Shown: positions 1 to 64,000 of the stretch, piece after piece
How positions within the stretch are numbered: the first letter of the stretch is position 1
Layout: each line of letters starts with the position of its first letter
Assembly: GCA_009837885.1 (NCBI GenBank)
Contig: VXSP01000046.1
Coordinates: forward strand, 62,001-126,000
DNA: 64,000 nt
Reading direction: 5' to 3'
From: Holophagales bacterium
GTDB lineage: Bacteria > Acidobacteriota > Thermoanaerobaculia > Multivoradales > Multivoraceae
Position numbers and translations under genes: made by a program
The notes under the pieces: generated by a model
What the model saw: the letters and a program-made list of their open reading frames with translations, nothing else
What the model was told of the DNA's origin: nothing
The model's database searches: none

Positions 1-1506
1 GAAGATGTCGAAGACGCCGGGATGGTTCCGGTTCGCCTCGAAGTAGAGGAAGGCGCCGTCGGCGGAGACCTGGGGGGAACGGACGACGAAGTCGCCCTCC
101 GTGACCTGATGCCGTTCGCCGGTCGCCGTGTCCATCAGGCTGAGCTGGGAGTAGCCGGTTTCCTCGGACAGGAAGAAGACCGTGCTGTCGTCCGGCAGCC
201 AGCCCAGATTGCGAAAGGCGTAGTTGATCCAGGCCGGCTCGGACATCCTGTGCAGGGGACGCAGTTCAGCGGTTTCGAGGTCGATGCCGGCGATCCAGCG
301 GTCCTTGTTGTCCGTCGAGTAGACCTGCACAACGGCCCGCGATCCCTCCCGGTTGAAGGACACCGGGCCGAAGCGGACCGGCCGGGGCCCGGGCTCGTTC
401 TCGCCGGCCTCCTCCTCGCCGGCCTCCTCGTCCTTCTGCTCTACCGACTCCGCTTCGGTATCGGCCGCGTCCTCGCCGTCGCCGGCCTGCTTCGCCGCTG
501 CTTCCCGGGCCTTCTTCCGCTCCCGCGCCGCTTCGCGCAGGTCGGCCAGCGGATCGTCGGCAAGACCCGGCAGCACGGAGAGGTCGAGCGTCGCGGGTTC
601 CGCGTCGCCGGCGCGCAACAGGAGCAGCGTTTCGCCGGCCGTCTCCGCCGTGCCGACTTTCATCCGGACCTCTTCGACGTCGACCATGCCGGTGGCGGTG
701 ACGTAGTTCGGCATCCTGTCGCGGAGGCCCTCGTCGCGCTCCTTCGGACGGGTCCGCACGAGCAGGCGGTCGAGCGCTGGCGACAGGGCCGAGCCGGCCA
801 CTTCCACCTCCTTGCCCAGGTAGTGGGGAAGGGCCGGCCGGCTGGGGTCGGCGGCCTGGCGTTCCCTGTGGACCTCCAGGTTTCGTTCCTCGCGTTCGCG
901 TCGCTGCCGGACGATCTCGAGCAGTCGCGGCTGCTGGCGCTCCAGGTAGCCGGCCCTGAGGTCCTGTTCGGAGCGCGACTGTTGGGGATCGTCGTCCGTC
1001 CGGACGTCGAAAGGTTGCCTGAGCAGGCCGGTCTCCCGCTCCCGCACGAACCACACGCCGGCGCGGCGGAAGGCGACATCGCCGCCGGCGGTGAAGAAGG
1101 GCGTGGTCTCCGTTGTGGCGGTTCGGGTGATCTGGATCAGGCTGCCGTCACGGTCGAGGTCGCGGACGAAGACGTCGCCCGCCTTGACGAAGACCCGGCG
1201 CCGCCGTTCACGGTCCCAGTTGCCGCCCGCGGTTTCCGCGCCGGCGCGGTCGCGGTCGGAGACCAGGACCGTTTCGCGCTCATCGAGGTCGAGCCGGTAG
1301 AGATCGCGGGTCTCCTCGCCCTCCCGCTTGCGCTGGAAGTAGACGCTGTCGCCGTCGCTGCTCCAGTACGGCCCCTCCGGCTGGCGGCCCAGCCAGTCGG
1401 GATGGGCCATGATCCGCTCGAGAGTGACGTCGTCCTGCGCCCCGAGGGGAAGGACGGGCAGGAGCAGGCCCGCGGCCAGAACTACCGCGAGCGGTCGAAC
1501 GGACAA
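1..1506 (-). CDS. S9-family peptidase / DPP-IV N-terminal beta-propeller protein (partial, continues past the left edge)
   Basis: Manual reverse-complement translation gives an open frame from TTG 1506 to position 1, with signal peptide (VVLAAGLLLPVLPLGAQ) and propeller-like repeats (GPYWSSDGDSVYFQRKR, VSADGAFLYFEANRNHPGVFDIF). Absent from the ORF track because it has no stop in the window. Confidence 0.75.
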   Translation of the reverse strand, partial: MSVRPLAVVLAAGLLLPVLPLGAQDDVTLERIMAHPDWLGRQPEGPYWSSDGDSVYFQRKREGEETRDLYRLDLDERETVLVSDRDRAGAETAGGNWDRERRRRVFVKAGDVFVRDLDRDGSLIQITRTATTETTPFFTAGGDVAFRRAGVWFVRERETGLLRQPFDVRTDDDPQQSRSEQDLRAGYLERQQPRLLEIVRQRREREERNLEVHRERQAADPSRPALPHYLGKEVEVAGSALSPALDRLLVRTRPKERDEGLRDRMPNYVTATGMVDVEEVRMKVGTAETAGETLLLLRAGDAEPATLDLSVLPGLADDPLADLREAARERKKAREAAAKQAGDGEDAADTEAESVEQKDEEAGEEEAGENEPGPRPVRFGPVSFNREGSRAVVQVYSTDNKDRWIAGIDLETAELRPLHRMSEPAWINYAFRNLGWLPDDSTVFFLSEETGYSQLSLMDTATGERHQVTEGDFVVRSPQVSADGAFLYFEANRNHPGVFDIF

Positions 1507-1510
1507 ACTG

Positions 1511-2608
1511 CTACAGGGACTCGAAGTACTCGATCATCGCCTGGGCGGTGGCGGCTTCCGGATGATTGGGGGCCACCTCCAGGAACTTCCTGAACGTCTC
1601 GAGGGCCTTGTCGTTCTCCGACTGGGCGGCGTAACAGAGGCCGAGCATGTTGAGTGCTTCGGGGTGATTCGGGTTGAAGCCGATGACCTGCTCCAGCCTC
1701 GCCAGGGCCTCGGCGATGTTGCCGGCGTTGTACAGGTCGGCCGCCTCGTTGAAGAGGTTCTTGGATGCCTTCTCCGGGTCAGTGGCCTGAAGGGCCGAGA
1801 GCGCGGTCGCGGCCTTGTCGTCCATTCCCAGCGCGTTGTAGCCGGCGTAGAGGATCTGGTTCATGTTCTCCAAGTCCTCGCCCTCCGCAGCCACCTGTTC
1901 CGCGTACTCCACGGCCCGGACATGGTCGCCCCGGAAGGAGTAGATGCGGGCAAGTCCGCCCATCGCCGACGTCAGGTCCGCCTTCTTCGCCAGCGCTTCC
2001 TGGAACATGAACTCCGCCGTTTCGTAGTCGCCGGAATTCAACGCGTTGCTGCCCTGGTTGTAGAGCTTGATCGCGCTGCCGCGGGCCTCGGCTTCCAGGT
2101 CCACTTGCTCGGACGGTTGCGGGATGCCGGCCGCCTCGAACTGCGCCGCCTGCTGCTTCAGTGCCTGCTCTTCGGAGGTCAGGTTCCAGTCACCGCCGCC
2201 CGGGAGCTGGCTCAGCCTCGTTTCGTTGCGGGCGGGGATGCGGACGTTGCCCACCCGCCGGGTCACGTAGCCTTCCTTCTTCAGTTCGACGGTGAAGCCG
2301 CCGCGCTCGTGCGTGACGACGTTCTTGATCATGATCCGGAAGCGTCCGTTCCTCCCGGAGTAGTGCACTTCCCGGAACGTCGGCGCTTCGGGATTCGTGA
2401 AGATGATCTCCACGCCCTCGAGGGTGTCGCCGGTCGTGGCGTCGAAGATCTGCCCCCACACGGTGCCGGGAAGTTGCGCCGCTGCCGGTGCGACGAGTGC
2501 GAGCGCAAGGAAGATGCAGAGAGCGGCAGCGAAGGGTCCGGACCGCACCGGCTGCTCGAGAGTCCACGGTTCGCGAATCGGCTTCATCGTCTCCTCCTTC
2601 GGCCGCAC
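1511..2608 (-). CDS. TPR-repeat protein with N-terminal carboxypeptidase-regulatory-like domain
   Basis: ORF 365 aa; signal peptide, GTVWGQIFDATTGDTLEGVEIIFTN (CarboxypepD_reg-like) and C-terminal TPRs (HPEALNMLGLCYAAQSENDKALETFRKFLEVAPNHPEA). Likely start at the internal Met near 2587. Confidence 0.75.
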   Translation of the reverse strand: MRPKEETMKPIREPWTLEQPVRSGPFAAALCIFLALALVAPAAAQLPGTVWGQIFDATTGDTLEGVEIIFTNPEAPTFREVHYSGRNGRFRIMIKNVVTHERGGFTVELKKEGYVTRRVGNVRIPARNETRLSQLPGGGDWNLTSEEQALKQQAAQFEAAGIPQPSEQVDLEAEARGSAIKLYNQGSNALNSGDYETAEFMFQEALAKKADLTSAMGGLARIYSFRGDHVRAVEYAEQVAAEGEDLENMNQILYAGYNALGMDDKAATALSALQATDPEKASKNLFNEAADLYNAGNIAEALARLEQVIGFNPNHPEALNMLGLCYAAQSENDKALETFRKFLEVAPNHPEAATAQAMIEYFESL

Positions 2609-2657
2609 GGGCTCATGGCGGAATCTGCAGGCGCGCGCTCTTTAGAATAACAGAGCC

Positions 2658-4091
2658 GTGGTTGCGGATCCTGGCTCTCGCCTCAGGCGCCATCCGGCCT
2701 GGCCGAAGGTGCTGCAGATCTGCCGGGCCGCGGCGGAGCGGGGCGGTTGTGTGCGCGTTGTGGGTGGCTCGGTGCGGGACGCGATGCTCGACCGGCCCTT
2801 CACCGAGTTCGACCTGGAGGCCTTCCGGATCGCGCCGAAGGACCTCGACCGAATGCTGGCGGACCTGGGCCTGCGCGTCGACCGGGTCGGCCGCGCCTTC
2901 TCGGTCGTCAAGCTGCGCGGCGTTCCCGTCGACGTTGCCCTGCCGCGTCGCGAGGTCAGCGTCGGAGCCGGTCACCGCGACTTCCTCGTCGACGCCGACC
3001 CGGACATGACCGTCGAACAAGCCGCCGAGCGCCGCGACTTCACCATCAACGCGATCTCTTACGAACCGCTGGCCGGTCGCGTCGACGATCCTCTGGGAGG
3101 CAAGGCGGATCTTGAACTCCGGCGGCTGCGTCACGCGTCGCACCGGTTCCCGGAGGATCCGCTTCGGGTGTTGCGCGGAATGCAGCTCGTGGCCCGCCTG
3201 GGGCTCGAACCGGAATCCACGACCGTGGACCTGTGTTCCGCCATCGGGTGGAGCGAAATCAGCGTGGAGCGCGTCTTCGAGGAGTGGCGGAAGCTGCTCC
3301 TGCTGGGAGACGAGATCGGACGCGGGCTTCGGTTCCTGCAGGCGACCGGGTGGCTCCGGGGCTATCCGGAACTCCAGGCCACGGTCGGCTGCGAACAGGA
3401 TCCGGAATGGCATCCCGAGGGCGACGTCTGGACCCATACGGGGCACGTCCTGGACGCCTTCGCCACTGAGCGCCTGGGAGACGACGAGGAGGACCTGGTC
3501 GTCGGGCTGGCCTGTGTCTGCCACGACCTGGGCAAGCCCGCGACGACCCGATTCGTCGACGGCCGACTCCGTTCCCGCGGCCATGAGGCGGCCGGCGAAG
3601 CGCCCACCCGGAGCTTCATGGCCCGGCTCACGAACCGGCGCGGGCTGGTTGACGACGTGGTGCGGCTCGTCGTCGACCACCTCAAGCCCCGCCAGCTCTA
3701 TCAGGGGGGCGCCGGCGACGCCGCCGTTCGCCGGCTGGCCCACCGGGTGAAGCGAATCGACCGCCTGGTGCGGGTTGCGCGCGCCGACGCCAGGGGCCGT
3801 CCGCCGTTGCCGCCAGCGGACTGTGAGGATTGCGACTGGCTGCTTGCGCGGGCGGAAGCGCTGAGGATCAGGGACCAGGCGCCGGCGCCGCTGGTGCTCG
3901 GACGCGACCTGATCGCCCGTGGCCTGCCACCCGGTCCCGAGATCGGCGTTCTCGTCGATCGCTGCTACCAGGCACAGCTGGACGGGGCCTTCGAGGAGAG
4001 GGCCGCGGGCCTGCGCTTTCTCGATTCGGTGCTCCGGCGCCGGATTGTCGCCGGGCGAGGGCCCGGCGATTCCGGCGGCGCGGAATCGTGA
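2658..4091 (+). CDS. CCA tRNA nucleotidyltransferase / poly(A) polymerase family with HD domain
   Basis: VRVVGGSVRDAMLDRPFTEFDLE, RRDFTINAISYEP, HDLGKPATTR; GTG start. Confidence 0.85.
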   Translation: MVADPGSRLRRHPAWPKVLQICRAAAERGGCVRVVGGSVRDAMLDRPFTEFDLEAFRIAPKDLDRMLADLGLRVDRVGRAFSVVKLRGVPVDVALPRREVSVGAGHRDFLVDADPDMTVEQAAERRDFTINAISYEPLAGRVDDPLGGKADLELRRLRHASHRFPEDPLRVLRGMQLVARLGLEPESTTVDLCSAIGWSEISVERVFEEWRKLLLLGDEIGRGLRFLQATGWLRGYPELQATVGCEQDPEWHPEGDVWTHTGHVLDAFATERLGDDEEDLVVGLACVCHDLGKPATTRFVDGRLRSRGHEAAGEAPTRSFMARLTNRRGLVDDVVRLVVDHLKPRQLYQGGAGDAAVRRLAHRVKRIDRLVRVARADARGRPPLPPADCEDCDWLLARAEALRIRDQAPAPLVLGRDLIARGLPPGPEIGVLVDRCYQAQLDGAFEERAAGLRFLDSVLRRRIVAGRGPGDSGGAES

Positions 4092-4786
4092 CCGGTTCCC
4101 CGGGCAGCCGGACGAGCGAAACAAGGGCCGCCGGCGGGTCGTCCCTGCAACGAGAGGATGATGAGTTGCCAGCGCAGAAAGCGTCCGACCGGGAATCGAT
4201 CCGCGGGTCGACCGACCCTCCCGAGGACTCCGAGCTCGTCCTACGGGCGTCGGCGGGAGACGCCACGGCGTTCGAGGCCCTTGTTCTTCGGTACGAGACA
4301 CCGCTCCGCAAGCTCGTTTACGGCTACGTACTCAACTGGGAGGTTGCCGAGGATGTGGCCCAGGACGCCTTCCTGCTGGCCTTCCGGAAGCTCGATCATC
4401 TGGGAGAGTCGGCCGCGTTCAAGAGCTGGCTCTACCGGATCGCGATCAACCGGGCCCACGACGAGCTGCGCCGGTCGGCGCGTTGGAGCAGGCGGCTTGA
4501 CCGGAACGTGGGGGATGAAGCGCTCGCCGAACTGCCGGCGGCGGGAGCGGAGTCGGCCGTCGAGTCGCGGCTGTTGCGGCGCGCTCTCGTTCGCGAGCTG
4601 GCGCGGTTGCCGAAGAGCCAGCGAACGGCGGTGGTGCTGAAGGATGTGGTGGGGATGAAGTACGTGGAGATCGCGGAGTGTCTGGGCTGTCCGATCGGCA
4701 CGGCGCAGATCCGGGTCCATCGGGGCCGGCAGAAGCTCCGGCGCCGGCTCGGCGAGCCGGGCTCCGGGGCAGGAGGAGGTACATGA
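4088..4786 (+). CDS. ECF RNA polymerase sigma factor
   Basis: Region 2 (ALVLRYETPLRKLVYGYVLNWEVAEDVAQDAFLLAFRKL) and region 4 (LARLPKSQRTAVVLKDVVGMKYVEIAECLGCPIGTAQIRVHRGRQKLRR). Start GTG overlaps the upstream stop. Confidence 0.9.
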   Translation: MTGSPGSRTSETRAAGGSSLQREDDELPAQKASDRESIRGSTDPPEDSELVLRASAGDATAFEALVLRYETPLRKLVYGYVLNWEVAEDVAQDAFLLAFRKLDHLGESAAFKSWLYRIAINRAHDELRRSARWSRRLDRNVGDEALAELPAAGAESAVESRLLRRALVRELARLPKSQRTAVVLKDVVGMKYVEIAECLGCPIGTAQIRVHRGRQKLRRRLGEPGSGAGGGT

Positions 4787-5205
4787 TGAGGGAGGAGAAG
4801 AGGTCGAGCCGACCGGGGGAGGCCGGGAAGCTCGACGCGCTGTTCGATGCGCTGCGTGAGGAGTGCGCGGCGCCGCCGGCGGCGCCGGGTTTCCTGGCGG
4901 GTTTCAGGGCCCGCCGTGACGCCTGGCTGGAGCGCCAGGATCAGGCTGCGCCCTGGCGGTTGCTTGCCCTGCGCCTGTCACCTGTCGGTGCGCTTGCGGC
5001 CGGCGCCGCGCTGGTCATGACGCTCAACTCCGGCGCCCAGCCAATCGCTTCGGAGACGGTCCCGGAAACCTCGGCGACCGCGGAGTATCCGGATCCCTTC
5101 GTGGCGGGACTGGAAGAGGCCGGCGTGGCGACGGTGGCAATGAACGACGATGACGCCGGTTACGAACTGCTGGCCGTCCTCTACGAACCGATGGGGACAC
5201 GATGA
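4783..5205 (+). CDS. Small single-TM protein, probable anti-sigma factor
   Basis: ATG at 4783 overlaps the sigma-factor stop; short cytoplasmic N-terminus followed by one hydrophobic segment (LLALRLSPVGALAAGAALVMTL). Confidence 0.5.
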   Translation: MMREEKRSSRPGEAGKLDALFDALREECAAPPAAPGFLAGFRARRDAWLERQDQAAPWRLLALRLSPVGALAAGAALVMTLNSGAQPIASETVPETSATAEYPDPFVAGLEEAGVATVAMNDDDAGYELLAVLYEPMGTR

Positions 5206-5798
5206 TGACGAACGGTCCCACGAAGTTGTGGATGGGTGTCGCGCTGGGTTCCGTGCTGGTCGTGGGCGTGTCCGCCGGTCTGGTGGCGGACCGGCTTCTG
5301 CCGGAACCCCGTGCCGCCAGCGAGAAGCGGGAGGCCCCGGCGCAGGCGCGCGCTTCCAGATCGTCCTCGATGTTCCATTTCGACTGCCGAGACCGGGAGG
5401 AGGACTCGGCTGAAGCGTCGTCGAGTTCGGCGCCGGAAGAACCGACCGATGCCGCCCGTTCGGAGGCCGGCGACGAGTACAGGGCGAAGGTGACCCACCG
5501 CATGGCGCGGCGTCTGGACCTCGATCCGGAGCAGGTCGCGGCCCTCGAGCCGATCGTCGGCGAGGCGATGGTGCGAGGCCGCCTCTACTGGACCGGGGCC
5601 CGTGAGGAGTTCTGCGCCATGCAGAAGGACTTCCACCGGCAGGTGGGGGAGCTCCTCCGTCCCGATCAGGCCGTCCGCTTCGACGAGATGCAGAAGGAGC
5701 TGTGGGAACGGAGCCGGCGCCACGAGGATCGTCGCGATCACGACGGCCGCGGTCGCGGTCGCCATGGTGACGGCGACTCGCCGGGAGAGTGCCAGTGA
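5202..5798 (+). CDS. Periplasmic heavy-metal sensor / CpxP-Spy-like protein
   Basis: N-terminal TM and helical segment VTHRMARRLDLDPEQVAALEPIVGEAMVRGRLYWTGAREEFCAMQKDFHRQVGELLRPDQAVRFDEMQKEL. Confidence 0.6.
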   Translation: MMTNGPTKLWMGVALGSVLVVGVSAGLVADRLLPEPRAASEKREAPAQARASRSSSMFHFDCRDREEDSAEASSSSAPEEPTDAARSEAGDEYRAKVTHRMARRLDLDPEQVAALEPIVGEAMVRGRLYWTGAREEFCAMQKDFHRQVGELLRPDQAVRFDEMQKELWERSRRHEDRRDHDGRGRGRHGDGDSPGECQ

Positions 5799-8700
5799 GC
5801 GCCGACGAAAGAGAGAGCTCGATGGAAGAGCAGGGGGCCGGCCTGCGCGGTGGGCCGGAGGAACAGGAGGCGGCTCTGCAGGAGGCGGCGGCGCACCTCC
5901 CCGTCCACCCCTTCATCCGCTTCGCCGTCGAGCGGCGCGTCACCATGTTCATGGCGACGCTCGGCGTACTGGTGCTCGGCTGGCTGTCGCTGACGCGCTT
6001 GCCGCTGGAGTTCCTACCCCTCTTCCAGTCGTCGAACATCTCGGTCCGGGTGCCGTACCAGTCGTCCTCGCCGGAAGAGGTGGCGCGGTCGATCGTCTGG
6101 CCGCTGGAGGACAGCCTCGGGACGATCAACGGCGTCACCATGATCCGGTCGCGGGCAAGCGGCAGTTCCGCCTCCGTGGACATCGAGTTCCGGGACGGAA
6201 CGGACATGGAACTGGCGGCAGTCGACGTGCGCGACCGGATCGACCGGGTGCGCAACGAACTGCCGAGCGATGTCGAACAGATCTACGTCCGCCGGTTCGA
6301 GAGCACGGACATTCCGGTCCTCCGCAGCAGTCTCAGCGCGCCGTGGGACCAGGACGAGCTGAACGACTTCGTCGAGGACGTGCTCCTGCCGCGGATCGAG
6401 CGGCTGGAGGGCGTTGCGCAGGCGCAGGTGTGGGGCATGCTGAGCCGGGAGCTGCGGATCGAGTTGCTGCCCGACCGTATGGCCGCTCTCGGCGTGGACG
6501 TCCGCGAACTGAGACAGGTCCTGCAGAGCAACCACGTCAACGTCTCGGGCGGCTATCTGCGCGAGGGCAGCCGCCGTCTGCTGGTTCGCACCGTCGGCGA
6601 GTTCCAGACGCCGGACCAGATCCGGGACCTGCCCATCCGCGGCGACGGCCTGCGCGTGGGCGACGTGGCCGACGTGAAGTTCGGCTATCCCGACAAGTAC
6701 GAGTACAGCTTCCTGAACGGGCAGGAATCGATCAGCCTGAACGTGAACAAGACGTCGGACGCGAACCTGCTGGAGGTCGTCAACCGGGTCAAGGACGAAC
6801 TGGAGGCGATCCGGCAGACGCCCGAAGGCGAAGGCCTCGAGTTCCGCCACTTCCACGACACGTCGGTCGACGTGCGTCAGGGACTGACCGAACTCGGCCG
6901 GAGCGGCCTCATCGGCGGCGGCCTGGCGATCGTCTTCATGTTCCTGTTCCTGCGCAAGTTCCGGACCACGCTGCTGGTGGCCCTGGCGGTGCCGCTGTCG
7001 CTGGTCATGACCTTCGTGATGATGTACCTCGGCCGTCAGGCGGGCGTCACCGAGATCACGTTGAACGTGATGAGCCTGATGGGGCTGATGCTCGCGATCG
7101 GGATGCTGCTCGACAACTCGATCGTGGTGATCGAGTCGATCTTCCGCCACCGCCAGGAGCTCGGCGCCGACGCGAAGACCGCCGCTCTCGGGGGCGCCAG
7201 CGACGTGGCGATGCCGATCATCTGCTCGACGATGACCACGATGTGCGTGTTCGTGCCGCTCATCTTCTTCGGCAGCGGCGGCGGCGGCCCCGGCAGCTTC
7301 GGGCGCTTCATGGGCGACATCGGCACGACGGTCTGCGTGGTGATGCTGGGTTCCCTTGTCATCTCCCTGACCGTGGTGCCGATGATCGCGGCGATCCTTC
7401 TCAGGTCGGAGAGCAAGCGCCGGTTCAAGCTGCTCGACCGGCTGAACGATCTCTACGGCCGAACACTGGGTTTCACCCTCCGCCACCGCTTCATCTTCAC
7501 GATGGCCATCGGGGCGCTGCTCTACGGTTCCTGGGAGCTGTACAACAGCATCGAGCGGAGCTTCAACCAGCCGTCCCAGGGCCGGGCGCTGACGATCTTC
7601 GTCGAAACGCCCCGGCAGATGGGGATGGACGAGCGCCTGGATCTCTACGACGAGGTCTACGCGATGCTCGACTCCCGGCGCGACGAGTGGGAGATCGCCG
7701 ACATCGCCCACCAGGTGCGCCGGGGCGGCGGCCGCAGCCGGGGCTACGGGGGCGGCAACCGTTTCGAGGTCTACCTCAAGCCGGAGGAGGTCTCGGAAAT
7801 GTCCACGGACGATGTCACGGAACTGATCCGGGAGGCGATGCCGCAGCGGGTCGGCGTCCTGTTCAAGCTCGCCCGGACGGAGTTCGGGCCTCCGGGTTCC
7901 GGAAGATCCGGGATGGACGTGGAACTGATCGGCGAGGACGTGGGCACGCTCGAACTCCTGGTGCCGCGGATCACCCAACGGCTGCGTCAGATTCCCATCG
8001 TGGGCGACATCGACAACTCCTTCGAGAGCGGCGACGACGAGATCCGGGTCTCGGTGAACCGCGAGCGCGCTCTACAGGGTGGCCTGTCGAGTCAGGCGGT
8101 GGCGATGACGGTGAACGGCGCGCTCTCCAGCCGGTCGCTGGCGTACTTCAAGACCGCGGAGCGTGAGATCGGCATGGTCATGCAGTACCGGGAGGAGGAT
8201 CGCGAGACGCTCGATCAGTTGAAGAAGATGCCGGTCCTCGTGTCGGACCCGGACAGCGAGTCGGGAGCGGTCACCCTGCCGATGTCGAGTCTCGCCTCGT
8301 TCAGGGTCCAGAGCGGCCCGTCCGAGATCGAGCGGGAGAACCGTCGCGCCAAGGTGGAGATCGACGTGACGGCCGCGGGCGGCACGCCGGGCTTCATGCT
8401 CCGGCGACCGGTCCAGGCGGCTCTCGCGGACGTGCCGCTGCCGGCAGGCTACGAGTGGTCTCTCGGCAGGAGGTTCATGGAGGAAGAGGAAGACGCGTCG
8501 CGCGCCGTCCTGACGCTGATCCTGGCCGTGGTGCTGATCTACATGATCATGGCGGCCCTGTTCGAGGACTTCCTCCAGCCGTTCACGATCATGCTGTCGA
8601 TTCCCTTCGCCTTCATCGGCGTGGGCCTGATCATGTATCTCGCCGGCCAGCCGCGGGACGGTTCCTCGAACATGGGCCTGTTGATCCTGGCCGGGATCGT

Positions 8701-9070
8701 GGTCAACAACGCGATCGTCCTGATCGATCACATCAACCGGTTGCGGCGCGAGGGCATCGCCCGCGACCAGGCGATCGTTCTGGGCGGCAAGAACCGCCTG
8801 CGGCCCATCCTGATGACGGCCGTGACGACGATTCTGGGCCTGTCGCCGATGGTGGCGCCGTTCTTCCTGCCCGAGGTGTTCGGCCAGCCCGAAGGCCGCG
8901 CCGCCTTCTGGGCGCCGGTGGGCCTCGTCATCCTGGGCGGACTCACCACCTCGACTTTCCTGACCCTGCTAGTGATTCCAACGATCTATTCCCTGGTCGA
9001 CGACGTGAAGCTCTTCGTCCAGCGGGTGGTGCGGGCGGCAGTCACCGTTCCGCGGAGAAAGATGGCATGA
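5789..9070 (+). CDS. Efflux RND transporter permease (AcrB/HAE1 family)
   Basis: 1093 aa; FIRFAVERRVTMFMATLGVLVLG, GMLLDNSIVVIESIFRHR, AGIVVNNAIVLIDHINRLRREG. Confidence 0.93.
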   Translation: MPVSADERESSMEEQGAGLRGGPEEQEAALQEAAAHLPVHPFIRFAVERRVTMFMATLGVLVLGWLSLTRLPLEFLPLFQSSNISVRVPYQSSSPEEVARSIVWPLEDSLGTINGVTMIRSRASGSSASVDIEFRDGTDMELAAVDVRDRIDRVRNELPSDVEQIYVRRFESTDIPVLRSSLSAPWDQDELNDFVEDVLLPRIERLEGVAQAQVWGMLSRELRIELLPDRMAALGVDVRELRQVLQSNHVNVSGGYLREGSRRLLVRTVGEFQTPDQIRDLPIRGDGLRVGDVADVKFGYPDKYEYSFLNGQESISLNVNKTSDANLLEVVNRVKDELEAIRQTPEGEGLEFRHFHDTSVDVRQGLTELGRSGLIGGGLAIVFMFLFLRKFRTTLLVALAVPLSLVMTFVMMYLGRQAGVTEITLNVMSLMGLMLAIGMLLDNSIVVIESIFRHRQELGADAKTAALGGASDVAMPIICSTMTTMCVFVPLIFFGSGGGGPGSFGRFMGDIGTTVCVVMLGSLVISLTVVPMIAAILLRSESKRRFKLLDRLNDLYGRTLGFTLRHRFIFTMAIGALLYGSWELYNSIERSFNQPSQGRALTIFVETPRQMGMDERLDLYDEVYAMLDSRRDEWEIADIAHQVRRGGGRSRGYGGGNRFEVYLKPEEVSEMSTDDVTELIREAMPQRVGVLFKLARTEFGPPGSGRSGMDVELIGEDVGTLELLVPRITQRLRQIPIVGDIDNSFESGDDEIRVSVNRERALQGGLSSQAVAMTVNGALSSRSLAYFKTAEREIGMVMQYREEDRETLDQLKKMPVLVSDPDSESGAVTLPMSSLASFRVQSGPSEIERENRRAKVEIDVTAAGGTPGFMLRRPVQAALADVPLPAGYEWSLGRRFMEEEEDASRAVLTLILAVVLIYMIMAALFEDFLQPFTIMLSIPFAFIGVGLIMYLAGQPRDGSSNMGLLILAGIVVNNAIVLIDHINRLRREGIARDQAIVLGGKNRLRPILMTAVTTILGLSPMVAPFFLPEVFGQPEGRAAFWAPVGLVILGGLTTSTFLTLLVIPTIYSLVDDVKLFVQRVVRAAVTVPRRKMA

Positions 9071-10641
9071 AACTCAAGGTACCTTTGGGCAAGGCGCGGT
9101 CGGCCGCCGCGCTTCTGTTGATGGCGGCCGTAGCCGCCGCGGGCATCGGCTGCGGGCAGTCCAACGCCGAAGCGGGCGGCGAGAGCCCCCGCGCCGGTCA
9201 GGGCGGTCCTGGCGGCGGCCCTCCGGGTGGCGGCCGGCCCGGAGGACGCGGCGGCGGTCCTCCGGGGGGCTTTCCCGGTGGCTTCCCGCCGAGCTTCGGC
9301 GGTGCCACTACCGCGATTCCGGTCGCGGTGACGAGCGTCATGCGGCGAGACATCGCGGACTACCTGGAGACCAACGGTTCGCTCGAGGCCGAGAACGAGG
9401 TGGACATCGTGGCGCGTACGGCCGGTCCCATCGTCGAGCTGAACGTCGAGGAGGGCGACTTCGTCCGCAAGGGCCAGGTGCTGGCCCGCATCGACGCGGT
9501 CGAGATCGAGGCGCAGCTCGGCATCGCCCGCGTCAACCTGGCGGAGGCGGAGCTGGCCTGGAAGCGCGCCCAGGATTCGTTCGAGGCTGAGGTGGTCAGC
9601 CAGGAGGCCTACGACCTGGCCAGGTCGAACTTCGACGGAGCTGCCGCCCAGATCGTCGGTACCGAGATCCTGCTGGACTTCACCGTGATCCGGGCGCCGT
9701 TCGACGGGCTGATAGTCGAACGCGTCGTCAAGAACGCCGAGTACGTCGCGAACAACGCGCGGCTGTTCCGGATCTCCGACTTCGACCCGTTGCTCTGTCC
9801 GATTCAGCTCCCCGAGAAGGACCTGCCGCGGCTCAAGCTGGATCAATCCGCGCACCTCACCGTCGAGGCCTATCCCGGATTGCGCTTTCCGGCCCGTGTG
9901 CTGCGGATCAGCCCGGTGGTCGACCCTGCGACCGGTACGGTCAAGGTCACCCTCGAAGTGCAGGCCCAGGGCCGCCTGCGGCCCGGCATGTTCGCCAGCG
10001 TGTTCGTCGAGACCGACGTTCACGAGAACGCGCTCGTCGTGCCGAAGCAGGCCCTGGTCCTGGAGAGCACGTCCGACACGGTGTACGTAGCGGTGGACGA
10101 CGGGGAGGGCGGCACGGTCGCCCGGCGCCGTGAACTCGAACTCGGTTACGAGGAGAGCGACAGCCTGGAGGTGCTTTCGGGCCTTCGCGAGGGTGAGGAC
10201 GTCGTGACCATCGGTCAGGACGGCCTCTCCGACCAGACGCCGATCTCGGTGGATCAGCGTGAGGGGCCGGCCGCGGCGCCCACGATGTTCACGTCGGGCC
10301 CGGGTCCGGCCCAAGCTGCCGGGAACCCGGCCCGGGTCGCGGCCGGTCAAGCGGCCCCGCCAGATGGCGGAACGGCGGCTGCCGGGCAGGCCGCGCCGCA
10401 GGCCAGCCGGCCCGCCGGGCCCGCTGGCTTTCGTGGCGGTCCGCCGGGTGGCTTCGACCCGGGTCAAATGACCCCGGAACGGCTCGAGATGATGCGGGCC
10501 CGGATGAAGGAACGGGGCATGAGCGACGAGCAGATCGACCAGATGATGGAGCGCATCCGGAGTGGCCAGGGGCCGCCGGGAAGACCCGGTGGACCGCCCG
10601 GCAGGCAACAGGGTGGACCGCCGAGCCGGCCGCAGGGTTGA
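9067..10641 (+). CDS. Efflux RND periplasmic adaptor (membrane fusion protein)
   Basis: ATG 9067 overlaps the permease stop; lipobox-like signal (AAGIGC), barrel-sandwich motif (GPIVELNVEEGDFVRKGQVLARID), Gly/Pro-rich N- and C-terminal tails. Confidence 0.9.
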   Translation: MKLKVPLGKARSAAALLLMAAVAAAGIGCGQSNAEAGGESPRAGQGGPGGGPPGGGRPGGRGGGPPGGFPGGFPPSFGGATTAIPVAVTSVMRRDIADYLETNGSLEAENEVDIVARTAGPIVELNVEEGDFVRKGQVLARIDAVEIEAQLGIARVNLAEAELAWKRAQDSFEAEVVSQEAYDLARSNFDGAAAQIVGTEILLDFTVIRAPFDGLIVERVVKNAEYVANNARLFRISDFDPLLCPIQLPEKDLPRLKLDQSAHLTVEAYPGLRFPARVLRISPVVDPATGTVKVTLEVQAQGRLRPGMFASVFVETDVHENALVVPKQALVLESTSDTVYVAVDDGEGGTVARRRELELGYEESDSLEVLSGLREGEDVVTIGQDGLSDQTPISVDQREGPAAAPTMFTSGPGPAQAAGNPARVAAGQAAPPDGGTAAAGQAAPQASRPAGPAGFRGGPPGGFDPGQMTPERLEMMRARMKERGMSDEQIDQMMERIRSGQGPPGRPGGPPGRQQGGPPSRPQG

Positions 10642-10676
10642 GCGGCAGCGGCGGCTTCTGACCAGGTAATCACGAG

Positions 10677-13600
10677 ATGCGGGTTGTTTCCTTCGCCACC
10701 CGGCGACCGGTCACGGTGTTCATCTTCGCCCTGGCGGCGGTGGTGTTCGGCGGCGTTGCCTTCCGTGATCTGGCGGTCGATCTGCTGCCGGACATCACAT
10801 ACCCGTCTCTCACCGTTCAGACCGGGTACGAGGGCGCGGCGCCGGTCGAGATGGAGACCCTGATCACGCGGCCCGTGGAGGACGCGGTCGGTGTGGTCAA
10901 CGGGGTCAACCGGGTCATCTCCAGCTCCCGGGCGGACATCAGCGAGGTCACCCTGGAGTTCTCGTGGGGCACGAACATGGACTTCGCGTCGCTCGACGTG
11001 CGCGAGCGGCTGGATCAGGTGCGCTTGCCGGTCCAGGCCGAACGGCCGGTGCTGCTGCGCTACGACCCTTCTCTCGATCCGATCCTCCGGATGGGACTCG
11101 CGGGCGGCGGGAGCGACCTGATCGCGCTGCGCCTGCTGGCCGAGGAGGATCTCAAGCGGAAGCTCGAACGCCTTGAAGGAGTGGCCGCGGTCGTCGTCAG
11201 CGGCGGCCTGGAGGAGGAGATCCAGGTCGAGATCGACGAGCGGCGTCTGACCAGTCTCGGGCTGACGATGAACCTGGTGATGACCCGTTTGGCGCAGGAG
11301 AACGTGAACCTGACCGGCGGCCGGCTGCGTGACGGCCAGACGGACTACCTGGTGCGAACGATCAACGAGTTGCTGCGTCCGGAAGAGATACGGGAGATCG
11401 TGATCGACCGCTCCCAGGGCGCGATCGTCCGTCTCGAGGACATCGCCCGCGTCTACCAGGGCGCCAGGGAACGCGAGGTGATCACCCGGATCGACGGCCA
11501 GGAGGCGGTGGAAATCGCGGTCTACAAGGAGGGCGGCACCAACACGGTGACTGTCGCTTCCGCCGTGCTCGATCGGGTGGAGGGGCTCGAGGAGGAGATC
11601 AGGCAGATCGATCCACAGCTCGAACTGACCGTCCTCACCGACCAGTCCCGTTACATCCGCGACTCGGTGTCGGCCGTGATCGAGACGGCCCTGATCGGCG
11701 GCTCGCTCGCGATCGTCGTCCTCTTCCTGTTCCTGCGCAGCGCGCCGAAGACGCTGATCATCGGGATCTCGATTCCGGTCTCGGTCGTGGCGACCTTCTT
11801 CCTGATGTACGTCGCCGGCGTGTCGCTCAACATCATGTCGCTCGGCGGCATCACCCTGGGAATCGGTCTCCTGCTGGACAATTCGATCGTCGTCCTGGAA
11901 GCGATCCAGCGCCGGCGCGATCAGGGGCTGAGCGTCGTCGAGGCGGCCCGGGCCGGCGCCTCGGAGGTCGGCAGGGCGGTGATCGCGAGCACGATCACGA
12001 CCGTGTGCGTGTTCGTGCCGATCGTGTTCGTCGAGGGCGTCGCGGGCCAGATGTTCGGTGACCAGGCCCTCACCGTGACGTTCTCCCTGCTGGTGTCGCT
12101 GGGGGTCGCGCTGACCGTGATCCCGATGCTCGCCTCCCGGAAGTTTTTCGCCGCCGGGGAACCGGTCGAGAAGGTCCGACACGTCGGGCGTTCCAACCCT
12201 GTGACCCGTGCGCTCTCGGCCTTCTTCGACGCAATCGGCGTGGGCGTCGCGCTGGTCGTCAAACATGTGTTCCGTGCCGTCTCGACCGTCATGTCGTTCC
12301 TGCTCCGGCCGGTGCTTGCGGCGTTCGGCGCATTGCTACGTGGCATCACGGCCGTGTACGCCCGCGTCCTTCGCGGGGCCCTTCGCCACCCCGCGCTGGT
12401 CGTCCTGGCGGCCGTCGTGCTTCTCGCGGGCAGCGTCCAGCTCATTGGTTCACTGGGCAGCGAACTGGTTCCGGAACTGATCCAGGGTGAGTTCTACGTC
12501 GACGCCGAGCTGGCGCCGGGTAGCCGCCTGGAAGTGACGGATCGGCGCCTGGAGATGGTCGACAGTTTCGTGCGGAGTCTCGAGGACGACGTGCAGTCGG
12601 TCTACATGGTCGTGGGCACGTCGAACGAACAGGGGGGCGCCGCGGGAGAGAGACGCGAGAACATCGGCCAGGTGAACGTGCGATTGAATCCCCCGGTCGA
12701 CGTGGAGCGGGAGGAGATGGTGATGAGCCGGATCCGGAACTGGATCGACCAAAGCAACTCCTCCTTCGCCAGTCCGACGACTCCGGTCGCGGGTGCGGCC
12801 TCGGTAGCTGCCGGCGCCGGGTTCGAGCCTGGTTCCGTCGCCGCGGACGACTCGCTGAAGTACCGCTTCGGCCGTCCGACCTACTTCAGCTTCCGGAGCC
12901 CGGTCGAGGTGCAGATCCGTGGCCACAACCTGGCGTTGCTGGAGAGGCTGGCCGATCAGGTGGCGTCGCGAATGCGCGAAGTCGAGGGTCTGGTGGACGT
13001 GAAGTCCTCAACGGAAGGCGGCAACCCGGAGCTGCAGATCGTCTTCGACCGGGAACGGCTGTCGACCCTGAACTACACGGTCGCCCAGCTCGGCGCCGTC
13101 ATCCGCTCAAAGGTGCAGGGGGACATCGCGACCGACATCGTGCGTGAGGATCGGAACATCGAAGTCAGGCTGCGGACCGACGAGGGCTACCGCGACTCGG
13201 TGCGTGATCTGCGCAATCTGAACATTCGCCAGAGCGGCGCCACGCCACTGCCGCTGTCGGCGGTGGCGGAGGTCATAGAGACGGAGGGGCCCGCCGAGAT
13301 CCGCCGGAGCGACGGCGGCCGGGTGGCGCTGATCGAGGCGAACATCGTCGGCAGGGACCTGGGCAGCGTGTCCGAGGACATCGAGGGCATCCTCGAGTCG
13401 ACGCGGTTCCCGGTGGGCTTCGACTACTCGATCGGCGGCCAGCGCCAGGAGATGGAACGTTCCTTCGACAGCATGAGACTGGCGATCCTGCTGGCGGTGT
13501 TCATGGTCTATCTGGTCATGGCGTCGCAGTTCGAATCACTGCTGCACCCCTTCGTCATCCTGTTCGCGGTGCCGTTCTCGATCATCGGCGCGATCGGCAT

Positions 13601-13997
13601 CCTGTACCTGACGCGGACGCCGGTCAGCATCGTCGTCCTGATCGGCGGCATCCTGCTGGCCGGGATCGTCGTGAACAACGCGATCATCCTGATCGACTAC
13701 ACGAATCGCTTGCGGCGCGCCGGCAAGGCCAAGGTGGAGGCCTTGCGCGAGGCCTGTCTGGTCCGCCTGCGCCCGATTCTGATGACGACATCGACCACCG
13801 TCCTGGGCCTGTTGCCGATGGCGCTGGGCCTGGGCGAGGGGGCGGAGCTGAGGACGCCGATGGCCCTGACCGTGGTCGGTGGACTGCTGACGTCGACGCT
13901 GTTGACGCTGATCGTGATTCCCGCGCTCTACCTCCTGCTGGACTTCCGCAAGCGCGACGCCGACGCCGAAGCTGTCGCCGAGGCTGCTGCTACGTAG
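10677..13997 (+). CDS. Second efflux RND transporter permease (AcrB/HAE1 family)
   Basis: 1106 aa; VVSFATRRPVTVFIFALAAVVFGGVAF, GIGLLLDNSIVVLEAIQRRR, AGIVVNNAIILIDYTNRLRRAGK. Confidence 0.93.
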   Translation: MRVVSFATRRPVTVFIFALAAVVFGGVAFRDLAVDLLPDITYPSLTVQTGYEGAAPVEMETLITRPVEDAVGVVNGVNRVISSSRADISEVTLEFSWGTNMDFASLDVRERLDQVRLPVQAERPVLLRYDPSLDPILRMGLAGGGSDLIALRLLAEEDLKRKLERLEGVAAVVVSGGLEEEIQVEIDERRLTSLGLTMNLVMTRLAQENVNLTGGRLRDGQTDYLVRTINELLRPEEIREIVIDRSQGAIVRLEDIARVYQGAREREVITRIDGQEAVEIAVYKEGGTNTVTVASAVLDRVEGLEEEIRQIDPQLELTVLTDQSRYIRDSVSAVIETALIGGSLAIVVLFLFLRSAPKTLIIGISIPVSVVATFFLMYVAGVSLNIMSLGGITLGIGLLLDNSIVVLEAIQRRRDQGLSVVEAARAGASEVGRAVIASTITTVCVFVPIVFVEGVAGQMFGDQALTVTFSLLVSLGVALTVIPMLASRKFFAAGEPVEKVRHVGRSNPVTRALSAFFDAIGVGVALVVKHVFRAVSTVMSFLLRPVLAAFGALLRGITAVYARVLRGALRHPALVVLAAVVLLAGSVQLIGSLGSELVPELIQGEFYVDAELAPGSRLEVTDRRLEMVDSFVRSLEDDVQSVYMVVGTSNEQGGAAGERRENIGQVNVRLNPPVDVEREEMVMSRIRNWIDQSNSSFASPTTPVAGAASVAAGAGFEPGSVAADDSLKYRFGRPTYFSFRSPVEVQIRGHNLALLERLADQVASRMREVEGLVDVKSSTEGGNPELQIVFDRERLSTLNYTVAQLGAVIRSKVQGDIATDIVREDRNIEVRLRTDEGYRDSVRDLRNLNIRQSGATPLPLSAVAEVIETEGPAEIRRSDGGRVALIEANIVGRDLGSVSEDIEGILESTRFPVGFDYSIGGQRQEMERSFDSMRLAILLAVFMVYLVMASQFESLLHPFVILFAVPFSIIGAIGILYLTRTPVSIVVLIGGILLAGIVVNNAIILIDYTNRLRRAGKAKVEALREACLVRLRPILMTTSTTVLGLLPMALGLGEGAELRTPMALTVVGGLLTSTLLTLIVIPALYLLLDFRKRDADAEAVAEAAAT

Positions 13998-14040
13998 GCC
14001 GTCCGCAGCGGCGTTTGGGTAGGCCGTCTGCGACGGCGTC
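13994..14040. repeat. Two imperfect 21-bp direct repeats, each with an internal inverted repeat (REP-like)
   Basis: GTAGGCCGTCCGCAGCGGCGT and GTAGGCCGTCTGCGACGGCGT separated by 5 bp, immediately after the RND permease stop. Confidence 0.6.
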
Positions 14041-14055
14041 GGTAGACCGAGAGTG

Positions 14056-16395
14056 CTACGGGAACGCTTGTTCGAGTCCCGGGACGGTCCAGGGATCCAC
14101 TCGGTCGCTTGTTCGCTGGCGGACGCTGGTCACGAGTTCGAATGGGACCGGATCAGCGGTGTTGCCCCAGCTTCGGCGGATGTAGGTGAGGAGGGCTGCG
14201 ATGGCGGTGTCGGGGAGGCGGGGGTCGGCGGCGAAGCCGGGCATCAGGTCGTCCCAGGTTTGGCCATGGACTTCGATGGGGCCTTCGATGCCGTGGAGCA
14301 CCAGGGCGACCAGGCGTTCGGGGGATCCGAGGACCCACGGAGTGTTGACCAGACTCGGGCCCAGTCCTTCCTGGCCCCGTCCGTCGTTGTTGTGGCAGGA
14401 GCGGCAGGCGCGGTAGTGGCGGCGGCCGCGGTTGAACTGGGCGGCTTCGGCCGCGGTCAGTGCGGGAGCGGCAGCCGGGGCTTCGGGGGCCTCGCCGGTG
14501 GCCGTGCCGTCCAGGTTCGCGGCGAGGGCGACCTGCCGGTGGAAGGGGTTGTCCGGCGTTGCCGCGACGCGTTCGGCGAGGACGTTTCTTGCCCAGGTCG
14601 ACCGCCGGGCCATGGCGCCAACGGTCAGGAGCGCCTGGGTGCGCACCTGGGGCGAGGAGGAGTCGAGCAGTTCCGCGACCGCGGTCTCACCGGTGGCGCT
14701 TTCGGTCAGCGTCTCCTCGCCGGTGCGCAAGGCGTGGACGACGAGCCAGGGATTCCGGGATCGCAGGGCCTTCTGCACGGTGGCGTCATCCAGCTCGCCG
14801 CGGCCATGAAGCGTCCACAGGGCGTGAATGCGTGCCAAGGGCTCGTCGGCGGAACGGGCAAGCTCGCGCAGGGCGTCGCGGCCCGTGCCGTCGAGTTCGC
14901 CTTCGACCAGTAGCCGCTGGGCCGTGTCGCGCTGCCAGCCGTTCGGGTGGGACAGGGCGGCAATGCGGTCGGCCGCTGCCGCAAGGCCTGGCGCGTCGCG
15001 ACGGACGGCGGCGGGGTTCTCGGCATCGCCCTCCCAGACCACGCGGTAGATGCGGCCCATGCCGAGCGGGCGGTCGAGCCCGTGCTCGAGTATGTACTCG
15101 CGGAGGTAGGTCGTTACGTAGCGGACGTGCTGGAGGATGCCGCGGTACATGTCGATCACGTAGAGGGCGCCGTCCGGACCGACCTTCGCATCGACCGGGC
15201 GGAAGCGCTCGTCGGTCGAGGCCAGGAACTCGCGTTCGACCCAGTCCGCGTCGCCGTAACGACGGTGCTCGGCGACGAGGGTCGGAATGCCGCCGTCCAT
15301 CGGACCGGGCGCGAGATCGAAGTGGGCGACCACGTTGCCGGCGGGTTCCGGCACGAAGACGTCGCCCCGGAACGTGGCCGGAAACTGGTCGCCCCGATAG
15401 ACGACGAGGCCGCTCACCGAGGTGGTCACCGCCAGCCGGCCGTCCTCGCGGAGCATGCCGTTCACGTAGCCGCGGTTGATGCCCGGATTCACGCGGATCG
15501 AGTGGACTGCTTCGTCGCGGACGAGTCGCTCGCTGGCGCCGATGCCCCCACCCCGCGGCTGGTGCTCCGGGTTGGCGAGGGCGTAGTCGGCCGGGATGAG
15601 GTCGGCGAACAGGTAGCGGGAGTTCGTGTTGTAGTAGAGGCGGCCGACGTCGTCCTGGGCGATGCCCCACTGGCCTCGGAACAGGGTCGAATCGACCTCG
15701 ATCGACACACCCTCGGCGGTCCGACGCAGCCGGAAGCGGCGGTCGGACTTGGCGTTGTAGAGCCAGTTGTCGAGGGCCCAGAGGAGCCCGTTCTCCGTGT
15801 GCTCGAGCAGGTCGGGGTCCGGGTCGCCGTAGTCGAGCAGGCGCTCCCGGCTGCCGCATCGGGGCAGTTCGCCGGCTGCGGTTTCGCTCCGGCACAGCCA
15901 GAGGTGGGGCGGTTCGCCGATCAGGATGCCGCCCGAGACGGCCGCGATCGCGCGCGGGCTGACCAGACCATCCACGTAGACGCCGCTCCTGTTCATCGCG
16001 CCGTCTCCATCGGTGTCCTCGAGCACGACGACGCGGCCTACCGGCTCCTGTTCCCCCTCGCCGTCCACGGTTGGCATGAAGCCACGCATCTCGACCACAT
16101 AGAGAAGGCCGCGCTCGTCCCAGGCCATCGCCACCGGGTCCTCGACCAGAGGCTCCGCGGCGACGAGTTCGACGCGGAAGCCCGGTGGGACGCGCAGGGT
16201 CGCCATCGCTTCGTCTGGGGCGAGAGGAGGCGCTTCAGGCACCTCGAAGCGGTGCCACACCTGTTCCATGACGTGGCCTTCGCGGTCGCCTCGCTGGGCC
16301 GCCGCCGGGCTCTCCGCGCCGAGGGTGAGGCTGACGAGCACGATCGCCACGGCGATTTTGCGTGGGGGTTTCCGAGGCATCCGGTCAGCGCGCAA
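14056..16395 (-). CDS. PVC-type membrane-bound dehydrogenase-like beta-propeller protein with HEAT-like repeats and C-terminal cytochrome c domain
   Basis: 779 aa; MATLRVPPGFRVELVAAEPLVEDPVAMAWDERGLLYVVEMRGF, VDAKVGPDGALYVIDMYRGI, heme motif CRSCHNNDGRGQEGLGPSLV. Confidence 0.85.
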   Translation of the reverse strand: MRADRMPRKPPRKIAVAIVLVSLTLGAESPAAAQRGDREGHVMEQVWHRFEVPEAPPLAPDEAMATLRVPPGFRVELVAAEPLVEDPVAMAWDERGLLYVVEMRGFMPTVDGEGEQEPVGRVVVLEDTDGDGAMNRSGVYVDGLVSPRAIAAVSGGILIGEPPHLWLCRSETAAGELPRCGSRERLLDYGDPDPDLLEHTENGLLWALDNWLYNAKSDRRFRLRRTAEGVSIEVDSTLFRGQWGIAQDDVGRLYYNTNSRYLFADLIPADYALANPEHQPRGGGIGASERLVRDEAVHSIRVNPGINRGYVNGMLREDGRLAVTTSVSGLVVYRGDQFPATFRGDVFVPEPAGNVVAHFDLAPGPMDGGIPTLVAEHRRYGDADWVEREFLASTDERFRPVDAKVGPDGALYVIDMYRGILQHVRYVTTYLREYILEHGLDRPLGMGRIYRVVWEGDAENPAAVRRDAPGLAAAADRIAALSHPNGWQRDTAQRLLVEGELDGTGRDALRELARSADEPLARIHALWTLHGRGELDDATVQKALRSRNPWLVVHALRTGEETLTESATGETAVAELLDSSSPQVRTQALLTVGAMARRSTWARNVLAERVAATPDNPFHRQVALAANLDGTATGEAPEAPAAAPALTAAEAAQFNRGRRHYRACRSCHNNDGRGQEGLGPSLVNTPWVLGSPERLVALVLHGIEGPIEVHGQTWDDLMPGFAADPRLPDTAIAALLTYIRRSWGNTADPVPFELVTSVRQRTSDRVDPWTVPGLEQAFP

Positions 16396-16616
16396 TGCTA
16401 CTCAAGGGATTGCCGTTTGGTGGTTGAGTGTGCGAGTCTCACCGGCGGCAAGTGCAAGCAACCTGTCGCGTTGCGGAGCGACGATTCGGCGACCGCGTCA
16501 GCGTTGACCCAGGTTCCCGAGAGAGTGATCGTCGAATGAGGATCACGATTGGCCTCAGTGTGCACGGGAGAGAATGACCGAGTGGCGACGCAGATTCATC
16601 ACGGAGCGAAAGATCG

Positions 16617-19600
16617 GTGAGGCCGGGACAGCATGTGGCGACCACTGTCGTCGTGGCCTTTGTGGGCCTCGGGTCCCCGTCGTTCGGCCAATCCGGCGAG
16701 TCCGCGCAGTCCGCGTTGGCACACGGGGAAGCCAGAGCCGCAGTCCCGTTCATCGGGGCACTGGAAGGTGAGTGGAAGCGGAACGAGAGCGTCAGCGAGG
16801 ATCCGATTCAGAAGACGGCTCTCCTCTGGCGGGATCCGGAGCGCACTTCCGCCGTGCTGACGGGCCTCTCGGCGAGCCTTGCCGAACGCGTGGGGCAACT
16901 GCGGCTCCACGTCATCGATGGGCAGATCCAGGTCCGGAACGCGCGATACGAAACACTCGAGCTGCCGACGGACGGCTCAACGGTCACCGATGAGTACGGC
17001 AACCGCCACCGCGCCAAGATCCTCCCGGGCGCGATCGAGATCGAGACGGCGAGACCGGGCTGGCTGCTGATCGAGACCTTCTACCGGCAGGCCGATGAAC
17101 TCCATCGCGTCGTCGAGATCCAGAGCGAGTCATTCCCGAATCTCAGGTTTCTCACGGTCTACGAGTGGGACGGCGACGGAGCTCCCAGGGCGAACCCCGT
17201 TGCCGTCGCCGCCGAGCGCCTGGTCCGGCCCGCGACGATACGCATCGTGCCTCCGCGGCGCAGTCAGCAGGAACTGCTCAGGGGCAGCATCGAAGTCGAG
17301 ACCCTGATTGTCGATCGGTCCATCGGCAGCGTGGACTTCTACCTTGACGGTCGACGGCTCGGGCGCGTGCGGAAGCTCCCTTTCCGCACCCGCATCAACC
17401 TCGCCGAGCCACCTCGCGAGCAGATTCTGGAGGTGCGGGCCTACAGTGCTCGCGGTGCTTTCATGGGCGGGGACAGCCTCGTCCTGAATCGCATCGATCC
17501 GCCCTTTGGGATCCGCATCGGTGCCGTCACCCCAAGCGAACCCGACGGTGCCGCGGTGCAGGTACTGACGCGCGTCGCGGTCCCGCGGGGCGCCGTCCTG
17601 GAACGGGTCGACTTCTACCGCAACGAGCGCCTCGCCTCGAGCGAGGATCAACTGCCGCAGCACGGCGCTACGGGCGGCTTCAGAACCGTCAGGGGAAGCC
17701 TGCCCACCCCCGACCTGTCCCCCAACGACTATGTCCGGGTCACCGCCACCCTCGCCGACGGTCGTGAACTGGAAGACGCCCAACTCATCGAGGGCGTCAC
17801 GTTCAAGGGAGAGATCGATGTCCAGCTCATTCACCTGCAGGTCCTCGTCGTCGATGCCGACGGCGCTCCGGTCGACGGGCTGGCCGCCGCCGACTTTCGC
17901 ATCGTCGAAGACGGCGAGCGGAAGGCGGTCGAGGATGTCCGGCAGGCCGGCGACGTACCGTTGATTCTGGGGATGGCGATCGACTCCTCGGCCAGCATGA
18001 GGCCGATGTGGAGTCAACTCAGATCGGTGGTGGGGACTTTCCTGGAGACCTCCCTGGCGGGCGAAGATCGGGCCTTTCTGGTCGACTTCGACGAGAACGT
18101 CCGCCTGCTTCAGCAGCCGACCGGCAGCCTGAGAGCGTTGCGAATCAGCATGGATCGGCTGGTACCCAACGGCGGCACGGCCCTGAACGACGGTATTCTG
18201 TTCTCCCTGATCCTGTACGGGGACGAACCCGGGAGGCGAGCCCTGGTCGTCGTAACCGACGGCGTGGACATCGACAGCCGATCCGAACCGGGGAGGGCCG
18301 CGGCCTTCGCGGAGCGGGTCGGGATCCCGCTCTACCTCATCGACCTCGGCCGGGATCGGATCGCCCTTCCGAACGGCAACGACTCCGACGGAGACGAAGC
18401 CGGCGCGCCACTGGTACGAACCGCACGATCCGCCGACCACGTCCTGCGCATGCGGCAGCAGGCCCGGCAGAGCGGCGGGCGACTGTTCCGGATCGACCCT
18501 GAGCTTCCTCAGGCGGAGTTCCTGGACCGCGTCCAGCGGGTGTTCGACCAGATCAGGGAGGATCTCCGACGGCAGCAGGTGCTGACGTACTACACCAGCC
18601 GGCCGATCGGGGCCGCCATCGATCCGGATGTGGAGGTAATGGGAAGAGGGCTGGCGGTAAGGAGCGTACTTCCGCTCGACCGAATCGACGCGGATCTTGT
18701 CGGTACGCCGGCGGAAGCGCGGGACGCGACGGAGTACACGTACACGGCGACCGGCACGGAGGACGACGCGGTACTCGTGTCGGTGTCAGGTCTTCCGGCG
18801 AAGATGGTTGCTGGCGGTACAGCGACGGTGACGGTGACGGTGAAGAACGCCGGCACGACCACGTGGACGCCTTTCGGGGGCTACGGTCTCGGCTCGCAGA
18901 GTCCGCACGACAATGACAACTGGGGGCTCCGGAGGGCGCCCCTCTTCGGGAGCGTGGCGCCGAACGAGACGGCCGCTTTCGAGTTCCCGATCACGGCGCC
19001 CGAGGAGACGGGCAGCTACAGATTCGCGTGGCGGATGGTGCGAGACCCCGGGGGCTGGTTCGGGTCGGGCGCTGTCGACGTGCCGGTCACGGTGGAGGAC
19101 CCGTCGTTCGGTGACGCGACGATCCCCGACCAGACCTGGGTTCAGTACGAGGCGCTGGAACCCTTGACGTTTCCCACGGCGAGCGGCGGCGACGGGGAGT
19201 TGACCTATGGGCTGGCGCCGCCACTGCCGCCTGGCCTGAGTTTCGACCTGGCGACGCGCGTGCTGTGGGGAACACCCGCGACGCCGCTGCCGGCCACGGA
19301 GTACACCTACACGGCGACGGATGCAGACGGCGATGTGGTGACCCTTTCGTTCTCGATCACGGTGAAGGCGGCGGTCAGGGACGATGCTGCCGTCGTGTCG
19401 GTCCTGGGCCTCCCGTCGAAGATGGTCGCTGGCGAGGCAGCGACGGTGACGCTGACGGTGAGGAACACCGGAACGACGACGTGGACGCCTTTCGGGGGCT
19501 ACGGTCTCGGCTCGCAGAGTCCGCAGGACAACGACACCTGGGGGCTCCGGAGGGCGCCCCTCTACGGGAGCGTGGCGCCGAACGAGACGGTCACCTTCGA

Positions 19601-19724
19601 GTTCCCGATCACGGCGCCGGGGACACCGGGCAGCTACCCGTTCGAGTGGCGAATGGTCCGCGACCCCGGGGGGTGGTTCGGAGCGGGGACGGGGGAGTCC
19701 ACGGTCACGGTGGAGAACCCGTGA
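16617..19724 (+). CDS. Secreted VWFA-related-domain protein (acidobacterial type) with C-terminal duplicated Ig-like domains
   Basis: DFRIVEDGERKAVEDV, VWA MIDAS-like GMAIDSSASM, C-terminal duplicated module GTTTWTPFGGYGLGSQSP...SVAPNETxxFEFPITAP plus a He_PIG-like domain (YGLAPPLPPGLSFDLATRVLWGTP). Confidence 0.8.
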   Translation: MRPGQHVATTVVVAFVGLGSPSFGQSGESAQSALAHGEARAAVPFIGALEGEWKRNESVSEDPIQKTALLWRDPERTSAVLTGLSASLAERVGQLRLHVIDGQIQVRNARYETLELPTDGSTVTDEYGNRHRAKILPGAIEIETARPGWLLIETFYRQADELHRVVEIQSESFPNLRFLTVYEWDGDGAPRANPVAVAAERLVRPATIRIVPPRRSQQELLRGSIEVETLIVDRSIGSVDFYLDGRRLGRVRKLPFRTRINLAEPPREQILEVRAYSARGAFMGGDSLVLNRIDPPFGIRIGAVTPSEPDGAAVQVLTRVAVPRGAVLERVDFYRNERLASSEDQLPQHGATGGFRTVRGSLPTPDLSPNDYVRVTATLADGRELEDAQLIEGVTFKGEIDVQLIHLQVLVVDADGAPVDGLAAADFRIVEDGERKAVEDVRQAGDVPLILGMAIDSSASMRPMWSQLRSVVGTFLETSLAGEDRAFLVDFDENVRLLQQPTGSLRALRISMDRLVPNGGTALNDGILFSLILYGDEPGRRALVVVTDGVDIDSRSEPGRAAAFAERVGIPLYLIDLGRDRIALPNGNDSDGDEAGAPLVRTARSADHVLRMRQQARQSGGRLFRIDPELPQAEFLDRVQRVFDQIREDLRRQQVLTYYTSRPIGAAIDPDVEVMGRGLAVRSVLPLDRIDADLVGTPAEARDATEYTYTATGTEDDAVLVSVSGLPAKMVAGGTATVTVTVKNAGTTTWTPFGGYGLGSQSPHDNDNWGLRRAPLFGSVAPNETAAFEFPITAPEETGSYRFAWRMVRDPGGWFGSGAVDVPVTVEDPSFGDATIPDQTWVQYEALEPLTFPTASGGDGELTYGLAPPLPPGLSFDLATRVLWGTPATPLPATEYTYTATDADGDVVTLSFSITVKAAVRDDAAVVSVLGLPSKMVAGEAATVTLTVRNTGTTTWTPFGGYGLGSQSPQDNDTWGLRRAPLYGSVAPNETVTFEFPITAPGTPGSYPFEWRMVRDPGGWFGAGTGESTVTVENP
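18703..19724 (+). repeat. Intragenic tandem duplication of an Ig-like module (period about 0.6 kb)
   Basis: ACGTGGACGCCTTTCGGGGGCTACGGTCTCGGCTCGCAGAGTCCGCA and flanking DNA are nearly identical at about 18,862 and 19,480. Confidence 0.85.
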
Positions 19725-19848
19725 TTCGGTGGGCCGGGCGGAGGGTCCCGCTCCGCCCGCTATGCTCTCGGATCGCGCGGTGTCGGCCGGCACCCGGCTG
19801 CTGACGGCGCGACGCAGACTTCGATCACGAACCACAAGGGGGCCGAGA

Positions 19849-21285
19849 GTGAGACCGGAAGACGGCGCATCTCGCTTGTCCGAGGCCGAGCGGGACGACC
19901 TGCGGGTCGGCCTGCGGATGGCTCACCCGCCCGACCCGGCGGCTCTCGCAGCGGAGCGGCGGCAACTGGCCGACCTGGAGCAGGCGCCCCGGACGGCGCG
20001 CTGGCGCTCCTTCGCCGGATTGATCGGCCCGGGCTACATGCAGAGCGCGATGACCCTCGGCAGCGGCACGGCGGCCTCCGCCCTGTTCGCCGGGGCGGTC
20101 TTCGGCTATCAGCTTCTGTGGGTCGCGCCGCTCGCCATGCTGCTGGGGCTGGTCATGCTCTCCGCGGTCGCCCACCAGACCCTGTCGACGGGCCTGCGGC
20201 CGTTCGACGCGATGCGCCGCTTCGCGGGGGCGCCGCTGGCCTGGAGCTGGGCCCTGGGCGCGCTGATCGCGTCGATCGTCTGGCACTTCCCCCAGTACGC
20301 GCTGGCTTCGGCGGTGCTGGTCGACCTCGGCGAAGCGGCCGGGATCGAGGGGTTGCCGGCCGCGGGTCTCGGCTTCGTCGTTCTCGTCTGGGCCGTGCTG
20401 ATCTCATCGCTCTATGGCCGGCGGCCCGAGTTGATTCGCGTCTACGAGCGGCTTCTGCGCTACATGGTGTGGGGAATTGTCGTCTGCTTCGCCTGGGTCG
20501 TTTTCCGCACGGGAATCTCGGACTGGGGAGGGCTGATCCGCGGCTTTACGGGCTTCGCAATTCCCGGGGAGCGGAACGGCGTGCTCGGAGTGACAGTGAT
20601 TCTGAGCGGCCTCTCGGCCGCGGTCGGAATCAACATGGTCTTCCTCTACCCGTACTCACTGCTCGCCCGAGGCTGGTCGAGGGAGCACAGGTCCCTGGCG
20701 CGGTTCGACCTGTGGACCGGGACCTTCGTGCCGTACGTCCTGGCCGCGAGCCTGATGGTGATCGCCGCCGCGAACACGATTCACCTCGATCCGTCCTACG
20801 ATGGTGTGCGGCTGAGCCCGGTGGAGGCGGCGCAGTCCCTGGCGGCCGTCGCGGGCCCGGCCGTGGGGCGCGTGGTGTTCGACCTGGGCGTGCTCGGCAT
20901 GGCCCTGTCGACGATCACCCTGCACATGCTGGCGACCGGGTTCGTGGCCTGCGAGTTGTTCGGTTGGGAGTTCGGCAGCAAGAGGCATCGGTTGGCCATG
21001 CTGCTTCCCGCGCCCGGTGCGCTCGGGCCGGTGTTCTGGGGCGACATCGCGGTCTGGCTGGCGGTGCCGACGAACATCGTCTGCGGTCTGTTCCTGCCGG
21101 CCGCGTACATCGGCTTCGTCATCCTGCAGCGGAGACGCGGCTACCTGGGCGACGACCGTCCGGCTGGCGCCCGGGGCTGGCTGTGGTGGGGCGGAATGGT
21201 CGCGGTGACTCTCTTCCTGACCGGCTTCATGGCCTGGTACGTCTGGACCCAGGGTCCGTCGTACTTCGGGCGATTCGCCGGCTGA
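19849..21285 (+). CDS. Nramp-family divalent metal cation transporter
   Basis: LIGPGYMQSAMTLGSGTAASALFAGAVFGYQLLWVAPLAMLLGLVML; about 11 hydrophobic segments. Start GTG 19849 (ORF extends upstream). Confidence 0.75.
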   Translation: MRPEDGASRLSEAERDDLRVGLRMAHPPDPAALAAERRQLADLEQAPRTARWRSFAGLIGPGYMQSAMTLGSGTAASALFAGAVFGYQLLWVAPLAMLLGLVMLSAVAHQTLSTGLRPFDAMRRFAGAPLAWSWALGALIASIVWHFPQYALASAVLVDLGEAAGIEGLPAAGLGFVVLVWAVLISSLYGRRPELIRVYERLLRYMVWGIVVCFAWVVFRTGISDWGGLIRGFTGFAIPGERNGVLGVTVILSGLSAAVGINMVFLYPYSLLARGWSREHRSLARFDLWTGTFVPYVLAASLMVIAAANTIHLDPSYDGVRLSPVEAAQSLAAVAGPAVGRVVFDLGVLGMALSTITLHMLATGFVACELFGWEFGSKRHRLAMLLPAPGALGPVFWGDIAVWLAVPTNIVCGLFLPAAYIGFVILQRRRGYLGDDRPAGARGWLWWGGMVAVTLFLTGFMAWYVWTQGPSYFGRFAG

Positions 21286-21303
21286 GTCGCGACCGGCCGG
21301 GCG

Positions 21304-22034
<731 letters not shown>

Positions 22035-22038
<4 letters not shown>

Positions 22039-22988
22039 GGAGTCTCCGTCGGACGCCCCAGTCCTTGTGGGTGATGTTGACGGTCGCCGCCCTGGCCGGC
22101 GTGATGAGCTTTGTCTCGGAGCCGTTCGCGAGCGCGGACAATCTCTTCAACGTCAGCCGCAACTTCGCCTTCATCGGGCTGATCGCCCTGGGCCAGACGG
22201 CTGTGATCGCGACCGGTGGGATCGACCTCTCGGTCGGCTCGGTGATGGGGCTCGCGGGGATCGTCACCGGACTCGTTCTGGGTTCGGGACAGCCCCTGGC
22301 GCTGGCCGCGGCCGCGGGCCTGGGGTGTGCGCTCCTGTGTGGGCTCGTGAACGGCGCCCTCGTGGGGTACCTCCGGCTGTCGCCGTTCGTCGTCACGCTC
22401 GGCATGCTGAGCATCGCCCGGTCGCTGGCTCTGGTGGTCTCGAACAACAGGATGATCCATGACTTCGGTCCCGACGAGGATCTCGTGCTTGCTCTCGGCG
22501 GCGGACGCTTCCTGGGGCTCGCGAACCCGGTCTGGTTGCTCCTGGTTGCCGCGCTCGGCGCCGCGGCCTGGTTTCGATACAGCCGGCTGGCACGCCATGT
22601 CCTCGCCGTCGGCGGCAACGAGGTCTCGACGCGCCTGGCGGGGATACCCGTAGCCCGGGTCAAGCTCACGGTGTACGTCCTGAGTTCCCTGCTCGCCGGG
22701 GTATCGGCGATCCTGATGATCGGCTGGTTGGGAGCGGTGACGAATGCACTCGGTCAGGGCTACGAATTGCGCGTGATCGCCTCGGCGGTGATCGGCGGCG
22801 CGAACCTGATGGGAGGTGAGGGGGGCGCGTTCGGCGCCGTGGCCGGTGCGGCCCTGATCGAACTGATCCGCAACAGCCTGCTGCTGCTGGGCGTGGATCC
22901 CTACTGGCAGGGAGCGTTTGTCGGCGGGTCGATCGTCGTCGCTATGCTCGTCGAGCGGGTGCGGCGGGGCCGACAGGCCGCTGGTTGA
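22035..22988 (+). CDS. Sugar ABC transporter permease (RbsC/FrcC-like)
   Basis: IALGQTAVIATGGIDLSVGSVMGLAGIVTG, LRVIASAVIGGANLMGGEGGAFGAVAGAALIELIRNSLLLLGVDPYWQGAFVG. Confidence 0.9.
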
Positions 22989-23039
22989 AGCCGGGGGGAG
23001 GAGCCCGCGTCTGCTCGGGAGTTCGAAGGGGAGTTGCAA

Positions 23040-24083
23040 GTGAGCTGGAAGAGGAAGCTGCGGAGCGGGCGAAGCACCCGTGGGCGCCGCCGGATGCCGG
23101 CGGGGCTCGTTGTCCTCTCGCTACTGGCGGTGGCCGGCTGCGGGCGGGAAGAAGGGGGCTACACCTTCGCACTGGTGCCCAAGGCAATGAACAACCCGTT
23201 CTTCGACTTCGCTCGCGACGGCTGCATGCAGGCGGCGGAGGATCTCGACGGCGTGGAGTGCCTGTACATCGGTCCGAGCGAGCACACGGAGGCGGATCAG
23301 GTCCAGGTGGTGGAAGACCTGATCACCCGCCGCGTCGACGGTGTTGCCGTGTCGCCCTCGAACGCGGTCGCGATGGCCAGGGTGCTGGTGCGGGCGAGGG
23401 ACTCCGGCATCCCGGTGATCACCTGGGACTCCGATCTACTGGCCGAGGATGCCGGGCTGCGGACCACCTACATCGGCACCGAGAACCGCGCGATGGGCGT
23501 CGAGCAGGCGAAGCTGCTTCAGGCGCTGAAGCCGGAAGGGGGCAGCATCTGCATTCAGTCCGGCGGGGCCGCGGCGATGAACCACAACGAGCGGATGCAG
23601 GGGCTCCGGGACACGCTGGCCGGTGTGGTGTCAGCCGCACCGCCGGGGGAGCGGCTCGAGGGTCAGAACGGCTGGACGGAGGTCGCGGCCTGTCCGCTCT
23701 ACACGAACGACGACTTCCCGCTCGCCGTGCAGCAGATGGCCGATGTGCTGGCCTCGGAGCCTGACCTCGACGTGTTCGCGATCACGGGCGGCTTCCCGCA
23801 GTTCGTGGACCAGGCCTACCGGCAGGCGGTCGAGCCCTACCGGGAGAGGATCGAGTCCCTGGACCTCGTGATCATCGGCGCCGACGTGCTGCCGATGCAG
23901 TTGGACCTGCTGGTCGAGGGGCTCAGTCACGGCCAGGTCGGGCAGCGGCCCTACGCCATGGGCTACCGGTCGATGGAGGTGCTGCTGGAACTGGTGAGCG
24001 GCGGATCGGTCGAGGACCCGATCTACACCGGTCTGGACGTGTTGACCGGCGCTGAAGACGTCGAGGCGTTCAGGGCCCGCTAG
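23040..24083 (+). CDS. Sugar ABC transporter substrate-binding lipoprotein (RbsB-like)
   Basis: Lipobox LLAVAGCG, FALVPKAMNNPFFDFARDGCMQAAEDLDGVECLYIGPSEHTEADQVQVVEDLITRRVDGVAVSPSN. Confidence 0.9.
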   Translation: MSWKRKLRSGRSTRGRRRMPAGLVVLSLLAVAGCGREEGGYTFALVPKAMNNPFFDFARDGCMQAAEDLDGVECLYIGPSEHTEADQVQVVEDLITRRVDGVAVSPSNAVAMARVLVRARDSGIPVITWDSDLLAEDAGLRTTYIGTENRAMGVEQAKLLQALKPEGGSICIQSGGAAAMNHNERMQGLRDTLAGVVSAAPPGERLEGQNGWTEVAACPLYTNDDFPLAVQQMADVLASEPDLDVFAITGGFPQFVDQAYRQAVEPYRERIESLDLVIIGADVLPMQLDLLVEGLSHGQVGQRPYAMGYRSMEVLLELVSGGSVEDPIYTGLDVLTGAEDVEAFRAR

Positions 24084-25864
24084 CCGGCAGGCAACTCGAC
24101 GTCCCGAACCAGGTAGCTGCCCCGCCCGGAGGCCTCGTCCCGGACCCCGACCGCGACCGAGAACCTCCCCGGCGGCAGGTCGACGTTCACGACAACGGTC
24201 TTGGTCTGGCCGATCTCTGGCAACTCCGCTTCCATCAAGGTCAGGGTCTTCTGCCGCATCGGCGTGCGGCGGCCGTCTTCCCCTTCGGCAACGAGGAAGA
24301 TGCGCACCGCTCCGGAGGCGCCCGACGGTCCGGGAAGCAGGGTGACGGCCGATACGGGAACCCGTACTCCCACGGGAAGCGTCCTTCGGCCCGGTTCGGT
24401 TCCGGGCGAGGTTTCGCCGAACGTCACTTCTGCGGCGAGCGGATTGGTCTGTTCGTCCAGCTTCAGCGCCGCAAACAGACGGTCGGCCAGTCGCTGATCG
24501 GCCGACTTCAGAATGTAGGAGCGGCGGTACCGCACCTGCCAGCCCTTTGCCTGCCTGGTCAGACGCACTTCGACCTGGCGAATCGGATGGCGACGGTCGG
24601 GCGGCGCCCGATAGCCCAGGGAGTAGTAGGAACCAAAGTCGGACGCAATCCCCTCGAGCGCTTCGGCAGGGTTCGGCTGGTTGAAGACCGCGCGGCCTCC
24701 GGTCTCGTCCGCCAGAAGGCTGAGAGTCGCCTGCAGGTTGTCGACGCGCAGGCGGTCGTTCTCGGTGCTGGGCACGAGCACGGTCGACAACCGCGAATCT
24801 CTGGTCCCACCGAAGTCGCCCACCTCGCTGACCGGGCCGGCGAGAGTCGGATCGGTGGCCGACGAGGCTCGAACGCCGCCAGCGTCGACAGGATAGATGG
24901 TGACCCGATTCGCGTTGCTGAAGGAGCTGAAGCGGTTGAATCGGGTCGTGTCGTCCCACTCGCGGTCGAGGGCGCCCGTCTCCGACTGCCGATCCGCGCA
25001 GATTTGGCCCAGATAGTGGAACAAGTCGGCCCCGGGGCGTTGAGGCAGTCCGTCACTGACGTAGACGAGCGCTTTGGGGCCCGGGAGACCGCCGAGGGCA
25101 GTCGCCAGTTCGGCAAGCGAAGCCAGGGAGGTCCCAGCCCGGGTTTGCATCTCCGCCGCGTACTGGCCGGCGGCGCCGAGGAGCGCGGGCCAGGTGTCGA
25201 CGCATGGCACGCAGCCGGGATTGAACTCGCTGGCGGGAGGCTGGATGCACGTCTCGTAGGTGGTCCGGATCTCGTCCAGGGTGCGTCTGCGCAGCAGGTC
25301 GTCGTCATGGAGACCGGAGCGCGGCTCCCCACGCAGTTGTTCGAGGGCCCCAAGGAGTTCTCGCGGGTCGTCCGTGAAGGGAACCCGGACGTTCAGCTCC
25401 GGATCACCGGTGGCGAGCAGGAAGCGGATGCCGCCGCCCTGGTCGCGGCGGGCGCTGAGGAAGGAGGCGAGGTCGTCTTCGATGCGCAGCAGGTTGCCGT
25501 GCCTGGTGCGATAGCGGTCGACGTAGAGTGCCACCATCAAGGGGGCGTCGGTGTCCGCCTCCGGTTCGCCGCCATCGCTCCATTCCGGCTCCTCACGGGC
25601 GGCGGCGTTCAGGAAGTTGGTGATTTCGACCAACTCGCCGTTCTCGTAGACCTCGAAGTCGGCGGCGGTGAGGTCGGCGATCGGCCTGCCCCGGCGGTTC
25701 GTAACGTGTACGTCGATGTTCACGATGCTCACGTTCACCTGCTCTGCGACCGTCGCGGCCGGGGTTTCCGGGCGTTCCTGCCGCTGGGCGCCGGCCGGCA
25801 CGGCGGCCAGGGGCAGCGTGAACAAGGCCGCGATGAGTCGCCCGCAACGGCGAGTCGGAGCCAT
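24080..25864 (-). CDS. VWFA-related domain protein (acidobacterial type)
   Basis: VNVSIVNIDVHVTNRRGRPIADLTAADFEVYENGELVEITNF; VWA-like core ALVYVSDGLPQRPG. Confidence 0.8.
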   Translation of the reverse strand: MAPTRRCGRLIAALFTLPLAAVPAGAQRQERPETPAATVAEQVNVSIVNIDVHVTNRRGRPIADLTAADFEVYENGELVEITNFLNAAAREEPEWSDGGEPEADTDAPLMVALYVDRYRTRHGNLLRIEDDLASFLSARRDQGGGIRFLLATGDPELNVRVPFTDDPRELLGALEQLRGEPRSGLHDDDLLRRRTLDEIRTTYETCIQPPASEFNPGCVPCVDTWPALLGAAGQYAAEMQTRAGTSLASLAELATALGGLPGPKALVYVSDGLPQRPGADLFHYLGQICADRQSETGALDREWDDTTRFNRFSSFSNANRVTIYPVDAGGVRASSATDPTLAGPVSEVGDFGGTRDSRLSTVLVPSTENDRLRVDNLQATLSLLADETGGRAVFNQPNPAEALEGIASDFGSYYSLGYRAPPDRRHPIRQVEVRLTRQAKGWQVRYRRSYILKSADQRLADRLFAALKLDEQTNPLAAEVTFGETSPGTEPGRRTLPVGVRVPVSAVTLLPGPSGASGAVRIFLVAEGEDGRRTPMRQKTLTLMEAELPEIGQTKTVVVNVDLPPGRFSVAVGVRDEASGRGSYLVRDVELPAG

Positions 25865-25884
25865 GGATTCACTATACTGGCTTG

Positions 25885-26769
25885 ATGGTCACGGCGGGCG
25901 CGAGAGGCTTGGCTCCAGCACTCTCGACCGGGTCGGGTATGTTGCTTGCCGCCGTGGTCGGCGCCGTCGTCGCCGTGGGCTCGGTCGACGCCCAGGTCTC
26001 GCGCCCCGAACCGGAGTACAAGGGCGCCGACCGGATCGAAGAGTGGTCGGGGCGTCGCATCCTGGTCGTGACGCCGCACCCGGACGACGAGACCTTCACC
26101 TCCGGCGGCACACTGGCGATTCTGGCAGCGAACGGCAACGACATCCGGGTAGTCGTCTACACGACGGACAATGCCGGTTCCCGTGACCCGGAAATGACGA
26201 AGGACCGCCTGAAGGCGATCCGGCGGGCCGAAGAGGAAGAGGCCTGCCGCATCCTCGGCATTCCGAAGGAGAACATCGTCTGGCTGGGCCATGACGACGG
26301 CATGCTGGAGTACGTCGACCGCCGGGACCTGACCCGTCAGGTGGCCCGGGAGATACGGCGGTTCAAGCCCGATGCCCTGTTCTCGGTCGATCCCGGTTCG
26401 CCCTACGAGCAGTACCACAAGTCGGACCATCGTTCGGGCGCGATCATCACGGTCGACGCGATCCGCGCGGCTCGCTGGCGGCTGTACTTCCCGGAGCTGG
26501 AGGCCGAGGGCTTCGAGGCGTGGAGCGTGCCCCTTGTCTTCTTCTACTACAGCGCCAACCCGAACTACACGGTCGACATCACGGCTGTGGCGGAGAAGAA
26601 GGCAAGGGCGTCGGCGGCCCACATCAGCCAGTTCGGTTCCATGGTCGACCGATACGACCCGCAGGCTGTGGACGAGCAGCGCAAGGAGTGGGCGGCGCGT
26701 CTGCTGGCCCGCGCCGAGCGCGAGAACGGCAAAGTGGTGGAGCGCTTCCGGCGTTCCACGGCATACTGA
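25885..26769 (+). CDS. PIG-L / LmbE-type deacetylase
   Basis: RRILVVTPHPDDETFTSGGTLAILAANGNDIRVVVYTTDNAGS and KSDHRSGAIITVDAIRAAR. Confidence 0.88.
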   Translation: MVTAGARGLAPALSTGSGMLLAAVVGAVVAVGSVDAQVSRPEPEYKGADRIEEWSGRRILVVTPHPDDETFTSGGTLAILAANGNDIRVVVYTTDNAGSRDPEMTKDRLKAIRRAEEEEACRILGIPKENIVWLGHDDGMLEYVDRRDLTRQVAREIRRFKPDALFSVDPGSPYEQYHKSDHRSGAIITVDAIRAARWRLYFPELEAEGFEAWSVPLVFFYYSANPNYTVDITAVAEKKARASAAHISQFGSMVDRYDPQAVDEQRKEWAARLLARAERENGKVVERFRRSTAY

Positions 26770-27798
26770 GTGGCCGGGGCGGCGTCCCCGCTGGCGCTCA
26801 GCGTTCTCGACCAGTGCCCGGTGCGGGCGGGAAGCACTCCCGCGGACGCGATCCGCGAGGCGGTGAAGCTGGCGCGGGCGACGGATCGCCTCGGGTATCG
26901 GCGGTACTGGCTGGCTGAGCATCACAACTCGCAATCGCTCGCCTGCGCCGCGCCGGAGGCGCTGATCGGCCAGGTCGCCGCGGCGACCAGCCGCATCCGG
27001 GTGGGCTCCGGAGGCGTCATGCTGAGTCACTACAGTGCGCTCAAGGTGGCCGAGGTGTTCCGCATGCTGGAGACGCTCTACCCGGGTCGAATCGACCTGG
27101 GAATCGGCAGGGCGCCGGGGTCGGACCGGTTCACGGCGCACCTGCTTGCTCATGGGCCGGGGCGCCTCGGTGTGCAGCACTACCCGGAACAGGTCGCCGA
27201 CCTTCTCGGGTACCTGGGCCGGGGCCACGAGGACGACCGGCTGAACGGGGTCCGGGCGATGCCCCTGGGAGATACGCAACCGGAGGTGTGGCTCCTGGGC
27301 TCGAGCCTCGGTTCCGCGCGGTTCGCCGCCTACTTCGGCTGTCCCTTCAGCTTCGCCCACTTCATTCAGCCCCGCGACGCCGAGGCCGCGCTCGAGCTCT
27401 ACCGGAAGGAGTACCGTCCGTCGGACAGTCATCCCGAACCGCGGGCGAGCGTCGGCGTCAGCGCGATGGTCGCGGACACGGACGAGGAGGCGAACCGGCA
27501 GTCGCTCAGCCGGTTCCTGTGGTGGATCCGGCTGACCCAGGGCCAGCCGGGCCCGTTCCCGAGCCTGGAAGAGGCGGAAGCCCACGACTTCACCGAGGCG
27601 GACCGGGCCGTGCAGCGGAAGATGCGGGCGCGCAGCCTGGTCGGAGCGCCGGACGCGGTGGCCGCGCGGGCCCGGGAGTTGGCGGAACGTCTGGGAGTAG
27701 CCGAACTCGTCGTGCTGACGATCTGTCCGAGCTTCGAGGCGAGGCTGCGCTCCTACGAGCTACTGGCCGGGGCCGTGGGACTCGTCGGGCATGGTTGA
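26770..27798 (+). CDS. LLM-class flavin-dependent oxidoreductase
   Basis: LSVLDQCPVRAGSTPADAIREAVKLARATDRLGYRRYWLAEHHNSQSLACAAPEALIGQVAAATSRIRVGSGGVMLSHYSALKVAEVFRMLETLYPGRIDLGIGRAPG; GTG start. Confidence 0.92.
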   Translation: MAGAASPLALSVLDQCPVRAGSTPADAIREAVKLARATDRLGYRRYWLAEHHNSQSLACAAPEALIGQVAAATSRIRVGSGGVMLSHYSALKVAEVFRMLETLYPGRIDLGIGRAPGSDRFTAHLLAHGPGRLGVQHYPEQVADLLGYLGRGHEDDRLNGVRAMPLGDTQPEVWLLGSSLGSARFAAYFGCPFSFAHFIQPRDAEAALELYRKEYRPSDSHPEPRASVGVSAMVADTDEEANRQSLSRFLWWIRLTQGQPGPFPSLEEAEAHDFTEADRAVQRKMRARSLVGAPDAVAARARELAERLGVAELVVLTICPSFEARLRSYELLAGAVGLVGHG

Positions 27799-27850
27799 CA
27801 GCCCAGCGCGGAAGCCAGAGGATCCGGGAGTTCCCGGGAGGTCCTGAACG

Positions 27851-29389
27851 ATGACGATGGCAGAAAAGCGAATCGAGCACGACGAGAACGCGGCTGGAAC
27901 CGTGCGGGAGCTGTTTCCCGCCTCGAGCGGCCTCGACTTTCGCGTCGCCGACCTGTCCCTGGCCGCATCCGGCAGGAGGCAGATCGAACTTGCCGAGCAC
28001 GAGATGCCCGGTCTGATGGAGTTGCGCCGGCGCTACCGCTCGGAGCAGCCTCTTCGCGGCGCGCGGGTAACCGGCAGTCTCCACATGACGGTCCAGACGG
28101 CGGTGTTGATCGAGACGCTGGTCGACCTGGGCGCCGAAGTGCGGTGGGCCTCCTGCAACATCTTCTCGACCCAGGATGAAGCCGCCGCGGCGGTGGTCGT
28201 GGGCCGGCCGGAAACCGGAGGCACTCCGGAGGAACCGACGGGAGTACCGGTCTTCGCCTGGAAGGGCGAAACCCTGGCCGAGTACTGGTGGTGCACCTTG
28301 CGGGCACTGGACTGGCCGAACGAGAGCGGTCCGAACCTGCTCGTCGACGACGGCGGCGACGCCACGCTGCTCATTCACCGCGGCGTCGAGTATGAGCAGG
28401 CCGGGGCCGTGCCGGCCTTCGACGAGGACAACGAGCCCGAGGAGTGGGGGGTCATTCTCGAACTGATCCGGCGGGTGAGAACCTGGGACCCCGGCTACTT
28501 CTCACGCATGGCGGAGGGGCTTCAGGGGATAAGCGAGGAGACGACGACCGGCGTTCACCGGCTCTACGAACTCGAGGAAGCAGGGTCCCTGCTCTGTCCG
28601 GCGATCAACGTGAACGACTCGGTTACCAAGTCCAAGTTCGACAACATCTACGGTTGCCGGCACTCGCTGATCGACGGCCTGAACCGCGCCACGGACCTGA
28701 TGCTCGGCGGCAAGTCGGCGGTCGTCTGCGGCTACGGCGAGGTCGGCAAGGGTTGCGCCCAGTCGCTGCGTGGCCAGGGCTGCCGGGTGATCGTCACCGA
28801 GATCGACCCAATCTGCGCTCTCCAGGCGGCCATGGAGGGCTATCAGGTGGCCCGGCTGGAAGACGTGGTGGAGACCGCGGACATCTTCGTCACCTGCACC
28901 GGGAACCGGAACGTCATCAGCGCCGGGCACATGGCGCGGATGAAGAACAAGGCCGTGGTCGGCAACATCGGCCACTTCGACAACGAGATAGATATCGCGG
29001 GTCTCAAGCGGTTGCCGGGCGTACGGAGCCGGAACATCAAGGATCAGGTCGACGAGTGGGTCTTTCCGGACGGCCGGAGCCTCCTCGTGCTGGCCGAGGG
29101 CCGGTTGCTGAACCTGGGCTGCGCGACGGGCCACCCGAGCTTCGTCATGTCGACTTCGTTCGCCAACCAGGTTCTGGCTCAGATCGACCTCCATCGGACC
29201 GCCCGGTCGAAAACGAATCGGTCGAAGGAGAACCGGGTGTACCTGCTGCCGCGGGAGCTCGACGAGGAGGTCGCCCGCCTGCATCTGGATCACCTGGGCG
29301 TTCGGTTGACCGAACTCAGCGAGGAGCAGGCGGCGTACATCGGAGTGCCTGTCGGCGGCCCGTACAAGCGGGACGACTATCGCTACTGA
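27851..29389 (+). CDS. ahcY: Adenosylhomocysteinase
   Basis: [70 protein letters not shown]-terminal KRDDYRY. Confidence 0.97.
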
Positions 29390-29427
29390 CGTGCCCCGGT
29401 TCCGCATCGGAACAGGGGCGGTACGAG

Positions 29428-31260
29428 ATGCATAAGTCCCTGGCTTTCAGTAAGATACGGGCCCCGATGCGGAACCACCGATGCGAGCGCGCCCGGCTCT
29501 CCGGCCTGCTTCCGGCCTGCGGAATGCTGGTGGCGCTCATCGCCTCGGCCGCCGTTGCCCAGGAGCGCTACCACCCGGCGATCGATCCCGATCTGTTCCC
29601 GCTGCCTGAGAACCTGGCGGCGGCGGTCGAGTTCTGGAAGGACGTCTTCGCGACCTACACCAGCGATCAGGTCGTTCTGCACGACGAACGCCACCTGAAC
29701 GTCGTCTACAGCGTGATCGACATGGGGGACCTGCGCGCGACCGGTTCGTCCGAACTCCAGATCGATCGGGCGCGCATCAGGCGCGTCCGCACCGAGATGA
29801 GCCGGATCGCGAAGGCCCTGCGCGATCTGGCGGCCGGACAGCCGGCAATCGACCTGCCGCCGGATCTCCGGTCGATACCGTCGCAGATGGAGAACATCGC
29901 GGGGGGGCGGACGAAGTACCGGCGGGCCGCGGGCCTGATTCGCTCCCAGCGGGGCCTCCGGGACCGCTTCGAGGAGGCGATCGAGATCTCGGGCATGTTC
30001 ATGCCGGGGATTCAGCGGACCCTGGCGGAGTACGGATTGCCTGCGGAGATCCGCTGCCTGCCCTTCGTGGAATCCATGTTCAACTATCGCGCCCGCTCCA
30101 AGGTCGGCGCTTCTGGCGCGTGGCAGTTCACCGCTTCGACCGGCAGGGCTTTTCTGCAGATGGATGAGGCCGTCGACGCCAGGTCGGACGTCCTGCTTGC
30201 CGCCGCGGGCGCTGCCCGCAAGCTCCGCCGGGACTATGAGTCTCTCGAAGCCTGGCCGCTGGCCCTGACCGCCTACAACCACGGCGCCGGCGGCATGGCG
30301 AGGGCCGTCCGGCGGTTGGGAACGCGGGACATCGGCGTGATCGCGGAGAAGTACCGGTCGCGGACGTTCGGCTTCGCCTCACGGAACTTCTACCCGGAGT
30401 TCCTCGCCGCAGTGATCGTCTACGCCGAACGCGACCGACATTTCCCCGGAGTCGAACCGTTCCCCGAGATCGAGTTCGACGTCGTCGACCGGGATCGCTA
30501 CGTGGCTCTGACCGACCTGGCAACGGCAACCGGCGTGGAGATGGACGAACTGGCGGAGCTGAATCCGGCACTCGACCGTTCGGTCCTCGCCGGTTCGCTG
30601 CTGGTTCCTCCGAGGTACCCCCTGCGCGTGCCGGCGGGGACAGGGGCGCGGTTCGAGCAGGCCTACGCCGAACTGTCGCCCGAGCGCAAGCCGGATCGCC
30701 AGGCGGCGTTCGGCTATCGGGTTCGGCGGGGCGACACGCTGGGAGCGATCGCCCGCCGGTTCGGATCGTCCGTGTCCGCGATCCAGCGTGCGAATCGCCT
30801 GCCGCGCGCGGACCGAATCTACGTGGGTCAGCGGTTACGGATCCCGCAGCAGGGTTCCGGCAGGGCCGCGCCACCGCCTGTCCAGCGCGCCGCGGTCAGG
30901 CCGCCCGAAGAGCGCGCCGGAACGGTTGAGCCCCGGAACCCGCCGCAACAGACTCGAACCGAGAGCGTCCACGTCGTGACGAGGGGCGAGTCGGTGCACC
31001 GAATCGCCCGCAAGTACGGCGTCACGGTGGCGGCTGTGGTGGCTGCGAACGAGCTGCGGCGGCCGGAACTGATCCATGCCGGTCAACGCCTGCGGATCCC
31101 GGCGGACGGCAAGGACGTCGTCTACCGGGTGCGGCGGGGCGACACGCTGAGCCAGTTGGCGCGGACCTTCGGAACGTCCACGGCGAAGATCCAGAGGGCG
31201 AACGGCCTGCGGGGCAGCCGGATCGTCGTGGGGCAGACGCTCCGTATTCCCGCGGAGTGA
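29428..31260 (+). CDS. Membrane-bound lytic murein transglycosylase (MltD-like) with three C-terminal LysM repeats
   Basis: SLT motif LPFVESMFNYRARSKVGASGAWQFTASTGR, AYNHGAGGM; LysM repeats YRVRRGDTLGAIARRFG, HVVTRGESVHRIARKYG, YRVRRGDTLSQLARTFG. Confidence 0.9.
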   Translation: MHKSLAFSKIRAPMRNHRCERARLSGLLPACGMLVALIASAAVAQERYHPAIDPDLFPLPENLAAAVEFWKDVFATYTSDQVVLHDERHLNVVYSVIDMGDLRATGSSELQIDRARIRRVRTEMSRIAKALRDLAAGQPAIDLPPDLRSIPSQMENIAGGRTKYRRAAGLIRSQRGLRDRFEEAIEISGMFMPGIQRTLAEYGLPAEIRCLPFVESMFNYRARSKVGASGAWQFTASTGRAFLQMDEAVDARSDVLLAAAGAARKLRRDYESLEAWPLALTAYNHGAGGMARAVRRLGTRDIGVIAEKYRSRTFGFASRNFYPEFLAAVIVYAERDRHFPGVEPFPEIEFDVVDRDRYVALTDLATATGVEMDELAELNPALDRSVLAGSLLVPPRYPLRVPAGTGARFEQAYAELSPERKPDRQAAFGYRVRRGDTLGAIARRFGSSVSAIQRANRLPRADRIYVGQRLRIPQQGSGRAAPPPVQRAAVRPPEERAGTVEPRNPPQQTRTESVHVVTRGESVHRIARKYGVTVAAVVAANELRRPELIHAGQRLRIPADGKDVVYRVRRGDTLSQLARTFGTSTAKIQRANGLRGSRIVVGQTLRIPAE

Positions 31261-32975
31261 TGAACCTGCCGGTCCGTGCGCCCCGCGCTCCGGTCCTCGG
31301 GGTGGTGCTTGGACTCCTTCTGGCCGGTTGTGGCGGGGACAAAGCGGGAGACGCGGACCTCGTCGTCGTGAACGGCCGCCTGGTGACCCTGGCGTCACCA
31401 GCCGGGGCCGAGGCGCTGGCCGCCGCCGACGGGCGGATCGTCTTCGTTGGCTCGAGCGACGACGCGAGCGCCTGGATCGGTCCCGACACGGAGGTTCTCG
31501 ACCTGGAGGGGCGCCTGGCCGTTCCCGGTTTCATCGAAGGCCACGGCCACTTCTGGGGAGTCGGAGAAGCCCAGCTCCAGTTGGCGCTCGAGGAAGCGCG
31601 AACCTGGGATGAGATCGTCGGCCAGGTCGCGGAAGCCGTGGCTGAAGCTGAACCGGGAAGCTGGATCCTGGGGCGGGGCTGGCACCAGTCGAAGTGGTCC
31701 GAGACGCCGGTCCCGGTCCTGCAGGGACTGCCGACACATCACGGCCTGAGCGCGGTGTCGCCGGACAACCCGGTCCTTCTCGGTCATGCCAGCGGTCACA
31801 TGGCGTTTGCGAACGCACGGGCCATGGAACTCGCCGGCATCGATGCCACGACGCCGGATCCGGACGGCGGAGAGATCGTGCGGGACGCGGATGGTCAGCC
31901 GACGGGCGCCCTCCGGGAAACGGCCGAGAACCTCGTCGCCGGGTTGCGCTCCGAGACTCTCGAGCCGAGCTATGCGCGGCGCGTGGTGCGACTCGCGGGC
32001 GAAGAGTGTTTGGCCAAGGGCATCACGAGTTTCCAGGACGCGGGCTCCAGCTTCGGGCTCATCGACCTCTACCGGGAGATGGCGGACGACGGCACCCTGC
32101 CGCTGCGGCTCTGGGTGATGGTGGCCGAAAGCAACGAGGCGATGGCCGAGTCGCTCGGCAGCTACCGCATGATCGACCGCGGCGACGGGTTCCTCACCGT
32201 CCGCGGGATCAAGCGGTTGATCGACGGCGCTCTGGGCTCCCACGGTGCCTGGCTGCTGGAACCCTACGAGGACATGCCGCAGTCGACGGGTCTCAACACG
32301 ACGGGTCTGGACGCGATGGAGGAGGCCGCCCGATTGGCGCGGGAGCACGACTTCCAGCTATGCGTCCATGCGATCGGCGATCGGGCCAATCGCGAGACGC
32401 TGGACCTCTTCGAGCGGTTCCTGGCCGGCGACCGCACGAGGCGCTGGCGCGTCGAGCATGCCCAGCACCTGCATCCGGACGACGTACCGCGATTCGCGGA
32501 GCTCGGCGTAGTCGCCTCGATGCAGGCGATCCACTGCACGTCGGACGGGCCCTGGGTGCCGGAGCGTCTCGGCGAACGACGGAGTGCCGAGGGGGCCTAC
32601 GTCTGGCGGGATCTGATCGACTCGGGCGCCGTGGTCACCAACGGGACGGACGCCCCCGTCGAGGACGTCGACCCGATCGCGTCGTTCCATGCTTCCGTCA
32701 GCCGGCGCATGACGAACGGGGAGGTCTTCTACGGAGACCAGCGAATGACCCGGCAGGAGGCCCTGCGCTCCTACACGATCAACGCGGCCTACGCGGCCTT
32801 CGAGGAGGAATCGAAGGGGAGTCTCGAGGTAGGAAAGCTCGCGGACCTGACGGTTCTGTCCCGGGACATCATGACGGTCCCGGAGGACGAGATTCCCGGC
32901 ACCCGCGTCGTCTACACGATCCTGGGCGGCCGGATCGCCTACCGGCAGCAGCAGGCGGCGTCACCCGGCGGATGA
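31257..32975 (+). CDS. Amidohydrolase (YtcJ-like, exported)
   Basis: Lipobox-like LLLAGCGG, FIEGHGHFWGVGEAQ, KRLIDGALGSHGAWLLEPY, NGTDAPVEDVDP. Confidence 0.9.
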   Translation: MMNLPVRAPRAPVLGVVLGLLLAGCGGDKAGDADLVVVNGRLVTLASPAGAEALAAADGRIVFVGSSDDASAWIGPDTEVLDLEGRLAVPGFIEGHGHFWGVGEAQLQLALEEARTWDEIVGQVAEAVAEAEPGSWILGRGWHQSKWSETPVPVLQGLPTHHGLSAVSPDNPVLLGHASGHMAFANARAMELAGIDATTPDPDGGEIVRDADGQPTGALRETAENLVAGLRSETLEPSYARRVVRLAGEECLAKGITSFQDAGSSFGLIDLYREMADDGTLPLRLWVMVAESNEAMAESLGSYRMIDRGDGFLTVRGIKRLIDGALGSHGAWLLEPYEDMPQSTGLNTTGLDAMEEAARLAREHDFQLCVHAIGDRANRETLDLFERFLAGDRTRRWRVEHAQHLHPDDVPRFAELGVVASMQAIHCTSDGPWVPERLGERRSAEGAYVWRDLIDSGAVVTNGTDAPVEDVDPIASFHASVSRRMTNGEVFYGDQRMTRQEALRSYTINAAYAAFEEESKGSLEVGKLADLTVLSRDIMTVPEDEIPGTRVVYTILGGRIAYRQQQAASPGG

Positions 32976-33565
32976 GTCGCCGCCAGACCGGCTCGGGAAC
33001 ACGCCCGGGCGGGATGAAGGTTCTTGGCGGCCGCTGGCGGGGTCGGCGTCTCACGGTACCGGCCGGAATCCGTCCGACCCAGGCGCGTGTGCGCGAGGCC
33101 CTCTTCTCCCACTGGGGCGACCGCGTCCCCGGCAGCCGCCTCCTGGAGCTCTATGCCGGTTCCGGAGCCGTCTCGTTCGAGGCCCTGTCCCGCGGAGCCG
33201 GGTTCGTCCTGGCGGTCGATCGGAACTCGCACGCCCAGGATTGCATGAAAGCGAGCCGGGAGACTCTCGGAACGGAGGATCTCCGGCTCGCCCGGGCGGT
33301 CCTGCCGGGGGGACTCGAGGAGGTGGTTGCCGGGGAGGCCGCTTTCGACCTCGTGTTCATGGATCCACCCTACGATTCCATTGATCCGCCCTACGGTGAC
33401 TCCGGGCCTGACGAGTTGCTTGGCGCCGTTTCCTTTGTGGTCGCGGACGGCGGCGAGATCGTCCTGGAACACGCCAGCCGGCGCGCTCCACCGGCGGCGG
33501 CCGGGCGGTTCAGGTTGCGGCGGACCAGGCGCTACGGAGACAGTGCGCTGGCCTTCTATGACTGA
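32972..33565 (+). CDS. rsmD: 16S rRNA (guanine(966)-N(2))-methyltransferase RsmD
   Basis: MKVLGGRWRGRRLTVPAGIRPTQARVREALFSHWG, ELYAGSGAVSFEALSRGA, FMDPPYD. Confidence 0.92.
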   Translation: MSRRQTGSGTRPGGMKVLGGRWRGRRLTVPAGIRPTQARVREALFSHWGDRVPGSRLLELYAGSGAVSFEALSRGAGFVLAVDRNSHAQDCMKASRETLGTEDLRLARAVLPGGLEEVVAGEAAFDLVFMDPPYDSIDPPYGDSGPDELLGAVSFVVADGGEIVLEHASRRAPPAAAGRFRLRRTRRYGDSALAFYD

Positions 33566-33573
33566 TCAGGCCC

Positions 33574-33660
33574 TGGTGCGAAAGGGGGGACTCGAACCCC
33601 CACGGTATTGCTACCACAAGATCCTGAATCTTGCGCGTCTACCAATTCCGCCACTTTCGC
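33574..33660 (-). tRNA. tRNA-Leu (CAG anticodon), CCA encoded
   Basis: Reverse complement GCGAAAGTGGCGGAATTGGTAGACGCGCAAGATTCAGGATCTTGTGGTAGCAATACCGTGGGGGTTCGAGTCCCCCCTTTCGCACCA folds as a class II tRNA; anticodon loop TTCAGGA. Confidence 0.95.
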
Positions 33661-33722
33661 TCCCGGCGGCCTCAGGGCCGGACGGGCATTCTACCCGCTC
33701 AACAGGCTGCTAGTCTCCCTGC

Positions 33723-34250
33723 ATGAGCAGTCCAGACTCCTGGTATCCGATCGTCCGTTTCCCCAAGGGCCGCGCTCCGGCTGCGGTGGTTGCCGTGGTC
33801 GTGCTCGCCGGCGGGCTGGTCGGTTGCGCCGAGTCCGGGCCGGATGGCGCCTCGGACGAGGATCGGAAGGCAATCGAGAACGTGCTGGCCGACTACCTCC
33901 CCAAGCTCGGAAACGCCTACGCCAACGGAGACTTCGACGCGCTGGCCTCGGGCGCCGTGCCCAAGGAAGTCGCTACGGTCAGGAAACGCGTTCACGACCT
34001 CGAGATGGAGGCGAGTCGCACCCTGCGCCCGATGCTCAAGAGCTTCGAGATCGAACGGATCAACGTCTGGCGCTACTCGAACGCGGCGGTGACGACGATC
34101 GAGGTCTGGGACATCGACTCGCTGGTGAGCGGCACGGACCGATTGCTGTCGTCCGGCACGGATCGCTACCGCGTCAGCTACCAGTTCAAGCGCCGCGACG
34201 AGGGCTGGATGGTGATCGGTCGACGCATCGAGCATCAGTTCGAGTCGTAG
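33723..34250 (+). CDS. Small secreted lipoprotein of NTF2/IMS-like type, function unknown
   Basis: Lipobox AGGLVGCAE; single conserved-looking domain (KAIENVLADYLPKLGNAYANGDFDALASGAVPKEVATVRKRVHDLE). Confidence 0.55.
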   Translation: MSSPDSWYPIVRFPKGRAPAAVVAVVVLAGGLVGCAESGPDGASDEDRKAIENVLADYLPKLGNAYANGDFDALASGAVPKEVATVRKRVHDLEMEASRTLRPMLKSFEIERINVWRYSNAAVTTIEVWDIDSLVSGTDRLLSSGTDRYRVSYQFKRRDEGWMVIGRRIEHQFES

Positions 34251-34270
34251 CGTCGCGGTCGTTTTCTCCC

Positions 34271-35608
34271 ATGCCCGCCGCGATCGCCATCGTCGGTCGC
34301 CCCAACGTCGGCAAGTCGACGCTCTTCAACCGGCTGATCGGTCGCCGGCAGGCGATCGTCCACGGTACGCCGGGCGTCACGCGGGATCGTCTGGTGGGGC
34401 GCTTCGATCTGGAGGCTCAGGGCACCGTCGAGTTGATCGACACGGGCGGTCTGGTCCCGGGCGACGATCCGCTGGGCCTGAACGCCCAGGTCGAGTTCGC
34501 GGTCGACGAGAGCGACCTCCTGCTGCTGGTCGTGGACGGTCGGGAAGGGCTGGCGGCCGCGGACGAACAGGTCATGGAGCGTCTCCGGACTCGTGGCCGG
34601 CCCATCGTCGTGGTCGTCAACAAGGCCGATACCCGGGCCGCCACCGAGGGTTACCACGAGTTCTATGCCCTGGGGGGAGACGCACTCGTGCTCCTGTCAG
34701 CCGAACACGGCACCGGTTTCGAGTCCTTGCACATGGAGATCGCCGGGCACCTTCCGGCGGCCTCCTCCGCGGTCCTGCCGCCGGCGCCGTCCGTCGCGGT
34801 GGTGGGCCGACCGAATGTCGGAAAGTCCTCCCTGGTCAACCGGCTGCTGGGCAGGGAACGGACGCTCGTCTCTCCGACGGCCGGAACCACCAGGGACCCG
34901 ATCGACAGTTTGCTGGAGCGAGAGAACGGCCCGGATTACCTGCTCGTGGACACGGCGGGCATTCGGCGGCGTTCCCAGGTTCAGGACACCCCTGAGGAGT
35001 TGGCGGTGATGCTCGCCCGGCGCCAGATCGAGCGGGCGGAACTCGTGGTTCTGGTCGTGGACGCGAGCGAGGGCATCGCTTCCGGCGACCTCGCGATCGC
35101 CGACGTCGCATGGCAGGCGGGTCGCTCCGCCGTCGTGGTCTGCAACAAGTGGGACCTGGTGGACGACGAGAAGCGGGAGCGCCTGGAGTTGGGCTGGGAA
35201 CGGGTTTCCGAACTGTTCGCCAAACCGGCTCGAATCAACGTCTCCGCCCTGACCGGTCGGGGTGTGGGGAATGTCATGCCCGCGCTGGACCGGGTCGGTG
35301 AACGGCATCGCCTGCGCGTGCCGACGTCCGAACTCAATCGCGAAGTTCGACGCATCGTGAGTCGCCACCAGCCCCCGGCGGAGCGCGGGCGACCCTGGAG
35401 GTTCTTCTACGGGACCCAGGTGGCCGGGGCGCCTCCCACGTTCCTTCTGTTTGCGAACCGGCGTCTCAAGCGTGGGCACAACTACCGGAGGTATCTGGAG
35501 AACAACCTCCGGCAGACGTTCGAGCTTGACGGAGTTCCGCTTCGCATCGTGGTTCGGGAGCGGCGCGGCGACGCCGACACGGTCGGCGGATCTTCACGTT
35601 TCGTATAA
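34271..35608 (+). CDS. der: Ribosome-associated GTPase Der (EngA)
   Basis: Two G domains: AIVGRPNVGKSTLFNRLIGRRQAIVHGTPGVTRDR and VGRPNVGKSSLVNRLLGRERTLVSPTAGTTRDPID. Confidence 0.97.
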   Translation: MPAAIAIVGRPNVGKSTLFNRLIGRRQAIVHGTPGVTRDRLVGRFDLEAQGTVELIDTGGLVPGDDPLGLNAQVEFAVDESDLLLLVVDGREGLAAADEQVMERLRTRGRPIVVVVNKADTRAATEGYHEFYALGGDALVLLSAEHGTGFESLHMEIAGHLPAASSAVLPPAPSVAVVGRPNVGKSSLVNRLLGRERTLVSPTAGTTRDPIDSLLERENGPDYLLVDTAGIRRRSQVQDTPEELAVMLARRQIERAELVVLVVDASEGIASGDLAIADVAWQAGRSAVVVCNKWDLVDDEKRERLELGWERVSELFAKPARINVSALTGRGVGNVMPALDRVGERHRLRVPTSELNREVRRIVSRHQPPAERGRPWRFFYGTQVAGAPPTFLLFANRRLKRGHNYRRYLENNLRQTFELDGVPLRIVVRERRGDADTVGGSSRFV

Positions 35609-35678
35609 TCCACTACTCGTATCTCTCAGCACTTCAGCCCGGAATCGTCCCCCCTTCGTCCGTTGCGCTCGGGTTCAG

Positions 35679-36182
35679 TTGACGCGTAGCCCGGGGAGGC
35701 CCGTCATTCCCAAGCAGTACAAGATCGCCGATGCGTGCCGGTTGCTGGACATCCAGCCCTACGTACTGCGCTATTGGCAGACGGAGTTTCCGGCCCTGGC
35801 TTCGAGGAAAACCGGCGGCGGCCGTCGTGACTTCACCGCCGAGGATCTGGAGACGATCCGTCGGATCAAGGAGCTCCTCTACGACGAGGGCTACACGATC
35901 GCAAGCGCCAAGAAGAAGCTCGCCGCGGAGATGGAGGACGGGCGGCTCCGCGGCCGGCCGCTGATTCCCGCAACGGAAGACGGGGTGAACGGCGATCAAG
36001 AGCCCGCGCACGGGGCGGGGGAGGAGGCGCCGGTCGGCGAGGCTACTCCTGTCGACACGAGCGACATCGGAGCCCTGACCCGGCGCGTCGAACGGCTGGA
36101 GGGGGGAGTCGCGGCGCTGGTCGCTCAGGCACGCCAGCTCGCGGCCGAACTCAAGCCGGAAACCAGCGCGGGAAGCGACTGA
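35679..36182 (+). CDS. MerR-family transcriptional regulator
   Basis: PKQYKIADACRLLDIQPYVLRYWQTEFPALASRKTGGGRRDFTAEDLETIRRIKELLYDEGYTIASAKKKL; probable TTG start. Confidence 0.85.
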   Translation: MTRSPGRPVIPKQYKIADACRLLDIQPYVLRYWQTEFPALASRKTGGGRRDFTAEDLETIRRIKELLYDEGYTIASAKKKLAAEMEDGRLRGRPLIPATEDGVNGDQEPAHGAGEEAPVGEATPVDTSDIGALTRRVERLEGGVAALVAQARQLAAELKPETSAGSD

Positions 36183-36274
36183 CCCGAAGCGGCGCCACGG
36201 CGCAGCCGCCGAGTTGCGCCGTGTCACCGGAGTCTTGCCAAAGGGCCGCAAATCAATAGAGAATGCCCTCCGGT

Positions 36275-36351
36275 CGGGACGTGGCGCAGTCTGGTAGCGT
36301 ACCTGAATGGGGTTCAGGGGGTCGCGAGTTCGAATCTCGCCGTCCCGACCA
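36275..36351 (+). tRNA. tRNA-Pro (GGG anticodon), CCA encoded
   Basis: CGGGACGTGGCGCAGTCTGGTAGCGTACCTGAATGGGGTTCAGGGGGTCGCGAGTTCGAATCTCGCCGTCCCGACCA; complete cloverleaf, anticodon loop ATGGGGT. Confidence 0.96.
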
Positions 36352-36372
36352 TCCATCCCCTTGTGATCGCCA

Positions 36373-36840
36373 GTGCACGACGTGAAGACCGCATTCGATG
36401 CGGCTGGCTTCCGGTTCGGGCTGGTCGCGGCGCGGTTCAACGGCAGGATCGTTGAACGGCTGATCGCCGGCGCGCGGGAGACCCTGCTGCAGCACGGCGT
36501 CCGGGACGAGCACATCGAGCTGGTCCGGGTCCCCGGCGCATGGGAAGTACCGGCGGCTCTGAACGCTCTGGCGGATAGCGGGAGGTTCGACGCCCTGGTG
36601 GCGCTTGGAGCGGTGATTCGGGGAGAGACGCCGCACTTCGACTACATCTGCAACGAGTGCGCTGCGGGATGTGCACGAGTCACGGCAAGGACCGGCCTCG
36701 CCGTCGGATTCGGCGTGCTGACCTGCGATGACGCGGAACAGGCAGCAGCCAGAGCCGGAGGCAAGGGGGGGAACAAGGGCCAGGAAGCCGCGGAAGCTGC
36801 CCTGGAGATGGCCTGTCTCCTGCGGTCGTTGAAGTCATGA
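36373..36840 (+). CDS. ribH: 6,7-dimethyl-8-ribityllumazine synthase
   Basis: FGLVAARFNGRIVERLIAGARETLLQHGV, VRVPGAWEVPAALNAL, ALGAVIRGETPHFDYICNECAAG. Confidence 0.95.
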   Translation: MHDVKTAFDAAGFRFGLVAARFNGRIVERLIAGARETLLQHGVRDEHIELVRVPGAWEVPAALNALADSGRFDALVALGAVIRGETPHFDYICNECAAGCARVTARTGLAVGFGVLTCDDAEQAAARAGGKGGNKGQEAAEAALEMACLLRSLKS

Positions 36841-37337
36841 CCAGGACTGGAGCCGCGCCGCCCGAAGCGCGTCGAAGCCCGGCAGGAAAGCGCCGGCAGG
36901 CCCGCGAGATGGCGCTGCAGATGCTCTACCAGCGAGAGATCGGGAGGCTGGAGCCGCAGCAACTCGTCCGCGAGTTCGATGTCCACTCGTTCCGGTCCGA
37001 GACGGCTGACGCCGGCGCTACGCTGCACGCCTCGAAGCTGGCGCTGGTCTACGCGCGCACGCTCCTGGAGGGTAGCCTCGTCAACCAGGAGTCGATCGAC
37101 TCCTTGATCGATGAACAGGCTGAGAACTGGCGGCTGGAGAGAATGCCGGTGGTCGATCGGAACGTGCTGCGGCTCGCCGTCTACGAACTCCGCTATCAGC
37201 CGGACGTACCCGCGGTCGTCGTGATCGACGAGGCGATCGAACTGGCCAAGAAGTTCGGGACCGAGCAGTCGGGGAGGTTCGTCAACGGAATCCTCGATGC
37301 CCTCCTGGCCACTCTGGGCCGGGATGCCAACCGCTGA
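36837..37337 (+). CDS. nusB: Transcription antitermination factor NusB
   Basis: RQAREMALQMLYQREIG, MPVVDRNVLRLAVYELRYQPDVPAVVVIDEAIELAKKFGTEQSGRFVNGILDAL. Confidence 0.95.
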   Translation: MTRTGAAPPEARRSPAGKRRQAREMALQMLYQREIGRLEPQQLVREFDVHSFRSETADAGATLHASKLALVYARTLLEGSLVNQESIDSLIDEQAENWRLERMPVVDRNVLRLAVYELRYQPDVPAVVVIDEAIELAKKFGTEQSGRFVNGILDALLATLGRDANR

Positions 37338-37355
37338 CCTGCTGCTAGGCTGCCA

Positions 37356-37910
37356 GTGATGAAAGTGGCATGGCCGGTGCGACTCGTGGCGGCGGCTACG
37401 GCACTTGCCACCGGTCTGGCCCTGGGCGGCTGCGGCTACACCCTGGTGGGCAGGGCCTCCAACATCCCCGAGGACATCCGGCGGGTGTTCCTGCAGCCCT
37501 TCGAGAACCGGACCACCCGGGTCGAGGTCGAGCAGTTTCTCACTCAGGCCATCGCCGACGAACTGGTCACGCGGCCGCGCTTCGAACTGGTGGCGACCGA
37601 GGGCGAGGCGGACGCGGTGATTCGCGGCTCGGTCACGGCATTCCGCGTGGCGCCGATCACGTTCACCAGCGACGGGCGTGCCCAGGAGTACGAACTGGCG
37701 ATCATCGCCGACGTCTCCTTCCGGCGGATTCCCTCGCCGACCGGGGAGGAAGGGGAGGTGATCTGGGCGAACGACCGCTACCAGTTCAGGCAGAGTTACG
37801 AGGTCGAGAGCGCCGACAGCGACTTCTTCGACCGTGAGAACCTGGCAATCGAGGATAGCGCCGAACGCTTCGCCGACACGATGGTGACCGACCTGCTCGA
37901 GGGGTTCTGA
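37356..37910 (+). CDS. lptE: LPS-assembly lipoprotein LptE family
   Basis: Lipobox LALGGCGYTLVG; NIPEDIRRVFLQPFENRTTRVEVEQFLTQAIADELVTRPRFELV. Confidence 0.75.
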   Translation: MMKVAWPVRLVAAATALATGLALGGCGYTLVGRASNIPEDIRRVFLQPFENRTTRVEVEQFLTQAIADELVTRPRFELVATEGEADAVIRGSVTAFRVAPITFTSDGRAQEYELAIIADVSFRRIPSPTGEEGEVIWANDRYQFRQSYEVESADSDFFDRENLAIEDSAERFADTMVTDLLEGF

Positions 37911-37929
37911 ACCCCGGCACCGCGGAAGG

Positions 37930-38229
37930 TCAGTCGGAGGATTCGGCCGCCGCCGCCTCGCCGGCCGCTTCGGCGCGACGATTCACGAGCCTGGTCAGGC
38001 GCGACTTGCGTCGGGCGGCCGCATTCGCGTGGATCACACCCTTTCGGGCAGTTGCGTCGATCAGGCTGAGGGTCGATGGTAGAAGCTCGCGCGCCTTCGT
38101 CACGTCGCTGTCGGCGGCGCTGCGAAGCTGTTTGATGGACGTGCGGAGTCGGGACATCGCGGCGCGGTTGCGATCTCGCCGGATGATCGACTGCCGTATG
38201 CGCTTCTCGGCTTGCTTGCTATTCGCCAT
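37930..38229 (-). CDS. rpsT: 30S ribosomal protein S20
   Basis: MANSKQAEKRIRQSIIRRDRNRAAMSRLRTSIKQLRSA, HANAAARRKSRLTRLVN. Confidence 0.95.
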   Translation of the reverse strand: MANSKQAEKRIRQSIIRRDRNRAAMSRLRTSIKQLRSAADSDVTKARELLPSTLSLIDATARKGVIHANAAARRKSRLTRLVNRRAEAAGEAAAAESSD

Positions 38230-38306
38230 CTCGTGTTCTCTCTGGGCTCAGGTCACTGACGTTCGCGTTGTCCGAGCCGGGGACTGACCCCGGCCGGCGG
38301 CGCAGT

Positions 38307-39149
38307 CTACAGTTGGTCGGCCGGGTTGTCGAGTTGCTGCAGGGCCAGGACAGCCTCGTCCGAGTCCGGGTACTCCTGCCTGACGCGGAGCAACATCTCG
38401 TTGCCCCGCTCGCGTTCACCGAGTTCGATGTGCGCGACTCCGATGCGCAGCATGGAACTCGCGACCTTGTCGCTGTCCGGGTACCGTTCGGCGACCCGTC
38501 CGAGTTCCTCGATCGCTGCGCGAAACCGCCCCCGTTCCATGTAGGACTCTCCGAGCCAGTACTGGGCGCTGTCGGCGTCCTCGCCGTTGGGGAACGTGCC
38601 AAGGTAGCTCTCGAAACCGACCGCCGCCTGTTCGTAGTCGGCGTTCAGGTAGCTCTGGTAGGCGGCGTCGTACAGGGTCTTGGGTTCAACCGACTCGGCG
38701 GGAGTGGTCTCGCGGCTGGCCTCGAGCAGTTCACCCAGGTTGGCCAGGTAGGTCTCCTGGCGCTCAAGCTGACCCTGGAGCAGGTCCAGCTCGTCGTTCA
38801 TCTGCCCGATGCGCTCGAGGGACGCGTTGAGTGTCCGTCCCTGTTCCTGGTGTGAAACTCGCAGAGCTTCGACTTCGGCGATGATCTGGCGGAGATCCTC
38901 CTTCAGGTCCGCCCTGGCGCTGACGTCGCGCTCCAGCAGTTCCTCGACGGCACGAAGTACGGCGGCCAGGTCGTCGCGGGTGGGCGCCTGTGACCGAAAC
39001 GTATCGATCTGCTGCTCGAGTGCCGCCAGCCCGGCCTCGAGTTCCGTCAACTGTGTCGACGATGTGCAGGCGGACGCCGAAAGCAGCAGAAACCCCGCCA
39101 GCACCGGGCTGCGGCGAAGAAATCGCCAGGGAGCCCGGCCCCGGGTCAC
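38307..39149 (-). CDS. ybgF: Tol-Pal system protein YbgF/CpoB (coiled coil + TPR)
   Basis: C-terminal TPRs LYDAAYQSYLNADYEQAAVGFESYLGTFPNGEDADSAQYWLGESYMERGRFRAAIEELGRVAERYPDSDKVASSMLRIG; overlaps the pal stop. Confidence 0.88.
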   Translation of the reverse strand: MTRGRAPWRFLRRSPVLAGFLLLSASACTSSTQLTELEAGLAALEQQIDTFRSQAPTRDDLAAVLRAVEELLERDVSARADLKEDLRQIIAEVEALRVSHQEQGRTLNASLERIGQMNDELDLLQGQLERQETYLANLGELLEASRETTPAESVEPKTLYDAAYQSYLNADYEQAAVGFESYLGTFPNGEDADSAQYWLGESYMERGRFRAAIEELGRVAERYPDSDKVASSMLRIGVAHIELGERERGNEMLLRVRQEYPDSDEAVLALQQLDNPADQL

Positions 39150-39724
39150 ATGCGGTCGGTTACGCGGAAGTAGGCGCGCCGGTTCAGTTGCCAGCAGTCC
39201 TCGTTCGACTCCTCGCACTGTGGCCGCTCCTCTCCGTAGCTGATCGTCTTCAGGCGATCGCCGGAAATGCCGAGAGAGGTGAGGTAGTCGCGAGCCGAGT
39301 TCGCCCTGCGGTCGCCGAGGGCCAGATTGTAGTCGTTCGTGCCCCTCTCGTCGCAGTGACCTTCGATCGTGATGACGAAGTCCTCGCCGTCCTGGCTCTT
39401 GAGGAAGTCCGCGTTCTTGCCGAGTTGGGACCGGGTCGCGTCGGTCAGGGTCGCCTTGTCGAACTCGAAGTAGACGTCGCCCAGGAGACCCTTCTCATGG
39501 ACCTCGTCGTTCGCTTCCACGATGTCCTCGGACCACGGCGAGACGTACTCCGGCACGACCGGGGGTTCCGGCGGCGGCGGCACGGGTTCCGGCGGCGGCG
39601 GCTCGGCCGCGGGAGGCGGCGGTGGCGGCGGCGGCGGCGGTTCGGGTTCGGCCTTCTTGCAGGCCCCGATGGCCAGCAGGACGAGAGCCGACAGGAAGAG
39701 TGCAGAGAACCTTCTGGCCAACAT
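39146..39724 (-). CDS. pal: Peptidoglycan-associated lipoprotein Pal
   Basis: Lipobox LLAIGACKK, poly-Pro linker, OmpA-like EGHCDERGTNDYNLALGDRRANSARDYLTSLGI. Confidence 0.94.
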   Translation of the reverse strand: MLARRFSALFLSALVLLAIGACKKAEPEPPPPPPPPPPAAEPPPPEPVPPPPEPPVVPEYVSPWSEDIVEANDEVHEKGLLGDVYFEFDKATLTDATRSQLGKNADFLKSQDGEDFVITIEGHCDERGTNDYNLALGDRRANSARDYLTSLGISGDRLKTISYGEERPQCEESNEDCWQLNRRAYFRVTDRM

Positions 39725-39835
39725 ACCGGGACTACTCCTAACGCCTGGAAACTTGGATCGTTTCGGTTTTATGGACACTACCAGAGCGATGCTCGGGCGG
39801 CAACAGCGGATTCTCCTGAGAGGGCCTTCGAGTCA

Positions 39836-41218
39836 TCAGTCGAAGTAACCGGACCAGGAGGGCGAGTAGTTGTTCCCGCGCGTGGTCACCTGGCGCGTGT
39901 AGCGGCCGTCTCCGCTCATGATGAAGATCTGGCGACCGCGTCCCCGCTGGCGCGACTCGAAGACGACCCACTCGCCATTGGGGGAGAACGTCGGATACTC
40001 GTGGCTGCCGGGCCCGGTCGTCAACAGTTGGTCCTGGTCCGTGACCAGGTCGACGACCGCGATGTCGAACCGGTCGCCGCGCTCGGTACGCCGGGCGTAC
40101 ACGAGCTTGCTGCCGTCGGGGTGCCAGGAAGCCCCTTCGTTGTATCTGCCCTTGAAGGTCACCCGCTGAAGATCGCTGCCGTCCATGTCCATCACGTAGA
40201 TCTGCGGGGTTCCGGAGCGGCTGGACGTAAAGGCGATCCGGCTGCCGTCGGGTGAACACTCGGGGTTCGTGTCCTCCCCGCTCGAACGCGTGATCTGCCG
40301 GGGTGTGCCTCCTCCGCGCTCAACGGAGAAGACCTCCGTGCTGCTCTTGCCACCGCGGCGGACTGGACGGGAGAAGAGGACCGTCTCGCCGTCCGGACAG
40401 ACGCTGGGCGAGTACGCGGGTTGCTCCTCGAAGACGATCGGGGTCTTCCTGCCGGTCGTGAGGTCCGCCCAGTAGACGCCGGGACGTCCCTGGAAGTAGG
40501 ACAGGTAGGCCAGCCCGCTGCCGTCCACCGCCCAGACCGGCGACAGGCTGGTCGAGATGTGGCCGGTGATCCGGCGCTGGGCGTGACCGTCGTAGTCCAT
40601 CAGGAAGATCTCCTTGCTCGCCTGGCCTTCGCGGTCCGAGACGAAGGCGATCGAGGTCATCGCGATGCCGCGGCGACCGGTGAAGTAGAGGACGATCTCG
40701 TCGGAGAGGGCGTGCGCGATGCGCCGCGCCAGGTCGATACCGCCGCTGAACCGCTTGCCGAGGATGAACTGACCGCTCGCCAGGTCGTAGACCCGCCCCT
40801 CGAGGATCAACTCATCCCCGTTCAGCTTGAACTCCGTCAGGAGAGCGACTTCGTTGCCGTATGCGCGGTACTGCTCGAGGTCCCTGGCGCGGTCGCCGCT
40901 CAGGCGGATGACGGAGAGAATCTCCGGACCCTGGACATCGAAGAGCTGGGTGAAGGCCAGATCCGCGCGGAGCGTCTGTTCGAGCTCGTCCATCGCGTCG
41001 AGGAACTCCGGTCTCGCTCCGGGGGGCCGCCCGGCGCGCGGCACGGCGAGGTTCATTCGCACGGCCGCATCGGGTTCGAGAACGAGTTGGAGGTCCGAGG
41101 GGTTCGTCGCAGGAGACGCCGCGACGGCTTCGGGCCCCGTCTGTGCCAGCGCGGGCCCCGCCGCGACGAGACAGGGCGCGGTCGCCAGAACCGTGATCGC
41201 AAGGCCTGGAACTCTCAT
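39836..41218 (-). CDS. tolB: Tol-Pal system beta-propeller protein TolB
   Basis: ALSDEIVLYFTGRRGIAMTSIAFVSDREGQASKEIFLMDYDGHAQRRIT plus repeated propeller motifs. Confidence 0.94.
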   Translation of the reverse strand: MRVPGLAITVLATAPCLVAAGPALAQTGPEAVAASPATNPSDLQLVLEPDAAVRMNLAVPRAGRPPGARPEFLDAMDELEQTLRADLAFTQLFDVQGPEILSVIRLSGDRARDLEQYRAYGNEVALLTEFKLNGDELILEGRVYDLASGQFILGKRFSGGIDLARRIAHALSDEIVLYFTGRRGIAMTSIAFVSDREGQASKEIFLMDYDGHAQRRITGHISTSLSPVWAVDGSGLAYLSYFQGRPGVYWADLTTGRKTPIVFEEQPAYSPSVCPDGETVLFSRPVRRGGKSSTEVFSVERGGGTPRQITRSSGEDTNPECSPDGSRIAFTSSRSGTPQIYVMDMDGSDLQRVTFKGRYNEGASWHPDGSKLVYARRTERGDRFDIAVVDLVTDQDQLLTTGPGSHEYPTFSPNGEWVVFESRQRGRGRQIFIMSGDGRYTRQVTTRGNNYSPSWSGYFD

Positions 41219-41234
41219 CCTCTGCTCCTCGTCG

Positions 41235-42032
41235 TCAACGGATCGTCATCGTTACACCCAGGCTGGGCTTCCGGAAGCTCCGCGGAAGCGGCGGCACCGG
41301 CGACGCCAGCTCGATCGCCCGCAAGCCGGCGTTGTCGAATCGCGTAACCCCGGACGACTGGAGAAGCTCCAGGTCGCTGACGGTGCCATCGGTCGCGATC
41401 CGGAAGAAGACCACGGCCTCCACCCCGTCGATCGGCGGCCTGGTCCAGCGGGCCTTGATCGCGGCCGTCAGCCGGGATGTGTAGTAGGCGTAGGTGAAGT
41501 CCTCGCTGTCGTAGCCGACCAGGGGCGCTTCGGCATCGTCAGTACCCGCCAGCGCGTCGTCCACGGTGCGGGCGGGTTCGAAGGGTCGGTCCAGCCGCGG
41601 GCGTTCGGGTTCCGGTTCGGGATCCGGTTCCGGCGCCGGCGGCTCGGGCTCGGGCTCGGGTTCCGGTTCGGGCTCTTCGGGGGCGAGCGTCGGAACGTCG
41701 GGCGGCGGCGGTTCGGGATCCGGTTCCGGCTCGGGAACGGGAACGGGCTCCGGTTCCGGCTGCGACTCTTCCTGGGGAGGCGGGGGCGGTATGGGTTCCG
41801 GCCGGATGGTCGGGAGACGGACGATCTCGAGCGGCTGCCGTTCCAGTTGGGTCCGCTCGGCGAACAGCCCGGGACCGAACAGGAACCCGGCGATCAGGGC
41901 GATGTGCAGGGTCAGCGACGCCGCCAGGCAAGGCCGGTTCAGACCCAGGCCGCGCTGTTCCCGGCCGGCGAGAGCGCGCTCGAGCGGCAGCGAGCGGTCG
42001 TCCTGGTTCTGCAAGGGGGCCTCGCGCCTCAA
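41235..42032 (-). CDS. TonB/TolA-type energy transducer with Pro/Glu-rich spacer
   Basis: Single N-terminal TM, PEPEPEPDP-rich linker, C-terminal TonB-like KARWTRPPIDGVEAVVFFRIATDGTVSDLELLQSSG. Confidence 0.85.
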   Translation of the reverse strand: MRREAPLQNQDDRSLPLERALAGREQRGLGLNRPCLAASLTLHIALIAGFLFGPGLFAERTQLERQPLEIVRLPTIRPEPIPPPPPQEESQPEPEPVPVPEPEPDPEPPPPDVPTLAPEEPEPEPEPEPEPPAPEPDPEPEPERPRLDRPFEPARTVDDALAGTDDAEAPLVGYDSEDFTYAYYTSRLTAAIKARWTRPPIDGVEAVVFFRIATDGTVSDLELLQSSGVTRFDNAGLRAIELASPVPPLPRSFRKPSLGVTMTIR

Positions 42033-42448
42033 TCCGCTGGTTCTACGACGAGGGACACACGATGAATGTCCGCACGCTCAAGAACGTCGAGCACGTTGAT
42101 GATTCTTCCGTAGGGAACTTCCTCGTCTCCCTTGACGAACACCGCCTCGTAGTCGCGCAGTTCGAGCATCGGGAGCAGCCGTTCGACCAGCAGCGCGGTG
42201 GCTACCGGTTCGTCCCTGATGTAGACGAGATCGTTCTGGGCGATCGTGAGAATCAGCGGATCCTCATCGCGGATGGCCAGCGACGCGGGAGACTCCATCT
42301 CGGGGAGCGTCACTTCGACCCCCTGGTGGAGCATCGGCGTCGCGATCATGAAGATGATGAGGAGGACGAGCATAACGTCCACCAGGGGCGTCACGTTGAT
42401 GTCAGCGAGTACCGAGTCATCGCTGTCGGTGTCCTGGAAGAACGCCAT
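42029..42448 (-). CDS. ExbD/TolR biopolymer transport protein
   Basis: DINVTPLVDVMLVLLIIFMIATPMLHQGVEVTLPE. Confidence 0.95.
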   Translation of the reverse strand: MAFFQDTDSDDSVLADINVTPLVDVMLVLLIIFMIATPMLHQGVEVTLPEMESPASLAIRDEDPLILTIAQNDLVYIRDEPVATALLVERLLPMLELRDYEAVFVKGDEEVPYGRIINVLDVLERADIHRVSLVVEPAD

Positions 42449-42470
42449 TCTCTTCCCTCCGGAAGCGGAA

Positions 42471-43160
42471 TCAGCCGAAGTTGCGTTCGGCCAGATTCAG
42501 GAACTCGAGCGTGAAATCGTCCATTTCGGCACGCAACTGGCGAAGCCTCGTGGCCAGATAGTTGTAGCCGACCAGGGCGGGAATCGCGGCAACCAGACCG
42601 GCGGCCGTGTTCACCAGCGCCTCGGCGATGCCGGGAGCCACCGCGGTGATCGTGGCCGTGCCGGTGGTTCCAATGTCGTTGAACGCGATCATGATTCCCC
42701 AGACCGTGCCGAACAGGCCGATGAACGGCGCCGCCGCCGCGGTCGTGGCCAGCCAGGACGTGTTGCGCGCGAGGACCCGAAGTTCGACGTTGGCAGCCCG
42801 GCGAAGAGTCCGCTCGAGGCCCATCAGCGATTGCAGGCGCAGGCCCTCGTCGTCTCCGTGGGGCTCGCGCAGCGCCTTGATCTGCGTGTCGATCTCCAGG
42901 TAGCCGGCCTGAAACAGGCCGGCCAGGGAGGCGGCGCGGTGATCGGACGCGGCCTTGCCGATGTCGCTGAAGCGGGCGGCCTTGCGGAAGAGGGTCAGGA
43001 AACTCTGATTCTGCCGGGCAGTGCGCCGGAACAGCAGCAGGCGCTGAAACAGCACGTACCAGGATGAAAGGGACATGAGCACCAGAATCCCGAGGACGAT
43101 CTTCGCCACCGGACCCGAGCGCAGAAAGAAGTGGATGACCGCTGAGTCGCCGGTGGCCAT
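42471..43160 (-). CDS. tolQ: MotA/TolQ/ExbB proton channel protein
   Basis: [66 protein letters not shown] (as encoded: [22 protein letters not shown]). The ORF track extends far upstream; [16 protein letters not shown] is the plausible start. Confidence 0.93.
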   Translation of the reverse strand: [229 protein letters not shown]

Positions 43161-43340
43161 CAGGGTGGCGACGGGTATGGCGAACAAAGGCACCGTCAGG
43201 AAAGGTACCAGACAGATAGACAGACGTCTATAGCTTGGCGTTCCCGGCCGGCCGGAAGCCGGTTCGGGCCCCCGCATTGGCGGCGCTATGCTCGCGCCTC
43301 GGGGCAGAGTGAGGCGGAAGCACCGGCGCGGGAGGAAGGG

Positions 43341-44153
43341 TTGAGGATCGGCGTCTGCATCAAACAGGTACCGGACACGGACTCGCACCTGCGCATCGCC
43401 GACTCCGGACGGGGAATCGACGACAGCAATCTGAACTGGGTCATCTCCAGTTGCGACCTGTGCGCTGTGGAGGAGGCGCTCCTCCTGGCCGAAGCCGAGG
43501 TGTCGCGCGGAGCGGAGCGCCCCGAGCTGGTCGTGTTCAGCCTCGGTCCGGCGCGAGTGGAGGAGGCGTTGAGAAAAGCCCTGGCGCTTGGGTTCGATCG
43601 CGCCCTTCACCTGGTCGACGAGGCGCTGGAGGGAGGCGACGCGCTCTCTGACGGACGCGCCCTGGCGGCGGCGCTGGCGCGAGAGCGGTGTGACCTCGTG
43701 CTCGCCGGCGCCCAGTCTGATGACCTCGGGCAGGCGGCGACTCCGGCGGTGATCGCCGAGATCCTCGGCTGTCCCTACGCCTGGCTGGTCATGGCGGTCG
43801 AACTGGACTCGCGCGGCAAGTCGCTGCGCATCGTGCGCGAGCTGGAAGCCGGTATGAACGAGATCCTGAAGTTGGAACTGCCGGCCGTACTGGCGATTCA
43901 GGCCGGCATCAACAGACCGCGTTTCGCTTCCCTGCGGGGAACGCTCCAGGCCCGCAAGAAGCCGCTGCGCCGCGAGGATTGCTCGGGTCTGGGCGTGGAT
44001 CCCGGGCTGGTGGGGGCCGCGGGCGCCGGGATTGAAACCGAGGCGGTCAGCCTGCCGCCGGCCGGCGCGGGCGGCGTGGTGATCGAGGGCGCTTCGGCCG
44101 AAGCGGCCGCGGGGGAGCTGATCGCGAATCTCGAGCGGGAGGCGGTGCTCTGA
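43341..44153 (+). CDS. Electron transfer flavoprotein beta subunit
   Basis: RIGVCIKQVPDTDSHLRI, GALxxD-type LALGFDRALHLVDEALEGGDALSDGRALAAALARERCDLVLAGAQSDDLGQ. Confidence 0.9.
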   Translation: MRIGVCIKQVPDTDSHLRIADSGRGIDDSNLNWVISSCDLCAVEEALLLAEAEVSRGAERPELVVFSLGPARVEEALRKALALGFDRALHLVDEALEGGDALSDGRALAAALARERCDLVLAGAQSDDLGQAATPAVIAEILGCPYAWLVMAVELDSRGKSLRIVRELEAGMNEILKLELPAVLAIQAGINRPRFASLRGTLQARKKPLRREDCSGLGVDPGLVGAAGAGIETEAVSLPPAGAGGVVIEGASAEAAAGELIANLEREAVL

Positions 44154-44161
44154 ACGCGCCA

Positions 44162-45079
44162 GTGCCCGCCGTATGGCTGATCGAAGACACTCGCGGCGGA
44201 CCGGGGACGCAGGAAGTCCGTGCTTGCGGACGGGCTCTCGGCGGGAACTGCCGGGTCGCCCTTCTGGATGAGGAGCGTCTCGGCCCCTATGCGCCGGGAC
44301 TCTACGCCGAAGCGCTTCGCGCCCTGATCGCTCAGCGGGACGGCGAGGATCCTGAGCGGTCGGTCGTCGTTCTCCTGCCTCACACCTACCAGTCCGCCGA
44401 GTACGCTCCACGACTTGCGGTTCGGCTCGGCGCCGCCTACACGGCCTCGATCAGCGGGGTGTCGATCGACGATCGCGGCGGCCTCCGTTTCCGTCGATCC
44501 ATCCTCCAGGCGAAGCTTCGGGCCGACGTTCGGCCGAAAACGAGAACGGTCGTCGCCACGGTACAGGTCGGCGCGTTCGGCGGCGCCGATCCCGCACCGG
44601 CGCCGGCCGACGTCTTCGAGGTCGGTCGGCCGGCCGACAGCGAAGAAGACCAGGAACGGGAGATTCTCGGTCGCGAAGCGGCGAGCGGCGGCGGCGTGGA
44701 TCTGGCCAGCGCGGAGCGGATCGTGACCGCCGGCCGCGGAGTCGGCGGACCCGACGAGGTCTCCGTCGCGGCCGATCTGGCCGCGGCCCTGAACGCCGAA
44801 CTCGGAGCGAGCCGGCCCGTGGTCGACAACGGCTGGTTGCCACGCGAGCACCAGGTCGGCTCGAGCGGCCACGTCGTCACCCCGGACCTCTACGTCGCCC
44901 TCGGCGTGTCCGGCTCGATCCAGCACCTGATGGGCATGAGCGGCTCCCGCATCATCGTCGCCATCAACAAGGACCGCGAAGCCCCCATCTTCAGTGTCGC
45001 CCACTACGGCATCGTCGCAGACCTCCACGACGTGGCGCCGGCGTTGACGCGTTTGCTCGAGACGCGGCGCTCGGGTTGA
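44162..45079 (+). CDS. Electron transfer flavoprotein alpha subunit
   Basis: C-terminal FAD motif [48 protein letters not shown]. Confidence 0.93.
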
Positions 45080-45179
45080 GCACCCGTCAGCCGGGGCTCC
45101 GGGCGGAGGGGTTCCAGCGGACGCTTGCGCTTTCGGTGTAGAGCCGGACGGGTTGGCTGGTCGGAGAGAGTGGCTGCTA

Positions 45180-46025
45180 CTAGTCGAGCAGGCGGCGGAG
45201 TTCAAACAAGGCGAGGGAGGCGGCTACGGTGGCGTTCACGGATTGGACGGCAGCGACAGTGGGAATGGAGAGGAGAAGATCGGCGCGATCCAGGAGTGGG
45301 GCCGATAGGCCTCTGCTCTCGCTGCCGACGGCCAGGACGATCGAGTCGGTGGGGGAGAGCGGCACGGATTCGCCGTCGCTGGAGAACAGGGGAACGGAGG
45401 GTGTCGACTCAGGGTGCGCGGAGCGGGGGGCCAGGGCCAGACAGCGAGCATCCGAAGGGAGTTGGTCCACACCGACGTCGGTCCATAGCTGAATCCGTAG
45501 CAGACTGCCGGCGGAGGCTCGGAGTGCTCGAGGGTGACTGGCCCGGGCGGTGCCCGGGGAGAGAAGCAGGGACGCGGCGCCGGCGGCTTCGGCCGATCGG
45601 GCCATGGCGCCGAGGTTGCCCGGATCCTGGATGCCGTCGGCGTAGAGATGAAGGCCGGGAGGAAGGGCCGGGGCGGCGTTCTCCGCGGTCTTCCAGGTGC
45701 GGGGCGGTTCGGCGATGGCGGCGATTCCCTGGGGAGCGTCCGCGTCCGCCTGTTCGCGGAGACGCTCCGGGTCGATCGGGGCGGCACGGGTACCGGACTC
45801 GTGCTCGACACGGTCTACGAGTTCCGCGTGCCGTACCTGGAAGTCGGGGGTGACTAGCAGGTGGCGCAGCGTGAGACCGGCCTCGGCGGCGGCCGTTGCC
45901 AGATGCGGGCCTTCGAGGAGAAGCAAGTCCGTGTCTCTGCGGCCGTGTCTGCTGCGCAGTCGGCGGATCGTCGTCACCCGTGGGTTGCTTGAGCTGCGGA
46001 TCATGGCTCCAGCGATGTTACGCAT
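45180..46025 (-). CDS. TrmH/SpoU-family RNA methyltransferase
   Basis: GLHLYADGIQDPGNLGAMARSAEAAGAASLLLSPGTARASHPRALRASAGSLLRI, LAVGSESRGLS, VNATVAASLALFELRR. Confidence 0.92.
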   Translation of the reverse strand: MRNIAGAMIRSSSNPRVTTIRRLRSRHGRRDTDLLLLEGPHLATAAAEAGLTLRHLLVTPDFQVRHAELVDRVEHESGTRAAPIDPERLREQADADAPQGIAAIAEPPRTWKTAENAAPALPPGLHLYADGIQDPGNLGAMARSAEAAGAASLLLSPGTARASHPRALRASAGSLLRIQLWTDVGVDQLPSDARCLALAPRSAHPESTPSVPLFSSDGESVPLSPTDSIVLAVGSESRGLSAPLLDRADLLLSIPTVAAVQSVNATVAASLALFELRRLLD

Positions 46026-46095
46026 CGATGGCGGAGGACGGGAGGAGCTTCCAGGCGGTGGATCTTGTCGTGGAACTTGCTAGTGTTCGCGACCC

Positions 46096-47277
46096 ATGCC
46101 GAGGCCCCCAAGCGGAATGCGCCGGTTGTTCACATCCGAATCGGTTACCGAAGGACATCCCGACAAGGTCGCGGACCAGATCTCGGACGCCGTTCTCGAC
46201 GCGGCCCTGAGCCGCGATCCAGAAGCCCGGGTGGCCTGCGAGACACTGGTGAGTACGGATCTGGTCCTGCTCGCGGGTGAGATCACGGTTCGTTCCGGCG
46301 GCTCCGGGATCGACTTCGAGGCGGTGGCCCGAAAGACCATCCGGGACATCGGCTACACGGACGCCGGGGTTGGCTTCGCCGCCGACGACTGCGAGGTGCA
46401 GGTCCGGCTCGATCCGCAGTCGCCGGACATCGCCCTCGGCGTCGACACCGGCGGCGCGGGCGATCAGGGATTGATGTTCGGTTATGCGTGCCGCGAAACC
46501 GCGGAGCTCATGCCATTGCCCATCGTCCTCGCGCATCGCCTGACGCGACGCCTCGCCGAGGTGCGGCGCGAGGGCGAGGCTGAGTGGCTGCGGCCGGATG
46601 GCAAGTCCCAGGTCACGGTGGAGTACGACGAGAGCGGGGCGCCACTACGCGCGCACACGATCGTGGTCTCGACACAGCATGCGCCGGGCGTCGCCCTGGA
46701 CGAGATCCGCGGGTTCGTGCGGGAACGCGTGGTCCGCCCGACGATGCCTGCCGACCTCTATCGCGAGAACGTCACGCAGGAAACGAAGCTCCTCGTCAAT
46801 CCGACTGGCCGGTTCGAGGTCGGCGGTCCCCAGGGAGACTGCGGGCTCACGGGCCGCAAGATCATCGTCGATACCTACGGTGGCGTCGGTCACCATGGCG
46901 GCGGTGCGTTTTCCGGCAAGGATCCGACCAAGGTGGACCGCTCCGCCAGCTACATGGCCCGTTACGTGGCGAAGAACCTCGTGGCGGCCGGGATGGCCGA
47001 TCGGCTGGAACTGCAACTGGCGTACGCCATCGGCGTCGCCAGGCCGGTTTCGGTCCACGTGGACTCCTTCGGAACCGCCCGCGAGGGCCTTTCCGACCGG
47101 CTCCTCGAGGAGATCGTCGTCAGCGAGTTCGCCCTCGAGCCACGCGCGATCATCGACGAGCTGCAACTGCGTGAGCCGCGCTACCTTCAGACGGCGGCCT
47201 ATGGCCATTTCGGCCGATCCGAGTTCCCCTGGGAGCAGGTCGACCGGGTCCCCACGCTTCGTCGCGCGGTCGCCTGA
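46096..47277 (+). CDS. metK: S-adenosylmethionine synthetase
   Basis: [90 protein letters not shown]. Confidence 0.97.
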
Positions 47278-47287
47278 CCGGGCGGCC

Positions 47288-49732
47288 CTAGGTCCGCACA
47301 CCCAGAAAGAGGTAGAGCGCCAGCGTCGCGAAGAGGGCGTTGGGGCTCCAGGCGGCGATCAGCGGCGGCAGGGCCTCGGACTGGCCCAGCGTGGTGAAGA
47401 CGCTGATCACGGTGTAATACACGATTCCCACGACGATCGAAATGCCAATGCCGTAGAGCGCGCCCTGGCGGCCCAGGCGAAACGCAAACGGCAGCGCCAC
47501 CAGAGCCATCACCAGGCTGACGACAGGCATGGCGGTCTTGTTGTGGAGCTGCATTTGCAGCTCCGGCACGTCGGTTCCCGCCGCCACGAGTGCGTCGATG
47601 TGGCGGCGGAGTTCGATCCGGTTCATCTGCTCGGCGTACTTGACCTCGGTGTTGAAGAACTCCGGGTCTTCCGGCAGGTCGACCGGCTGGGGACCGGCGA
47701 ATCGCTGACTGCCAGTGATCGTGAGACCATCGAACTCCCGAATCCAGGCGTCCACCAGCTCCCAGCGGCCCCTGCTGCCGTCGCCGGGGACGTAACGGGC
47801 CGCGGCCGCGTAGAGACGCCGCGTCAGCCGGTGTTGCGCGTCGAACCGGAACACCTGCAGCCGCTGCAGCGTGGCTCGGTCGGCGTCGTAGTGCCGGTAG
47901 TTGTAGATGTAGCCGCCGCCGTCCTCTTCCAGCGCGAAGCGCCACTGGCGGTCCGCCCGGTGGTAGCTCTTGACGGGGCCGGCATTCCCCCGAATCCGAT
48001 CCCTCAGTTCGACGACCTTCGCGTTGGACGCCGGTAGCACGGAGTTCTCCAGCGCGGCGCTCAGCAGGGCGACGCCGACCGCCGCGAGCAGCGCCGGCAC
48101 CGCAAGTCGAAACAGGCTGAAGCCAAGCGCCTTGGCGGCGACGATCTCGTTCCGTTGCGACAGCAGGCCGAAGGTGACGAGCGTCGTGACCAGAACGAGG
48201 ACCGGCGCGTTGTCGTAGAAGACCTGAAGGGAGAGGTACGGGTAGTACTCGAAGAAGACACCGGAAGGAACGTCGTTCCGGAGCATCTCGTCGACGAGCT
48301 GAGTGAAGTCGGAAACGATGAAGACCGCCAGGGCGGCGACGATCGTGACGGCAAGCACCCGGACGAAGACGCCGAATATGTAGCGGTCCAGAACTCCGGG
48401 GAAGCGGAAGCTCGGCGGTTCCATCCGGACCTTGACGCGTGCGCGGGTGGGGGAGGAAGGCAGCGACTGCGTCTGGGCGAGAGCCAGCCGGTGCTCGAGC
48501 GCGCGCCGCCTGCGTCCCCGGAGTTCCCGGAGGCGCCCGAGGCGGACGAGACGCCGCCACAGGTGGTCCCGAGTGAACCGGTCCACCGCGCTGATCATCA
48601 GGCTCTTGTCGCGGTTGCGGCGCCACAGCAGGAAGGTGCCGAGGACGCACAGAATGATGTTCGGCGCCCACATCGCCAGCCAGGGGGGCAGTTGGCCGCT
48701 CGCGGCCGCCTCCTCGCCGTTCCCCAGCAGGACGTAGTAGAAGAGGAAGATGCCCACCGAAACCAGAAAGCCGGATGAGCGCCCGCCGCGCCGGTTCCGA
48801 AAGCCGAGCGGGATGCCGTAGAGCCCGAACACCAGGCAGGCCGCCGGTATGGCGAACTTCTTGTGGATCTCGACCAACGCCCGGTTCCGCTCGGACGCCG
48901 TCCTCCCGGGCTCCGCGGTCCGCTCGAAGAGCTCGGTGAGTGTCATGGAACGCACGTCCTTCGCCAGCACCAGGCGCTCCTCGTGCCGGAAGAGGCCATC
49001 CTCGAGCGCGATGTTGGCGGCCCTGAGCCGCTGGAGGCGGTAGGCGCCAGGGTTGTTCGTGTCCACCTCGTGCACATCGGCGACACCGAACCGCAGGACC
49101 GCCTGGCCGGTGGTCTGGTTCAGGTTGATCTGTCCGGTTTCGCCCACGATCACCTGCTGTTGCGGTCCCGGCACCGCATCGGCGAGAAAGACGCCTCGCC
49201 ACCCGTCCTCGTTCTCGGGTGCCTCGAAGACGTAGAGAACGCGGTCCTGAAGCTGGTCGTAGAACACCTTCGGCTTCACCTGCTGACTGACGTTCCGGGT
49301 CAGGATCGAGAGGCGCAGTTCGCTGATCGCCTTGTTGCCCGCAGGAAGCGTGACCGTCGTCAGGTACCCGGTGACACCGGCCAGCACCAGGCTCATGAAC
49401 AGGATCGGCCGGTAGATCGCCCAGAGGCTGATGCCCGAGGCCCTCATCGCCACCAGTTCGCTGTCCGCCGCCAGGCGGCCGATCGCGATGAGAATCGCGA
49501 ACAGGAAGGCCATCGGGATCGTCAGGACGACGATGTGGGGCAAGCTGTACGCCAGCAACTGCAGTGCAACCGCGGCTTCCACGTTGCGGCCGATGATCAT
49601 CTCCGCGTACTGGAAGAGCTCCTGCATCAGGGCCAGGAACGTGAACACCAGGAGGCCGAGGACGAGCGGACCCGTGGTTTCGCGGAGGATGTAGCGGTCG
49701 AGGAGTCGGTACATCGCGGTTTCCGCCGCCAT
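47288..49732 (-). CDS. Fused LptF-LptG LPS export ABC transporter permease
   Basis: 814 aa with two YjgP/YjgQ permease units in one frame: N-half MYRLLDRYILRETTGPLVLGLLVFTFLALMQELFQYAEMII, C-half PGVLDRYIFGVFVRVLAVTIVAALAVFIVSDFTQLVDEML. Confidence 0.9.
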   Translation of the reverse strand: MAAETAMYRLLDRYILRETTGPLVLGLLVFTFLALMQELFQYAEMIIGRNVEAAVALQLLAYSLPHIVVLTIPMAFLFAILIAIGRLAADSELVAMRASGISLWAIYRPILFMSLVLAGVTGYLTTVTLPAGNKAISELRLSILTRNVSQQVKPKVFYDQLQDRVLYVFEAPENEDGWRGVFLADAVPGPQQQVIVGETGQINLNQTTGQAVLRFGVADVHEVDTNNPGAYRLQRLRAANIALEDGLFRHEERLVLAKDVRSMTLTELFERTAEPGRTASERNRALVEIHKKFAIPAACLVFGLYGIPLGFRNRRGGRSSGFLVSVGIFLFYYVLLGNGEEAAASGQLPPWLAMWAPNIILCVLGTFLLWRRNRDKSLMISAVDRFTRDHLWRRLVRLGRLRELRGRRRRALEHRLALAQTQSLPSSPTRARVKVRMEPPSFRFPGVLDRYIFGVFVRVLAVTIVAALAVFIVSDFTQLVDEMLRNDVPSGVFFEYYPYLSLQVFYDNAPVLVLVTTLVTFGLLSQRNEIVAAKALGFSLFRLAVPALLAAVGVALLSAALENSVLPASNAKVVELRDRIRGNAGPVKSYHRADRQWRFALEEDGGGYIYNYRHYDADRATLQRLQVFRFDAQHRLTRRLYAAAARYVPGDGSRGRWELVDAWIREFDGLTITGSQRFAGPQPVDLPEDPEFFNTEVKYAEQMNRIELRRHIDALVAAGTDVPELQMQLHNKTAMPVVSLVMALVALPFAFRLGRQGALYGIGISIVVGIVYYTVISVFTTLGQSEALPPLIAAWSPNALFATLALYLFLGVRT

Positions 49733-49770
49733 TCTGACGCATCGGCCCTCGCGGGCGGTCGTACTGTTGG

Positions 49771-49798
49771 AGTTTACATAATGGACATTATCGGACGC
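49771..49798 (-). promoter_or_regulatory. Candidate dif site (XerC/XerD recombination site)
   Basis: Minus-strand reading GCGTCCGATAA-TGTCCA-TTATGTAAACT has the 11-6-11 layout; right arm identical to the remembered B. subtilis dif XerD arm (21/28 overall) and 19/28 with E. coli dif. Intergenic. Confidence 0.75.
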
Positions 49799-49840
49799 AG
49801 TAGGCCCGAGCGGCGCAAGGGAGCACCTTAGCGATTCGCA

Positions 49841-49860
49841 GCCGGGCCTTCCAGCCCGGC
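49841..49860. terminator. Perfect 7-bp GC-rich hairpin, possible terminator
   Basis: GCCGGGC-CTTCCA-GCCCGGC; no T-run. Confidence 0.35.
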
Positions 49861-50163
49861 GCCTGACGTGCGGCCCGAGGGACCTAGTTCCTGCGGACGG
49901 TCAACACCGGCAGGAGCAACGCCAAACGGTCCGGCTGCGGGCCAAGCTACCGGGATCGGCTCCGGAGCGCGTCGCGGCGGCGCTGAGCGGATGCCGTGGG
50001 CCTAGAAGGCCGAGACTCGATCCCGCAAATCCAGGCAACGGGCCGGTAGTTGATCCGGCGAAGGGCCTACGTCCTGGTCCAAATCCGGTTGTAGCAGACC
50101 GAGGGAGAGAGCGGCGCGGCGTGGTGATGGCCAGACGGCCCACCGGCGAGAGCACACCAGGGC

Positions 50164-50248
50164 GAGCGCGCGCCGCGCTCCGGCTGCGTTTCCGTAGGAC
50201 TACGGGGCCGAATCGCTGCGCTCATTCGGCCAGATCCGGACCCGGATC
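50164..50248. repeat. Cluster of four consecutive perfect inverted repeats
   Basis: GAGCGCG/CGCGCTC (50164-50180), CCGTAG/CTACGG (50192-50205), GGCCGAAT/ATTCGGCC (50206-50231), GATCCGG/CCGGATC (50233-50248). Confidence 0.75.
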
Positions 50249-50273
50249 GGTGCTCTATGCCGCCGTCTGACCA

Positions 50274-50306
50274 TGCAGGAGCGGTCTGGAAGGCCGCACC
50301 CCTGCA
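50274..50306 (+). repeat. Nested hairpin in leader of the ardC operon
   Basis: TGCAGG-AGCGGTCTGGAAGGCCGCACC-CCTGCA with inner GCGG/CCGC. Confidence 0.5.
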
Positions 50307-50352
50307 AACCGGTGGGGATGGCCCCGCTATGGCTGAAACGAAGGGAGAGACC

Positions 50353-50568
50353 ATGAAAAGACAGCGACTGACCGACACTCACGACCAGGAAGTCATCGAG
50401 GCTTCCACCGAGGAAGCGCTCGCGGCCGCCTTGAACGCCGCCGTCAAGACCGGTGTTCCGGTCTGCGCCGATCCAGCGCTCCTCGCCCGCTTCGGCATTG
50501 CCGATCACGGCGAGGACCTGGGTGACCTGGACCTGGTCTTCCCCGACCTTGTGCCGCAGTCGAGTTAG
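50353..50568 (+). CDS. Small conserved-looking hypothetical protein upstream of ardC
   Basis: ATG after GGGAGAG ribosome-binding-like sequence; MKRQRLTDTHDQEVIEASTEEALAAALNAAVKTGVPVCADPALLARFGIADHGEDLGDLDLVFPDLVPQSS, tail-to-head with ardC. Confidence 0.55.
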   Translation: MKRQRLTDTHDQEVIEASTEEALAAALNAAVKTGVPVCADPALLARFGIADHGEDLGDLDLVFPDLVPQSS

Positions 50569-51972
50569 ATGGCTCGATCCAAGGACCGGATCGGCGACTA
50601 CCACCGGCAGGTCGCCGACAAGCTCATCGAGCAGCTGAAGGCCGGTACCGCTCCCTTCCAAAAGCCCTGGAAGCCCGGGGAGCGCTCCCTCCCCGAGAAC
50701 CTCACCACCGGTCGCAGGTATCGCGGTGGCAACAGTCTCTTTCTGAGCGTCGCCGCCCAGGACAAGGGCTACACCGACAACCGCTGGGGAACCTACCGAC
50801 AGATCGTCGGCGCCGGCGGCCACGTCAAGAAGGGCGAGCGCGGTACCAAGGTCCTCTTCTTCTCCACCGAGAAGGTTGAGCAGGCCAAGGACGAGCAGGG
50901 CCGACCCAGGCTCACCGATTCCGGCGAGCCTGTCTACGAACGTCGTGAGACGGACCGGCCCTACGTCCGCACGTACACGGTCTTCAACGCCGAACAGACG
51001 GGCGGCCTGCCCGAGCGCCCACCGGCCTCCCCTGAGCCCGAATGGAAGGCCCACGAGCAAGCCGAGGCGATCATCGAAGCGAGTGGCGTCGACGTCCGCC
51101 ACCAGGCCGGCGATCGCGCCTACTACAACGTCCGCAAAGACCAGGTCGTTCTCCCCGAGCCAGGGCAGTTCCCCAGCGCCGGCAGCTACTACCAGACGGC
51201 AATCCACGAGTTGGGCCACGCCACGGGCCATCCCGATCGCCTGAACCGCGACACCCTCGGCAAGAAGTTCGGCAGCCCTGAATACGCGAGGGAGGAGCTC
51301 CGCGCCGAGATCGCCGCGATGATGACCGGCGAGAAGATCGGCCTGGGCCACGAACCCCAGAACGCCAGCGCCGCCTACGTCGCCAGCTGGGTGAAAGCCC
51401 TTGAAGACGACCCCAGGGAGATCTACCGCGCCGCGGCCGACGCGGAGCGGATCTCCCGCTATCTCATCGAACCCGCGCGCGAGCGCATCGAACAGCGCGA
51501 GCAACAGGCCCCGAAACAGCCCGCAGCCGAGGTTCAGGACCGTCAGCCTGGCCCGGAGCTCGAGCGCGGCGACGAAGCCGCTCCCACCCAGGCTCTCCAG
51601 GCCGCGGCGGCCAACCAGGAGGCCGGCGCCCGGTTCAACCAGAACATCTCCCGCGCGGCTGACGCCGCCTTGGACGTCCTCCGCCGCAACGGCAACGAGG
51701 ACCGTCCCCTCGAGCAGCTAATCCGCGACCTCCAGGCCGTCCACTTGGCCGCCTCGCAGAATGCCTACACGCCGAAGACGGCCGACTTCCGCAGACTTCG
51801 CGGCGACCTGCAGAACCTTGCGATCGACGCCCAATCGCTCAGTTCGGACGAGCGCAAGGCCGTCCTCATCGTCGCCGACAACTTCGCCAACCAGGCCCAA
51901 GGCCACGCGCTTCACGACCGCGCGATCGCCGAACGAGCGTCCGCCCGCGACGACGGACCCACTCGCGGATAG
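50569..51972 (+). CDS. ardC: ArdC-family antirestriction protein (ssDNA-binding domain + zincin metalloprotease)
   Basis: PFQKPWKPGERSLPENLTTGRRYRGGNSLFLSVAAQDKGYTDNRWGTYRQI, GERGTKVLFF, zinc motif YYQTAIHELGHATGHPDRL. Confidence 0.9.
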   Translation: MARSKDRIGDYHRQVADKLIEQLKAGTAPFQKPWKPGERSLPENLTTGRRYRGGNSLFLSVAAQDKGYTDNRWGTYRQIVGAGGHVKKGERGTKVLFFSTEKVEQAKDEQGRPRLTDSGEPVYERRETDRPYVRTYTVFNAEQTGGLPERPPASPEPEWKAHEQAEAIIEASGVDVRHQAGDRAYYNVRKDQVVLPEPGQFPSAGSYYQTAIHELGHATGHPDRLNRDTLGKKFGSPEYAREELRAEIAAMMTGEKIGLGHEPQNASAAYVASWVKALEDDPREIYRAAADAERISRYLIEPARERIEQREQQAPKQPAAEVQDRQPGPELERGDEAAPTQALQAAAANQEAGARFNQNISRAADAALDVLRRNGNEDRPLEQLIRDLQAVHLAASQNAYTPKTADFRRLRGDLQNLAIDAQSLSSDERKAVLIVADNFANQAQGHALHDRAIAERASARDDGPTRG

Positions 51973-51977
51973 CTCCG

Positions 51978-52877
51978 ATGAGCCGCTTCCCGGACCCCAG
52001 AGATGCTCATCGCCAGGGCCAGAGCGCGCCGTCTCGAGAACGCGGCCACCGCCGCGAGCTCGCCGGCCGACACTCAGAGCGCCGCTCCTTCCAGGACCGG
52101 TTGCAAGCGTCCCTGGTGGACGTAGCCATCCACCGCGCTGTCGCCTCGCGCGACCTGGTCGACCGCCAGTTCGGAGGCCATCTCTTCGCCGGCCGCCGCG
52201 GCATCGACAACCTCAAGAAGTCCGGCCTGGTCGAGGAGCACGAACTCCGCGACACGAAGACCGCTCGCATCACCAAGGTCCTCACGGCGACGCCGGCAGG
52301 CCGTCGCCTCGCCGGCGACGTGGCTCCTCTGCGGGGCTGGGCCTCCGACCAGCGCACTTGGAGCGGTCTGGGCAAGAACGCCGACCTCAAGCACGACCTG
52401 GCTCTCTACCGGGCCGTCGCGGAAACCCGTGAGCGCCTGGCCGAGCGCGGCCTCCACCTTCGGCGCGTCCGGCTCGACGCCGAGATGCGCGGCGAGATGA
52501 TGAAGCGCACGGAGGCCGTCCGCGCCGCGCACGGCCGCAATGCGGCCGACGCCCTGCGCGAGGGAATCGCCGAGCGACTTCAACTGCCCCTTGACGACAA
52601 GGGGGCGGTCCTCTGGCCAGACGCGCAGATCGAGGTTGCCCGCGAGCCGGACGGCCCGGTCGAAGGCCGGGTCAACATCGAGATCACCACCGAGCACTAC
52701 TCCCGCGCCTCGATCGCCGCGAAGAGCGCCGCGGGCTTCGCTCTCTTCCCGGCGAACCCGAAGGCCGCCCGTCACCTCTCGGCGACTTTGAGCGGCCTTG
52801 GCTCGTCCACTGGCGGCCGCGATGCCGCGAGCGGCAGTGGCCGCTTCCGCGGCGAAGGCGGACTCCTAGACCTATGA
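51978..52877 (+). CDS. Mobile-element hypothetical protein with probable winged-helix domain
   Basis: SLVDVAIHRAVASRDLVDRQFGGHLFAGRRGIDNLKKSGLVEEHELRDTKTARITKVLTATPAGRRLAGD reads as a wHTH; located in the conjugation operon. Confidence 0.5.
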   Translation: MSRFPDPRDAHRQGQSAPSRERGHRRELAGRHSERRSFQDRLQASLVDVAIHRAVASRDLVDRQFGGHLFAGRRGIDNLKKSGLVEEHELRDTKTARITKVLTATPAGRRLAGDVAPLRGWASDQRTWSGLGKNADLKHDLALYRAVAETRERLAERGLHLRRVRLDAEMRGEMMKRTEAVRAAHGRNAADALREGIAERLQLPLDDKGAVLWPDAQIEVAREPDGPVEGRVNIEITTEHYSRASIAAKSAAGFALFPANPKAARHLSATLSGLGSSTGGRDAASGSGRFRGEGGLLDL

Positions 52878-53047
52878 GCCCGCCGCCCCTTCTCGGCACT
52901 GGCACCGGTGCCGGCGCCCACGTCGTGGCCGTCCTGATGCTCCTTGTTCCGTTTCTCGTCTACCTGGACGCTCCTTGCCCCGACCGCCCTCTCGACGCGG
53001 CCCAGCGAGCCTGGGCCCGCGTCACTGGCCGCAACAAGGACCACTGA
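52874..53047 (+). CDS. Small hydrophobic protein (57 aa)
   Basis: MSPPPLLGTGTGAGAHVVAVLMLLVPFLVYLDAPCPDRPLDAAQRAWARVTGRNKDH; ATG overlaps the upstream stop; one TM. Confidence 0.5.
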   Translation: MSPPPLLGTGTGAGAHVVAVLMLLVPFLVYLDAPCPDRPLDAAQRAWARVTGRNKDH

Positions 53048-53048
53048 T

Positions 53049-53114
53049 ATGGGCTACTCCGCCATTCCGCTCGCCAAGGTGCTCCAGGACTCCCTTGAAC
53101 CTCTGAGGACCTAA
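53049..53114 (+). pseudogene. Truncated duplicate of the start of the 53292-53621 gene
   Basis: MGYSAIPLAKVLQDSLEPLRT* versus MGYSAVPLAKVLQDSLIAWSLL...; DNA nearly identical over about 50 bp. Confidence 0.7.
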
Positions 53115-53116
53115 CG

Positions 53117-53290
53117 ATGCCACCAACACCAGCAGCGACCTCATCGCCTACCAGGGCAGAAATCCGCCAGATCGCCCGGACCGAGGCACGCAAGATCGTT
53201 CGTCGCGAGCTAGACGTTTTCCGGTTGTGGTTGCGCCGCTTCGAGGAGAGCTCTCCCAAGCGTCCCGCCACGAACAACCAAGACCACTGA
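53117..53290 (+). CDS. Small charged hypothetical protein (57 aa)
   Basis: MPPTPAATSSPTRAEIRQIARTEARKIVRRELDVFRLWLRRFEESSPKRPATNNQDH; directly precedes the full-length downstream gene. Confidence 0.45.
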   Translation: MPPTPAATSSPTRAEIRQIARTEARKIVRRELDVFRLWLRRFEESSPKRPATNNQDH

Positions 53291-53291
53291 C

Positions 53292-53621
53292 ATGGGCTAC
53301 TCAGCCGTGCCGCTCGCCAAGGTGCTCCAGGACTCCCTCATCGCCTGGTCCCTCCTCTGTGTCTGCATCGTCTTCGTCCTGCTCGTCGCCGGCGTCGCCG
53401 TCGAGGAGCGCCGGGAGCGTCGACGGCTCGAACGCGCCTTGGCCGTCGCCCGCCAGGTTCTGCCCTTCCGTAAGGAACCCGTCGCCATCCCGTCGCGCCC
53501 CTTCCGCCCCGACATCGACGCCCACCACGCTAGGCATCGCCTCTGGCTCTTCCCCATCGTCGCGATCGTCCTAGGCCTGATCGTCGCCGTGTGGTCTATC
53601 TGGAACGTCCTCACCACCTGA
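53292..53621 (+). CDS. Small membrane protein of the conjugation operon (two TM)
   Basis: ORF 109 aa; TMs SLLCVCIVFVLLVAGVAV and LFPIVAIVLGLIVAVWSIW. Confidence 0.55.
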   Translation: MGYSAVPLAKVLQDSLIAWSLLCVCIVFVLLVAGVAVEERRERRRLERALAVARQVLPFRKEPVAIPSRPFRPDIDAHHARHRLWLFPIVAIVLGLIVAVWSIWNVLTT

Positions 53622-53625
53622 TCCC

Positions 53626-53943
53626 GTGCACACCTGGCGCATCAGCTTCGGAGTCACCCTGGTCCTGGCCGCTCTCCTGGCGTTCTACGCCTCAGCGCGC
53701 TTGGACTTCCTCGCGCCCCACAGCCGCCTGATCGTTCAGGACTATTGGCTCCCCATCACCCTTTACACCTTCCTCGCCGCGGCCACCTTCATGGTCGCCC
53801 TGGCGGCCGTGCTGCGCCGTCTCGGCCTCCACGACGTGGGCAGGAAGGTCGACCTGGTCGAACGCTCTCTCCGCCGTGGAGAGGGCGACCCCGACTTGAC
53901 GCGTCGCCTCGCCGATCAAGAGCAAGGCGAGTTCGTCGAGTAA
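53626..53943 (+). CDS. Small membrane protein of the conjugation operon (two TM)
   Basis: ORF 105 aa; ISFGVTLVLAALLAFYAS and LPITLYTFLAAATFMVALAAVLRRL; GTG start. Confidence 0.55.
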   Translation: MHTWRISFGVTLVLAALLAFYASARLDFLAPHSRLIVQDYWLPITLYTFLAAATFMVALAAVLRRLGLHDVGRKVDLVERSLRRGEGDPDLTRRLADQEQGEFVE

Positions 53944-53972
53944 CACCACTCCCCCAACAAAGGAGGACTTCC

Positions 53973-54290
53973 GTGACCCCAGAAACCCTCAACGCGAAGC
54001 CGCTGGCTCCGCCCTCCCGACGCCGGAAACTCACCATCCGGCTCACCACCCTCCTCGTTCTGGTTCCCGCCCTGGCCATGGCTCAAACGAGCCCGTGGAC
54101 CACGGCCGTCAACCAACTCCAGGCGGCCTTCACCGGTCCGATCGCGCGGGGCCTCAGCCTGGTGGCGCTTGTCATCAGCGGCCTCATGTTCGCCTTCGGT
54201 GAAGGCGGCAGCAAGAAGCTCCTGGCCGGCGTGATCTTCGGACTCGCCATGACGATGGGCGCCGTCCAGTTCCTCGGATGGATCACCTGA
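53973..54290 (+). CDS. trbC: TrbC/VirB2-type conjugative pilin
   Basis: Signal peptide ending PALAMA, then TSPWTTAVNQLQAAFTGPIARGLSLVALVISGLMFAFGEGGSKKLLAGVIFGLAMTMGAVQFLGWI. Confidence 0.85.
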   Translation: MTPETLNAKPLAPPSRRRKLTIRLTTLLVLVPALAMAQTSPWTTAVNQLQAAFTGPIARGLSLVALVISGLMFAFGEGGSKKLLAGVIFGLAMTMGAVQFLGWIT

Positions 54291-54508
54291 AGCGGACGGG
54301 CAACGTGGACCTCTTCCCTGACCCCGCGTTCATGGCGCTGGTTACCAGCGCTCTGCTCGCCGCCTTCAGCTACCCACGCCGCCGGCGTTACCCGGCGGCC
54401 GTGTCCATGGCCGCTCTATCGATCGGCCTCAACGAGCTCCACCACGCGGCGGCCAGTCTGCCCGCCGACCTCATCCCCTTCGCCGTCGGCATCGCGACCG
54501 GCCTCTAG
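54278..54508 (+). CDS. Small membrane protein between virB2- and virB3-type genes
   Basis: 76 aa ORF overlapping the trbC stop; hydrophobic segments LVTSALLAAFSY, LIPFAVGIATGL. Confidence 0.4.
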   Translation: MDHLKRTGNVDLFPDPAFMALVTSALLAAFSYPRRRRYPAAVSMAALSIGLNELHHAAASLPADLIPFAVGIATGL

Positions 54509-54514
54509 CTCCCG

Positions 54515-54805
54515 TTGCGCGGCGAGAAACCATGGTACGGCCACCCGGCGCTCTCACGCCCGATGAAGATCCTGGGCGTGGAGCGCCGGTGGTTCCTCCT
54601 CTCCGCCACCTTCGGCGGAGCAATCTGGAACGGCCTTAACTCGATCATCACCGCAGTCCTCGTCTTCGCCGTCCTCTACGCGGCCGGCTTCCTCGCGTGG
54701 AAGCGCGATCCCAACATGCTTTCGATCCTCGCGAAGGCCGGCTCGGGCCGCCCGCGGTACGACGCCGGCAAGGAGTCCAAGTGGCATCTCCACCTCATCG
54801 AATGA
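54515..54805 (+). CDS. trbD: TrbD/VirB3-like protein
   Basis: HPALSRPMKILGVERRWFLLSATFGGAIWNGLNSIITAVLVFAVLYAAGFLAWKRDPNMLSIL; typical VirB3 topology and position; TTG start. Confidence 0.75.
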   Translation: MRGEKPWYGHPALSRPMKILGVERRWFLLSATFGGAIWNGLNSIITAVLVFAVLYAAGFLAWKRDPNMLSILAKAGSGRPRYDAGKESKWHLHLIE

Positions 54806-54866
54806 CCACTCCGTTCTTCGCTGAAACCGCAGACCAACTCCCTGTCTCCGCGCCGTCAGCAACAGC

Positions 54867-57287
54867 ATGAATCTCGACACCGAACGCACCGATCACGAGG
54901 CTGCCGGCAGCCTCGCCGAGGAACTCCCCTATTGGGGCTGGCTTGACGAGCACCCCTTCTGCCTGACACGCGACGGCGAACTCCTCGCCATCGCCGAGCT
55001 CTCCCAGGCCGTCGTTGACGGCCGCACCCCGCAACAGATGGACGAGGTGCTCAATCGCTGGCTACGCCTCCTCTCGTCCCTCGATCCCCAGACCCGCCTC
55101 TACTTCTATCTCCTCCGCCGTCCGGGCCGCCTGGCAGCCATCGACGGCCTTGACGGCGTAGCCGCCATCTCCCAGGAGAAGCGCCGGCGCTTCCTTGAGC
55201 GCCGCGTCCAGGACCTCCGCGCCTACGTCGTCTGGTCGCACGACGCCCAGCTCAAGGCCAACGCACGAACCGGCAACGCCGGCGTCCTCGCGGCGGTCCG
55301 GGAGTGGATCAAGAACCGCACCAAGCCTGACGAGTGCGCCTTCCTCCTCCGCCACGTCACTGACGCGGCCGAACGCTTCCGCCAGCTCGTGGACGCCTCC
55401 GCAGCCCTGGCTTCCGACGTCACTCCGCTCCGCCTGCTTTCGGCGCCCGAGGCCAGCGCCGTCCTCTCCGACCTCATCAATCGGCCCGGTCAACCCTGGC
55501 ATGGCGATCACATACCGAGCGCGCTCAACTGGCGCCTCGCGTTGTCGGAACTCGAGGCGGAGCGACGCTTCCTCCGCCTCGATGGCCAACCCCTGATCAT
55601 CTACAACCTGACCTCCCCTCCCGTGCAGGCCCGAGCGAATCTCCTGCAGGAGCTCTACCGCCTCGAAGCCCTGCTCACCGTGTCCCTGGAGTGGCGGCCG
55701 CAGCCGCTCGCTTCCTCGCGACGGAAGATCCGGAGCGTTCAGCGTCACTACTTCAGCAAGCGCTACTCAATGGTCGCGCACATGCAGGACTCCCAAGGCA
55801 CCGCCGCGGCCATGGTCGATTCTGCGGCCGACGCTGAATCCAGCCGCATCGCTCACGCCCTGGTCGAGCTCGAAACCGAAGGAGTCGCCTACGGCGACCT
55901 CTCCCTGACGATCGCCCTTCACGGCGACGACCTGGCTCAGATCGAGGCCCTCGATGCCGAACTCTTCCGCATCTTCGGCTCAGCCGACGCCAAGGTCATC
56001 CGGGAAGGCTTCGGCCAGCTACCCGCCTGGTGGAGCCGCTTGCCCGGGCAACCCCGCAAGCGCCAGATCCGGAGCGTCTTCGGCAGCGCCGGCGTCGCCG
56101 CTTGCCTCGCACCGTTGTTCGGGCCCCCTCCTGGCCAGGCCGAATGCAAGCACCTGACGCGGCCGGCCATGGCGACCTTCGAGACGCCCTGGCGCACTCC
56201 CTACCACTACGACCTCTTCGCCGGCGGCGATGTTGGTCACACCCTCATTCTGGGCGCCACCGGCGCCGGCAAGAGCTTCGCCCTCAACTTCCTTCTCGTC
56301 CAGGCCCAGCAGTACTCCCCTCGCATCCTCGTCCTCGACCTGGGCGGCTCCTACAAGTGGCTCACACAGTTCATCGGCGGCGGCTACCTGGAGCTGAACC
56401 CTGACGCCACCGGCGCAGACGTTGCCCTCAAGCCCTTCAGTCTTCCTCCCGGCGAGCGGACCTTCAGCTTCCTCACCGGCTGGATCACCCGCCTCCTCCG
56501 CATCGGCGGCTACGAGCTCAAGGGCGAGGACACCACCGAGCTCCGCGAACGCATCGAGGACCTCTACAGAAGCCCAGCCCCGGAGCGTTCACTCTCCTCC
56601 CTGGTCCGCACCCTGCCTTCCGCCATGTGGCCAGCTATGAGCCGCTGGCACGGTGAGGGCGCCTGGGCGCGCTTCTTCGACGGAGGCGGTGAGGACACCC
56701 TCGAACTCGCCGACTGGCAGGTCATCGACCTCGCGGGCGCCGCCGAACACGACGACCTCTGCGAGGCCGCGCTCTTCTTCCTGCTCGAACGGCTACGCCT
56801 GGCCCTGGACGCTCCCACCGAAGCCGGCCGCGTGAAGCTCATGGTGGTGGACGAAGCCTGGCGCTATCTCAACGATCCTGCCGTCCTCACCTACCTCGCG
56901 GAAGCCGCGAAGACATGGCGCAAGCGCAACGCCGCCCTGGTCCTCGCCACCCAGAGCGCCGTCGACCTCACCGACACGGACGGCGCCCAGGCCCTCCTCG
57001 AATCACTCCCCACCAAGCTCTTCCTCGCCAACCCGGATCTGCCCGCCGCGGTACAGAACACCTTCCGGCTCAACGACACCGAAATGCAGACGATCCGCGG
57101 GCTTCTTCCGAAGCGCGAGATGTACCTCCGCCGCGCCAACGAGGCCGGCGTCGTCCGCCTCGAAGTGGATCCGGAGTCCTACTGGCTCTACACCAGCTCG
57201 CCCGTCGACAGTGAACGCCGCGCCGCGGCCGTCGCCGAGCACGGCCTGGCCGATGGCCTTGCCGTCCTTGCCAACAACAGGAGGTAA
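54867..57287 (+). CDS. trbE: TrbE/VirB4-type conjugation ATPase
   Basis: Walker A HTLILGATGAGKSFALNFLLVQ, Walker B KLMVVDEAWRYL, LVLATQSAVDL. Confidence 0.95.
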   Translation: MNLDTERTDHEAAGSLAEELPYWGWLDEHPFCLTRDGELLAIAELSQAVVDGRTPQQMDEVLNRWLRLLSSLDPQTRLYFYLLRRPGRLAAIDGLDGVAAISQEKRRRFLERRVQDLRAYVVWSHDAQLKANARTGNAGVLAAVREWIKNRTKPDECAFLLRHVTDAAERFRQLVDASAALASDVTPLRLLSAPEASAVLSDLINRPGQPWHGDHIPSALNWRLALSELEAERRFLRLDGQPLIIYNLTSPPVQARANLLQELYRLEALLTVSLEWRPQPLASSRRKIRSVQRHYFSKRYSMVAHMQDSQGTAAAMVDSAADAESSRIAHALVELETEGVAYGDLSLTIALHGDDLAQIEALDAELFRIFGSADAKVIREGFGQLPAWWSRLPGQPRKRQIRSVFGSAGVAACLAPLFGPPPGQAECKHLTRPAMATFETPWRTPYHYDLFAGGDVGHTLILGATGAGKSFALNFLLVQAQQYSPRILVLDLGGSYKWLTQFIGGGYLELNPDATGADVALKPFSLPPGERTFSFLTGWITRLLRIGGYELKGEDTTELRERIEDLYRSPAPERSLSSLVRTLPSAMWPAMSRWHGEGAWARFFDGGGEDTLELADWQVIDLAGAAEHDDLCEAALFFLLERLRLALDAPTEAGRVKLMVVDEAWRYLNDPAVLTYLAEAAKTWRKRNAALVLATQSAVDLTDTDGAQALLESLPTKLFLANPDLPAAVQNTFRLNDTEMQTIRGLLPKREMYLRRANEAGVVRLEVDPESYWLYTSSPVDSERRAAAVAEHGLADGLAVLANNRR

Positions 57288-57293
57288 CTCATC

Positions 57294-58133
57294 TTGCACA
57301 TTCCACCGCCGATCGCGGCCGTGATCGCCCTCGCTTCGGCTCTTCCACTCGCGGCCCAGGATGCCCACATCCTGCGCCTGGACGCTTCCGTCGACGCGGT
57401 CTGGCAACTCAACACCCGCGTCCGTCACACCACCGTCATCACCCTGCCGGCCTCCGAGAACATCCTCGACTTCGTCGTGGGCGACCTGGACTACTGGCAC
57501 TTGAGCGGAAGCGCGAACGTCGCCTTCCTCAAGCCCACCGAGCCGGGCGTCAAGACCAACATCGCCCTGGTCTGCGAATCCGGCCGGATCTACCCCTTCC
57601 TCGTCTCCGAATCCTCCGAAACACCGCCCCATCTCGTGGTCCGCTTTGACCCTGCGGAACCCGACTTGGCCGCGGCGGACGGTGAAGCTCACCGGCCAGC
57701 CTTCGTCGCCGCCGACCAGGTCGCCTCCTACCAGAGCATGGCCAGAGCGGCCGCCGAGGCGGCCGCTGATCACCGGCGGACCGCGACCGAGGAGATCGCC
57801 GCGGCCAAGGCCGACGCCGCGGACCAGGTCAACGGCTTCCGCGCCGAGTACCCGACTCGTGTCCGCTTCCCCTACCGTCTCCAGGAGAAGGCGAAGCGCT
57901 GGCCCTTCCTGGTCGAGGGCATGTGGCACGACGGCCAGTTCACCTATCTGCGAAGCCTCTCCCAGGAGTCTCCAGCCCTCTACGAACGGAAGGACGGACA
58001 GCCTTCCCTGATCCCCTACGACCTGACCGAGGACGGGCTCTACGTCGTCCGGCGAGTCATCGGCGACGGCTGGCTCCAGATCGGTAAGCAGCGCGTCACC
58101 TGGACCTTCGACGAACCCGACCCCCTCCATTAG
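57294..58133 (+). CDS. trbG: TrbG/VirB9-type conjugal transfer protein
   Basis: VWQLNTRVRHTTVITLPASENILDFVVGDLDYWHLSGSANVAFLKPTEPGVKTNIALVCESGRIYPFLVSE; C-terminal DGLYVVRRVIGDGWLQIGKQRVTWTF. Confidence 0.85.
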   Translation: MHIPPPIAAVIALASALPLAAQDAHILRLDASVDAVWQLNTRVRHTTVITLPASENILDFVVGDLDYWHLSGSANVAFLKPTEPGVKTNIALVCESGRIYPFLVSESSETPPHLVVRFDPAEPDLAAADGEAHRPAFVAADQVASYQSMARAAAEAAADHRRTATEEIAAAKADAADQVNGFRAEYPTRVRFPYRLQEKAKRWPFLVEGMWHDGQFTYLRSLSQESPALYERKDGQPSLIPYDLTEDGLYVVRRVIGDGWLQIGKQRVTWTFDEPDPLH

Positions 58134-58135
58134 CC

Positions 58136-59428
58136 ATGCCCGACTGGAAGCAAATGGTCCCCAAGCCGGTCGGCTCTATCCCGGCCGGCCTGATGAACAA
58201 GCTGGTCGCCGGCCTCGCCGTCGTCCTCGTCATCGCGATCATCGCCGCCACCATAGGCGGTGCTGGAGAGGAGGAGGATGGCGCCGAAGCCGACGCTCTT
58301 GACCAGGCCCCGGCCGATCCCTTCATGGCGGATCGGCTGGACAGCGAGGTCGAGAACCAGCTCCAACTCGCCGTCGGCGAAGCCGATCAGCGGGAGGCGG
58401 ACGCGCAGCGCGAAGCGATCCGGGACCGCAACCTCGAACTCCTCGCACCGGATCCGGATCCCGGTGAAAGCGTTCTTCTCCGCCTCGCCGGCATCGCCGA
58501 CGACGACGCCGAAGAGGAGCCCGATCCTTGGGACCCCGAGGCCTTCGCCCCTGAGGAGGCAGAACTCCGCCTCAAGCTCCACCTCGAGGCGGTCGAGCGC
58601 AGGCAGCGCTCCCTTCTCGCCGTGCCCGTCGCCTACTCCGCCCGCAAAGTCGACGACGACGCCGGCCACGACAACCCCCCTCCGCCCTCGCCGCACGAAC
58701 GTCTCCTCGACACCATTCTCGGGACCGCCGCAGCCCAACAGTCGACCACGGGGACAGGCCCCGGGGCCGCGGCGGTCCCACCGGGCGGCACGCTTGACGT
58801 GCCGCTTCCCGACTCCGACAACCTGCCCTCCTACCGCGCACCCGACCAGGTCAGCTCCCCGGCCGATCCGCGCGGCAGCCACAGAATCTATGAAGGCTCC
58901 TTCGTCGAAGCCGTCCTGATCACCCAACTGAGCGGCGACTACCCGAGCCCCGCCGTCGCTCAGGTCGCCGTCCCCTTCTACAGCGGCGATCGCCAGACCA
59001 CTCTGATCCCCCGCGGTAGCCGCTTCATCGGCACGGTTCAGGCCGTCCGCCACCAGGACCAAACCAGGCTCGCGATCGGCTTCCACCGCCTTGTGTTCCC
59101 CGACGGCCGCTGGGCCGCGCTCCGCTTCCAGGGCCTCAATCAACTCGGAGAAGGCGCGCTCAAGGACCAGGTCGATCGCCACTACCTGAGCACCTTCCTC
59201 GCCGCCGGCGGCGTCGGCCTCCTGAGCGGCCTCGCGGCGGCAGGCGCCACCGTTCAAGACCAGTTCCAGCTTGGCACCGCGAGGAGCTTCTCCGAAACCG
59301 GCATCCAGATCATGGACCGGTTTCTCAACCGGCTCCCCACCATCACCATCCGCGCCGGCCACCGCATGCGCGTCTGGTTCACCAGCGACCTCCTCATTCC
59401 ACCCCCCGACACAGGAGACATCCAATGA
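58136..59428 (+). CDS. trbI: TrbI/VirB10-type conjugal transfer protein
   Basis: YEGSFVEAVLITQLSGDYPSPAVAQVAVPFYSGDRQTTLIPRGSRFIGTVQAVRHQDQTRLAIGFHRLVFPDGRW. Confidence 0.92.
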   Translation: MPDWKQMVPKPVGSIPAGLMNKLVAGLAVVLVIAIIAATIGGAGEEEDGAEADALDQAPADPFMADRLDSEVENQLQLAVGEADQREADAQREAIRDRNLELLAPDPDPGESVLLRLAGIADDDAEEEPDPWDPEAFAPEEAELRLKLHLEAVERRQRSLLAVPVAYSARKVDDDAGHDNPPPPSPHERLLDTILGTAAAQQSTTGTGPGAAAVPPGGTLDVPLPDSDNLPSYRAPDQVSSPADPRGSHRIYEGSFVEAVLITQLSGDYPSPAVAQVAVPFYSGDRQTTLIPRGSRFIGTVQAVRHQDQTRLAIGFHRLVFPDGRWAALRFQGLNQLGEGALKDQVDRHYLSTFLAAGGVGLLSGLAAAGATVQDQFQLGTARSFSETGIQIMDRFLNRLPTITIRAGHRMRVWFTSDLLIPPPDTGDIQ

Positions 59429-60288
59429 CCCCCACCTCACCACTGCGACGCACCGTCGCCACCCTCCTCCCCATCCTCATCCTTGCCGGCGGAATTCCCG
59501 CCCTCGCCATATTCGGCTTTGGCGACATCGTCCTCGACCCCGCCAACCTCGTCGAGAACGCGCTCACCGCCGGCTTCCAGGACTTGATCAACGACACCAT
59601 CCAGAACCAGCTTGACCACCTCGAGGAGAAAGCCCTGGGCGAGATCGGGAAGCTCACCGAGAGCTTCGCCGAGCTCACGGGACTACCGATGCCTCTCCTC
59701 GACAACTTCGACACCCTCACTTGGGCCGGCGACTTCAGAGGCGATCCCGGTCAACTCCTCCAGAACTTCGCCAGCATGCAGGACCCGAACGCGGACCCGC
59801 TCACCGATTACTGGCGGCAGTACCTGGCCCAGGCCGACACCGTTTCGCGCCAGCGCTACGCGAACACCTTCCGCGACGTCGCCGGCGCTTCCGACAAGTG
59901 GCTTGCGCAGCGCGAGCAGGCCGACCGCGCCCGCATCTTCGACTACACCGCACTCGACAGCGCCGAGCGCATCATCGAGCTACTCGGCAACGCGTCTGAC
60001 GCCGTGGAGCGTAGCCGCGGTCAGACCAACCTCAGCGACACGGCGCTCGCTCAGGAACAGCTTGCCAACCAGATCACGGTCGCCGAGATCGACATGGCCG
60101 TCGCCGAACTCCTGGCCCAGACCACCGTCCGCGAGGCGATGGACCGGCAGACCCTCGAACTCCAACGCCGCCACCAGCTCGAAGCCTGGGTCACCGCCGA
60201 GCGGACCGAAGCTAGGCAAGCCGACCGCGCCCAGAACCGCCTTCGAGGACAGCGCAACGCTTGGCGTCAGGCCTTCCTCCTCGACTGA
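59425..60288 (+). CDS. trbJ: TrbJ/VirB5-like conjugal transfer protein
   Basis: Signal peptide, FGFGDIVLDPANLVENALTAGFQDLINDTIQNQLDHLEE, long helical C-terminus; position between virB10- and virB6-type genes. Confidence 0.7.
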   Translation: MTPTSPLRRTVATLLPILILAGGIPALAIFGFGDIVLDPANLVENALTAGFQDLINDTIQNQLDHLEEKALGEIGKLTESFAELTGLPMPLLDNFDTLTWAGDFRGDPGQLLQNFASMQDPNADPLTDYWRQYLAQADTVSRQRYANTFRDVAGASDKWLAQREQADRARIFDYTALDSAERIIELLGNASDAVERSRGQTNLSDTALAQEQLANQITVAEIDMAVAELLAQTTVREAMDRQTLELQRRHQLEAWVTAERTEARQADRAQNRLRGQRNAWRQAFLLD

Positions 60289-60300
60289 TCCACCGGACCG

Positions 60301-61443
60301 ATGGCCAGTCGTCCCTCCGCTACAGGCCGATTCTCGGCGACCTGCGTCTTCAGGCGTAAGTCCTGCCCCGGATCCGGATCTGGGGCCTCACGCCGACCGC
60401 TAGTGCTGCTCCTCGCAGCCGCGGCGCTTCTCCTCCTCACCTCCTTACCGGCCGCCGCCCAGCTGCCGAACCAGGTCAACCCGAACACCGTCGGCCAGCT
60501 CCCTCAGTTCGTCGACACCGCCATCAACATCGTCCTCTCGGGCACCCCGCAGAACACGATCCTCGGATGGGGCCGCCAGATGATGCGAGGCATCGTCCTC
60601 ATCCTCATCGTCTGGACCGGACTCCGCGTCGCCTTCAGCGGGACCTTTCACACCTGGGAGCTCATCAAGTTCGTCATGACCTTGCTCATTCCCTGGACGA
60701 TGGTGGAGTCCTACTACACCCCCATCCCAGGGCTCGGCACCTCGTTCGTCGACCTGATCACAGAACAGGGTAACCAGATCATGCAGCTCTTCGGCGCGGA
60801 CATCCTCGCCCAGGGCGCGGCCACTGTCATGGAACTCGCCGAGGATCACATGCGGCTAGTCGGCGAGGAAGCCGCGTCCCTCAACATCTGGAACGCGATC
60901 CGCACCGGTGGCAAACAGGTCACCCACCTAGCGCTCTTCGTTGCCATCTTGGGGAGCTTTGTGCTCGGGATGATCGTCGTTGTCGCCCTCGCCCTTGCTC
61001 AGGTCATCTTCGCCAACGTCGCGACCGCGGTCCTCACCACGCTCGGGCCGCTCTTCATCCCGTTCATGATCGTGCCGAAGATGGACTTCCTCTTCTGGGG
61101 CTGGTTCAAGGCCATGATCCAGTACTCCCTCTACAGCGCGGTCGCCGCCGTCATGGTGAGTATCTGGACCCGGATCATCCTCACATACACGCGCTCGCTC
61201 GAAGCCACCGACTTCACCATCAACTCGTTGACCGCGGCCACCGGCGTCTGGCTACTGCCAGTCTTCGCCGTGATCGTGTGCGCCATCGTCTCCATCGTCA
61301 AGATCGGCGATATCGCCGGCATGATCGTCGGGGCCGGCAGCGACGGCGGCGGCTTCATCGGCGGAGCCTTCCTGGCTGGCCGCATCGTCGCCGCCCCAGC
61401 CCGCGTAGCCGCCGCGCCGCTGAAGGGAGGACTTCCCACGTGA
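60301..61443 (+). CDS. trbL: TrbL/VirB6-type conjugal transfer membrane protein
   Basis: Polytopic; GWGRQMMRGIVLILIVWTGLRVAF, QVIFANVATAVLTTLGPLFIPFMIVPKMDFLFWGWFKAMIQYSLYSAVAAVMVSIWTRII. Confidence 0.85.
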   Translation: MASRPSATGRFSATCVFRRKSCPGSGSGASRRPLVLLLAAAALLLLTSLPAAAQLPNQVNPNTVGQLPQFVDTAINIVLSGTPQNTILGWGRQMMRGIVLILIVWTGLRVAFSGTFHTWELIKFVMTLLIPWTMVESYYTPIPGLGTSFVDLITEQGNQIMQLFGADILAQGAATVMELAEDHMRLVGEEAASLNIWNAIRTGGKQVTHLALFVAILGSFVLGMIVVVALALAQVIFANVATAVLTTLGPLFIPFMIVPKMDFLFWGWFKAMIQYSLYSAVAAVMVSIWTRIILTYTRSLEATDFTINSLTAATGVWLLPVFAVIVCAIVSIVKIGDIAGMIVGAGSDGGGFIGGAFLAGRIVAAPARVAAAPLKGGLPT

Positions 61444-62099
61444 GCCAATCCAAGCCGAACCCCGGCAAGGAGTTCGCCGACATATGGGGCGAGATCGTCG
61501 TTTCCAACCGTCACTTTCGCCTCGCCACCTACGCTCTCGCGGCCATCCTTGGCCTTCTCCTCGTCATCGTCGTCCGTCTCTCCAGCGTCGAGCTTCCCAA
61601 GCCCATCGTCATTCGCGTCGACGAGGTCGGGCGAGCCGAAGCCCTCGCCTACGAGGCCGTCGAAGCCCAGGCCGATCCCCTGGACCCGACCACCAAGTAC
61701 TTCCTCGCGGCGTTCGTCAGTGACCACTACAGCCGGCGTCAGGCCACCGCCCGAAACGCATGGAGCCGCTCCCTCAACTTCCTCGTCACGGAACTGGCGG
61801 ACGGGGCCTTCCGCCGCGACGGCCAGGCCGTCGCAACCGTGGCGGCCGGCCTCGCGGAGGAGGAGCGGCAGGTCGAGAACGTCCGCCTCTCCATTCAGCC
61901 GCAGCCCGAGGCCCCGCATTCCGCCACGGCCGACTTCGACGTCGTCGTCTTCAAGGACGCCGCGGAGGTCTCGCGAGAGCGCTGGAGCCTCGCCATGCAG
62001 TTCATCTTCCTGGAGCAGGTCCCGCCCAGCCTCATCACCGTCAACCCCATGGGCATCCTCGTGACCTACCTCCAAGCGGATCAGGCCGTCGACTTCTGA
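61440..62099 (+). CDS. trbF: TrbF/VirB8-type conjugal transfer protein
   Basis: GTG start overlapping the trbL stop; FADIWGEIVVSNRHFRLATYALAAILGLLLVIVVRLSS, VTVNPMGI-type ending SLITVNPMGILVTYLQADQAVDF. Confidence 0.82.
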   Translation: MSQSKPNPGKEFADIWGEIVVSNRHFRLATYALAAILGLLLVIVVRLSSVELPKPIVIRVDEVGRAEALAYEAVEAQADPLDPTTKYFLAAFVSDHYSRRQATARNAWSRSLNFLVTELADGAFRRDGQAVATVAAGLAEEERQVENVRLSIQPQPEAPHSATADFDVVVFKDAAEVSRERWSLAMQFIFLEQVPPSLITVNPMGILVTYLQADQAVDF

Positions 62100-62100
62100 C

Positions 62101-63078
62101 GTGGCGCTCAAGGCTCCCGCTGTCCCGCACCTGGCCGGCCGCGACGCTGCGCTGCGCGACCTCGACTTCCGAGAGTGGGAAGCCGCTTGGCTCACCCTCG
62201 TCTGCCTCCACTCCGGCGTCTTTACGAGGACCCAATTCACAGAGCATCACGCCTGCTCTACTGACACGACTCATGCCTTCGTCCGCCGCCTGGTCGACGC
62301 CGGCATCGCCAGGGAGCATCCGCTTCCCGAGGTCGACACCAGGCTCCAGTACACCCACGTGCATGGCCGCAGCCTCTACCGCGCCCTGGGCATCGAGAAC
62401 GTCCGGCATCGCCGGGCGGCCGAGGACGTGGTTCTGTTCCGTCGTCTCCTCTCCTTCGACCACGTGGTTCGGCATCCCCGCCTCCCCTGGCTCGCCACGG
62501 AGCCCGAGAAGGTCGCTCACTTCACCGGCCGCGGCCTTCGCCTCGACCAGCTCCCGAGCCGCCTCTACGGCGGCCCGGCGAAGCGCACCCGGCGCTACTT
62601 CGCACTGAAGCTTCCGATCGCCGCCGACGAAACGTCGGCGACGTTCGTTTACGTCGACCCCGGCCGCAATACCGACCGCGAACTACAGCGCTGGGCTGCC
62701 GAGCACCATGCTCTCTGGAGCCACCTCCGAGCCGCTCGAACTGAGGTCCGCGTTGCCGTGGTGGCGCGGACCATCACGGCCCAGCACCACCTCTCCCGGA
62801 AGGTCGCGGCCTGGGCCAACGCTAGCTCGACAGCTCAGCCGCTCACCGAAGACGAGCGGCAGACCTTGGCCGCGGCGGACGCCGATCTCGACGTCGCCCT
62901 CGCCACCGGCAATCCCCGATCACTCGAGCGCTGGGGCGGTCTCAATCCCTGCCGCCGCCTCGTCATCTCCCTTCGGACACGAGCGGATCTTGAAGGCGCC
63001 GGCGACACTTCGAACCCACGCATCGACGCCTATTCGTCGCACCACGCTCGCGGTCTCGCGCCCCAGGCTCTCGCATGA
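62101..63078 (+). CDS. Winged-helix protein, replication-relaxation-like, in the conjugation operon
   Basis: LDFREWEAAWLTLVCLHSGVFTRTQFTEHHACSTDTTHAFVRRLVDAGIAREHPLPEVDTRLQYTHVHGRSLYRALGIENVRHRR; long C-terminal alpha/beta region. Confidence 0.5.
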   Translation: MALKAPAVPHLAGRDAALRDLDFREWEAAWLTLVCLHSGVFTRTQFTEHHACSTDTTHAFVRRLVDAGIAREHPLPEVDTRLQYTHVHGRSLYRALGIENVRHRRAAEDVVLFRRLLSFDHVVRHPRLPWLATEPEKVAHFTGRGLRLDQLPSRLYGGPAKRTRRYFALKLPIAADETSATFVYVDPGRNTDRELQRWAAEHHALWSHLRAARTEVRVAVVARTITAQHHLSRKVAAWANASSTAQPLTEDERQTLAAADADLDVALATGNPRSLERWGGLNPCRRLVISLRTRADLEGAGDTSNPRIDAYSSHHARGLAPQALA

Positions 63079-63109
63079 CTCCGCGTTGCACCAGGATCCG
63101 CTCCAGAAC

Positions 63110-63160
63110 CGAAAAAGGACAGCACCCCCTATCTTCGATCCCTGACGCTCTCCTTTTTCG
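63110..63160. repeat. Perfect 10-bp inverted repeat (A/T-tract arms)
   Basis: CGAAAAAGGA (63110-63119) and TCCTTTTTCG (63151-63160). Confidence 0.75.
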
Positions 63161-63214
63161 TTTGTCCTCTTTCGGGGACGGCGCGGGAATTGTCCTCGTA
63201 ACGCTTAGCGTTTC

Positions 63215-63244
63215 TCGGGCTCCCTTCCCCGAATGCGCCCTCCC
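63215..63244 (+). other. Candidate oriT nic region
   Basis: TCGGG-CTCCCTTC-CCCGA inverted repeat directly followed by ATGCG/CCCTCCC, resembling (from memory) IncQ/MOB_Q nic sequences. Confidence 0.3.
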
Positions 63245-63252
63245 GGGCGCAG

Positions 63253-63281
63253 CGACCCGACCGCACGAGGCGGTCGGGTCG
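63253..63281. repeat. Perfect 12-bp inverted repeat hairpin
   Basis: CGACCCGACCGC-ACGAG-GCGGTCGGGTCG. Confidence 0.85.
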
Positions 63282-63379
63282 GGACGTGAGCGACCCCGCC
63301 TTTCGGCCGCCTGGTGCGGCACGAAAGGCTCTCCCGTTTTCGGCCCTTGTGCCGGGCCGCGGGAGGGTCGCTCACGTCC
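63282..63379. other. Putative three-way-junction structured element (RNA or ssDNA)
   Basis: P1: GGACGTGAGCGACCC (63282-63296) / GGGTCGCTCACGTCC (63365-63379). P2: GCCTTTCG/CGAAAGGC (63298-63305 / 63322-63329) with inner GCCGC/GCGGC. P3: CTCCCG/CGGGAG (63331-63336 / 63360-63365) with inner GGCCC/GGGCC. Confidence 0.7.
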
Positions 63380-63415
63380 AGAGTGATCCCTGCGGGAAGG
63401 CTCAGACTGGACGCC

Positions 63416-64000
63416 ATGACCACCGCGAACGACACGCCCGCGCCGGCGGCCGCGCGTCTTATCGGCCGCCTTCTCTGGCCGGTGGTCGTAGGCGCCGGCG
63501 TTCTGGTGTTGACGCTCCGCTTCGCTGCTTGGCCAAGCCCAGGCAGCGTCGCCTGGCTCGACTCCCTCGCCCTACGAACCGCCGCCGACTTCGCCCTCGT
63601 GCGCGCGGCCTGGTGGGCCACTCTCGCTACCGCGCTCGTGGTCGCGGCGAACTTGATCCCCGCCGCGGTCCGACGCACTCTCGATCGCGGGGGCCGCGTC
63701 GCCGGCGCCGGCGTTCACCGCCGCCTCGGCCGGCTTCTCCGGGCGCTGCGCAGGATCCTCACGCTCCGCCTACTGGCCGCCCTCTCGGTCGGTTTCGGAG
63801 CCCTCCGGTGGGCCGGCCAGGTCCGGCCCTTTCCAGCGACAGGCGACGATGCCGTTCTTGACTTCATCGCGTACCACGATCCCGCGGTCCACGCCCTCAT
63901 CCGGGCCTGGCACGTCGCGGCACCCGGCGTCGTTGCGTTCGGAGGAGTCCTCCTCCTCTCCGGGGCGGCCCGCGTCTGGCTCGGTTCGCGAGCCGAGTCC
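63416..64000 (+). CDS. Membrane protein of the conjugation module, possibly the N-terminus of a type IV coupling protein (partial, runs off the right edge)
   Basis: Open from ATG 63416 to the window end; TM segments IGRLLWPVVVGAGVLVLTLRFAA, WWATLATALVVAANLIPAAV and GVVAFGGVLLLSGAARVWL. No ATPase motif is visible yet. Confidence 0.35.
   Translation, partial: MTTANDTPAPAAARLIGRLLWPVVVGAGVLVLTLRFAAWPSPGSVAWLDSLALRTAADFALVRAAWWATLATALVVAANLIPAAVRRTLDRGGRVAGAGVHRRLGRLLRALRRILTLRLLAALSVGFGALRWAGQVRPFPATGDDAVLDFIAYHDPAVHALIRAWHVAAPGVVAFGGVLLLSGAARVWLGSRAES

Follow-up and report, generated by a model that had tools for sequence, protein, structure and literature searches.

The 64,000-nucleotide stretch of DNA analysed here (the window) contains a 28-bp sequence that looks like a dif site and lies directly beside a set of conjugation genes. 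This raises the question of whether the sequence is the true chromosome dimer resolution site or the attachment site of an element that hijacks XerC and XerD. The initial annotation of the window offered both alternatives and suggested as checks a whole-genome scan for dif, an inspection of GC skew and a search for a second copy at the opposite end of the element. Read on the minus strand, the site consists of an XerC arm (GCGTCCGATAA), a 6-bp spacer (TGTCCA) and an XerD arm (TTATGTAAACT), which is the layout that the annotation had described. In a comparison with reference dif sequences taken from the literature (PMC3025954), 19 of the 28 positions were identical to E. coli dif, reproducing the annotated count, and 21 of 28 were identical to B. 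subtilis dif. The XerD arm is identical to that of B. subtilis over its whole length (11/11), as the annotation had stated. The site is intergenic, as had been stated, with the lptFG start codon (position 49732) on one side and the first element gene on the other, and the conjugative module with its VirB/VirD4 genes does adjoin it, starting at the XerC-arm edge.

We asked how often this sequence occurs. The 28-mer was matched once in the window and never in 100 shuffled sequences. The genome under study (G000) is a metagenome assembly of 47 contigs, and the window is part of a 145-kb contig, C37. When up to 3 mismatches were allowed, the whole-genome scan returned this one full copy in 4.56 Mb, and a reversed control pattern returned no match; a second full dif within 3 mismatches is thus ruled out. 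With a free-spacer pattern, 45 of 60 relatives were found to have dif-like sites, usually a single one, and in most of the relatives whose surroundings were read, the site adjoins lptFG and/or a parB homologue, an arrangement that is conserved across the order. Previously, Kono et al. had predicted dif in three acidobacterial genomes (PMC3025954).

The position of the site relative to GC skew and the replication origin region was also informative. The GC skew of C37 switches sign at dif, and although part of this change is due to the strong skew of the element itself, same-genus relatives with an empty site also switch at dif (e.g., from +0.07 to -0.03); the skew check suggested in the annotation was thus positive. 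In G019, which is assembled as a single 4.63-Mb contig, dif (398.9 kb) and dnaA (2,727.4 kb) lie 50.2% of the contig apart, and the sampled GC skew changes sign at both. G000 encodes XerC (340.7 bits versus an NCBIfam cut-off of 335.15), XerD (351.8 bits versus 329.6) and an FtsK with a gamma domain. Judged from its sequence and setting, the 28-mer is the chromosomal dif of this sponge-type acidobacterium. A candidate FtsK-orienting octamer (GGGNAGGG) was no more than mildly skewed (43 versus 22 occurrences in 380 kb of G019 samples).

The surroundings of dif vary within the order. The orientation of dif relative to its conserved neighbours, compared at window positions 49771-49798, in L054, L055, L056 and L057 and at G067:C73, flips such that the XerD arm faces lptFG in this genus and parB in the other genera checked. 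In both element-bearing genera, the element is located on the XerC-arm side of dif, and so its position follows dif and not the neighbouring genes. A parB homologue (C37:133822-134724, equivalent to window coordinate 71822-72724, beyond the window) sits directly beside the terminus dif, as parB does throughout the order (L054-L057). The parAB genes are usually found near the origin. A ParA-like gene is adjacent in other genera; in this genus, ParB was seen at dif with no adjacent ParA-like gene. Extra dif-like sites occur in members of the order at G043:C43:130137, G043:C25:257275, G036:C43:25918, G050:C503:9792 and G023:C214:5241, and the usual dif neighbours are missing around those whose surroundings were read. 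These extra sites may represent other dif-using elements or secondary replicons. In G025 (L170), the gap between lptFG and dif is about 5 kb, wider than in most relatives, and possibly reflects another insertion.

A weak-site scan of the 145-kb contig then yielded the second copy that the annotation had proposed looking for, one strong partial dif (C37:133740-133767) at the far end of the element, beyond the window. On the minus strand, it consists of an XerC arm with the genus consensus sequence (GCGTCTGATAA), the same TGTCCA spacer and a divergent XerD half (GTGTGTCGACA), and it agrees with dif at 10 of 11 positions in the XerC arm, all 6 positions of the spacer and 6 of 11 positions in the XerD half. 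Relatives lacking the element supplied the corresponding empty site. G006 aligns to C37:101692-111796 and then to C37:133745-143717, each at 89% identity, and because the two alignments overlap only inside dif, 21,969 bp must have been inserted exactly at dif. G008, G003, G004 and G018 behave like G006, with the element absent and the flanks collinear (about 85 to 93%); against these five relatives, the collinearity of G000 ends at dif and resumes at the partial copy or shortly after it. The half-site TGGACATTATCRGAC was present once in 19 of the 20 other genomes of the genus, was absent from G007 and was present twice only in G000 (a control pattern gave no matches), and the strong negative GC skew of the inserted DNA is bounded by the two sites. 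The 28-mer is the left end of a 22-kb element inserted at dif. The two alternatives originally offered are therefore supported together, and the combination of a better dif elsewhere, absence of this site from relatives and no second copy, which the annotation had named as contrary evidence, was not found.

The sequences of the two junctions suggested how they were formed. The XerC arm contains CGGAC at the left site only and CAGAC at the right site and in every genus relative with a match. Since the left-site base was seen in no genus relative, the left XerC arm appears to have come from the element. The left XerD arm is the chromosomal one, and the right XerD half is that of the element. On the simplest reading, the right XerC arm is chromosomal, the left one is element-derived and the strands crossed over within the 6-bp spacer or immediately beside it. 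The coordinates of both junctions and of the genes between them are given in Table 1.

Table 1. Features of the dif locus and of the inserted element, in window coordinates. Gene coordinates beyond 64000 are extrapolated past the end of the window.
Feature	Position	Strand	Basis
LptF/LptG permease fusion, chromosomal left neighbour of dif	47288..49732	minus	PF03739, 524 bits; beside dif in relatives
dif / attL (left junction)	49771..49798	minus	sequence read, single-copy scan, genus comparison
Whole element, about 22 kb (21,969 bp)	49799..71767 (C37:111799-133767); in-window part 49799..64000	plus	empty-site alignments, GC skew
First element ORF, 103 aa, no Pfam family	50257..50568	plus	homologues in related elements
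ArdC-like antirestriction protein	50569..51972	plus	PF08401, PF18818
Conserved element protein, 299 aa, MarR-like winged-helix region	51978..52877	plus	AlphaFold model pLDDT 83.6, weak MarR matches
VirB2/TrbC pilin	53745..54290	plus	PF04956
VirB3	54515..54805	plus	PF05101
VirB4 ATPase	54867..57287	plus	TIGR00929, E 5e-80, under curated cut-off
VirB9 (CagX)	57294..58133	plus	PF03524; TIGR02781 under cut-off
VirB10 (TrbI)	58136..59428	plus	PF03743
Possible VirB5/TrbJ-like protein, 287 aa	59425..60288	plus	position and sequence character, without family match; conserved in related elements
VirB6 (TrbL)	60301..61443	plus	PF04610
VirB8	61278..62099	plus	PF04335
Conserved element protein, 325 aa, winged-helix region	62101..63078	plus	AlphaFold model pLDDT 85.2, weak MarR fold matches
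VirD4-type coupling protein	63314..65878 (window holds 63314..64000)	plus	PF10412, PF12696; NF045973 weak
VirB11	65920-66945		
HicA-like	67717-67920		assigned by position only
HicB-like	67917-68129		
ParA	68258-68878		
Ribbon-helix-helix protein	68892-69164		
Trypsin-like protein	70451-71443	minus	
attR (right junction)	71740-71767 (C37:133740-133767), outside window	minus	weak-site scan, genus comparison

Like an integrative and conjugative element (ICE), the element carries a mating-pair-formation set together with a coupling protein (VirB2, -3, -4, -6, -8, -9, -10 and -11 and VirD4). Small membrane proteins are encoded between the 299-aa protein and VirB2, and a 185-aa ORF without an assigned family lies between the genes for the ribbon-helix-helix and trypsin-like proteins. 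The best matches of the transfer genes are to VirB/Trb families and not to the F-type families of the gonococcal island GGI, and, with this P-type-like type IV secretion system, the element is presumably conjugative or DNA exporting. No Pfam relaxase was matched by the element ORFs scanned, and PF03432 had no match in the genome. The idea that a relaxase is hidden in the 299-aa or 325-aa protein gained no support, as their models match mainly MarR-type winged helices, none at E <=0.001. Six-frame searches revealed no tyrosine recombinase on contig C37 and no serine recombinase in the genome, and no integrase remnant was found in the element (best tblastn match, E 2.6). Window positions 50000-64000, G067:C73:55000-85000 and G060:C3:1-30000 all show a strong GC skew of about 0.18, the coding strand being rich in C; because this skew is also seen in elements away from dif, it belongs to the element.

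Related elements provided a wider context. Relatives of the VirB4 protein come mostly from metagenome-assembled Acidobacteriota, and the isolate names suggest that the hosts are sponge symbionts. The elements at L058-L064 and those of the G067 group have a backbone homologous to that of the G000 element (ArdC, VirB2-VirB11 and VirD4), and the G060 element additionally shares HicAB, ParA and the ribbon-helix-helix protein with it. Unlike the G000 element, those of close relatives (L058-L060 and L062-L064) have their own tyrosine recombinase adjoining the core. No dif-like sites were found around the genus-mate elements (L058-L067), and in each of G060, G061, G062 and G064, dif is a separate site with lptFG and parB as its neighbours. 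In G060, a 3.4-kb direct repeat that includes the integrase (99.8% identical; G060:C3:1-3390 and 29398-32787) flanks the related element, which suggests a tandem or circular form.

A homologous element is also found at dif in a second genus, that of G067; in G067 it is 35.0 kb long and is bounded by dif on one side and, on the other, by a half-site whose XerD arm is divergent. Five of the eight genomes of this genus have two half-sites and three have one. Wherever both half-sites are on one contig (G067, G068 and G069), a homologous type IV element lies between them, and in the three genomes with one half-site, DNA aligns to both element flanks and the element is missing. Like the G000 element, the G067-group elements are located at dif, but they encode a 321-aa tyrosine recombinase that shares 60% identity with the L058 integrase over 304 aa. 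At L191, L192 and L193 of this genus, a short inverted repeat follows the XerC arm of dif, and at the end of this repeat is an inverted sequence resembling an XerC arm plus spacer (GATAAGG).

Precise insertion at dif with empty sites in relatives, dif-like sites at both ends and the lack of a detectable dedicated integrase are features by which an integrative mobile element exploiting Xer (IMEX) is recognized, and all three were found here. We consider it highly probable that the 22-kb element integrated through the host XerC and XerD proteins and, in so doing, rebuilt a functional chromosomal dif. We infer XerCD catalysis, like the stability, excision and transfer of the element, from sequence, and the steps would be as follows. 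The circular form of the element would carry an attP consisting of a good XerC arm (GCGTCCGATAA), a spacer matching that of the host (TGTCCA) and a poor XerD arm (GTGTGTCGACA). Strand exchange by the host XerC and XerD would take place within the spacer, with attP and the chromosomal dif (GCGTCTGATAA-TGTCCA-TTATGTAAACT) as partners, giving a full dif with the chromosomal XerD arm and the element XerC arm on the left and a defective site with the element XerD half and the chromosomal XerC arm on the right. With a full dif restored at one end, the left site would continue to resolve chromosome dimers. FtsK would probably be unable to activate recombination at the weak right site, such that the element would stay in place and rarely excise.

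The principal competitor to XerCD-mediated integration is the idea that the element was inserted by a tyrosine integrase of its own, like that of its G067-group kin, and that the gene was later lost, with the host Xer proteins taking no part in catalysis. The presence of the 321-aa recombinase in elements that lie at dif, and its similarity to a genus-mate integrase, mean that a dedicated integrase may have carried out that insertion and, in principle, the one in G000. We nevertheless regard this course of events as unlikely. Members of the same integrase family are carried by the elements of L058-L060 and L062-L064, which have no dif-like site nearby, and the separate dif sites of G060, G061, G062 and G064 remain between lptFG and parB; moreover, the G000 element retains no trace of an integrase, and a kept XerC arm and spacer next to a divergent XerD arm fit the use of XerCD.

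An artefact of assembly, in which an extrachromosomal element was joined to dif by the assembler, is far less probable still. A single contig contains both junctions and, to either side of them, collinear chromosomal DNA, the identical stretch common to the two sites is short, and the same arrangement recurs on single contigs in G067, G068 and G069. These observations outweigh the fact that the genome is a metagenome assembly and that a short repeat could be common to the chromosome and a circular plasmid bearing a dif-like site. Elements often accumulate near the terminus, which lends some plausibility to an ordinary dif with an unrelated conjugative element next to it and a coincidental second half-site, but we give this explanation almost no credence: both ends of the insert coincide with dif sequences, relatives have the exact empty site, the half-site is single in each of the 19 relatives in which it occurs and the pattern is repeated in the G067 genus. 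The empty-site alignments rule out chance closeness of dif and the conjugation genes.

Integration of the G000 element through XerCD would have parallels in known systems. The GGI of Neisseria gonorrhoeae has an intact dif at one flank and, at the other, a site in which the XerC arm and the central region are preserved and the XerD arm is divergent (PMC5357621, PMC9765430); it thus resembles the G000 element in being inserted at dif with one full dif and one flank with a divergent XerD arm. The weak dif flank of the GGI is reported to resist FtsK-activated recombination (PMC5357621, PMC9765430). A further resemblance is that the GGI carries parA and parB (PMC4207684). The GGI has transport genes of the F type, including one for a TraI relaxase, and secretes ssDNA (PMC4207684), whereas the G000 element has VirB/Trb (P-type-like) genes, no recognized relaxase, a host in the Acidobacteriota and a size of about 22 kb, compared with 57 kb. 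The attP of the TLC phage of Vibrio cholerae keeps the XerC site and central region and has a highly divergent XerD site (PMC5357621), which is the layout predicted for attP of the G000 element, although TLC is a satellite phage and the G000 element is a type IV secretion element. LME-1 of Legionella likewise integrates at dif through a dif mimic, leaving one modified dif (PMC9765430), but its host has a single recombinase, XerL, whereas G000 has XerC and XerD. A Vibrio IMEX encodes XafT, an activator of XerD (PMC9765430).

We found no papers on dif-integrated elements in Acidobacteriota in the open-access literature, which is weak evidence of their absence. Xer-hijacking elements have been described from a handful of Proteobacteria, mostly as Vibrio phages and the gonococcal island. 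The locus analysed here extends the Xer-exploiting strategy to another phylum, with empty sites and two host genera, and dif is now defined for a largely uncultured order. More tentatively, a single conjugation backbone in sponge-type Acidobacteriota might alternate between two modes of integration, relying on a tyrosine integrase of its own at sites other than dif and on host XerCD at dif. It would then have arrived at dif on two or more occasions, in different genera, and have dropped the integrase in G000; we see this as a possibility worth stating, short of an expectation. If the G067-group elements still use XerCD in spite of their own integrase, they would be dual-mode elements. Related conjugation backbones thus occur in nature as pairs, one with an integrase and one lacking it, and these make the switch from a dedicated integrase to host Xer enzymes testable.

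Follow-up and report, generated by a model that had tools for sequence, protein, structure and literature searches.

What is the strongly folded DNA that lies between two genes of a conjugation module in an acidobacterial genome? We addressed this question for a window of 64,000 nt, the whole stretch analysed, from a Holophagales bacterium (GCA_009837885.1, contig VXSP01000046.1, positions 62,001 to 126,000, forward strand; home genome and contig labelled G000 and C37). The folded element is intergenic, with the gene of a 325-aa protein, P325, upstream (ending at 63078) and virD4 downstream (ATG at 63416). A sequence-only reading had described a perfect 12-bp hairpin (63253..63281), a 15-bp closing stem and two inner hairpins forming a three-way junction (63298..63329 and 63332..63364), and the observation is confirmed at all of these positions, as is the spacing of 36 nt between the stem end and the start codon. 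The left arm of the stem, GGACGTGAGCGACCC (63282..63296), includes the conserved core GAGCGACCC, and the right arm, GGGTCGCTCACGTCC (63365..63379), is supported by fold, alignment and covariation. Folded as RNA, positions 63253-63379 have a minimum free energy of -100.5 kcal/mol, the average for shuffled sequences being -62.2 (z -9.2). The z scores are -10.4 for DNA and -11.2 for the minus-strand RNA, and no shuffled sequence matched the native stability in any of the three cases (0/200 for DNA). The conserved unit exceeds this segment as it also comprises a 6-bp hairpin upstream, GCGCCC-TCCC-GGGCGC (63235..63250; present in 14 of 24 home-genus elements), and a motif downstream, ATCCCTGCGGGAAGG (63386..63400, plus strand), which can form the mini-hairpin TCCC-TGC-GGGA and is a candidate nic region. 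A search of 4227 Rfam families gave no match to the element, the best scores being far under the gathering thresholds, so the earlier statement that it belongs to no known RNA class holds. No convincing iteron-type direct repeats were found around it.

The downstream gene had been read as a membrane-protein gene of a conjugation module. The gene is that of a VirD4/TraG-type coupling protein (PF10412, PF12696), an 820-aa product whose 5' part occupies 63416..64000 (+) and which runs beyond the window. The ICE transfer region begins with an ArdC-type antirestriction protein or zincin (50569..51972, +; PF08401, PF18818), followed by the winged-helix protein wHTH2 (51978..52877, +), T4SS genes identified by Pfam as TrbC/VirB2, VirB4, VirB9/CagX, VirB10/TrbI, VirB6/TrbL and VirB8 together with a VirB5 gene assigned by position only (53745..62099, +), and P325 (62101..63078, +), an orphan wHTH protein that co-occurs with the element and is a candidate relaxosome component. 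The home order is ArdC, wHTH2, VirB2, VirB4, VirB9, VirB10, VirB5-position gene, VirB6, VirB8, P325, element, VirD4 and VirB11, with ParA and RHH genes after VirB11, past the window. Seven distant ICE loci have the order VirB genes, wHTH2, P325, repeat, VirD4 and VirB11, and the wHTH2 gene is directly 5' of P325 in most distant loci. One ICE unit of 29.4 kb (G008:C3, L141-L144) is bounded by identical 3.3-kb direct repeats that encode a XerC/D-like recombinase and a BrnT/BrnA toxin-antitoxin pair. The home contig carries a second recurrent element beyond the window end, GGGCCTG..CTCGCCGCC..GGGGGTGAGCGGCGAAAGCCACAGRCCC (L003:4320-4400 and L003:6205-6290), just 5' of two small genes for 86-aa and 185-aa proteins, and its copies could fold too.

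A DNA search with the element returned many home-genus copies, several per genome, and an alignment of 24 of these elements was used to assess whether the fold is maintained. Both arms of the closing stem vary in step, for example from GGACGTGAGC/GCTCACGTCC to GTGCCGGGAGC/GCTCCCGGC, among other changes. Compensatory double changes occur in 15 of the 28 consensus pairs, including four pairs in each of the two inner hairpins, and the 47 double-change cells compare with 10.2 after shuffling (0/500 shuffles reach 47); the signal was lost when the partner was shifted by 1-3 columns. The sequence-only reading had staked its proposal on such compensatory changes, and the three-way junction passes this test. 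The 12-bp hairpin is lineage-specific, with 10-12 of its 12 pairs retained in 12 home-genus elements and the structure degraded in the remaining 12. The motif ATCCCTGCGGGAAGG, directly after the stem, hardly varies across the 24 elements, and its mini-hairpin, which reads TCCT-TCC-AGGA in two relatives, shows a compensatory change from G-C to A-U. Two copies (L041 and L042) have an internal deletion that leaves the stem intact and removes the first inner hairpin, the L041 copy adjoining a P325 homologue. At another locus, L179 (G120:C24), an 11-kb stretch contains four copies of the repeat close to integrases, which suggests hitchhikers that are nested or arranged in tandem.

P325 homologues are present in 9 of 24 genomes of the family; across the Acidobacteriota, 35 of the 396 genomes sampled have one, and these 35 represent 19 genera. 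The most stable 130-nt fold is directly 3' of P325 in 16 of 22 distant 3.5-kb loci, against approximately 3 if the folds were placed at random. An inverted repeat whose outer stem varies around the core GAGCGACC...GGTCGCTC was recognised in these stretches; it was found in all 20 of the larger loci, starting 60-241 nt past P325 in 19 and 3 kb away in the sole exception, L129. Double changes occur in 15 of 22 pairs of the distant repeat arms (80 cells versus 27.5 shuffled; 0/500), and the core is invariant, so the constraint acts on sequence in the core and chiefly on pairing in the outer stem. Screening the 396 genomes with the pattern GAGCGACCC-N38-68-GGGTCGCTC identified 21 genomes, compared to a handful for the reversed control pattern, and P325 is encoded by 16 of these 21 repeat-bearing genomes compared to 19 of the 375 genomes without the pattern (Fisher p 5e-15). 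The repeat is missing within 420 nt 3' of P325 for homologues L040, L053 and L059-L063, and none is visible near L097 and L115. The sequence 3' of P325 in L060-L063 is similar to the leader of the gene for the 86-aa protein mentioned above (L003:4190-4400), and in L059 a homologue of this gene comes after P325. A hairpin, GGCGGCG-N-GCCGCC, precedes the repeat by 62-71 nt in 11 of 19 distant loci (L121-L140) and is perhaps the counterpart of the 63235-63250 hairpin. One genome without P325, G300 (L165 and others), has 13 pattern matches with a different interior, GAGCGACCCGGCC..GGCCGGGTCGCTC, which look like another repeat family.

By sequence, P325 has no family or match in Pfam, NCBIfam or the PDB, and it was not found in PLSDB plasmids or viral contigs. 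Its AlphaFold2 model (pLDDT 86) matches only MarR-like wHTH folds in the PDB, and its best viral fold match is gp146 of phage G (E 1e-5), a strong member of the Replic_Relax family (E 4e-25), although P325 itself has no match to PF13814 and its profile comparison with MOBC is not significant. A MarR-like protein encoded directly 5' of the repeat could be taken to indicate an ordinary terminator, or an operator through which P325 regulates its own expression. We consider this extremely improbable, as the repeat is far oversized for such a site, lies after the P325 gene instead of before it and is retained where P325 is not nearby, and no intrinsic terminator, in which a T tract would follow a GC hairpin, was found at the element.

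Distant loci without a nearby T4SS comprise wHTH2, P325, the repeat and often an HTH_17 excisionase-like gene, followed by an integrase that is either a tyrosine integrase or a large serine recombinase. Integrase elements of the home genus also contain P325, and no wHTH2 was found beside it. For repeats without an adjacent P325, 10 of 18 loci encode an integrase no more than 5 kb away; P325 is approximately 4 kb off in one locus of this kind, L187. The integrase adjoins tRNA-Gln (L127), tRNA-Leu (L128 and L139), tRNA-Lys (L185) or tmRNA (L196), these five loci including repeats both with and without an adjacent P325. The repeat is thus common to T4SS-bearing conjugative elements and to elements without a T4SS, which is the distribution sought in an origin of transfer (oriT). 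Integrative elements that carry a transfer signal, with or without mobilization genes, have been termed iMOB and iOriT (PMC11389934), and the elements described here resemble them in having an integrase by a tRNA gene, no nearby T4SS and a transfer signal with or without mobilization genes (PMC11389934). They differ in that their mobilization is predicted and that both the transfer signal and the mobilization proteins are unlisted.

This distribution bears on whether the element acts as a structured RNA, either as a virD4 leader or attenuator or as a small RNA with a post-transcriptional role. Such an RNA would account for the location shortly 5' of the virD4 ATG, the very stable RNA fold, the covariation and a mini-hairpin, AGGAAGG, near a start codon in L064-L066, but in elements lacking a T4SS the repeat lies by integrases and the region examined contains no virD4, and in the core not only pairing but also sequence is constrained, as a protein site would be. 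The absence of an Rfam match and of a detectable sigma-70-like promoter near the element (the latter weak evidence) also speaks against it. A cis-acting virD4 leader is disfavoured because the element is also found in mobile elements without a nearby virD4, and we regard an RNA function overall as unlikely. Proximity to integrases, multiple copies in some genomes and coincidence with contig ends could alternatively point to an attachment or recombination site, or to a transposon end. However, the repeat is internal to the elements, it is the integrase and not the repeat that adjoins the tRNA gene, and in T4SS loci the repeat is between P325 and VirD4, making this explanation very unlikely; as for the contig ends, draft assemblies are expected to break at repeats. 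Three readings had been offered from the sequence, namely a structured RNA of a new kind, a single-strand origin and single-stranded DNA folded as a protein site, and the last of these, as a relaxosome target, comes closest. Given the conserved partners, that is P325, its wHTH partner, VirD4 and integrases by tRNA genes, a role at the DNA level in conjugative transfer is indicated, and the element is probably the oriT, or its core, of an Acidobacteriota ICE family and its hitchhikers, with a proposed relaxosome of P325 and wHTH2 and a predicted hand-over to VirD4/VirB.

The HUH MOBP/Q relaxase domain PF03432 is absent from six genomes (G000, G326, G382, G124, G407 and G131), and G008 carries it on contig C3, beyond the limits of the 29.4-kb ICE unit. 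Relaxase families beyond PF03432 were covered through the 25 Pfam families listed for this one unit, which include families for T4SS, ArdC, ParA, BrnT/BrnA and recombinases; no relaxase was among those listed. The partner proteins that would initiate transfer are not recognized by databases as a transfer enzyme family. MOBC corresponds to PF13814 (Rel_PF13814/MobC) (PMC5357655), and its relaxases belong to the PD-(D/E)XK group with an N-terminal winged helix (PMC12857230). A winged helix of the MarR-like type is found in the models of both P325 and wHTH2, and 19 aligned wHTH2 homologues have an invariant PD...E pattern (P215, D216, E236 and others) with H140 and D141 conserved. In the PDB fold search for wHTH2 only wHTH folds were matched and no PD-(D/E)XK core. 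The wHTH2 of L107 scored 24.7 bits against Replic_Relax PF13814 (E 2.9e-5; cut-off 25.3), other members scoring lower, most well under the cut-off, or not at all. As a MOBC control we used pAM373, since the CloDF13 record has no annotated MobC, and the pAM373 protein scored 27.1 bits. Profile comparison of wHTH2 with MOBC gave P 0.004 and a probability of 8%, involving the wHTH part only. Based on these profile scores we do not class the system as a MOBC member, and the link of P325 and wHTH2 to the Replic_Relax/MOBC group is marginal by sequence and suggestive, with wHTH2 a candidate MOBC-like nicking subunit. We also considered P325 and wHTH2 as sequence paralogues and rejected this, their profile comparison not being significant.

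The closest parallel is provided by the oriT region of the enterococcal MOBC plasmids pAM373 and pAD1, which have a TraX relaxase and a TraG-like coupling protein, with a large near-perfect inverted repeat between the coupling-protein and wHTH relaxase-type genes; their relaxase combines a wHTH with PD-(D/E)XK-like motifs (PMC12857230). In the typed MOBC plasmid pAM373, the interval from the TraG-like gene to the replication-relaxation gene contains an inverted repeat with perfect arms of 25 nt nested in a repeat with 18-nt arms, and four relatives have the same layout (arms of 24-26 nt across all five). The succession of coupling protein, large inverted repeat and wHTH relaxase is therefore already known in a conjugative system, and a large inverted repeat beside relaxase-type and coupling protein genes is likewise what we observe here. 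The likeness extends to the PD...E motif and Replic_Relax score of the L107 wHTH2, and to the resemblance of the P325 model to the Replic_Relax phage protein. The systems differ in several respects: the repeat sequences have no similarity and the proteins only marginal similarity, the gene order is coupling protein, repeat, relaxase in pAM373 and pAD1 versus P325, repeat, VirD4 here, and the present system has two wHTH proteins in a Gram-negative VirB/D4 context in Acidobacteriota. A further likeness is to the oriTs of HUH relaxases (IncP and IncQ types), in which an inverted repeat is followed by a short invariant single-strand region, the position held here by ATCCCTGCGGGAAGG, but no HUH relaxase was found in the ICE. 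The motif ATCCCTGCGGGAAGG may also resemble nic motifs. The best reading places the element as an oriT with a diverged MOBC-like relaxosome.

On this basis, the large inverted repeat with its conserved core (GAGCGACC/GGTCGCTC) would be the binding site of a relaxosome composed of P325 and wHTH2, and one strand would be nicked in or near the repeat. The PD-(D/E)XK-like motif makes wHTH2 the more likely nicking subunit, with P325 presumably binding or organizing the site, and VirD4, encoded next door, would pass the strand to the VirB T4SS. Hairpins may form on the exposed strand and serve in recognition, or in termination and rejoining. Integrated elements carrying the repeat with P325, or the repeat alone, are predicted to be mobilized by the ICE. 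The same components could instead constitute a double- or single-strand replication origin of the excised circle with P325 as its initiator, given that Replic_Relax is named after replication-relaxation, that a single-strand origin had been proposed for the element, that rolling-circle origins are hairpin-rich and that excised ICEs may replicate. A constant site by virD4 in ICEs and solo copies by integrases favour a transfer signal, rendering an origin of replication in place of an oriT improbable, although an oriT and a rolling-circle origin may coincide and the two readings are not mutually exclusive.

Conjugative DNA movement in the Acidobacteriota is little described, and our literature search on relaxases in Acidobacteria/Acidobacteriota found nothing on it. 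Whether the oriT proposed here represents a phylum-wide, unlisted class is evenly balanced in our estimation; such a class would combine a folded inverted repeat, a fixed core and a two-protein wHTH relaxosome, which could represent either a new relaxase family or a remote branch of MOBC, and nested hitchhikers would exploit the class by carrying the repeat, alone or with the protein. Restriction-enzyme-like relaxases may have a second, independent lineage, for which this system is a candidate. If the oriT reading holds, relaxase-based tools would overlook such elements, and a 20-nt core together with one protein profile would reveal ICEs, mobilizable elements and oriT-only hitchhikers throughout the phylum.
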